IMG/VR virus record: IMGVR_UViG_3300017751_000092
Span: 1-33,834 of that record
DNA: 33,834 nt
Reading direction: 5' to 3' (one strand)
Origin: a virus
The notes below the pieces were generated by a model. The model did no database searches and was not told where the DNA came from. It saw only the letters and a list, made by a program, of their open reading frames with translations. The position numbers and the translations under genes were made by a program. Of the stretch, positions 1 to 33,834 are shown one piece after another (position 1 is the first letter of the stretch; each line of letters opens with the position of its first letter).

Positions 1-11
1 AAACAAATACA
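1..11 (+). promoter_or_regulatory. SD-less ACAAATAC leader of the first gene
   Basis: The octamer ACAAATAC lies at 3-10, one base before the ATG at 12, with no Shine-Dalgarno sequence. The same octamer precedes the next three genes. The leader may extend beyond the window edge. Confidence 0.45.
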
Positions 12-881
12 ATGTCTAAAGACAAACTAAACATCGGCATCCTTACTGACCTCTCATTTAGGAAATTCGCGCCGACCAAGCAAAATAAGAGGATGGTGTC
101 CATGTATGCTAACATGTCACAGAGTGACTCCTCCATGCACAGAGGCCACACCGATCTCGTTGAATCGAGTTGGGTCAAGGGAATCCAGAGACTCGAAACC
201 GAAGCACGTAATCTTAGAGATACATACACTGTGGCGTGGTTCGGCGAAACAGAAAATGATGGTGGTAAACCTAAGTTTGTAAAGCGGGACGGTATGAGGC
301 TCTTACCTGCTGGGTGCATTACCCCTTACCAAGATAAACTGGCTTCCCTCAAAAAGAAGTGGGAGTCGGCGGTAGATGAGTTCGTCAATAGGTGGGGGGA
401 AATCGTCGAAGATTCCCGACAACGTCTCAACGGTGACTTCGACCCTACGAAGTATCCTTCTGCCCAACACATCCGTAGTCGGTTCCAGATGAGGGCCGAG
501 TTCATGCCTATGCCTGACAACAGTAGGTTACCCTCATACCTACAAGATGGGATGGACGACATGTATGATGAGCGTGTTAAGGCGGCAGGGACAGAACTCC
601 GAATCCGCCTCATCGACAAGCTCAAGCACCTCCGCGACAAGTGCGCCAACGTAGGGGGTGAGTCTTCTGGTAAGTTCTATACATCAAACGTGACAAATGT
701 CCTTGAACTGTGTGAGCTTCTTCCAGATATGCTGATTGGTGACGACCCTGAGTTGGTCAAGGCCATCGAAGACGCCAAGCATATGCTCGACGGTCTCGAT
801 GCTGACGCGATCAAGTCAAGTGAGATCATCGCTCAAGATGTGAGATCCAAGGCTAGTGCCATCGCATCTTCTCTAATCTAA
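12..881 (+). CDS. Phage protein of unknown function, partner of MoxR/VWA pair (DUF3150-like?)
   Basis: A 289-residue soluble, mostly helical and strongly charged protein with no signal peptide or membrane segment. The region around residues 90-130 and 175-215 is rich in Lys, Glu and Asp and could form coiled coil. I see no catalytic motif. It stands first in a plus-strand run, followed by a MoxR-type AAA ATPase and a VWA protein. In many phage genomes such a pair is preceded by a protein of roughly this size annotated DUF3150, so I suggest that relationship from context and general character only. A substrate adaptor or target of the ATPase would fit. The start at 12 follows the ACAAATAC leader shared by the next three genes. 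Confidence 0.6.
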   Translation: MSKDKLNIGILTDLSFRKFAPTKQNKRMVSMYANMSQSDSSMHRGHTDLVESSWVKGIQRLETEARNLRDTYTVAWFGETENDGGKPKFVKRDGMRLLPAGCITPYQDKLASLKKKWESAVDEFVNRWGEIVEDSRQRLNGDFDPTKYPSAQHIRSRFQMRAEFMPMPDNSRLPSYLQDGMDDMYDERVKAAGTELRIRLIDKLKHLRDKCANVGGESSGKFYTSNVTNVLELCELLPDMLIGDDPELVKAIEDAKHMLDGLDADAIKSSEIIAQDVRSKASAIASSLI

Positions 882-935
882 ATAACTAACGGGGGCCGCG
901 CATCCGTCGATAACGCGAATCAAAAAACCAAAAAC

Positions 936-951
936 CAAAACAAATACTATT
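936..951 (+). promoter_or_regulatory. SD-less ACAAATAC leader of the MoxR gene
   Basis: An A/C-rich leader with ACAAATAC at 940-947, four bases before the ATG at 952. The 70-base gap after the previous gene also holds AACTAAC just after the stop, a string repeated in the leaders of the next two genes. There is no Shine-Dalgarno sequence. Confidence 0.5.
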
Positions 952-2037
952 ATGTCTACAACTCATACTCAAATCGTGCCTGATGATATCATTCCCATCC
1001 TTGAACGTTCAACTAAAGCAGGCAACAAGAAGCCGCCGCTGTTCCTTGGGTGGTATGGTATGGCCAAGTCGCTGATGGTCAAGCGTTTCTGCGAGCAGAA
1101 CGATTACCATCTCATCGACTTCCGCATCGCCTACAAGACGTTCAACGATGTAAGGGGTTTCCCGATGCCGAACCGTGAGACCGGAATCATGGAATGGTTT
1201 CCTGACGAAGATTGGGACTTCCACCCTACCAAGCGTAACGTGGTCCTGTTCGACGAGGTCGGGCAAGGAGCTACCTCAACCTTCAAAGCGTCTATGCAAG
1301 CCGTGCTTGACCGCCGTGTCGGTAAGATGATGTTTCCTGAAGGCACTATTGTGTGTGCCGCTAGTAATAAGCTGGACCAGAAGACAGGTTGTCAGCGTAT
1401 GCCAGCAGCATTGGTGGATCGTTTCGCGGTCTATGATGTGCGCCCTGACATCGGCGGATTCCAGAGATACCTTGAGAAAGAAGGTAAGTCTCCCGAAGTG
1501 CTGGCGTTCATCAATGCGAACAGCGATGCGCCTTACAACTTCAAACTAGACGACTGGACTGGTGAGGAGAACTTGCCTACCTTCCGTAGCTTCGGCCGTC
1601 TCGATGAGCTTGTGGCCAGCTACGACTCAGCAGAGGAGGCGTCATCTGACCCCCTCCTAGTGCCTCATGCACAGTCTTGTGTCGGGCCAAAGTATGGCAC
1701 GATGTTCGCTTCCTTCCTCAAGCTCGCCAGCAAGGTGGGTGACGTAGGTAGGATGGTTGACGAGTGTCGCACCTGTAACATCCCTACGGAACCCAACCTG
1801 CAATGGTTGGTGGCCTGTCGCCTCATCACGTTGGCTAACAAGGAGAACATCAAGAATGTCCTCACACTTGCCCAGCGTCTCTCCACCCCTAACGACCCAG
1901 ACTGGAAGTCCCGCAAGGAACCGTCCATGATGCAGATGTTTGTGGGTAATGGCCTACGTCGTCGCAGATCGGACTTGCATCGGACTGAGACTATGCTTAG
2001 TTGGTTGTCACATTATGGTGAGTTCCTCGTTGATTAA
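952..2037 (+). CDS. MoxR/CobS-type AAA+ ATPase
   Basis: A 361-residue AAA+ ATPase of the MoxR class, which uses ATP to remodel protein complexes, usually with a VWA-domain partner. Walker A is GWYGMAKS at residues 33-40, with the Ala before the Lys found in many MoxR proteins. Walker B is VVLFDE with Asp101 and Glu102. A sensor-like segment GTIVCAASN and the VDRF segment near residues 155-160 follow. The last 150 residues form a helical lid region. The next gene encodes a VWA protein with a complete MIDAS, the usual partner. Phage homologues are often labelled cobaltochelatase CobS-like, but nothing here points to cobalamin synthesis. The ATG follows the SD-less leader. Confidence 0.88.
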   Translation: MSTTHTQIVPDDIIPILERSTKAGNKKPPLFLGWYGMAKSLMVKRFCEQNDYHLIDFRIAYKTFNDVRGFPMPNRETGIMEWFPDEDWDFHPTKRNVVLFDEVGQGATSTFKASMQAVLDRRVGKMMFPEGTIVCAASNKLDQKTGCQRMPAALVDRFAVYDVRPDIGGFQRYLEKEGKSPEVLAFINANSDAPYNFKLDDWTGEENLPTFRSFGRLDELVASYDSAEEASSDPLLVPHAQSCVGPKYGTMFASFLKLASKVGDVGRMVDECRTCNIPTEPNLQWLVACRLITLANKENIKNVLTLAQRLSTPNDPDWKSRKEPSMMQMFVGNGLRRRRSDLHRTETMLSWLSHYGEFLVD

Positions 2038-2407
2038 GTTGGCCAAGCCCCCTGCAAACCCACCCTCTATTCTGAGGGTGGGGTGGGACGTAGATGTTGT
2101 CAATCTAGTGCGGTGGTTGCGAGCTTATGCTCCTGACCACTACACCAGAAGTGGCTCCAACTACCTCATATCGGAGGAGGCTAACAACATTCCCGTGGAT
2201 GTCATGTCCACCCAAACACAAATACTAAAACTAACACAAAAACAAAATGAATGCCGAAAAGAAAGTAGAATACGGAAAACGTCAGGTGGTAACCCACCAC
2301 GACTTCTTTGGGCCAGCCGTAATGGCGATGCCTTGGAAACCAGACAACAGCGTCCCCACGGCTTGCACCGATGGAACGTCTGTTCGATACAATCCGTCCT
2401 TCGTTGA
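2015..2407 (+). CDS. Possible small gene filling the MoxR-VWA gap
   Basis: An open frame of 130 codons begins with an ATG inside the end of the MoxR gene, crosses the whole 209-base gap and ends 160 bases inside the VWA gene. The part within the gap encodes a protein-like sequence (for example DVVNLVRWLRAYAPDHYTR), whereas the part beyond about 2205 runs through the A-rich leader and the next gene and does not look natural. Either a real small gene has lost its stop, or the frame is open by chance. There is no family match from inspection and no ribosome binding site. Confidence 0.22.
   Translation: MVSSSLIKLAKPPANPPSILRVGWDVDVVNLVRWLRAYAPDHYTRSGSNYLISEEANNIPVDVMSTQTQILKLTQKQNECRKESRIRKTSGGNPPRLLWASRNGDALETRQQRPHGLHRWNVCSIQSVLR
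2059..2082 (+). other. 9-bp GC-rich hairpin between MoxR and VWA genes
   Basis: CCCACCCTC at 2059-2067 and GAGGGTGGG at 2074-2082 form a perfect 9-bp stem with a six-base loop, 21 bases after the MoxR stop. No T-tract follows, so it is not a canonical intrinsic terminator. It could pause transcription, protect a processed mRNA end, or lower expression of the downstream gene. Confidence 0.55.
2208..2246 (+). promoter_or_regulatory. SD-less ACAAATAC leader of the VWA gene
   Basis: ACAAATAC lies at 2218-2225, followed by an AACTAAC string and an A-rich run directly before the ATG at 2247. There is no Shine-Dalgarno sequence. Here the octamer is 21 bases from the start, against 1-4 bases in the other three copies. 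Confidence 0.45.
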
Positions 2408-3536
2408 CGGGCTTACCAAAGCCCAGACCGTTGGGCTTGTCATCCATGAACTGTGCCACCCCTTGTTGGGTCACCTTGAACGGTTGGCTACTCAGTTCAA
2501 GACTGAACACCGTAAGGCGAATATCGCGGCTGACTATGAGTTGAATGGGTTTATTACCTCATACAACAATGACGCTGCTATACCTGTGATCCTACCACCT
2601 GACGGTTGTCTCGATGTCGAGAAGTGGGGGACACTATCGGCTGAAGCGATCTTCAAGAGTCTGGAGCTACCCGACCCACCACCACCACCCAAGCCACCTA
2701 CTAACCCAGATGGCGACGACGAAGGTGGTAACGACGGCGACGACGAAGGTGGTAACGGCGGTAACGAAGAAGGTGGTAACGGCGACGACGAAGGCGGTAA
2801 CGGCGGTAACGACGAAGGTAAAAGTGATGGCAAAGGCGGCAGCAGTGCTGGCGAGTTTGAGATCCCTAAGAACCCTAAGGACGCTAAAGAACTCAACGAC
2901 AAGTGGCGTGAGTTACTAAGCTCATGTATCCAAACCGCCAAGCTACGTGGTAGTGCAGGTGGGGACTTCCTGAAGAAGCTGGAGGGACTCTACGATACCC
3001 CACTCAGTCTCGAAGAGATCCTTAGCAAGTATGTCAGTGAGTTCTGTATTGGTGACGAAAGTACCCGACCCGACCGCAAGTTCCTCGCTGTGCATGACAT
3101 CTGTATTGCTGGAAATGAGGATGAACGGCACGGCACTTTGGTGTTCGTCCGTGATACCTCCGGTTCTATGGACTCTAAACTCATGAGTAGCGTTACGAGT
3201 GTTGTTCAGCAAGCGAGTAATGAACTCGACTTTGAGAAGATTGTGGTCATCGACGCTGATGCCAGCGTCTGCGATATCGTCGAGTATGGACCCGCCGACA
3301 AGATCAGTCTCGACTACAAAGGTGGTGGCGGCACTAACTTCTGCCCCGCCCTCAAGTATGTCGAGGATAATGTTGAAGATGCCCGTGTTGTTATCTACTT
3401 GACTGACGGCTATGGCGAGTTCCCTGATCACGAACCCCCAACCCCAACCTTGTGGGTCACTTATGGCCTTAGTGAATCCCGCTTCCCTTTCGGTGAGACG
3501 ATTAGCCTCACCGAAATCCTCAAGGCCCAACAGTAA
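2247..3536 (+). CDS. Metallopeptidase-like N-domain plus VWA-like protein (DUF2201/CobT-like)
   Basis: A 429-residue protein with two parts. The N-terminal part carries HELCHPLLGH, giving His67, Glu68, His71 and His76, as in the DUF2201 N-terminal metallopeptidase-like domain. An acidic Gly/Asn/Asp/Glu linker spans residues 155-191. The C-terminal VWA-like domain has a complete MIDAS metal site: DTSGS (Asp303, Ser305, Ser307), Thr363 in GGGGTNF, and Asp387 in LTDGYG. In known MoxR systems the VWA partner recruits the substrate to the ATPase, so with the preceding gene this is probably an ATPase-adaptor pair. Peptidase activity is possible but unproven. CobT-like is a common label for the same architecture in phages. 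Confidence 0.85.
   Translation: MNAEKKVEYGKRQVVTHHDFFGPAVMAMPWKPDNSVPTACTDGTSVRYNPSFVDGLTKAQTVGLVIHELCHPLLGHLERLATQFKTEHRKANIAADYELNGFITSYNNDAAIPVILPPDGCLDVEKWGTLSAEAIFKSLELPDPPPPPKPPTNPDGDDEGGNDGDDEGGNGGNEEGGNGDDEGGNGGNDEGKSDGKGGSSAGEFEIPKNPKDAKELNDKWRELLSSCIQTAKLRGSAGGDFLKKLEGLYDTPLSLEEILSKYVSEFCIGDESTRPDRKFLAVHDICIAGNEDERHGTLVFVRDTSGSMDSKLMSSVTSVVQQASNELDFEKIVVIDADASVCDIVEYGPADKISLDYKGGGGTNFCPALKYVEDNVEDARVVIYLTDGYGEFPDHEPPTPTLWVTYGLSESRFPFGETISLTEILKAQQ
2711..2819 (+). repeat. Short imperfect tandem repeats encoding a G/N/D/E linker
   Basis: Units such as GGCGACGACGAAGGTGGTAA recur with small changes across about 109 bases inside the VWA gene and encode GDDEGGN and GGNDEGG variants. The frame is kept throughout, so this is a flexible acidic linker whose length may vary between relatives by slippage. 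The opposite strand stays open by the same repetition. Confidence 0.85.
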
Positions 3537-3556
3537 AAACTAACTACAAATACAAA
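3537..3556 (+). promoter_or_regulatory. SD-less ACAAATAC leader of the fourth gene
   Basis: The whole gap is only 20 bases and holds AACTAAC followed by ACAAATAC at 3546-3553, three bases before the ATG. The gap is too short for a complete promoter, which favours a role of the octamer in translation. Confidence 0.5.
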
Positions 3557-4621
3557 ATGACTAATGTTGAATTAATTGAATCGTTTGGGGTTGACCCAAC
3601 TCGTAACCTACGCTCTAGCTTCTTCCGCTCTATGGACAGTATGCTGTTCGTAAAAATACAGGACATTCACGGCCGTGTGAAATCGTGGTGTCCCATATTC
3701 ATTGTGTCTGAGGTGGTGCTATATACGCATCCGTCTTATTCCTACCTCCCTACAAGGGGTAACAGTGCTTGTTGGAATGCTTTACAGCGAGTCGCTGCTA
3801 AGTTTGGTGAGAAATATACGGTGATATCCACTGAGAGTGCTTTGTCGCTCATCCCCGACGAACTACGTCAACCACCCAAGCTCCGAGGTGTGCCTAGCCG
3901 ACAGTGCTTCATACGAGATATCGTGAACTTCCTGACGAGATCTCCCCTTGATCATACCCCCCGTTATGGGCCTGATGAGGAGGAGACTAGGAAGCTGCAC
4001 GCTGACGAGAGTCGGAAGTTAGCATGGGAATACGCGATTACTGAGACCGCTTCCAAGTTCGCGAAGTCCAAGAAGACCCTTGAGATGGAGATGAACAAAG
4101 CAGTGTCCAGTGTCCATGCGAAGGGGATCGAGGACGGTCTCAAAGACCTACGTAAGCACGTTATGGCGGATGACTTCACCGAAGCGGAGAAGGCCCACGA
4201 ACGCCTATGTGAGTGTGTGGGAAATCTAGAGCAGATGACCCGCCGCTCGGCCTTTACCTTAAGCAAGGCTAAGGATTCAACGTCGTCCATAGTCTACCGC
4301 GCCGTCAGTTGGCGTGAGGAAACGCTCCCTCCAGAGAGGTTCGACAGTTGGAGGAGAGGCTCCGATCTCTTCAGCATCAACAATTCTAACATCATCGAGG
4401 GGTGGGTAGACTTCTCCAAGTTCTTGACGAACCTCGGTATCGACATACCAAGACCCTTCGGCGAAGACCTGAGTCACGAATCCGTGTATAGGTTAGCTGC
4501 ATACCATTCCGTTAGTGCTGAGTCATACTTCAACTTCAGGGACTACATAGATGACAAGTTGGCTGAACCCAAAGAGGGCGACCAAGAAGAAGCTAAACCC
4601 TGTAACCTGTATCTTGGATAA
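3557..4621 (+). CDS. Hypothetical protein, fourth gene of the MoxR/VWA block
   Basis: A 354-residue protein that I do not recognise. The N-terminal 110 residues look like a compact alpha/beta domain. Residues about 135-235 are charged and helical (many Lys/Glu/Asp, few Pro), probably coiled coil. The C-terminus ends in an acidic stretch. There is no signal peptide, membrane segment or obvious catalytic motif. It shares the ACAAATAC leader with the three genes before it, so it is likely expressed with them and may be a substrate or accessory subunit of the MoxR/VWA machinery. That role is inference from position only. Confidence 0.65.
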   Translation: MTNVELIESFGVDPTRNLRSSFFRSMDSMLFVKIQDIHGRVKSWCPIFIVSEVVLYTHPSYSYLPTRGNSACWNALQRVAAKFGEKYTVISTESALSLIPDELRQPPKLRGVPSRQCFIRDIVNFLTRSPLDHTPRYGPDEEETRKLHADESRKLAWEYAITETASKFAKSKKTLEMEMNKAVSSVHAKGIEDGLKDLRKHVMADDFTEAEKAHERLCECVGNLEQMTRRSAFTLSKAKDSTSSIVYRAVSWREETLPPERFDSWRRGSDLFSINNSNIIEGWVDFSKFLTNLGIDIPRPFGEDLSHESVYRLAAYHSVSAESYFNFRDYIDDKLAEPKEGDQEEAKPCNLYLG

Positions 4622-4626
4622 CTGTT

Positions 4627-5253
4627 ATGAGAACCATTAATAATATTACAGATAGACAAGTCCGTAACAGGCTACGTAAATGGCGTAGCCTCGCTACAGA
4701 GGAGCAGGTTAAAGCTGGCCGTGTTTGGTATGGCGAAGCAGAGGAGGTGGCTAACTCAATAGCAGAAGTGACTGGTATTGATACGTTCACCGCTGCTGCC
4801 GTCATCGCCGCTCTTTCTCCTCGTAACAAGTGGAAACGTAACACACATGACGCATGGGAGTTGTGCAAAGCATGGGCTAAAGGCGAGGAACAGGACTCTG
4901 TTACCGTCTGCACCTTCCACGCTAACCGTGACAAGGCGTGGCGGATACTGGAGGGGGAGAAGGATGTACTTGCGACCTCACCGAAAGTGTCTGCCTTCGC
5001 TGACACCATCGTCAATGGCGTCATGTCACAGTCAATCGTAGTCGATGTCTGGCACACCAGAGCGTGTATCGTGACACCGAACGAGGGTGTGGTCGATTGC
5101 CAAGCCTCACCTACGGCGGCTCAGTATAGGAGATTAGAAGAGATTACACTTGAAGAAGCGAACCTTTTAGGTGAGTATCCTTGTGAATACCAAGCTACCA
5201 TTTGGTGCGCGATTCGCGACAAATGGGAAACACAAAGACGACATGGAAACTAA
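4627..5253 (+). CDS. HhH-GPD-like DNA glycosylase candidate (uncharacterised phage family)
   Basis: A 208-residue protein of a family common in phages and usually annotated as unknown (I recall the label DUF7178, not certain). Recognisable features are the helix at 51-63, the SPRNKWKRN block at 64-72, TSPKVSAF at 117-124 and VVDVWHTR at 138-145. The last two resemble the helix-hairpin-helix and catalytic segment of endonuclease III-type glycosylases (LPGVGxKTA, about 20 residues, then VDTHxxR): Lys120 and Asp140 would be the equivalent lysine and aspartate. If so, it would excise or recognise modified bases. The start lies 5 bases after the preceding gene and there is an 11-base overlap with the next. 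Confidence 0.6.
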   Translation: MRTINNITDRQVRNRLRKWRSLATEEQVKAGRVWYGEAEEVANSIAEVTGIDTFTAAAVIAALSPRNKWKRNTHDAWELCKAWAKGEEQDSVTVCTFHANRDKAWRILEGEKDVLATSPKVSAFADTIVNGVMSQSIVVDVWHTRACIVTPNEGVVDCQASPTAAQYRRLEEITLEEANLLGEYPCEYQATIWCAIRDKWETQRRHGN

Positions 5254-5491
5254 ACACATAAAAGTAATTGTAGATGACGGTAAGATAATCAAGGCTAGTT
5301 GCCGAAGATTGCCGGACGGTCAGTGGTCAGTAGTTGGGTGGGGTCCGTCCCTGTCTGTGAGAAGCACAAGTGTTGACAACGATCCGTTACTCTATGAGTT
5401 CATTGACGCCTTGCTGTATATCAACAATGTGGAACCCAATGATCTGGATTCCGGTTCTGTCTACGACGCTCTCGTAGATGTGATACAGTAA
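5243..5491 (+). CDS. Small hypothetical protein
   Basis: An 82-residue acidic protein beginning METKHIKVIVDDGK. The ATG at 5243 lies inside the last codons of the preceding gene, and the stop overlaps the start of the following gene, so the three are probably translationally coupled. The frame is open further upstream within the preceding gene, but that extension would be entirely overlapping and is less likely. The N-terminal half looks like a small beta-rich fold. No known family is recognised. Confidence 0.6.
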   Translation: METKHIKVIVDDGKIIKASCRRLPDGQWSVVGWGPSLSVRSTSVDNDPLLYEFIDALLYINNVEPNDLDSGSVYDALVDVIQ

Positions 5492-5817
5492 TGGGCCGCC
5501 GTAAAAGGTGGAGGGTTGTCGATTATAAACACCAAACAACGGAGAAGGAGGAGACACTGAGGGAATACTTCAGAGACAACCTCCTTCTCCACCCTTCTCT
5601 GTATTACGACTTATCAAATACCCAGCCATACATCGGTTATGCTGCATGGCTGGGTATCAATTTCCTTCGGATGGATTACAAGTCCGTCGGACATGCCCTA
5701 GAGATAAGCCCATACAGATGCAAAAAACTGATAAGCAAAGTTGAAGAATTCAGATACCCTTACTCGCCCGAAGGCTTGAAGGGGTTCATCAATCGTCTTC
5801 CAACGTCACAAGTGTAG
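5491..5817 (+). CDS. Small protein with possible helix-turn-helix
   Basis: A 108-residue basic protein starting MGRRKRW, with its ATG overlapping the preceding stop. The C-terminal half (YKSVGHALEISPYRCKKLI, about residues 68-86) has the spacing of a helix-turn-helix, so DNA binding is possible. Its last 29 bases overlap the 3' end of the giant gene on the opposite strand, so the two transcription units collide here without any visible terminator between them. Not assigned to a family. Confidence 0.6.
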   Translation: MGRRKRWRVVDYKHQTTEKEETLREYFRDNLLLHPSLYYDLSNTQPYIGYAAWLGINFLRMDYKSVGHALEISPYRCKKLISKVEEFRYPYSPEGLKGFINRLPTSQV

Positions 5818-8800
5818 GATATCGATCAAGCACTTCATACATGATACGGAGTCTCTCGGTGCCAGTTGCGCCGAGAGACTTCATGTCTTCTACGAAGGAA
5901 GAACTGAGAGTTGGGACTCTCATAAGACCTCTGGCTAGATTAGCCCGTCTGTCTTTACCAATACCCAAGTATTTCTCGTTGAGAACATTTCTCTTCATCT
6001 GAGGTGTAAGTCCGAACGCCTCAAAAGACTTGAGACCAGATAAGATCTTCTTGTCAATAGCGCGTCGGTTCTCGACGTAGTCTTTGGTTAGCTTCTCAAG
6101 CTCCCCTTTAGTCATTGAGCCGCGTGTTTTCGCTTTGTTAAGTTTCGAGTCGAGTCGGTTCCTCAGATTTCTGTAATGATTGAGGTAAGTGGAGGTAGCG
6201 CGGACGGGGTCAACCCTATTACCCCTTACAGGGTAGAATTCTCTAGCGAGAATAGCCCCTGCGGTTTTATCAGGGTCAGTGGGTTCATCCCCTACAGCCG
6301 CCATACCAGCTTTTCTTAACGCCTTGAACGTCCGTGGCTCGAAGGAGTTCTCGTAAATGTATTTCATAATCTTTGCGGGGATCATGAAACCATCACCCTC
6401 CTCATAGATTGGGTCACCTGTCGCGTCGTCTTTGTTGACGAAGGCATCTTTGATGGCAGCAGCGAATATCTGGTCATCCGCGTAACTCGAAAAGAACATA
6501 CCTGTTGCCTTGACGAGACCCTCTTGGAACTCACCTCTCATCATGTGTTCTGTGAGACGGAGGGCGGGTTCCGCGTAGTCCGAGACTGGCAAAAGGAAGG
6601 TGAATGGGTATGCAATTATGGTCCCCTCGTCGTCGCGGTAGTAGAGGAAGGTCGCATTCTTGTGGTAGAGCGGGACAGTCACGCGGAAGTTTTCATCCTC
6701 TTCTTCCCCAATACCATAAAGCATCCTCAGGGCGGTTGGTAAGACCATACCAAAACCAACCGCTACCGTAGAAAGACCAACGGCCCTCTGGTATCCTCGG
6801 CTCCTGATGACCGCGTTTTTGCTTTTTATATCACGGACAATAGTTTTAGGAACGCCATCAAACGTAATACGCAGCATGTCAGTCTTGAACCCTAAGAAGG
6901 GCGCCAGTAAGTATCCATACTTAGATGAAAGCCCTTTAACCAGTTCGTATCTGTCTTTGTAAGACTGAGATGTTCTACGGACATTGTGGGCGGCTTCTGT
7001 TTCGATTTCGTATTCATTGTAGCTAGCGAAGTCCCCGACATTCCCATTTTCCTTGTCCCACTGAACTGCCTTTTTATAGACCTTCACCTCATGCTCGAAG
7101 TAAGCTATCTTGTAGAAGGCATCCACCCTTTCGGATAAGAGCAGCGCCCTGTCGAGTATCTGGCTCTTAATCCGTTGGCCCGTTTTGGAGTCAGCCGCCT
7201 TTTTGGTGACCGCTTTTAGTTTGTCAAATAAGCCGTTAAGTTCCTTGTTAGCCGCGTCAGGATCGAAGTCACTATCAACAATGTCGCGTATCAGCCCTAC
7301 GGTGATGTCACCTCCTAGCACGTTGTGTGCGATAAGCTTCGCTTCATAGTCCGTGATCTCCTTCATTCTAGTAGGAGATAGTCTGAAAGAGCGTCGCAAT
7401 GCCTTGATCGATTTCATTGCGGTGACCGGAGACATACCGTTCATCGGGGCGAAGAACAGTGCGTTGCCTAACACATTTCGGATATAGAATCCAAACGACC
7501 CCAAAGTCTTGGCGGCTAGTGAGATTCCCGTGAGCGATCTGACAAGACTCACTGCTGACTCTACCGCTTGTTTGTCCGGCGAGAGCGAAGAGACACTCGG
7601 CTCTGGTCTGAATTGGTTCTTAATGTGGGTAAATGCGTCTGAAGGAATGTAGTATTCAGCTCTTATATCATAGGTCTGCTCCACTTCGTCCTCGATTGAT
7701 TTAGCGACTTCCGCCTTGTATGCGTAGGGGTCTCCCGTTCTTATGTTTAACATGGAGGGGGCGGGTAAGGCCTTGCCCTCTAGTCGAAGGGTATCCAGTT
7801 CTTGCTGCGTGAAGACGAACCCTGCATCAGGGTTGTCTTTTTGGTGTCCAAGTTGAATCAGGTTCTTAATGAAGGACTGTTTAGATGCGGCCCTGTTAAT
7901 AGCATCAATGGAGCGCACCACATTATTGACCACGTCCGACTCATCGTATTGTCCGAGAAGATTACGGAAAGGTTCAGGAATATCCTGCCTCCTCCTCACC
8001 TGATCAAAGATGGCCCGTGTCATGCCTTGGGCGGGTTTGGTTACCTGATTCACGCTCCCGTATCGTGTATCCAGAGACTGGAGGTAGGCAGTGATAGCCT
8101 CCCTAACCTGAATCTGACCCGTTTTCGAATTAAGCTGAATCCGTCCTTCTTCTTCCAACCTCAATTTCGCCACCCGCTTGTTAGGTGGGATATTATTCGC
8201 CCTCTCCTCGCTTTGTTTGTCGCGGACAAACTGCCGGATAAACTGACTCTCGATGTATTCGTGAGCCCTATGGTAGCCTTCTACCATCTGTGCGTCTCCA
8301 GCACTCTCTTGGCCGGAAGCAACCATAAGTAACTTATCGAGATAACCTTCTTCAGTGAATGCCCTGTATTGCCTTGTGACGTAGATACCGAGATTGCGGT
8401 CGATGACCATTTTTAGGTTACCGTTGACATCGTATTGTTCTGAGAACACTTTAGATAACGCATCTAAGTGGTCCCGCATGTTTTTTAACGCCCTGTATAA
8501 TTTGGGTTTCGTCTTCTCGATCTTAGCGGCGGCTGCGTCCTTCTTACGGATCAAGCCTTCCCGAACCTTTTTTTGGTAAGCCTCAAGAGGTTTGTCGTAG
8601 TATTCATTCTTTAGAGCCTTGTAGTCGATGGGCTCTGTCGTCTCACCTCTCCGGCGTCTCTCTTTCTCGATTGCAATCCGCCGGATATGCTTATTGTGGA
8701 GATCTTCCATCACGGCGTCGTCAGGAGTCAAGTTGTCGGGTCTACCTAAGTAGTCAGCGAGGATGTCGTTAGTAACATCTGGGTTCTTCTCTAGAAGATC

Positions 8801-11800
8801 CATGATAATCGCGGCATCACTAATAACTTTCTGGGTCACACCATTACTGACAGCCTCTGACTGTAGTTTAAGCTCCAGAACTCTGCGGTCGGTGTCCCCG
8901 TTTAGGAACCTCATGAGCCCCTTGTTAGGGGTGTATTTCTTCTTCTCAAATACTCCGTCAGCGATCTCGTAAACTTTTAGATGAGAGAACCTCTTGTAGA
9001 TGTCCTCAAGACTGGTGTTCTCATCAATCTCTATATCAGGGTCACCCGCGAAGGTAGCGGCCAAACGCTGGTTCAGGTTTTCAAGAGACTCGTTGGGGTT
9101 GTTAACATCAAACCGCGACACAGTAGGTTGGTAGAAACTTCCTCGGCGTAGTAAGTTAAGTTCGTTAGCCATCGCGTTGATCGCGGCAGCCATGTATGGG
9201 TTCTCCTTGCGGAGGTTATACCTCGCATACATTTTACGGAACACGTTAGTCAGGTAACGGAAAAGGATACGAGCGAAGGACGGTTCACCCATGTAGAAGG
9301 CGATGTCCTCCTCAGTGGTCGAACCACGCATGATCTTCTGGGCAGACATGCGTAGCTTCTCCCCAACGATCTGGCGTTTGATTATCGCGTCGTTCTCTGC
9401 GATACCTTTGTTGAGTCTATCTCTCAGACCCTCGTTATTGCTTTTAGCTGTATACTGAGATACGATCTCCGCAAGTGTGCTGTCCGACAAGGAGTTTACT
9501 ATAGTGTCTAGTTCCTCGGTAGAAACTGTCCTGAACTCAGCGACATGGATAAACTCTTCACTGAGCAGGGACTCAATGAGCATCTTAGTTAGTTTAGGCG
9601 TGAAGAGTTCTCCTCCTGTCTCAGCTAAGTAAGACTCCAAGTTAGCTTGGTTGATGAACATGGTAGGGATGCCTACCCCGTCCTCCTCGACAATCGTTGA
9701 CATGAAGGCAGCTTCAGGGTCATCCTCTAGCGGAGTGCCTGTGATGTCAGATACTAACTTTACAGGAACATTAGATGGGATGACCTGAGCCACGGTCTGC
9801 TCAAGGATCTCTAGTAGTTGTGCTTGTCCTTCTTCATCCAGAGTGGCTCCAGTATCAAGACCAGAGAAACTTGATAACCGAATATCATCCGATTCAAAAT
9901 CGAACCGCTGGCTCAGTGGGATCACGTTGCCGTCAGCGTCGCGAGTGATAGGCTCGGAGGATTTGATTTGGTTAGGGTTAGCCACCACAACTTCTTTGAA
10001 GTCTCTCTCACCGTCTGATTTGCTGTGGTCTACAACTATCGCAGACACAACTTGATCAAGTAGGAAGTTAGCGTCATTCCGCGTGTTTTCTGATTTGAAT
10101 CCCGCCCCCGCGTATGTGTCAACATTTTCCAAATCTCGCTGGATGGTTCCCCCTCTAACCTCCTCCAATGATTCCGGTCTTTTGCCCCCAACTGATTTGT
10201 AGGCGGTATTCACAGCATCTTGATAAGATAACCATTTCTCGAAACGATCCTCCAATCCGTTCTCTCTTATGTATTTATTGATCCCACGCGTTCCATCAAG
10301 AAATATGGGGTTATCTCCGAGGTCGATAGCCAAGTCATCCACGCGACTTTCCAATGATTTATCATTGCGTTCTGGGCCAGTAAGAGGGCCAGCAAACTGT
10401 CTTACATCCTCTTTTTTCCCATCTAAGATAGCGTAAAAACCAGACCCAAGCAATCCTCTCTTACTGGGCATAAGGGGGACACCGTCACGGTAAACCCCTG
10501 CTCTCACGCCTTTTGCTTTGTAGTTTGAATTCTGTATGGCTTCATCCACCAGCTTGCGCTGTGTCTCAACATCGCCAGACTCAACCGCTGCCAGATACTC
10601 AGCGTCGAGGGGGGTGAGTTCTGTAGGAGATACTTGTTTAACATCCTCCAAGAAATCGCTGATGTATTTACCTTCCGGTGAATCCCTTTTAAACTCATAG
10701 GTCTCGATAAAGGTATCGAGCTTCGCGAGTGGCGTCAGGTTCTCAGCGACGTCCATGTTAACGAAGTCGACCAGATCATCGAAGGCCTGTGCAAGCCTTG
10801 TGCCCTTGCCTAGACCGACTAGGTCCTTAACGATGTCGACGAACCGTTGAATGAGTCCCCTACGAGGCATTGTCCTGACTTGGTTCTGGAACGCCGACGA
10901 GGTGAACATCGTGGAGATAAACTCTGACATGTTGGCTAAACCATAAGTGACCTCTAGCTTCTCTTTACCGCCCAGTTCCAGAGAGCGGGTGTATTCTTTC
11001 TGGACGATCTTACGGAGTCCTTCCAGACGTTGGATAGCCGCCCTTTGTTTAGGGGTAAGTTTCGCTCTGTCTGTTTTAAGGAGCTTGTCTGTAAGAGCGT
11101 GGAGATATTCGTGGAGAATAATAGACTCCACACCACTACCGTAATATCCTGCGGTGTTGAGGGTGACTCGACTCGTCCCGTCCGTGAACACTTCAAACGC
11201 GCCAGCCTGCGCGTCCTTATCCTTCTTGATAAGGAACTCAGACCCTAAGATCACGTCCTGATTTTTAAGGAGCAACTTCGCGATAGTTCGGTGTGACTCA
11301 TCTACACCTGACTTGGAGATCTCTTTGAGAGCCACGACAACGGAAGCGGGGTCTCCATTAACAAGACCTAGTCTTTCGATATCCTCTTGGTTGCGGTTAA
11401 CGACCGCCTCAATCTCCAGACCTTGGAACCAGTTAGGGGCATTATCCTTTGAGGCTATCATACGAGCTTCACCGAAATATTCCTCTAGGCGTGCTTCTTC
11501 ACTGGCGGGTGGGTTGTATCCTCTTACGTAGAACATCGCCTTCACGGCATCTGGAAGTTGCTTGAATACGGTTTGATAACGCCTTTCGGATTCAACGGTC
11601 TTGGAACCAATTGTGTCTGGTAGTTCTCGGGATATTCTGGCTCCAGTAGGGACCGTTTTACGGCCGCCAATGTATCGTAGATTTTCGAGTAACTCCTCCC
11701 GCTCACGACCTTTTAAGCCCTCAAGTTCTTGTAGGCTCATTGAAAACAACTCACCAACTTCCTTAGGGAGGTCCCTATAATTATTGTCTCCCCCTTCAGG

Positions 11801-14800
11801 GGCTACGGGTTCTTCTACGGCCTGCTCTGAATCCTGCTCCGCTTGGGTCTGGAAGGACGCCGTGTCTGCCATTTGATCGACGCCGAGTTCTCCCGCGCTA
11901 ACGAGTGGGTTGTTATAGACGAATTTAGATACCTGTTCGTTAATAGAATTACCGGCCCTAGTGGCTGCTCGTAAGAAGTTAGGGAAAGGGGATGTCTTGT
12001 CGGCGGGGTTGTAAGGGCTATAGTTAATTAACTTTTCTAAGGCCCTCTTAATCACGAAGTGTTCCCAGTTCTTCGTTAACTTATACTGGCTACCTCCCTT
12101 AGCGATATTTCTTTCTTCCAACGCCCTTACGCTCGTCATCTCAGCTTGAGTAGCGTTCCCGAAGTTTCCTTTACCACGATTCGTAACATAAAGGAAAGTA
12201 GCAAGTTGCTGGAGCTTGCTAGTTTTAGACGATAAGACAAGGTCCGTTTCAGGCGTTGTTGTTCTCCCGATGTGGACTGACTTGCCTTCTTCTAACATCT
12301 CAGTCTGGAACCACTTAGATATCCGTTCCATAGGGAACGCGGCCATGATAGCGTTGGTCACGTCGGTCTCTTCTTCGCCTAGCCTACCCTTAACGATACG
12401 TGATTCAGGGTCGCCTCCAACTGTTTTAGTCGGGTCAATTTCAGCAAACAAACCCTCCTTAAAGGAGTATACGGGCTCACCTTCTTCGGACACATTCACT
12501 TCCACAAATTCTCCGTCAATTAGCATCTGCCTAAGGCCAGCTACCTTTACCGCTAGGTTTAGTTCGTAATAAAACTTAGCCGCCGCTTTCCCGAAGAGGG
12601 CGTCTGCATCGACCAGTCCCTTCCTCCCGATCAGGTAGAGTTTAGTAGCGGTCGCGAACTTACGTCCTACAACGGAGTTTCGTTCAGCCATCCCTGCGTA
12701 GTTTTCATTAAACCAATTTTTAATCTTAGGGAGGGCATCTTTTAGTTTCGTGGGGCCGTGTAAGACGAACTGGTTCCCATCGAAGTCCAACCCATCTTTG
12801 GCCATCTTTGTGAGGATCTTGCCTTTCTTGGTGGCCGCTGCCTGATAATCTGCGACTGCCTTTTGGTATTCTTCTTCGGTTTTGAAATTCTCCTCAAGAT
12901 CTTCTAATGGGGCATTTTCCGACTCGCCCTCCGGTATCAAGGAATTTTCTAGGATCTCAGCGTCCGCTATTTCATCCATGATATCTTTATTATCACTTGT
13001 AAACTTAGGGTAGAACCCTGAGATGTTGAAATCCCGAACAACGGTTTCCATTACTTCTGCATCGACCCCTTCGCGAGAGAGCCCCTCGAATAAATACTCG
13101 GTGAGGAGGGCTCTCGCTCTATCCACTTCCGTGATTTCAGACGACTTGTCGCGAGCCGCTTTATTTAAGATAACAGGGTTCCCAGTAAGGGGGTCAATCC
13201 CTTTGACGAAGTCGACCTTGTTGTCGGTTACGACAATCGATTTGTTGTATCCCTTTACCTTCTCGATGCCTTCGGGAGTATTGATTTTGTGTCCGTCGTC
13301 GCGGAGGGCTTTAATCGTTTTGGGGTCGTTGTTAAAAAGAAAGGTTCCCTGATACTTTAACCCTTTTTTAAAGACCTCGATGTCCTTTGGGTCCTTTATC
13401 TTATAGAGTTCCGCAACTTTTTTTACAGTGAATACTGGGTATCTCTTCTCAATATTCTTTTTAAGTTTCGCCTTAAACTCTGCTATTTGGGGCTTTGTTA
13501 ATTGAGGAAACCCATACTGACCAGAGTTTATAGAATGGGGGAATCCTTTTTCAGAGAGAATCTGGAGGGCGTTATTAGCTTGTTGTGACGCTTTTTCTTT
13601 AGAGTCTACTGGTTCACTGATTCCTAATTTTCCTTCTTCCTTGTTGAGTAGGAACTGAGCTATCCCCCTGTTTTCTGGAGACTGCTCCTTAACCGCTTCC
13701 CTTTTTTGTTTTTCAGAAACTTCGGGCTTCCCTTTTTTCTTAGCTGCTTTCTTAGCGGCAGTCTTCTTAGCTGCTTTCTTAGCGGCGGTCTTCTTAGCGG
13801 CGGTCTTCTTAGCGGCGGTCTTCTTAGCGGCGGTCTTCTTAGCGGCGGTCTTCTTAGCCGCTTTCTTAGCAGCAGTTTTCTTCTTAGCTGGTGGCGTAGC
13901 GGGTTCCTCAACTACCTTTACTACTTTCTTAGAAAAGTCGTCGAGAACCTCTTGTTTATCCTCTAATCCCTTGTTTTCGATGGTGGATAAGTAGTCATTG
14001 ATTTCGGACTGCTCTTGCGCGGCTCTCTCCTCTTCTTGCAACTTCTGCTGCTGCTGCGCTGCGGTCTTTTCATCCGCTGCTGCGACTTCGGCGTCTTCTG
14101 CTGTAGGTTCTGTAGGTTCTGTAGGTTCTGTAGTCTCTGAAGACTTTTTAGGGTCTTTAGCACTGTCGGCTGAAACCTGTTCCCCTTTATTTATAATCTC
14201 CTGTAACTTCTCACCTACCGCGTCGGCTGTTTCAGGGCTACCTACTTCTTCTAACCTACGGACCATGTCATCACGAACCTGCTCTCCCATGAGCCTACGG
14301 GACTCCACCTCATCGGCATCAGTAGCCCCTGAAATCCGGCTAAAGATTCGCCGAGACGTCTGCATTCCAGCACCAAATATTCCACCATAAAAAGCGGCGG
14401 TTCCGGTGTGGGCCATCAGTTCTCCAAAGTTTAAGTCGTCTCTCGCACCAGCGGCGGCTTGGATAAGGGTATTGACGTATTCATCGAGCCCCTCTTCAAG
14501 TGCCTCATCTCTAAAACCCCTAGCCGCGGCGGTGGCTCCTCTGGGAATGGTTATTGCGTTAAAGTATTTAGGTGCGTGCTTCCTAGTAAGAGCCCCTAAG
14601 ATTTGTCCGAACTGACTCTTGGTTAGGAGATCATCAGAAGCGGACAGTCCTTTAGCTAGAACCGAAAACATTCTCCTTGCTTCCCCTACCGTAGCGCGTG
14701 TCATGAGGTAACTCTCAAGACCACCTAAACCTCCTAGGGTAAAAGCAGAAGTAATCGCTCCCGTAGCGACGGCTGCTACGAGTCCTGTTTTCAAAGCCTT

Positions 14801-16729
14801 CTGGTGTCTTTCCTCGTCACTAAGTGCTTTCCCTTCTTCAGTCTTACTCAGTGCGTCATACACAGATGCGTAGGTCATGGTTCCGCTGCGGGTTCCAGCG
14901 GTGATAAAGATGCTCGACACGGTAGGCACCTTAGAGTGAAGCATCTTTGTGTAAGCTTGGATAGCTGTCTTGGCGTTAGCTGTAGTCGCTTCTTTAGCCA
15001 CTTCTTTAGCGGACATGAAACGGCCAAGTTTATTGCGTTTCTTAACTCCTTTTTTGACTCCGACTTTGCGGATGAGATCCCTTGATACTCTTTCTGCCGC
15101 TCCCTCTAACGACTCCCCCACGCCTTGGCGTAAGCTACCTTTAATGGCTGTGTTGAGTAAGCCTTTAGCGGTGAGCCTAGTGCCTAAGTAAGCGGCGGTG
15201 CCGACTCCGGCGGTGGCTTTAGTGATTAGCGCGGTAGCCCCAACGTCCACAACAACGGGGGCTATCATAGAAGATAAGTCGATACCCATGCCTACGTTCT
15301 CCCCCATAATTTGAGCGAGTCTCCGTTTAGCCTGTCGGTCTCTTTCGTTTTCAAGTAATGCCTCTCTAGCATAACTATTATTATTCATCGCCCCAATGCC
15401 CCATACAATATCAGTAAATGATTCATGGATGGAATTACCGACGAGCCCTAAGACCTCGTTCCTGAAATATCCGTAGGCCTCCTCATCATGTTTCTCCGTG
15501 AAATCATCTAGGATCTCCCCGTTAGTCATGTTCTTGAGTTTTCCTTCTGCAACAGCCTCCTCCCATTCTTCAGCTAAGTAAGTGCTAGCAAACACTTGGC
15601 TATACTCAGGAAAGGCGGCGTCGCGGAAAATCTCGCGATTTGCTCTAAGTCTTTCTTTCTCTGATTCAGATAGACCAGAGATTGTTTCTTCAAAGACTTT
15701 GGTGTTTTCCATCGCCTGAGGGTGGACAACCGCTTGTCCTAAACCAAATCGGCTCAAGTTGTTGGTGAAATCTTCCTCATCATACTCAGTGTGTCTAAGA
15801 GACCTACTACCTACGTGGTAGTCGAGGGCTGTCAAGAGATCCACTTCGGGAATCTCTCTGGCGGCGGGTATCTGTTCTTTGAGTTGCCCAATCACGAAAG
15901 AGGCGTCTAGCTCATCTAGCTCGCCCGTCTCCGCCATAGACTCGGCCATACTATCCATCACGTCGAAGATTAGCTCATCTTCTACCTGAGCGAATACGGT
16001 TAAAGCGTCGGAGACGTTCTCATATCTGAAAAACTCATACCCTAGTTCGTCCTTCTGTTGCCCTGCAAAAATAAACTTCGCGTCTTCGCCTTTAATCATC
16101 CCACTATCTAGGGACTTTTTGTAGGCTTCGTAAGGGTCTAGGCCTATCGCGCTTTCTCCACCAATTAGGGTGATGCTACCGTCCTCAGATTCTACACGGG
16201 CGTATGGGGTAAGGTCCTTTGCGACGGCTGTTCTCGCGGCTTTATTATAATACTTATTAACGAAACTCTCAGCGGCCTCTCGTTTAGCTTGTTTACTTGT
16301 TTTTAACTCAAGTGCTATATCATCATCAAACCCCTCTAAACCCTCATCCGCAATGTGGGCGTATTTCATGGCGCTAATAACGCTAGTATCGTCCTCCTCA
16401 TCGGTCGACAAGTAGCCTGCGCCTAAGACCATGTCTACAATCTGAAACTTATCGTCAAAAGTAATCGGAGATGGTGAGAGTATTTTCTCAAACTCCTCTT
16501 GGACAGGGATGTCGAGAGCGGCGGCTCTGGCCTCGATGACAGGGCCCTCAACCTCTACGAGGGCGCGGACGGTTGATTCGTCGATAGTTTGGTCGAGTTC
16601 TAGCGAATACTCTTTATTTTTTAAATACTCCCCCCGAAGGTAATTAGAATATTGTTTCCTTTTTTCAATAGGGTCGACAATGGGTCCGCTCGATGGGGAC
16701 CATTCTTGGAATGGAGTAATTTCAGACAT
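5789..16729 (-). CDS. Giant polyvalent virion-type protein with zincin and ART-like domains
   Basis: A 3646-residue protein, one third of the window. It resembles the large polyvalent proteins of phages, thought to be packaged and delivered with the DNA. In order: an acidic helical N-terminus; a Gly/Ala-rich hydrophobic region about 480-810, including EALEEGLDEYV; a TEP-repeat and Gln/Glu-rich linker about 860-910; a Lys/Ala histone-H1-like tract 948-1001; unassigned domains to about 1800; a zincin motif HEYLH at 1873-1877, with SEF downstream offering a third ligand; a PARP-like ADP-ribosyltransferase-like segment with GSGFYAI (Tyr2099) and KEVVVANPNQIKS (Glu2246); a degenerate zincin-like EEFIH at 2391-2395; then C-terminal segments typical of polyvalent proteins, with FYIRNVLGNALF near 3070 and a membrane-like stretch about 3310-3340. 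It is last in the terminase-led block. No lytic transglycosylase or RNA polymerase motif was found. Confidence 0.85.
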   Translation of the reverse strand: MSEITPFQEWSPSSGPIVDPIEKRKQYSNYLRGEYLKNKEYSLELDQTIDESTVRALVEVEGPVIEARAAALDIPVQEEFEKILSPSPITFDDKFQIVDMVLGAGYLSTDEEDDTSVISAMKYAHIADEGLEGFDDDIALELKTSKQAKREAAESFVNKYYNKAARTAVAKDLTPYARVESEDGSITLIGGESAIGLDPYEAYKKSLDSGMIKGEDAKFIFAGQQKDELGYEFFRYENVSDALTVFAQVEDELIFDVMDSMAESMAETGELDELDASFVIGQLKEQIPAAREIPEVDLLTALDYHVGSRSLRHTEYDEEDFTNNLSRFGLGQAVVHPQAMENTKVFEETISGLSESEKERLRANREIFRDAAFPEYSQVFASTYLAEEWEEAVAEGKLKNMTNGEILDDFTEKHDEEAYGYFRNEVLGLVGNSIHESFTDIVWGIGAMNNNSYAREALLENERDRQAKRRLAQIMGENVGMGIDLSSMIAPVVVDVGATALITKATAGVGTAAYLGTRLTAKGLLNTAIKGSLRQGVGESLEGAAERVSRDLIRKVGVKKGVKKRNKLGRFMSAKEVAKEATTANAKTAIQAYTKMLHSKVPTVSSIFITAGTRSGTMTYASVYDALSKTEEGKALSDEERHQKALKTGLVAAVATGAITSAFTLGGLGGLESYLMTRATVGEARRMFSVLAKGLSASDDLLTKSQFGQILGALTRKHAPKYFNAITIPRGATAAARGFRDEALEEGLDEYVNTLIQAAAGARDDLNFGELMAHTGTAAFYGGIFGAGMQTSRRIFSRISGATDADEVESRRLMGEQVRDDMVRRLEEVGSPETADAVGEKLQEIINKGEQVSADSAKDPKKSSETTEPTEPTEPTAEDAEVAAADEKTAAQQQQKLQEEERAAQEQSEINDYLSTIENKGLEDKQEVLDDFSKKVVKVVEEPATPPAKKKTAAKKAAKKTAAKKTAAKKTAAKKTAAKKTAAKKAAKKTAAKKAAKKKGKPEVSEKQKREAVKEQSPENRGIAQFLLNKEEGKLGISEPVDSKEKASQQANNALQILSEKGFPHSINSGQYGFPQLTKPQIAEFKAKLKKNIEKRYPVFTVKKVAELYKIKDPKDIEVFKKGLKYQGTFLFNNDPKTIKALRDDGHKINTPEGIEKVKGYNKSIVVTDNKVDFVKGIDPLTGNPVILNKAARDKSSEITEVDRARALLTEYLFEGLSREGVDAEVMETVVRDFNISGFYPKFTSDNKDIMDEIADAEILENSLIPEGESENAPLEDLEENFKTEEEYQKAVADYQAAATKKGKILTKMAKDGLDFDGNQFVLHGPTKLKDALPKIKNWFNENYAGMAERNSVVGRKFATATKLYLIGRKGLVDADALFGKAAAKFYYELNLAVKVAGLRQMLIDGEFVEVNVSEEGEPVYSFKEGLFAEIDPTKTVGGDPESRIVKGRLGEEETDVTNAIMAAFPMERISKWFQTEMLEEGKSVHIGRTTTPETDLVLSSKTSKLQQLATFLYVTNRGKGNFGNATQAEMTSVRALEERNIAKGGSQYKLTKNWEHFVIKRALEKLINYSPYNPADKTSPFPNFLRAATRAGNSINEQVSKFVYNNPLVSAGELGVDQMADTASFQTQAEQDSEQAVEEPVAPEGGDNNYRDLPKEVGELFSMSLQELEGLKGREREELLENLRYIGGRKTVPTGARISRELPDTIGSKTVESERRYQTVFKQLPDAVKAMFYVRGYNPPASEEARLEEYFGEARMIASKDNAPNWFQGLEIEAVVNRNQEDIERLGLVNGDPASVVVALKEISKSGVDESHRTIAKLLLKNQDVILGSEFLIKKDKDAQAGAFEVFTDGTSRVTLNTAGYYGSGVESIILHEYLHALTDKLLKTDRAKLTPKQRAAIQRLEGLRKIVQKEYTRSLELGGKEKLEVTYGLANMSEFISTMFTSSAFQNQVRTMPRRGLIQRFVDIVKDLVGLGKGTRLAQAFDDLVDFVNMDVAENLTPLAKLDTFIETYEFKRDSPEGKYISDFLEDVKQVSPTELTPLDAEYLAAVESGDVETQRKLVDEAIQNSNYKAKGVRAGVYRDGVPLMPSKRGLLGSGFYAILDGKKEDVRQFAGPLTGPERNDKSLESRVDDLAIDLGDNPIFLDGTRGINKYIRENGLEDRFEKWLSYQDAVNTAYKSVGGKRPESLEEVRGGTIQRDLENVDTYAGAGFKSENTRNDANFLLDQVVSAIVVDHSKSDGERDFKEVVVANPNQIKSSEPITRDADGNVIPLSQRFDFESDDIRLSSFSGLDTGATLDEEGQAQLLEILEQTVAQVIPSNVPVKLVSDITGTPLEDDPEAAFMSTIVEEDGVGIPTMFINQANLESYLAETGGELFTPKLTKMLIESLLSEEFIHVAEFRTVSTEELDTIVNSLSDSTLAEIVSQYTAKSNNEGLRDRLNKGIAENDAIIKRQIVGEKLRMSAQKIMRGSTTEEDIAFYMGEPSFARILFRYLTNVFRKMYARYNLRKENPYMAAAINAMANELNLLRRGSFYQPTVSRFDVNNPNESLENLNQRLAATFAGDPDIEIDENTSLEDIYKRFSHLKVYEIADGVFEKKKYTPNKGLMRFLNGDTDRRVLELKLQSEAVSNGVTQKVISDAAIIMDLLEKNPDVTNDILADYLGRPDNLTPDDAVMEDLHNKHIRRIAIEKERRRRGETTEPIDYKALKNEYYDKPLEAYQKKVREGLIRKKDAAAAKIEKTKPKLYRALKNMRDHLDALSKVFSEQYDVNGNLKMVIDRNLGIYVTRQYRAFTEEGYLDKLLMVASGQESAGDAQMVEGYHRAHEYIESQFIRQFVRDKQSEERANNIPPNKRVAKLRLEEEGRIQLNSKTGQIQVREAITAYLQSLDTRYGSVNQVTKPAQGMTRAIFDQVRRRQDIPEPFRNLLGQYDESDVVNNVVRSIDAINRAASKQSFIKNLIQLGHQKDNPDAGFVFTQQELDTLRLEGKALPAPSMLNIRTGDPYAYKAEVAKSIEDEVEQTYDIRAEYYIPSDAFTHIKNQFRPEPSVSSLSPDKQAVESAVSLVRSLTGISLAAKTLGSFGFYIRNVLGNALFFAPMNGMSPVTAMKSIKALRRSFRLSPTRMKEITDYEAKLIAHNVLGGDITVGLIRDIVDSDFDPDAANKELNGLFDKLKAVTKKAADSKTGQRIKSQILDRALLLSERVDAFYKIAYFEHEVKVYKKAVQWDKENGNVGDFASYNEYEIETEAAHNVRRTSQSYKDRYELVKGLSSKYGYLLAPFLGFKTDMLRITFDGVPKTIVRDIKSKNAVIRSRGYQRAVGLSTVAVGFGMVLPTALRMLYGIGEEEDENFRVTVPLYHKNATFLYYRDDEGTIIAYPFTFLLPVSDYAEPALRLTEHMMRGEFQEGLVKATGMFFSSYADDQIFAAAIKDAFVNKDDATGDPIYEEGDGFMIPAKIMKYIYENSFEPRTFKALRKAGMAAVGDEPTDPDKTAGAILAREFYPVRGNRVDPVRATSTYLNHYRNLRNRLDSKLNKAKTRGSMTKGELEKLTKDYVENRRAIDKKILSGLKSFEAFGLTPQMKRNVLNEKYLGIGKDRRANLARGLMRVPTLSSSFVEDMKSLGATGTERLRIMYEVLDRYPTLVTLEDD
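13776..13850 (-). repeat. 15-bp tandem repeat encoding KKTAA units
   Basis: Five perfect copies of the plus-strand unit TTCTTAGCGGCGGTC lie end to end, flanked by diverged copies across 13727-13888. On the coding strand they give (KKTAA)n and KKAA units, residues about 948-1001 of the giant protein. The tract resembles the C-terminal tails of histone H1-like bacterial proteins and is strongly basic, suited to DNA or RNA binding. The uniform copies suggest recent expansion. Confidence 0.9.
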
Positions 16730-16758
16730 GGCTGATTATATGTAATGTTGGGAGATTT

Positions 16759-17823
16759 TTATTCAGGAGGGAGACCTTGTAGGGTATCGATTTTATTCTT
16801 ATCTTCTTGTTCCTTAGTGGTAAATAGTTCCGTCGGAGCGAGTTCTCCACTCATGACCTTATCTCGTTTGGTGCGAGCCATGTTCCTAATATCTCGAATA
16901 AACGCGTCTTGTTTTAAGCGTACCTGATTTTTATCTACGCCCTCGGCCACATGCCATTTGGCATCATAGTAATTTTCCCTAGCTAACTTTTCAAATAAAG
17001 CAGTATTACCTCGTTGACCGTCCAGAAGGAGACGCATTGATATGGCCTTCTCCATTACCTCTTGAGGGTAGGCTTGGAAGGATATTTCCTCTTTACCTTT
17101 TTCGACATCTTGTTCAGCCGTCATGTCTTTTGGTGTAGGGTTGAGTTCAATCATCGAAGTTAAAGTTTTCACCCGAACGTCACCAAGTTCACCTAACATA
17201 CCTTTTTGACGTTCTACTTCTTCCTGAGCCGCAACTGCTCTCTGACCCTCTGCTATGGCGGCTGGGTCACCTCTCTGTATGGCTAGGAATATGTCTTTGT
17301 TAGAGAATAGCCCCATCTTCGCGTTATATGTTTGGGCTAGAGTGGCGAAATACGGTTCCACCTTCTTATCTGCGACTTCTTTAGCGCCTAAAGCTTTTAT
17401 TCGGTCCTCTTGGTCATCTAGGAATTTCTGAGTGGTTGGATCACTAGTATAACTGACGGGTAGATTAGCTACGAAATTTGTGAAACCTAGTAACATATCA
17501 GCAGAAGAGACGTTATCCTCAAATAGTTTATTGACATACCCACTAACTTGGGGGTTCAACTCGAAGTTGAGCCGCTTCTGCTTTGCTTCAGCGCGTTTGT
17601 TTTCGATAGTCATCTGAGTGCTTTTGAAAGCGAGGTCAGAGTTGCGTTGCCTCTTGATGCTTTCTCTGTAGTCTGCTTGTTTATCGAGCAGAGGCATTAT
17701 CTCGTTCTGGGCAAACGATTGATATCGGTCGTAACCCATCGGGTCGCTCACCGGAGAAGGTGGGTTGAAACCGAATTCCCCTTTGATATCAGCGAAATCG
17801 GATCTGTTTATTTCCTGTGACAT
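16759..17823 (-). CDS. Hypothetical virion-associated protein
   Basis: A 354-residue, mostly helical and charged protein with coiled-coil-like stretches about residues 45-85 and 195-215. No signal peptide, membrane segment or catalytic motif is visible. It lies 29 bases before the giant gene and one base after the repeat-rich protein gene, in the same direction, so it is probably an internal virion or ejection-type protein made with them. Its ATG at 17823 is preceded by AGGAG eight bases upstream, the clearest Shine-Dalgarno sequence in the window, which suggests strong translation. Functional assignment is by position only. Confidence 0.65.
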   Translation of the reverse strand: MSQEINRSDFADIKGEFGFNPPSPVSDPMGYDRYQSFAQNEIMPLLDKQADYRESIKRQRNSDLAFKSTQMTIENKRAEAKQKRLNFELNPQVSGYVNKLFEDNVSSADMLLGFTNFVANLPVSYTSDPTTQKFLDDQEDRIKALGAKEVADKKVEPYFATLAQTYNAKMGLFSNKDIFLAIQRGDPAAIAEGQRAVAAQEEVERQKGMLGELGDVRVKTLTSMIELNPTPKDMTAEQDVEKGKEEISFQAYPQEVMEKAISMRLLLDGQRGNTALFEKLARENYYDAKWHVAEGVDKNQVRLKQDAFIRDIRNMARTKRDKVMSGELAPTELFTTKEQEDKNKIDTLQGLPPE

Positions 17824-17824
17824 A

Positions 17825-19165
17825 CTAAGTTCTCCTAGATCTAGCCTCTCGTAAAATTACCTCTACTGGTGTGAACGCTATAGGTCTATAAGTAGAGGTT
17901 CCTCCTGTCATACCTAAAAGTTCATCGTCCTCCTCAGTCCTTCCTACTGTTCCTTTTGACCCTCTAGCGCCACTACTACCACTACTACCAGCGGCCTTTT
18001 GGCCTGCTTCAAGGGTGTCTTTTAGCACCTCCCTTTTCTGCATATTCCTATCCAATTCCGCTTTCTTGGTCGCTGGTGTAGTAATATTGGGTTGGCCTGC
18101 CCTTATCTGGGCTGCTTGTAATAGTAAAGCTCTCCTGACAGCGGGGTCTTTTATCCTTCTGGCCTCTCTCTCTATTTGATTAGCCTTACGGCGTTCGACA
18201 CCTTCTAAAGGCTTGCTATCTTCCAATAAAGGGGAGGTTGGTTTGCCCTCGTTGAAAGCCTCTTTAAACTTGGGGTCTTGGCGTGCTGCTAACCCTTTTA
18301 ATCCTTGTCCGGTCTCCTGAAAGTATTTGACCCTCTCAATGGCTTCTTCTTGTGTCGTGGCAGCAGGCAACGCACTGAACCCGTCTTTTCCCTTTGTAGG
18401 TAAATAATCAAAAAAGCTTTGAGGAGGTTCAGTTTTCGCGGTAGCAGTAGTAGTAGACCCATCCGCTGGAGGTTCTGTTGGAGGTTCTGCTGGTGTAGTC
18501 GTCGGAGCAGTTGTTTGAGTAGTCGTCGGAGCAGTTGTTTGAGTAGTCGTCGGAGCGGTTGTTTGAGTAGTCGGCTGGCCTACAGTTCCTGCCTTGCCTA
18601 TTGCACCTATAGGACCTGATGCGCCTGTAGGGTCAGGGATATTGCTAGAAGTTGTTGTTGGGTCAGTCGTGACGCTTGAAGAAAATGTGGTTGTATCACC
18701 CATACCAGTTCTTCCGATATTCGAAGGCCCACCAGATAAACTACGTGGTGCGAAGTAATCACTACTACCGACTGCCGGAGAATTTGAGTCATCCATGCCA
18801 GTTCTTCCGATATTCGAAGGTCCGTCAGATAAACTACGTGGTGCGAAGTAATCGCTACTACCGACTGCCGGAGAACTTGAGTCATCCATGCCAGTTCTTC
18901 CGATATTCGAAGGCCCACCAGATAGACTACGTGGTGCGAAGTAAGCGTCGCTACCGACTGCCGGAGAATTTGAGTCATCCATGCCAGTTCTTCCGATTTT
19001 TGAAGGCCCACCAGATAGATTACGTGGTGCGAAGTAAGCGTCGCTACCGACCGCTGCGGGGTCCCCACTAGATCCTTTGTTACCTCTAGCGCCCTTCAAG
19101 GCTCCTGCCTTAGAGGGTCTCGAATCGGGAGACTTGTTTTTTTCCTTGTCGTCTTTTTTAGCCAT
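17825..19165 (-). CDS. Repeat-rich low-complexity protein, probably structural
   Basis: A 446-residue protein starting MAKKDDKEKNK. Residues 38-157 hold four copies of a 31-residue unit of the type SDYFAPRSLSGGPSNIGR, followed by a Ser/Thr-rich region with GxxG triplets (GPIGAIGKAGTVG, near 180-195). A threonine-rich tract of QTTAPTTT units spans about 200-235. The C-terminal 200 residues are more ordinary and charged, ending with a Gly/Ser-rich SSGSSGARGSKG segment and a basic tail. It looks like a flexible virion protein or decoration/linker. It lies between the small basic protein gene and the 354-residue gene with gaps of 1-2 bases. No enzyme motif is seen. Confidence 0.65.
   Translation of the reverse strand: MAKKDDKEKNKSPDSRPSKAGALKGARGNKGSSGDPAAVGSDAYFAPRNLSGGPSKIGRTGMDDSNSPAVGSDAYFAPRSLSGGPSNIGRTGMDDSSSPAVGSSDYFAPRSLSDGPSNIGRTGMDDSNSPAVGSSDYFAPRSLSGGPSNIGRTGMGDTTTFSSSVTTDPTTTSSNIPDPTGASGPIGAIGKAGTVGQPTTQTTAPTTTQTTAPTTTQTTAPTTTPAEPPTEPPADGSTTTATAKTEPPQSFFDYLPTKGKDGFSALPAATTQEEAIERVKYFQETGQGLKGLAARQDPKFKEAFNEGKPTSPLLEDSKPLEGVERRKANQIEREARRIKDPAVRRALLLQAAQIRAGQPNITTPATKKAELDRNMQKREVLKDTLEAGQKAAGSSGSSGARGSKGTVGRTEEDDELLGMTGGTSTYRPIAFTPVEVILREARSRRT
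18495..18566 (-). repeat. 24-bp tandem repeat, three copies
   Basis: The unit GTAGTCGTCGGAGCAGTTGT plus four further bases is repeated three times, the last with one base change. It encodes QTTAPTTT on the minus strand and so preserves the reading frame of the low-complexity protein. Confidence 0.85.
18695..19054 (-). repeat. 93-bp in-frame tandem repeat, four copies
   Basis: Four near-identical 93-base units (the last slightly short) encode a 31-residue motif with the core FAPRxLSGGPSxIGRTGM. Copies differ at a few positions, for instance Ser-Asp-Tyr versus Asp-Ala-Tyr near the start and Lys versus Asn before IGR. Because 93 is a multiple of three, both antisense and shifted frames stay open, giving false reading frames. 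Confidence 0.92.
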
Positions 19166-19167
19166 TT

Positions 19168-19461
19168 TTACCAGAGGTGTTTACAAGCCCAGTGTCGGGC
19201 GGTCGTCTTATCTTTCGCGGTCTTACAGTTGTGGCGAGCGCGGAAGTTAGCACGACGTTTAGGGTTCTTATGTTTGGTGAAATCACTGTAGTCGCGGTGT
19301 CCGTAAGAGACTTTTTTTATTTTATCCCCTTCTTTACCGAGGACGACGAACTTCTTCTTCGACCCTTTTGGAGCCCTTTTAGGCTTATTGAAACCCGCAA
19401 AAGTTTCTCCGTGATACTGTATACGGCCTGAAGGGAGGCGTTTAAAACGAGATTTTGCCAC
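19168..19461 (-). CDS. Small basic phage protein (DUF5754-like)
   Basis: A 97-residue very basic protein when started at the GTG at 19461, which gives VAKSRFKRLPSGRIQYHGE (Met at residue 1). Conserved-looking blocks are FNKPKRAP, KKFVVLGKEGDKIKKVSYG, YSDFTKHK and FRARHNC, ending in a Cys-containing RHWACKHLW. Similar small proteins with a SDFTxHK...RRxNFRARHxC pattern occur widely in marine phages and some large eukaryotic viruses, with no known role. A longer GTG start at 19521 exists, but a sigma70-like promoter at 19472-19500 lies inside that extension. The gene follows terL on the same strand. Confidence 0.7.
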   Translation of the reverse strand: MAKSRFKRLPSGRIQYHGETFAGFNKPKRAPKGSKKKFVVLGKEGDKIKKVSYGHRDYSDFTKHKNPKRRANFRARHNCKTAKDKTTARHWACKHLW

Positions 19462-19471
19462 GACGTGGGCG

Positions 19472-19500
19472 ATATTAGCTCTTCGGCTACATAATGTCAA
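19472..19500 (-). promoter_or_regulatory. sigma70-like promoter TTGACA-N17-TAATAT
   Basis: On the minus strand a perfect TTGACA (19500-19495) is followed by a 17-base spacer and TAATAT (19477-19472). The spacing is ideal and the -10 matches four of six consensus bases. The predicted start, about 7 bases later, is only a few bases from the GTG at 19461, so the transcript would be almost leaderless. It would drive the small basic protein and the structural genes below it independently of terL. Confidence 0.45.
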
Positions 19501-19547
19501 CGCTACGATATTTCCACCCACCCAGAAAAAAAAGTTCGCGCAATAAC

Positions 19548-19582
19548 CTTTGGTGCTGCAATTAGTAATTACAGCACCAAAG
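19548..19582 (-). promoter_or_regulatory. 35-bp near-perfect palindrome downstream of terL
   Basis: CTTTGGTGCTG at 19548-19558 pairs with CAGCACCAAAG at 19572-19582, and the inner bases also pair: 16 of 17 positions are complementary around the centre at 19565. In minus-strand RNA the one mismatch is a G-U pair, so the transcript downstream of terL could form a complete hairpin; a run of T residues follows about 16 bases later. It may be an operator for a dimeric regulator, or a terminator or processing hairpin. Confidence 0.6.
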
Positions 19583-19636
19583 ACTTTAAAGAAAAGTTTT
19601 TATCTATGTAGGGAAATAATTACCGCACCAAAGACT
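19567..19636. repeat. Direct repeat of the palindrome half-site
   Basis: AATTACAGCACCAAAGACT at 19567-19585 recurs as AATTACCGCACCAAAGACT at 19618-19636, with one difference and a 51-base shift. The second copy touches the stop codon of terL. With the inverted arm at 19548-19558 this makes three copies of one element within 90 bases. Confidence 0.8.
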
Positions 19637-21422
19637 AGCTCAACAAAGTCGTATTTGGGTTGTTCAGCGCCCCACTCAAGCTCTTAATTGTAACCTGTTT
19701 CCTGAATCCCGCATCCTTCTCGTCTTTCGGTGGGTCGATGGCCACTAACCCCATACGCTGACGAGCGCAGTCGAGGGCCAGAAACGCAGCATCCGCCAAG
19801 TCGGGTGACCTACCAAACCGTGCCTTGAACTCTATCTTGGATTCAATCTTCACCTTCAGGGAACCAGTTTTCACCATATCGTAGTTTCTGGCACACATCT
19901 CTTGTGCGAGATCAGAGGAGACCCCATATATCTGCCTCGTCCGCATAAGCTCCTTACCTACGAACCAGAGTTCTGATACCCTATTAGTGTATAATTCCTC
20001 TCCAGTAAGCTGGCTGTTCATACTGACCCGCTTGTCCGAAGCCTTACCACCGAACGTCACCCGCATAAAGGAACTCTCCCACTCACCAGCCAACACGTCG
20101 CAGAATGGCGCACCTGCTCCGGTCGAGTCGAGTGCTACGTTATTAGCAGAGATATTCCTCCGTTTGCAGTGGTCGATAATCTGGTGGACGATCTGGTAGG
20201 TGCGGGGAACCGCTTTATTAGTGGCGTCATCATTTAAGTGGATCGCCTCCCCCAATTTGCAGACGTATTGACCGTTTCGGGCGTAGCCGACTTCAGCGGT
20301 ATACATGATCGTCCTATCGCCCCCGTTAGTGAAGGCGGGGTCTATTCCGGCTACCACTGTCGGTTTTTCGGCCCAATCTACATCGCCAAGTGACCCACTC
20401 TTGGCCATCTCTGCCTCTGAATATATTCCGGTGGTCTCATCTGAATCAAAGAAAATGGCGCGGACCATCCTCATATATCCTCTGGACTCCGGCCCTAATA
20501 ACGCTCTATCCTCCTCCAGCTTCTCAGCGGTGGGTAACCAAGGATACTTAACTTCTCCTAACGTAATGTTCGGACTCCGCTCACCATCCAGTCTAATATA
20601 TTTACCACCCCACTTCGTCTTCCATTCGTCAGCGGTTTGTGTGTCAATAGACTCCCAGCCCTTTTTCGGCTCTGACCAGACACCGAAGGCGTCAAACCTA
20701 CTATTCGGGTTAGACATGCCAATCATTTGGAAGAACGGGTTCTTCGATAAGTTAGTCAGGCCAGCCTGCAAGATGCTCTCAGAGAGTTCTGAAAGCTCGT
20801 CTCCGATCATGATCACCCTCTTCTGCTTGATTCCTATGAATTTTCCGATGGCTTCTCTCGTCTTAGATTTTTCCGCTGCGATAAGCGAAAGACCAGCCCT
20901 CTCGATTAGCGTGCCGTTTTCATCTACATAGGCAGCGTTTCCGATTGAGTCCCGTATCTTGATCGGCGCACCATCGATCACGGACAACAAGGACATCACT
21001 GAACCCCATATCCTTTTTCGTGCTTCCCGTAAGGTAGTCGAGGTCATCAGAACCAGTGTGTCGCGTGGCTGAGATAGCCACTGGACAATACCCCACGCCG
21101 CCATTGTGTGAGACTTACCAGACGACGCGGAACCCCCAATCGCTAAATATTTGTTGTTAAGGGCGGCGCGGATCATCTGCTCTGCCCAAGGATGTCGGAC
21201 CATCATTGGCTCCGGTAGGTCGTCGCGGTTCCAGATTTCGTCACAGATTCTCCAGAAGTAATACTCCCTTGCAATAACCTTAGGGTGGTGGGCAAACCCA
21301 TATAATAACGCCGTAATGAGGCTAGTCGTCTTAATAGCTAGACCACCTACGTCCATATCTTTGGTTGTAGGGTTAACCCTCGGCTCAAGAACTTGCTTGC
21401 TTTTGGAGACCCGTTTGCTCAT
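19635..21422 (-). CDS. terL: Terminase large subunit
   Basis: A 595-residue DNA-packaging motor with ATPase and nuclease domains. Walker A is GSASSGKS at 97-104 (Lys103), Walker B is RVIMIGDE with Asp208 and Glu209, and a coupling-type motif MSNPN lies at 236-240. The RNase H-like nuclease half has Asp361 in VAGIDPAF, Asp432 in VALDSTG and the Asp541/Asp544 pair in SPDLADAAF, which would bind the two metal ions that cut concatemeric DNA. Length is usual for the family. The ATG at 21422 is only 15 bases from the divergent start of the candidate small subunit, so the terL promoter must lie inside that neighbour. It is followed by the palindrome region and the structural genes. Confidence 0.95.
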   Translation of the reverse strand: MSKRVSKSKQVLEPRVNPTTKDMDVGGLAIKTTSLITALLYGFAHHPKVIAREYYFWRICDEIWNRDDLPEPMMVRHPWAEQMIRAALNNKYLAIGGSASSGKSHTMAAWGIVQWLSQPRDTLVLMTSTTLREARKRIWGSVMSLLSVIDGAPIKIRDSIGNAAYVDENGTLIERAGLSLIAAEKSKTREAIGKFIGIKQKRVIMIGDELSELSESILQAGLTNLSKNPFFQMIGMSNPNSRFDAFGVWSEPKKGWESIDTQTADEWKTKWGGKYIRLDGERSPNITLGEVKYPWLPTAEKLEEDRALLGPESRGYMRMVRAIFFDSDETTGIYSEAEMAKSGSLGDVDWAEKPTVVAGIDPAFTNGGDRTIMYTAEVGYARNGQYVCKLGEAIHLNDDATNKAVPRTYQIVHQIIDHCKRRNISANNVALDSTGAGAPFCDVLAGEWESSFMRVTFGGKASDKRVSMNSQLTGEELYTNRVSELWFVGKELMRTRQIYGVSSDLAQEMCARNYDMVKTGSLKVKIESKIEFKARFGRSPDLADAAFLALDCARQRMGLVAIDPPKDEKDAGFRKQVTIKSLSGALNNPNTTLLS

Positions 21423-21437
21423 AGTGTCATCACTTTA

Positions 21438-22088
21438 ATGGACTCAGAACCGACTGACAAGAAACTCTTTGATGAACAAATGGAGAAGAACCCCCGTTTC
21501 AAGGAGGCTTACAAGCTTCTGCAACAAGGGCTCTCTAACCAAGGTATAGCCGACCAGATGCGTGTCCATCGAGAGACAGTGAGGACGTGGTTCAAAAAAG
21601 CCAGCCTACCTCCGCGTGTGTTTCGCCCCCTTATGGATGCGGATAACAAGGCGATGGAAGCGGTTGAGAAGCGTCTCGCAGAGGGGGAACACGCTGACGA
21701 TATCTTAAAAGATTATCGCGGTGACGTAGCTAGCGAGATCAGGAGGATCGCCGCAGCTAAAGAGGACGAGGCGTTGGCCGAGATAGCGGACGCCCAAGTA
21801 ACGCCAGCCGACCAATATCAAAGCTATATCGCTAGTGCTAGTATTAAACTACTGAGGGACTCAATAAAGAACCTCAAGGCCCCCCGAACCGTAAGGGAAC
21901 TCTCCGAACTAGACCAACTTATCAGGAGGAACTTAGGTTTGAACGCTAAGGGTGGTGGTTCCTCTAACGGTAAACTCGTCATCGACGTGTCGGTATTAAA
22001 TAATAGTCTAGCCGATAAAGGCAAAGGGGCGGTATCGCGGATGAAAAGTGACGTAGTGGACGTTGAGGTTTTTCCTGAAGAAGATTAA
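21438..22088 (+). CDS. Candidate terminase small subunit (HTH protein)
   Basis: A 216-residue protein with a clear helix-turn-helix at about residues 27-52 (LLQQGLSNQGIADQMRVHRE), then a charged helical middle and a flexible acidic tail. Small terminase subunits have this plan: an N-terminal DNA-recognition HTH, a central oligomerisation helix region and a C-terminal part that contacts the large subunit. Position next to terL supports the call, but here the two genes are divergent rather than in tandem. I chose the ATG at 21438; a longer start at 21393 would run into terL. A transcriptional regulator is the alternative. Confidence 0.6.
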   Translation: MDSEPTDKKLFDEQMEKNPRFKEAYKLLQQGLSNQGIADQMRVHRETVRTWFKKASLPPRVFRPLMDADNKAMEAVEKRLAEGEHADDILKDYRGDVASEIRRIAAAKEDEALAEIADAQVTPADQYQSYIASASIKLLRDSIKNLKAPRTVRELSELDQLIRRNLGLNAKGGGSSNGKLVIDVSVLNNSLADKGKGAVSRMKSDVVDVEVFPEED

Positions 22089-22133
22089 TTTTTTCCTTCA
22101 CATTATTTAATATACCATTAAACCTAGTTAACG

Positions 22134-22364
22134 ATGTTCCACGAACGTGAACCAGAAGTAGGGCCGAGATTTATCACCCGAATAGACGAGGGTGCTGATT
22201 TCCGATTTCCAGTAGATACCGCCGACGGCCTGTGGTATCGAGTGAGAGCGTCAACAGCTCGCGAAGTATTTTACTTACAATCCCTTCCGAAAGGTATAAG
22301 GGTTCTTGTTCCAGCGGAGGGCGACGGCCTACTGATCAGAGGAGATTCAATACCAGTCAAATGA
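22134..22364 (+). CDS. Small hypothetical protein
   Basis: A 76-residue protein with a beta-rich look (alternating hydrophobics, several Gly and Asp), no membrane segment and no recognised motif. It follows a 45-base AT-rich gap that may hold a promoter, although I could not define -35 and -10 boxes. The stop overlaps the next ATG (ATGA), so it is translationally coupled to the nucleotide-modification-type gene. Confidence 0.6.
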   Translation: MFHEREPEVGPRFITRIDEGADFRFPVDTADGLWYRVRASTAREVFYLQSLPKGIRVLVPAEGDGLLIRGDSIPVK

Positions 22365-22759
22365 AACCCGAAACCCTATTCCGTCTCCACGAAGAGACGT
22401 GCGCTAAAACGCTCGACATCATGCGAGCAAAAAACTCCGACTACTGCGGTGGCACTGAGACTGTAGACGCGCTCGCTAATTTCAAGTCAGCTAAATCGTT
22501 AGGACTCCATCCGGTTACCGGACTCCTGTTGAGGATGCAGGATAAACTGATGCGGATTAAATCGTTCGTGAATGATGGCGAGCTAAAAGTCGCTGGCGAG
22601 TCGGTCGATGACGCCTGTGAGGATCTTGTGAATTACTCTATCTTAGCCAAAGCCTTACTCACTGAGGAACGCGAGGAACACTGCGAGACGTGCGACGGGA
22701 CTGTGGACGAGAACTGCGACAATATGTATTGTCCTGAGTATATCCCTACCCAGTTGTAA
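22361..22759 (+). CDS. NMAD1/DUF1599-like nucleotide-metabolism protein
   Basis: A 132-residue all-helical protein with the signature of nucleotide modification associated domain 1 (DUF1599): KNSDY at 24-28, an ANF segment near 39-41, RMQDKLMRI at 58-66 and ESVDDACEDLVNY at 80-92. The acidic residues Glu80, Asp84 and Asp88 resemble the metal-binding helix of MazG-like NTP pyrophosphatases. The family was named for its presence in phage gene sets that make modified nucleotides, so it may act on a modified or normal dNTP. The C-terminal extension has Cys108, Cys111, Cys119 and Cys124, a possible zinc knuckle. A glycosyltransferase gene follows after 13 bases. Confidence 0.8.
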   Translation: MKPETLFRLHEETCAKTLDIMRAKNSDYCGGTETVDALANFKSAKSLGLHPVTGLLLRMQDKLMRIKSFVNDGELKVAGESVDDACEDLVNYSILAKALLTEEREEHCETCDGTVDENCDNMYCPEYIPTQL

Positions 22760-22772
22760 CTCCACCAATACA

Positions 22773-23420
22773 GTGAAGGTAGCCGTCGCTCAGTTATACA
22801 CACCCAATTACGACTCTTGGGCTTCAACCGTTATTGATAATACTAAAAATTATTGCGACACTCACTCGTATCAATTTTTCCATAAAAAGATCCCGTTCCC
22901 GAAAGATAGGCATCCCGCATGGTATAGAATTCCTTTTATCCTCGATTTATTTGAGGAAGAAGATGTAGATTGGGTATTTTGGTCTGATATCGACTCCTTG
23001 ATTATGAACCACTCTATTCGCATAGAGAATTTTCTTAAAGACGATAAGGATTTGGTAATAGCTAGTCAAGGAGAAGGCGGGTATTGTGAGAATTGGTGCG
23101 AACACGTTTTAAATACGGGTCAGTTTTTCATTAAAAATACCGAATGGTCGAGAGAACTTCTTAAACTGTGGTGGGAATGGCCTGAAAACAACCCAAAATA
23201 TTTGTGGGATGTGTGGTGGGATAACGACGCGATGAATGTTTTCTGGAAGAATAACATTCTTGATTTTGATTCCAAAGTAGAAGTTGAGTATTCTACAAGG
23301 AAGTTCAATAGTTTTTACAGCGACTATATTGAAGGAGATTTTATATGCCACTTCACGGGAAATTTATCTTCGGAAGTAAGGGAGGATCTAATCAGTGAAC
23401 ATATCCAAAAATTGAAGTGA
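22773..23420 (+). CDS. GT34-like glycosyltransferase (GMA12/MNN10 type)
   Basis: A 215-residue protein resembling the galactosyl/mannosyltransferase family GT34: an N-terminal TPNYDSWASTVIDNTKNYC segment, a HPAWYRIPF segment, the metal- and nucleotide-sugar-binding WSDIDSLIMN (DxD near residue 70), and later NTGQFFIKN and WDNDAMN segments of the acceptor side. There is no signal peptide, so it acts in the host cytoplasm. It starts at a GTG. Its base composition is visibly more AT-rich than its neighbours, a sign of separate origin. Possible acceptors are a modified DNA base, a virion protein or a host glycan; the preceding NMAD1-like gene makes the first attractive but unproven. Confidence 0.8.
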   Translation: MKVAVAQLYTPNYDSWASTVIDNTKNYCDTHSYQFFHKKIPFPKDRHPAWYRIPFILDLFEEEDVDWVFWSDIDSLIMNHSIRIENFLKDDKDLVIASQGEGGYCENWCEHVLNTGQFFIKNTEWSRELLKLWWEWPENNPKYLWDVWWDNDAMNVFWKNNILDFDSKVEVEYSTRKFNSFYSDYIEGDFICHFTGNLSSEVREDLISEHIQKLK

Positions 23421-23460
23421 GGTTATGTAGCCCCATTTGCAGCGGCAACTTTCTTTAAGT

Positions 23461-23949
23461 ATGATCGTAGGAGTAGACAACGGCCTTGATGGCGGACTAT
23501 GCGCCATATCGAAACACGACGGCAGTCTCATCGATAAAATCCGTATGCCTACTCTCCAGATGTCGAAGAAGAAAGAGATCGACATCCGTAAGGTTCATCA
23601 GTGGATAATGGATCTAAACACCCCCTTTATCTTTGCGGTCGAGGAACCACTCGCGCACGCGAAAAGCAGCCAAGCGATTCGGTCAATGGCGATCTCGTTC
23701 GGCAAGCTAGTCGGCATGGCTGAGTCCCACGAATACGAAAACATAATGCGTGTGTCAGTCCACAAATGGCAGAAAGTCATGCTGGGCAGGGTTCCCAAAG
23801 GTAAGACCAAAGAAGTCGCGTTGGAACTAGCGAATCAGCTAGAGCCATCGGAGAACTGGCTGGCGAACAAACGATGCCGGACGCCGCACGACGGCATGAT
23901 CGATGCCTACCTTATCGCCCGATATATTTGGGGCGGGAAAAAAAGTTGA
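23461..23949 (+). CDS. RuvC-like Holliday junction resolvase
   Basis: A 162-residue protein with the RNase H fold of RuvC. The first strand gives IVGVDNGLDG with Asp6. FAVEEPLAH supplies Glu61 or Glu62, and TPHDGMIDAYLIARY supplies His143, Asp144 and Asp148, the usual acidic set for two-metal cleavage. It would resolve branched DNA before packaging or during recombination. The ATG at 23461 places the catalytic Asp at residue 6, as in relatives; a TTG at 23437 would add eight unlikely residues. It precedes the SF2 helicase and fits the recombination module. Confidence 0.85.
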   Translation: MIVGVDNGLDGGLCAISKHDGSLIDKIRMPTLQMSKKKEIDIRKVHQWIMDLNTPFIFAVEEPLAHAKSSQAIRSMAISFGKLVGMAESHEYENIMRVSVHKWQKVMLGRVPKGKTKEVALELANQLEPSENWLANKRCRTPHDGMIDAYLIARYIWGGKKS

Positions 23950-24004
23950 AATTTTTCTGGACGTATCGCGAACCTTCAATTATTTGTCAATTCATAGACA
24001 ATAA

Positions 24005-25297
24005 ATGAAGACATTATACCCGAAACAACAAGAGGCGTTTGACTTCTTCTTAGCGAAACACAAGTTAGGATTGAACTCACTAGACACTAGCCATGTGGGG
24101 ACTGGTAAGACCGTAGTGGCTGCTCATCTGGCCAAAACTTTGAATAGGCCCGTCGCGGTCTTGTGTCCGAAGGCGGTGATCCCATCATGGGAGCGCGAGC
24201 TTAAAGAGTCTGGCATCGAACCTTTGTTCGTCCTGAACTACGAGAAGATCAGAACGGGCCGAACGGATTACATGTCCAAACGCGGCAAGAAGATCATGAA
24301 GTGGAACTTGCCTAAAAACACATTAGTGTTAGTGGACGAGGTTCATAAATGCAAAGGACCATACACGCAAAACGCGCAGTTGTTAGTGTCGTTAGTGGCC
24401 CAAGGCTACTCGATCCATGCGATGTCCGCGACCGCCGCCGAAGACCCTACTGAGATGCGGCCAATCGGCTACGCATTAGGTCTCCACAATCTTAACAAAG
24501 CAGAGGACGGTGTAAAAAGTTGGTTCGGGTGGATGATGCAATACGGATGCTTCCAGAACGAGTGGAACGCATGGGAGCTTCGCCGTAAAAACAAACTCAG
24601 TGACCTTAATAAGGTCATGTATGGTAAGAATGTTAAACGACTCACGGTTGAGGACTTCCCTGATTCCTTTAAAGCGAACCGTGTATTCGTGGAGCCGATT
24701 GCGTTCGGCACTGCTGCTCAGATCGCGAAGGCGTATAAAGATCTCGACATCACGCCAGAGATCATCACGAATCTTTTGGAGAACGGAACCGTTGAGGACA
24801 GCGATTGGGTTCTGGTCAACCTACTTCGCGCTCGCCAGCTAGCGGAGTCACTTAAGGCCAAAGACATGGCCGACATGGCAAGGGACTACGTAGAGCAGGG
24901 ACACAGTGTCGTGCTGTTCGTCAACTTTACGGAGACCGCTCAGACACTACAGCAGTTGTTGGACTGCCCCGCTATCGTTGGTGGTCAGTCCGCCGAAGAG
25001 CGGCAACAGGTGATCGACGATTTTCAAGACGACAATGAACACGTCATCGTGGTCAATATCGCCGCTGGTGGAACCGGAATCTCGCTGCACGACATCAACG
25101 GTAGTAGGCAGCGGATCTCATTGATTTCTCCTACGTTCAATGTCAAGGATCACCTACAGGCGTTGGGCCGTATCCACCGCAACGGAGCGAAGAGCGACGC
25201 CGTCCAGAAAATTCTGGTTGCCAGCGATTCAATCGAAGAACACGTCATGCGTGTTGTCGAACAGAAGTCAGATAACCTGAACACGCTACATCAATAA
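24005..25297 (+). CDS. SF2 (SNF2-like) DNA helicase/ATPase
   Basis: A 430-residue two-lobed helicase. Motif I is HVGTGKT at 30-36 (Lys35), motif Ia is PKAVIPSW, motif II is DEVH at 111-114, motif III is SAT, motif V is AAGGTGISL and motif VI is GRIHRNG at 388-394 with Arg392. The order and the C-terminal lobe are those of SNF2-like phage helicases, probably used in branch migration or replication restart together with the neighbouring resolvase. It is short for a SNF2 protein but typical for phage versions. The gap before it (55 bases) holds TTGTC...GACAA around 23980-24000, a weak inverted repeat with no clear promoter. Confidence 0.9.
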   Translation: MKTLYPKQQEAFDFFLAKHKLGLNSLDTSHVGTGKTVVAAHLAKTLNRPVAVLCPKAVIPSWERELKESGIEPLFVLNYEKIRTGRTDYMSKRGKKIMKWNLPKNTLVLVDEVHKCKGPYTQNAQLLVSLVAQGYSIHAMSATAAEDPTEMRPIGYALGLHNLNKAEDGVKSWFGWMMQYGCFQNEWNAWELRRKNKLSDLNKVMYGKNVKRLTVEDFPDSFKANRVFVEPIAFGTAAQIAKAYKDLDITPEIITNLLENGTVEDSDWVLVNLLRARQLAESLKAKDMADMARDYVEQGHSVVLFVNFTETAQTLQQLLDCPAIVGGQSAEERQQVIDDFQDDNEHVIVVNIAAGGTGISLHDINGSRQRISLISPTFNVKDHLQALGRIHRNGAKSDAVQKILVASDSIEEHVMRVVEQKSDNLNTLHQ

Positions 25298-25310
25298 CCA
25301 ACAACAGATC

Positions 25311-25478
25311 ATGAAGATAAAGAAAAAGAAACTACTGAAATACTTCAAGGAGATGGGAAAAACCTACCAAAAAGAAGCAGAGATTGCTGCTAGGGATGGG
25401 GAAGAGTTAAACGCGATTGAAGAAGAAATAATCTCAAGATTCGCCAGTCACTGCACCATCAATCAAGTAATTAAATGA
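25311..25478 (+). CDS. Small basic hypothetical protein (55 aa)
   Basis: A short gene beginning MKIKKKKLLKYFKEMGKTYQ, highly charged and helical with a Lys-rich start and Glu-rich middle. It begins 13 bases after the helicase stop and its TGA overlaps the ATG of the DnaA-like gene, an arrangement that argues for a real, coupled gene. No family recognised; a small DNA-binding or regulatory factor is possible. Confidence 0.5.
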   Translation: MKIKKKKLLKYFKEMGKTYQKEAEIAARDGEELNAIEEEIISRFASHCTINQVIK

Positions 25479-25822
25479 ATACAGAAAACAAAATTAAAGG
25501 TCTCACCAAATACAAACGAGACATCATCGAAAAAGTATGCTCGCTCGTCGCCGATGAGTTCTCGGTAGACGAGGAAGACCTCTTCAAAAAATCCAGAGCC
25601 TTCCGATACTCTACTCCCCGATCAGTCGCGGCGGGACTGCTGCGGGTAAACTACGGAATCCAGTATCAGATCCTCGCGGACTATTTCGGATACGTCTCGC
25701 ATAGTAGTATCATCCACGCTGTTAAATCGGTGGACCGTAAAATAAAAACTGATCGTGAGATGAGGTCTATTATCAGAAATATCTTGCAGAGCGTTACTCA
25801 AGAAATTAAACCAACTAAGTAG
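25475..25822 (+). CDS. Stand-alone DnaA domain IV-like DNA-binding protein
   Basis: A 115-residue protein that matches only the C-terminal duplex-binding domain of DnaA. The family pattern is visible: EFSVDEEDLFKKSRAFRYST (residues 28-47), PRSVAAGLL (48-56), then ILADYFGYVSHSSIIHAVKSV (66-86), equivalent to the FGGRDHTTVLHA signature of DnaA. The conserved DH pair is SH here. The AAA+ ATPase domain and domain I are absent, so it cannot melt an origin by itself. It may bind DnaA-box-like sites, guide replication proteins, or compete with host DnaA. It lies in the replication block, coupled to the 55-residue gene. Confidence 0.8.
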   Translation: MNTENKIKGLTKYKRDIIEKVCSLVADEFSVDEEDLFKKSRAFRYSTPRSVAAGLLRVNYGIQYQILADYFGYVSHSSIIHAVKSVDRKIKTDREMRSIIRNILQSVTQEIKPTK

Positions 25823-25825
25823 ACC

Positions 25826-26245
25826 ATGAAAAAATTATTCATATTGGCACTATGCGTCTCTCCCATAGCCGCAGTGTTGTTTAGCTCCACCTCACCGGAT
25901 CTACCTGAACCTATTTCGGAAGAGCCTAAAGAAGAACCTGAACAGATCAGCGCGTCCGTCCTCCTGTCTAAGTGGCAGTTGGAGAAAATGATGAGGAGTT
26001 TTAACGATGACGACCATCCGTCGGATATGCGCGTTTTCACCTCTGTAGTCAACAACTCTGCGGACGGTTGGCGGATTTCATCGACGCACTTAGTTCGTAA
26101 CCCGAAGAATGTGATCCTACCGACTACAGATTACCACGTCATTGATTCATCATACATAGATTTCTCTGGCAACCTCAGAGAATGTGTGGAGTATGCAAGT
26201 TCCTATAAAGGTCACCATGATTATATCGTCGTGCCATTGAAGTAG
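25826..26245 (+). CDS. Small secreted or periplasmic protein
   Basis: A 139-residue protein with a typical Sec signal: MKK, a hydrophobic core LFILALCVSPIAAVLF at about 4-19, then a Pro/Glu-rich spacer. No lipobox fits, since the residue before Cys10 is Leu and the position is too early, so cleavage around residues 20-24 is likely. The mature part is hydrophilic with no recognised domain. An exported protein is out of place among replication genes; superinfection exclusion or an envelope role would be possible, but nothing in the sequence shows it. Confidence 0.65.
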   Translation: MKKLFILALCVSPIAAVLFSSTSPDLPEPISEEPKEEPEQISASVLLSKWQLEKMMRSFNDDDHPSDMRVFTSVVNNSADGWRISSTHLVRNPKNVILPTTDYHVIDSSYIDFSGNLRECVEYASSYKGHHDYIVVPLK

Positions 26246-26257
26246 AATTTAAAAATT

Positions 26258-27361
26258 ATGAGCAATCAACCAGACCACCAAAGCAGAGGACACGCAGAGT
26301 TCTCTCCGTCGAGCCTGAAGTATGTAGCCGCCTGCGCTGGCTACCAAGGCCGAGACGGCACGTCACCCGCCGCTGAGATGGGGACGAGAATCCATGAGGC
26401 TCTTGAAGTCTTCGACCCTTCCGCACTCCACACCGAACAGGAACATGAGATCTACGAGCAGATCGTTAAGATGGAGCAGGACTTCATGGATAACTTCGAC
26501 GAGATCGAGGAAGAGCTTAACGAGATCCAAGTTGAGGTTGCCCTAGATGGCACTGAGACATGGGGAACCTGCGACCGATTCTTGATCCTCAAAGGAGGAA
26601 AACGAGCCGTCATGTCTGATTACAAAACCGGAATCAGTATCATCGACCCGCCCGAAAAGAACTGGCAAGCGAAGGCATACACGACCGGAGCGTTCCAGAA
26701 GTATCCCGACATCAAAGAGATCGTCTTCGCGTTCTACGTTCCGCAGCACAATGCGACGCTGCACCACACGTTTACGCGAGATGACCTACCTACTCTGGTC
26801 GAAGACCTTAGCCGAGTCATTAAGGCTGGCGAAGAAGTCAGACCTAAGTGGGAGTCAGGCACACCTGAACTGGAGGAATGCACCCCGACTCAGTATTGCC
26901 GATTCTGTAAGCACGAAGATACCTGTCCTGCGTTGGGAGGTCTCGTTATCAGTGTGGCTAAGAAACTCGATACCACTCTACCGGACATCGATCCGACTGA
27001 CGTTGATAATCCGGCCAGACTCTCTGAGCTATTCAACATCGCTAAGATCGTGGAGAACTGGGCTGTGTCGATTAAACGCAACACACTCGATGCTCTTAAA
27101 GAAGGTAAACAGCTCGACGGTCTTAAACTCCGCTCGATGGGGAGGACTAGAAAGATCTCCGATAATGCGACTTTTGTAAAAATCGCAAAAAAACATGGAA
27201 TAGATCTGGACACTCTTCTAGATCAAGTTAACTTCCCCCTCGCCAAGGTTGCTAAGAAAGCAGGAGCCGACAGCAGACAAACTTTCCTCGACGAATGCGA
27301 AGACGCAGGAATCGTAGAAACATCCGATGAGCGACACAGTGTCGCGACTCAAAACAATTAG
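26258..27361 (+). CDS. DUF2800-type Cas4/RecB-like PD-(D/E)XK nuclease
   Basis: A 367-residue nuclease of the DUF2800 group. An N-terminal segment (FSPSSLKYVAACAGYQGR) contains Cys26, and MGTRIHEALE follows. The PD-(D/E)XK core has Asp106 in TCDRF and Asp121-Tyr-Lys123 in SDYKTG. Near the middle, YCRFCKHEDTC gives Cys214, Cys217 and Cys223; with Cys26 this is the CX2CX5C plus distant Cys arrangement of Cas4 and AddB iron-sulphur nucleases. It probably resects DNA ends during recombination-dependent replication. The next gene encodes a likely ssDNA-binding protein, a pairing often seen with PolA and DUF2800/DUF2815 in phages. Confidence 0.85.
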   Translation: MSNQPDHQSRGHAEFSPSSLKYVAACAGYQGRDGTSPAAEMGTRIHEALEVFDPSALHTEQEHEIYEQIVKMEQDFMDNFDEIEEELNEIQVEVALDGTETWGTCDRFLILKGGKRAVMSDYKTGISIIDPPEKNWQAKAYTTGAFQKYPDIKEIVFAFYVPQHNATLHHTFTRDDLPTLVEDLSRVIKAGEEVRPKWESGTPELEECTPTQYCRFCKHEDTCPALGGLVISVAKKLDTTLPDIDPTDVDNPARLSELFNIAKIVENWAVSIKRNTLDALKEGKQLDGLKLRSMGRTRKISDNATFVKIAKKHGIDLDTLLDQVNFPLAKVAKKAGADSRQTFLDECEDAGIVETSDERHSVATQNN

Positions 27362-27383
27362 AACACTATAATTATAGAATACT

Positions 27384-28037
27384 ATGAGTAAAGAAAATGA
27401 TACCGCTGTTGCGGAAGCCGAAAACACCAACCTAGCATCAACTAGCGTCGGTAGTATCCAGATTGATGTAGAGGATATTGATATCCCCCGCATCAACATC
27501 GTCCAGAAGATGAGCCAAATCGATGCCCCTGTAGGGGCCATCGTTTTAAACAAAGCTCATGTCGTAGCTGAAACAGGTGAACCTGTCGAGGCAGTTGTAG
27601 TAGCTACCCAGAAAGGGTGGCGTGAAGATATTCCCTTTGACGAGGATGGGATGCCACGTATGGCGTGGACCCGTGAACAGTCCGATAGTATCGCGGCTGA
27701 CTCCGAATGGGGTATGGTTGAGTTTGCTGAGATAACCCTTCTTCTTAAAGAACCGAAAGGAAACAAAGACCCAGAAGCATTTGGGTTTCCTATTGGAGGT
27801 AGCAATTATGCTATCGGGCGAATCAACGTAAGTAAGAATGCTTATCGTTCCACCTTCAAGAGGTTGGCTACGTTCGCGGCGTTCAATAAAAACACCCCAC
27901 TTAACAGCAAGGTGTGGACCTTCACTAGCGAGGTCCTCAGTAAGGGTAAGTATTCATGGCATAACCCTTCCCTCACAGCTTCTGCTGGTAAGGTTGACCC
28001 CGCTGTAACTGAGTTTCTCGCAGACTTTGGTATTTAA
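27384..28037 (+). CDS. Putative ssDNA-binding protein
   Basis: A 217-residue protein rich in beta-strand-like segments, with an acidic N-terminal 40 residues and a C-terminus ending EFLADFGI, resembling the acidic aromatic tails of ssDNA-binding proteins that recruit partners. It lies between the DUF2800 nuclease and the DNA polymerase, where phages of this type usually encode DUF2815-like or other SSB proteins. I see no certain family match, so the function is inferred from position and tail. Confidence 0.5.
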   Translation: MSKENDTAVAEAENTNLASTSVGSIQIDVEDIDIPRINIVQKMSQIDAPVGAIVLNKAHVVAETGEPVEAVVVATQKGWREDIPFDEDGMPRMAWTREQSDSIAADSEWGMVEFAEITLLLKEPKGNKDPEAFGFPIGGSNYAIGRINVSKNAYRSTFKRLATFAAFNKNTPLNSKVWTFTSEVLSKGKYSWHNPSLTASAGKVDPAVTEFLADFGI

Positions 28038-28041
28038 TATC

Positions 28042-28230
28042 ATGACTGACCAAGAGAAAGAACAAAAAACCCGTGATCTCCTGCTTGAAGAGATCGCGAT
28101 GCTCGATGGCATGATCGCTGAAGTCGAGGATCAACTCTCGCAAGTCGGGAGCAACTTGAGGAAGTTGAGGGTAGTTCGGGAGGCACTCCAGCATGTTACT
28201 GGCGAGCAGACCGAATTGGAATTGGACTAG
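28042..28230 (+). CDS. Small coiled-coil protein
   Basis: A 62-residue, highly charged protein whose whole length has leucine/isoleucine spacing of a coiled coil (LLLEEIAMLDGMIAEVEDQL). The ATG at 28042 follows the preceding stop by four bases. The intrinsic terminator after it ends this transcription unit. Function unknown; a small adaptor or clamp-like regulator is possible. Confidence 0.6.
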   Translation: MTDQEKEQKTRDLLLEEIAMLDGMIAEVEDQLSQVGSNLRKLRVVREALQHVTGEQTELELD

Positions 28231-28252
28231 CAATAGTAATAGTAAGACATAG

Positions 28253-28296
28253 ACCCACCGCAGAGTTTCTGACGTTCCCTTTGCGGTGGGTTTTTT
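28253..28296 (+). terminator. Rho-independent terminator before polA
   Basis: ACCCACCGCA at 28253-28262 pairs with TGCGGTGGGT at 28282-28291, a 10-bp GC-rich stem with a 19-base loop, followed by a run of T to 28296. The orientation stops plus-strand transcription 20 bases before the polA start. Confidence 0.85.
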
Positions 28297-28316
28297 CTGC
28301 TCACAAATAAACTTAT

Positions 28317-30080
28317 ATGATTATATACGCATTAGACTTTGAGACCTACTACGACAAGAACTGCTCGATACGCAATCTTGGCCCATTAGGTTATTTTTCT
28401 CACCCCGACTTCGACGCCTACATGGTTAGCGTCGTAGGGGATGATGGCTACGAGTTTGTCGGCCACCCCCGCGACCTAAACTGGTCTTTATTACAGGGAT
28501 CAATAATCCTTAGCCACAACGCTAGCTTCGATGAGACGCTATACCTCTATGGAGTCACCCAAGACTGGTGGCCTGAGATCCAACCCCACGCATGGCATTG
28601 CACCGCTGATATGGCTGCCGCTTGTGGGCTGCCTAGATCACTTAAAAACGCTACTGCCCAAGCCTTTGATATAGAAGTGTCCAAGGAGACACGAAACACT
28701 ATGTCGGGTAAGAGGTGGGAGACCATGACCGATGAGTTCCGAAAAGAAGTAGAGGAATATGCCCTAAAGGACTCCGTTCTTTGCTTACGCCTCTGGCAAG
28801 ATTATGAGTCTAAGTGGCCTCAGTTTGAGCGGGACGTCAGCCGTATGAACCGTAACGTAGTCCAAAGAGGCCTACCTATTGACGTAGACCTGATGGAACA
28901 GAACCTACAAACGGTCCGACAAAAACTATTTGAAACTGAGAAAGCCATCCCTTGGGCAGATGATAAACCTCTCCTTAGTCGTAAAGCCTTTGACCATGAG
29001 TGTATTAGTATTGGTATCGAACCGCCCGTGTCCCTTGCACAAACAGACCAAGATGCTCAAGACTGGATTAGGAGATATGGTCACCAATACAAATGGATTG
29101 AGGCTGTAACTAATTACCGTAGAGTTAACTCTTTGATCAAAAAGATAGAGAGCTTTGACGTCGCTACCATGCCTGATAATAGGTATTACGGAGGCATTAT
29201 GTATTTTGGGGGGCATACTGGGCGCTTTAGCGGGAGCGGTGGGAACCTAAACTTACAGAACATGCCTCGCGAAGAAATGTTTGGAGCTAACGTAAGGCAC
29301 ATGATATCGGCCCCCGAAGGTAGGGTATTAGTTGCATCAGATTTATCCAACATCGAAGTCCGCACACTGTGTTGGTTAGCAGAGGATAAGGAGACCCTCC
29401 AAGAGATTGAGAAGACCGAAGATATTTACGAGGCGTTTGCTATTCGTTTCGGTATGTGGTCCGTAGACAAGGGGAGCCTTAAAAAGGAAGACACTAAACT
29501 ACGCCACAAAGTTAAAGCCTTAGTATTGGGGTGCGGTTATGGGGCGGGGGCAAATAAGTTCGCGCAAATGTATAACATGCCTATTGAAGAAGCGGAACAA
29601 GCTGTGGAGACCTACCGATCAAAGTTATCTCAAATCCCTAAATTTTGGCGTGATTTATCTAGTGGGTTAAAGGCCGCTCACGGCATTAGCTCCCCCTACA
29701 TTCTCGATCTACCTTCTGGTCGAAGCCTTAATTATGGTATGCTAAAACCCTCTAAGGACGATATGGGAAGGACCCAATATTCAGCCCTGATGAACCGGAA
29801 CGGTAGACAAATGCCTATGAAGCTGTGGGGCGGCGTGTTAGCTGAGAACCTGTCCCAAGCTATGGCCCGTGACGTCCTTTGCCATATGATGCTGGGAATC
29901 GAAAAAGCTGGTCTTGAAATCATACTACACGTCCACGATGAAGTGGTTGTGGAGTGCGATGAAGACAAGGCTCAAGAAGTTCTGGACACCTTGAATAAAA
30001 TCATGTCAACTCCACCAGAATGGTGTAGTGACCTACCCCTCGCCTCCGAAGGCTACATCTCTAAACACTATAAAAAATGA
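28317..30080 (+). CDS. polA: Family A DNA polymerase with 3'-5' exonuclease
   Basis: A 587-residue replicative polymerase. Exonuclease motifs: Exo I DFET (Asp7, Glu9), Exo II SHNASFD (Asp72), Exo III YALKD (Asp152). Polymerase motifs: TGRFSGSGG near 301-309, motif A ASDLSNIEVR (Asp342, Glu347), motif B RHKVKALVLGCGYG (Arg396, Lys400, Leu404, Tyr408) and motif C HVHDE (Asp541, Glu542). No 5'-3' exonuclease domain. Leu404 stands where E. coli Pol I has Phe762 and T7 polymerase has Tyr526, a variant seen in many viral PolA proteins. A terminator lies directly upstream, and the stop overlaps the primase-helicase start (ATGA). Confidence 0.97.
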   Translation: MIIYALDFETYYDKNCSIRNLGPLGYFSHPDFDAYMVSVVGDDGYEFVGHPRDLNWSLLQGSIILSHNASFDETLYLYGVTQDWWPEIQPHAWHCTADMAAACGLPRSLKNATAQAFDIEVSKETRNTMSGKRWETMTDEFRKEVEEYALKDSVLCLRLWQDYESKWPQFERDVSRMNRNVVQRGLPIDVDLMEQNLQTVRQKLFETEKAIPWADDKPLLSRKAFDHECISIGIEPPVSLAQTDQDAQDWIRRYGHQYKWIEAVTNYRRVNSLIKKIESFDVATMPDNRYYGGIMYFGGHTGRFSGSGGNLNLQNMPREEMFGANVRHMISAPEGRVLVASDLSNIEVRTLCWLAEDKETLQEIEKTEDIYEAFAIRFGMWSVDKGSLKKEDTKLRHKVKALVLGCGYGAGANKFAQMYNMPIEEAEQAVETYRSKLSQIPKFWRDLSSGLKAAHGISSPYILDLPSGRSLNYGMLKPSKDDMGRTQYSALMNRNGRQMPMKLWGGVLAENLSQAMARDVLCHMMLGIEKAGLEIILHVHDEVVVECDEDKAQEVLDTLNKIMSTPPEWCSDLPLASEGYISKHYKK

Positions 30081-32272
30081 AGTATCGATACATTGAAAAC
30101 CTAAGACACAACGTCGCCCATCCCTCTAGCGACGTCTCAAAACTAAACAGTAAAGCCCCTCAGTTTACCTCAAAACAGAAGTATAGGCAGTGGTGCGCTG
30201 ACTCGAAAACCAAACACGTCTTTTACACGACGTGTGAAGGTCGAACCCCTTCGAAACGTATTAGTAACGACAACCCCGTTAACATGCTTAACGGTCTGGT
30301 AGCTGACTATGATGCTTCGGTTGACTGGAAGAATATCGACGACGATATCTCCGCTCGGTTTGGGCAAAACCTACCTACATGGAGATCTAGAACTAAATCA
30401 GGCTATATGAGGTTAGTGTGGGAGTTCGCTGAACCCCTGCCTATCGCCCCCGAGTTGTTCGACACTTTCATGCGGCACATTAGTAAAACTCTCAAGATGA
30501 GTCAGGCGTTCGCGGGTTTCGACAGCAGTTCCCTCAGGGCTAGTCAGTATTTTGAGTTAGGGGAAGATTGGGTCAACGTAGGGGGTCAACTAGACGCAAA
30601 CTTTGTCCAGACAATCCTCGCGAAAGCTGCTGCCGACAAACCACCTCAATCTACTGAGACTTCAATCCCTATTGAGGTAGTCGCTAAAGAAGTTGAATCC
30701 CGCTTCCCGAATCGTTGGATCGGGGACTTTGAGGTAGGGTCTCGCGGACCTCTGTTCTGGATAGACGATGGAATTGACCGTGATGGTTGTCAGGTGGTCG
30801 AGGATGGTGTGGTCTGTTACAGTGACAGGGCAGGTAGGGGCTTCATGAGTTGGGCTGACGTATTTGGTTCCTCTTTCACGAAAGACTACGAGTCTAAGAA
30901 GCTATCGACCTTGCTCGACGAGTATTGGTTTAACGGGAGAAACTTTTACAAGTTATCACTACACGACAGTGCTATCTCTATACCGAAAGACCAACTTCTA
31001 CTAGAGTTACGGCAAGCGGGGTTTAGTATTAAGACTAAAAAGGGGCAGCCATTGTCTGAGGTCGAGTCAGCCATACTTACTATATCCAACCACAACAGGA
31101 TCGACGAGATCGCCCCTGTTGTTTTTAGTAACGAAAGAATAGTGTCATATAATGGCAGCCGCATACTGAACTGTGCAAATAACTCACCTATTGAGCCTGA
31201 AGTTGATGGCGACCCCTCTAATTGGCCTTTCTTACATAAGTGGATTGGGCAACTGTTTGAAGATAGTGGGGACGTTAAGGCGGTGGACTATTTCTATGCG
31301 TGGCTTAAAAGATTCTACAGGGCGGCCTACGAGCGTCGGTTCGATCAAGGCCAAGCGTTAGTATTAGTCGGGCCGACAGGCAGAGGTAAGTCGCTTCTGT
31401 CTAACCGAGTTGTCGGTACGTTGGTAGGTGGTTTCTCGGATGCGAGTGACTACATCAGTGGCCAGACAAGGTTCAACAAAGACCTAGGTAGAGTAGCGGC
31501 GTGGGTTATCGACGATACAACGTCTGCTGCATCTTTCCAAGATCAGAGGAAGGCCACTGAAATCCTTAAAAGATCGGTAGCCAACCCGCGAGTGGAGTAT
31601 CAAGCCAAGTATGCGGACGCAATGAGTGTCCCGTGGACGGGTAGAGTTATCCTCTCCCTCAACATGGACGCGAACTCCCTTTCTGTTATCCCTTCTCTAG
31701 ATAGTAGTAACCGTGATAAGATCATTGCGCTCCGCATTCGTGATGAAGCGATGAGCGAATTTCCGCCTAACGATAAATTAGAGGCTGTTATTAACAGCGA
31801 GTTACCTTACTTAGCTAAGTATTTGATGGAGCTTAATGTCTCCCCTAAAGTTGAAGGAACTGGACGTTTTGGGGTGAAGAGCTTTATTGACCCATCAATC
31901 GCAGACGCCGCTTATGATAACAGCTATCGTTCAGCTATAGCAGAACTGGTTGAGTTCTTCACCAAGCGGTGTCGCGAGATTAACGCCGACATGAAAGAGT
32001 GGAAAGGGACGCTTACTGAGTTCCAAGTTTCGCTACATGACTTCAACAATGGTCGAAGTGTGGGTATGTCAAACAACCTAGAATTCGTCCGTCGAGGAAT
32101 GTGTACACTAGAAGATGCTGGTCGGGTCAACAACAAGATACGACCTGTGATGTCTCAAGGACAGGGCGGTGGCAAATTGTGGAGCATTGACCTCAGTGAG
32201 AATTACGATATAGGTTATGCAGCGGATGACAAACGAGGACATTCAGATAAAGAGGCAGGAGCTTTGCGGTGA
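30077..32272 (+). CDS. AEP primase fused to VapE/NrS-1-like SF3-type helicase
   Basis: A 731-residue replication protein. The N-terminal 200 residues resemble an archaeo-eukaryotic primase/polymerase, with a DxD in LVADYDASVD (Asp77, Asp79), an RSRTKSGYMRLVWEF segment (about 103-117) and GFDSSSLRASQYFELG (147-162). A middle region of about 230 residues follows. The helicase half has Walker A GPTGRGKS at 432-439 (Lys438), Walker B WVIDD (Asp479, Asp480) and the sensor-like VILSLNMD. This matches VapE-type and NrS-1-type phage proteins that prime and unwind. It is translationally coupled to polA, together forming the replisome core. Confidence 0.88.
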   Translation: MKYRYIENLRHNVAHPSSDVSKLNSKAPQFTSKQKYRQWCADSKTKHVFYTTCEGRTPSKRISNDNPVNMLNGLVADYDASVDWKNIDDDISARFGQNLPTWRSRTKSGYMRLVWEFAEPLPIAPELFDTFMRHISKTLKMSQAFAGFDSSSLRASQYFELGEDWVNVGGQLDANFVQTILAKAAADKPPQSTETSIPIEVVAKEVESRFPNRWIGDFEVGSRGPLFWIDDGIDRDGCQVVEDGVVCYSDRAGRGFMSWADVFGSSFTKDYESKKLSTLLDEYWFNGRNFYKLSLHDSAISIPKDQLLLELRQAGFSIKTKKGQPLSEVESAILTISNHNRIDEIAPVVFSNERIVSYNGSRILNCANNSPIEPEVDGDPSNWPFLHKWIGQLFEDSGDVKAVDYFYAWLKRFYRAAYERRFDQGQALVLVGPTGRGKSLLSNRVVGTLVGGFSDASDYISGQTRFNKDLGRVAAWVIDDTTSAASFQDQRKATEILKRSVANPRVEYQAKYADAMSVPWTGRVILSLNMDANSLSVIPSLDSSNRDKIIALRIRDEAMSEFPPNDKLEAVINSELPYLAKYLMELNVSPKVEGTGRFGVKSFIDPSIADAAYDNSYRSAIAELVEFFTKRCREINADMKEWKGTLTEFQVSLHDFNNGRSVGMSNNLEFVRRGMCTLEDAGRVNNKIRPVMSQGQGGGKLWSIDLSENYDIGYAADDKRGHSDKEAGALR

Positions 32273-32453
32273 ATTCTGGTTAGACCTACGTGAAGCAATA
32301 GAGGCTGTAGGAGGAGACTCATCTACTATAGACCTCTATGCGGATGCCCCGCTGAGTGAGTTTATTGAACTCGTCGCGCCAAACGGAATAAGGCCCGTCT
32401 TTAAAAAGACGGGTCATATTCACCACAAAAAACTACCGCCGGAGGAAGAATGA
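32226..32453 (+). CDS. Small hypothetical protein at the end of the replication block
   Basis: A 75-residue acidic protein starting MTNEDIQIKRQE, with its ATG inside the end of the primase-helicase gene and its last 21 bases overlapping the convergent nuclease gene. A slightly earlier ATG at 32217 is also possible. It is helical in its first half and has a His/Lys-rich end. No family recognised. The inverted repeat at 32394-32413 lies in its coding sequence. Confidence 0.5.
   Translation: MTNEDIQIKRQELCGEFWLDLREAIEAVGGDSSTIDLYADAPLSEFIELVAPNGIRPVFKKTGHIHHKKLPPEEE
32394..32413. other. Short perfect inverted repeat near the convergent gene ends
   Basis: CCCGTCTTT and AAAGACGGG flank two bases, giving a 9-bp stem where plus and minus transcription converge. 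Neither side is followed by a good T-tract, and it lies within a coding sequence, so its use as a bidirectional terminator is only a possibility. Confidence 0.35.
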
Positions 32454-32951
32454 CTCGAAAGCGTCAGGACGACGGGTCTTCTTAATCTCGATGTTGTATC
32501 CGTCGGCCTTGAATCGGAACCCGTCTTTGTCGTGAGTCCCCCTCTTGTTGAATCGTTTTTTGTGGATGATCGTCTTCTTGGGAGTCCAACCACAGAGCCA
32601 TACCTTCCGCAGACCTTTGTGGACCCGCATGAAGAAGTATACGTCGGCCTCAAACTTACTGAACTTGGTGCTGACTACCGAGGCGTTGTAGTCCAGCTTA
32701 GGAGGGGTATTGCAGCTCTTGGCCTTAACGTCAACCTTGAGACCTTTGTATTCGTAGTCGTGGGTAAAGGACTTGTCGCCGACGTAGTCGAACTGCTTGA
32801 AGGTATTCTCGAAAGCGACCTCACCTAAGAAGCCGGTCATGTTGCCTTTGCCGTTCGTGAACGATGTCCTCAACTCTCCTAACGCATCAGATCTTCGACA
32901 CGCTTCTGCGACATCTTCTGGCGTAGGTTTGTAGAGTATGAAACGACTCAT
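32433..32951 (-). CDS. PD-(D/E)XK endonuclease-like protein
   Basis: A 172-residue protein with the layout of a small phage PD-(D/E)XK nuclease: GFLGEVAFENTF (Glu44) followed by DYEYKGLKVDVKAK, where Asp74, Lys76 and Lys78 form the D-x-K core. A beta-rich middle (FEADVYFFMRV) and a basic C-terminal third follow. It could degrade host DNA or act in recombination. It is the last gene of the lysozyme-containing minus block; its start overlaps the stop of the preceding small basic gene (TAATG). Confidence 0.75.
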   Translation of the reverse strand: MSRFILYKPTPEDVAEACRRSDALGELRTSFTNGKGNMTGFLGEVAFENTFKQFDYVGDKSFTHDYEYKGLKVDVKAKSCNTPPKLDYNASVVSTKFSKFEADVYFFMRVHKGLRKVWLCGWTPKKTIIHKKRFNKRGTHDKDGFRFKADGYNIEIKKTRRPDAFESFFLRR

Positions 32952-33229
32952 TATTTGCGCTTACGCGCTTTCTTCAGGAGCCTTTTTTTGCTCCTGTACC
33001 TCGCGGTCTTCTCCGCGATCTTCTTAGGTTGCTTGACGTATTGCTTACCTTTTCGCATACCTTTACGCTTCTTACGGCTGGTTCGGGCATACTCTTCGTC
33101 AGTCAAAGCCTCACGCGCAGCCTTTGGCAAATACCGCTCGCCCGTTTTAAGCGACGGCTTACCAGACTTGGTTCCCCACTTTTCTCTCGTCCAGTTGTCC
33201 AGAGATTTCTGTGGAGCTTTCTTAGGCAT
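32951..33229 (-). CDS. Small basic protein (DUF5872-like)
   Basis: A 92-residue Lys/Arg-rich protein. The pattern DNWTREKWGTKSGKPS, TGERYLPKAAREAL, EYARTSRKKR, GKQYVKQPKKIAEKTARYR is that of DUF5872-like proteins, found in phages and in large eukaryotic DNA viruses of the sea. The function is unknown; the charge and the spread across unrelated viruses suggest nucleic acid binding or packaging. It overlaps both neighbours by a few bases within a run of four small genes. Confidence 0.75.
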   Translation of the reverse strand: MPKKAPQKSLDNWTREKWGTKSGKPSLKTGERYLPKAAREALTDEEYARTSRKKRKGMRKGKQYVKQPKKIAEKTARYRSKKRLLKKARKRK

Positions 33230-33410
33230 TGTAACCAGATTGAGGTTTAGACCGTTTACGGATAATCTTGTTGACCTTCTTCTTGGTAGACGGCTTAGTG
33301 TGGCTATATCCTTTTTTAGACATTGCTAAATGTTGTTCATAGGTTTCAGCCATAAAACCTTTACCATTCTTGTCATACATCATGTGTGGTTTGAAGTCTT
33401 GTTTTTTCAT
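33222..33410 (-). CDS. Small basic protein with HMMYDKNGKG motif
   Basis: A 62-residue protein starting MKKQDFKPHMMYDKNGKG, with a TYEQHLAMSKKGYSHTKP segment and a basic tail. Similar short proteins are common in marine phages with no known role. I chose the ATG at 33410, which overlaps the stop of the preceding gene (TAATG); a longer start at 33479 would lie wholly inside that gene. Confidence 0.65.
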   Translation of the reverse strand: MKKQDFKPHMMYDKNGKGFMAETYEQHLAMSKKGYSHTKPSTKKKVNKIIRKRSKPQSGYNA

Positions 33411-33595
33411 TAGTTTCGGTAGCCTCCTCCGGCTTTTTTGTATCTTGCTGCTAGCAGTTGTGCTTTTCGTGCGGACCATTGACCTGCTTTACCACCTTTG
33501 GTCCCCGCTTTGATTGCTCTAAATAGACGCTTCCTCATCTCAGGCTTCGTATAGTTGCCTGCCTCGTTCACTCTAGATTTGCTTTTCTTTTTCAT
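33410..33595 (-). CDS. Small basic protein, AGNYTKP...GQWSARKAQ family
   Basis: A 61-residue very basic protein with the blocks NEAGNYTKPEMRKRLF, IKAGTKGGKAGQWSARKAQL and YKKAGGGY. Near-identical short proteins occur in many marine phages and in some algal viruses; no function is established. The start overlaps the lysozyme stop, and GGGG lies just before the ATG, possibly acting as a weak ribosome binding site. It may bind DNA or RNA given about one third basic residues. Confidence 0.75.
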   Translation of the reverse strand: MKKKSKSRVNEAGNYTKPEMRKRLFRAIKAGTKGGKAGQWSARKAQLLAARYKKAGGGYRN

Positions 33596-33834
33596 TTCCC
33601 CCTTATCACCTTTACGCCCGACTTCTCTTTCATCCCTTGTTTGAACAAGGCCGTCTCTTGATTACGCCTTTTAACTAGGCCAGCGTTCTTCTTCTTTACG
33701 CCATCAACCGTGACGTTATGGTAGAGAGGCATCATCTTAGCGATCTCAGCGTCGCTTCGGGTCCCGCCTGCGGTCAACTCACCTATATTACCTATGTTAT
33801 ATCGGAAGCTGATTAGAGCGTTGATCTGGTTTGG
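33592..33834 (-). CDS. T4-type lysozyme/endolysin (GH24), C-terminal part
   Basis: An open frame enters from the right edge of the window and gives 80 residues. NQINALISFRYNIGN and the later GLVKRRNQETALF match the NQfdALvSFxfNvGn and GLvrRRxxExxLF segments of glycoside hydrolase family 24 muramidases, which cleave peptidoglycan to release virions. The catalytic Glu and the active-site cleft residues lie beyond the window. The internal TTG at 33777 is not the start, because family homology continues upstream of it. It heads the run of small basic genes in this block. Confidence 0.8.
   Translation of the reverse strand, partial: PNQINALISFRYNIGNIGELTAGGTRSDAEIAKMMPLYHNVTVDGVKKKNAGLVKRRNQETALFKQGMKEKSGVKVIRGK

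Follow-up and report, generated by a model that had tools for sequence, protein, structure and literature searches.

A predicted giant ejection protein with a zincin pair and an exchangeable ART-like module in a marine phage clade

The DNA analysed is the IMG/VR virus record IMGVR_UViG_3300017751_000092, positions 1-33,834. This whole stretch of 33,834 bases, called the window below, is probably not a complete genome. A single uninterrupted ORF encoding 3646 aa occupies positions 5789-16729, as the sequence-only reading had claimed, but it lies on the minus strand; stop codons abound on the plus strand. The giant gene, its upstream neighbours and the parts of its protein are as follows.

19635..21422 (-): terminase large subunit (phrog_2, E 7.7e-15)
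17825..19165 (-): repeat-rich upstream gene, 446 aa
16759..17823 (-): 354-aa gene directly upstream of the giant gene; a gene of similar size lies there in L002, L003, L004 and L006
5789..16729 (-): whole gene of the putative giant ejected (polyvalent-type) virion protein, 3646 aa
14180..16729 (-): N-terminal backbone, residues 1-850, conserved in nearly all relatives
13700..13897 (-): Lys/Ala-rich repeat (AAKKTAAKK), residues 945-1010
11420..13699 (-): variable region 1, residues 1011-1770, differing between lineages in the coverage map
10628..11413 (-): zincin domain Z1, residues 1773-2034, from profile matches
11099..11113 (-): HEYLH, residues 1873-1877, in conserved alignment columns
10922..10924 (-): Glu1936, presumed third ligand of Z1, in a conserved alignment column
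9899..10615 (-): ART-like cargo module in slot A, residues 2039-2277, with N-cap DAEYLAAVESGD and C-cap NPNQIKSSEPITRDADGNVIPLSQRFD
10487..10489 (-): Arg2081
10433..10435 (-): Tyr2099
9992..9994 (-): Glu2246
9860..9880 (-): linker RLSSFSG, residues 2284-2290, at the junction of the module and Z2, common to L003
9080..9877 (-): zincin-like domain Z2, residues 2285-2550, from the family alignment
9545..9559 (-): EEFIH, residues 2391-2395, in conserved alignment columns
9359..9361 (-): Glu2457, presumed third ligand of Z2, in a conserved alignment column
5792..9049 (-): C-terminal backbone, residues 2561-3646

The window phage also encodes DNA polymerase A, a DnaA-like protein, a helicase and a PD-(D/E)XK protein. 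Its terminase has no match among the 50,697 phage records searched, and the clade is without a known isolate in the collections searched; the content of its virions is therefore inferred from distant relatives. Terminase relatives were found in 217 stretches of the viral collection, and 80 of them (83-100% identity) were kept. In all 18 related records that were re-fetched, one giant gene lies directly downstream of the terminase gene. Complete giant proteins from these records and from L003, L004 and L006 are 3336 to 5324 aa in length. The relatives are distant, the alignments are our own, and the searches cover the named collections. The product of the 354-aa gene had no match in family searches; by position it is a candidate partner ejection protein, and the 446-aa repeat-rich product is likewise a candidate partner.

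Several other genes of the window can be noted. At 952-3536 (+), a MoxR-like AAA ATPase (weak AAA_3 match) stands next to a DUF2201 putative metallopeptidase and VWA protein (HELCH). The latter is a free gene of the zincin type, present in 8 of 23 related records, and its product is a possible trans-acting protease. Near the giant gene, on the side of its 3' end, lies a free gene of the DUF7178 family (4627-5253, +); as cargo, this domain recurs within the giant proteins of L004 and L006 and, weakly, of L094. A glycosyltransferase-like gene (Glyco_transf_34, E 5e-17) lies at 22773-23420 (+).

A comparison of 21 giant proteins revealed a common order: the N-backbone (to about residue 850), a variable region that takes in the Lys/Ala-rich repeat, Z1, slot A, Z2, slot B and a C-backbone of about 1000 residues. 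In the coverage map the two backbones, Z1 and Z2 are conserved and the cargo slots are variable. Slot B, between Z2 and the C-backbone, is nearly empty in the window and L003 and reaches about 2000 residues in L006. The 5324-aa member from L006 (2696-18670) contains three cap-bearing ART-like modules, a DUF7178 domain and a further region that looks kinase-like by eye. The cargo region of the 4270-aa member from L094 (6809-9991, -) contains a domain similar to mycobacteriophage L5 gp82 (PF25735, E 4e-6). The Lys/Ala-rich repeat is possibly a histone H1/HC2-like, DNA-contacting segment. Its match to Pfam HC2 (E 1e-7) is below the cut-off, and both this match and an NCBIfam match to valine-tRNA ligase were rejected, being due to the repeat alone. 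For the whole protein and its segments, Pfam, NCBIfam, PHROGs and PADLOC gave only low-complexity hits beyond the matches cited in this text, no Pfam LPD domain was found, and a PDB search with the N-backbone gave nothing usable as to a known fold.

All motifs named in the sequence-only reading are found at their places. HEYLH is the single HExxH of the 3646-aa protein, Tyr2099 ends the peptide GSGFY, Glu2246 is within FKEVVVANPNQIKS, and EEFIH begins at residue 2391. These motifs exceed chance: the zincin residues lie in columns invariant in about 20 relatives down to 22-30% identity, and Tyr2099 and Glu2246 do not vary in the three related modules found.

The C-terminus had been described as a set of polyvalent-type segments. 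The conserved region is real, but it is instead one virion-protein region. The last 780 residues of the giant protein are homologous to Cellulophaga phage phi18:3 gp123 (hhalign 99.7%, E 6e-26; 628 columns aligned with the C-backbone profile), a protein annotated in its record from MS/MS proteomics. Nine of 16 C-backbones match phrog_22602, a virion structural protein; a PDB search gave nothing usable. The gp123 protein (1935 aa) shares the C-terminal part with the window protein, whereas neither a zincin nor the N-backbone was detected in it. This homology to an MS-proven virion protein supports the earlier idea of a virion protein that enters with the DNA; by homology, the giant protein would fall in the class of ejection or internal virion proteins. 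The giant protein is thus very likely present in the virion and, judging from its relatives, would very likely be ejected into the cell. In Pseudoalteromonas phage vB_Pun_Y3 (L119), the relative of the C-backbone is a separate gene of 1027 aa, annotated as ADP-ribosyltransferase and adjoining a giant gene; this is perhaps a split version of the same chassis.

The zincin proposed at residue 1873 is borne out by profile matches. In the PDB, the family profile of Z1 finds PhiM1 gp48, a tetrameric ejection protein (8VB2, E 1.3e-9), and 9SFN chain G, an internal virion protein (E 4.7e-9; a literature search on 9SFN found nothing relevant). Z1 also matches the N4-type virion RNA polymerase family phrog_2206 (E 1e-9). 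The C1 domain of this polymerase contains HExxH (PMC12633501) and has been assigned to the zincins (PMC5512222). As read from the sequence, Z1 of the window has both HExxH (HEYLH at 1873) and a downstream Glu (Glu1936). PhiM1 gp48 (1263 aa; PMC11440229) likewise has HExxH with a downstream Glu in its homologous zincin; however, only the zincin part matches, and neither a second zincin nor a cargo module was detected there. Across 20 proteins the catalytic Glu, the second His and the downstream Glu of Z1 are invariant; only the first ligand varies, with His in 7 proteins and Glu in the other 13. On the C-backbone tree, built by a quick method and with long branches, these states need one change.

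The second, degenerate zincin suggested at residue 2391 gained support from two relatives that carry HExxH (HETIH or HELAH) at this column. The window itself has EEFIH there; the first ligand of Z2 is Glu in 16 of 18 proteins and His in 2, and the other three residues are again invariant (18/18 each). Z1 and Z2 align in register at the motif, although with an hhalign probability of 2.3% (E 0.021), and a PDB search with Z2 gave nothing usable. His in both copies was seen in none of the giant proteins examined, and about half of the family lacks it in both. No Z2 motif could be recognised in L096 and L098, where the expected region has no ExxH; Z1 retains HExxH in both. From its conservation, EEFIH is taken as a real zincin-like site, and with the remaining Z1 and Z2 residues so strictly retained, the pattern does not resemble simple decay.

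One explanation, which we consider rather doubtful, is that EExxH has been retained as a modified metal site, binding another metal or serving another function. It would account for a change confined to the first ligand, and for a Z1 change that happened once on the tree and was afterwards retained through ten lineages. However, the residues may have been kept for packing, and the two proteins without a detected Z2 motif speak against it. The zincin pair could also be purely structural. The earlier suggestion that the zincins attack host targets is doubtful, because both copies lack the first zinc ligand in roughly half of the family members, and because the relatives with solved structures are ejectosome parts.

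Alternatively, the zincins may act as peptidases and cleave the giant protein into its separate parts, either inside the head or once it has entered the cell. Processing of polyvalent proteins by their own zincins has been proposed (PMC5512222), and Z1 of the window is complete in HExxH and downstream Glu. Nevertheless, this seems unlikely, given the Glu at the first position in most Z1 and Z2 copies and the many proteins altered in both; moreover, linker repeats are retained in exactly a lineage with both zincins altered, and the N4 virion RNA polymerase is packaged uncut (PMC5512222). That intact zincins tend to go with a slot B that is empty (Mann-Whitney p 0.006) was set aside as evidence, as this correlation follows the tree.

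The linker repeats are short peptides at module boundaries. RLSSFSG at the Z2 junction is the only one in the window protein. SGIT occurs seven times in the L006 protein (and SGVT once) and LFSAP three times in that of L004 (with LSSAP in addition), mostly at module ends and with codons differing between copies. Within the L004 clade, each of the six members with sufficient sequence has one to four copies of hxSAP near slots A and B; outside this clade the motif was found in one giant protein only, at another location. The SGIT count was reached in 0 of 400 shuffles and the LFSAP count in 5 of 400; the motif classes were chosen post hoc, so that these counts are descriptive. Processing is one possible reason for such peptides. 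When ten further genes of record G016 were checked for a protease acting on the linkers, an endolysin alone was recognised, and a literature search on the boundary motif found nothing relevant. A broader version, to which we give little credence, is a dedicated delivery chassis with two cargo slots in which lineage-specific peptides (hxSAP in one clade, SGIT in another) mark where modules end and are cleaved so that the cargo is released in the cell, the zincins having become a non-proteolytic metal site with a Glu ligand.

The segment between the zincins had been read as a PARP-like ART. What stands is the end-caps: DAEYLAAVESGD and NPNQIKS...SQRFD are those of Pfam ART-PolyVal modules within the same clade, and in sister phages the same caps enclose modules recognised as PF18760 (L102, 1.2e-4; L109, 4.9e-9, with YHGT). 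The core itself has no Pfam or PHROG profile match; against PF18760 the module gave none at E up to 10, nor up to 1 in a second search. Comparison of the core with canonical ART cores by hhalign was empty, as was a PDB search with the segment and its profile, and homologues in bacterial genomes showed the caps alone or a weak match. The module lacks the leading His, as was also said before; Arg2081 is at its usual place. Arg2081, Tyr2099 and Glu2246, each invariant in three modules of this type, form a candidate R-Y-E triad in place of the H-Y-D active site of PF18760 (PMC5512222). The caps and the Tyr are thus common to both, but ART-PolyVal has His and a final Asp where the window module has Arg and Glu.

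We presume that Glu2246 is positioned like the PARP1 catalytic Glu relative to the last strand, which is a lead. An ART activity of the module is plausible. Less probable than not, yet to be taken seriously, is that it is another enzyme or a binding domain within the end-caps common to polyvalent modules. This would fit the unrecognised core, the missing leading His, the empty hhalign comparison and a similarity that comes from the caps. On the other hand, the invariant triad falls, in our reading, on the residues of ART strand 1, strand 2 and the last strand, and sister-phage modules in the same caps are PF18760 ARTs.

L002 and L003, with backbones 62-76% identical to that of the window protein, have no such module, yet L004, with a backbone of only 26-28% identity, has the same module in slot A. 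Over 720 bases the DNA identity between the window and L004 is 90.3%, with the borders at the module ends. Identity at fourfold sites is 81.6% in the module (80/98), 45.5% in terminase (107/235; Fisher p 7e-10) and 21-25% in the flanking zincins, on which ground joint inheritance of module and backbone in the window and L004 was rejected. The module has moved between lineages recently. A copy with 56-60% identity is located after Z2 in L006. The dN/dS ratio of the module is 0.22 (window versus L004), which shows purifying selection on it. That the module is neutral baggage of an ordinary giant ejection protein is very improbable: L002 and L003 manage without it, but the ratio since the exchange shows selection.

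Our preferred reading, with a probability of about 0.75, is that the giant protein is an internal virion protein packed with the DNA, ejected at infection and serving as a chassis for additional enzyme modules. The ejection or packaging body would consist of the two backbones together with the zincin pair. Z1 has a common origin with the zincins of the N4 virion RNA polymerase and of podophage ejection proteins with solved structures, and Z2 would be a zincin relative with Glu as the first zinc ligand. Slot A and, in relatives, slot B would hold interchangeable cargo. The ART-like cargo would most likely be delivered into the cytoplasm and modify a host molecule early in infection.

Among the closest known systems are the polyvalent proteins (Iyer et al. 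2017, PMC5512222), likewise giant phage proteins with zincins and ART-type modules beside late genes, for which the N4 virion RNA polymerase with its zincin is a worked example. The marks of this class are several unrelated enzymatic domains within a single polypeptide of a mobile element, near virion genes; the window has the zincin, a candidate ART and the adjoining terminase, and the L102 and L109 modules match PF18760. The family differs in its tandem zincins with a His/Glu exchange at one ligand, its cargo in defined slots and its lack of detected LPD domains. In kind, the polyvalent ejected protein is known already; this one comes from a clade without an isolate, shows unusual zincin variants and has clearly exchanged cargo. 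By description, T4 Alt is placed in another ART clade (R-S-E, PMC5512222).

These results tie predicted polyvalent proteins to virion proteins seen by cryo-EM and mass spectrometry. The sequence data show that cargo modules have travelled from one ejection chassis to another in recent times. Should the module prove active, it would add a further virion-delivered ART to T4 Alt, and with it another way for enzymes to enter along with phage DNA, here in a marine clade without an isolate.
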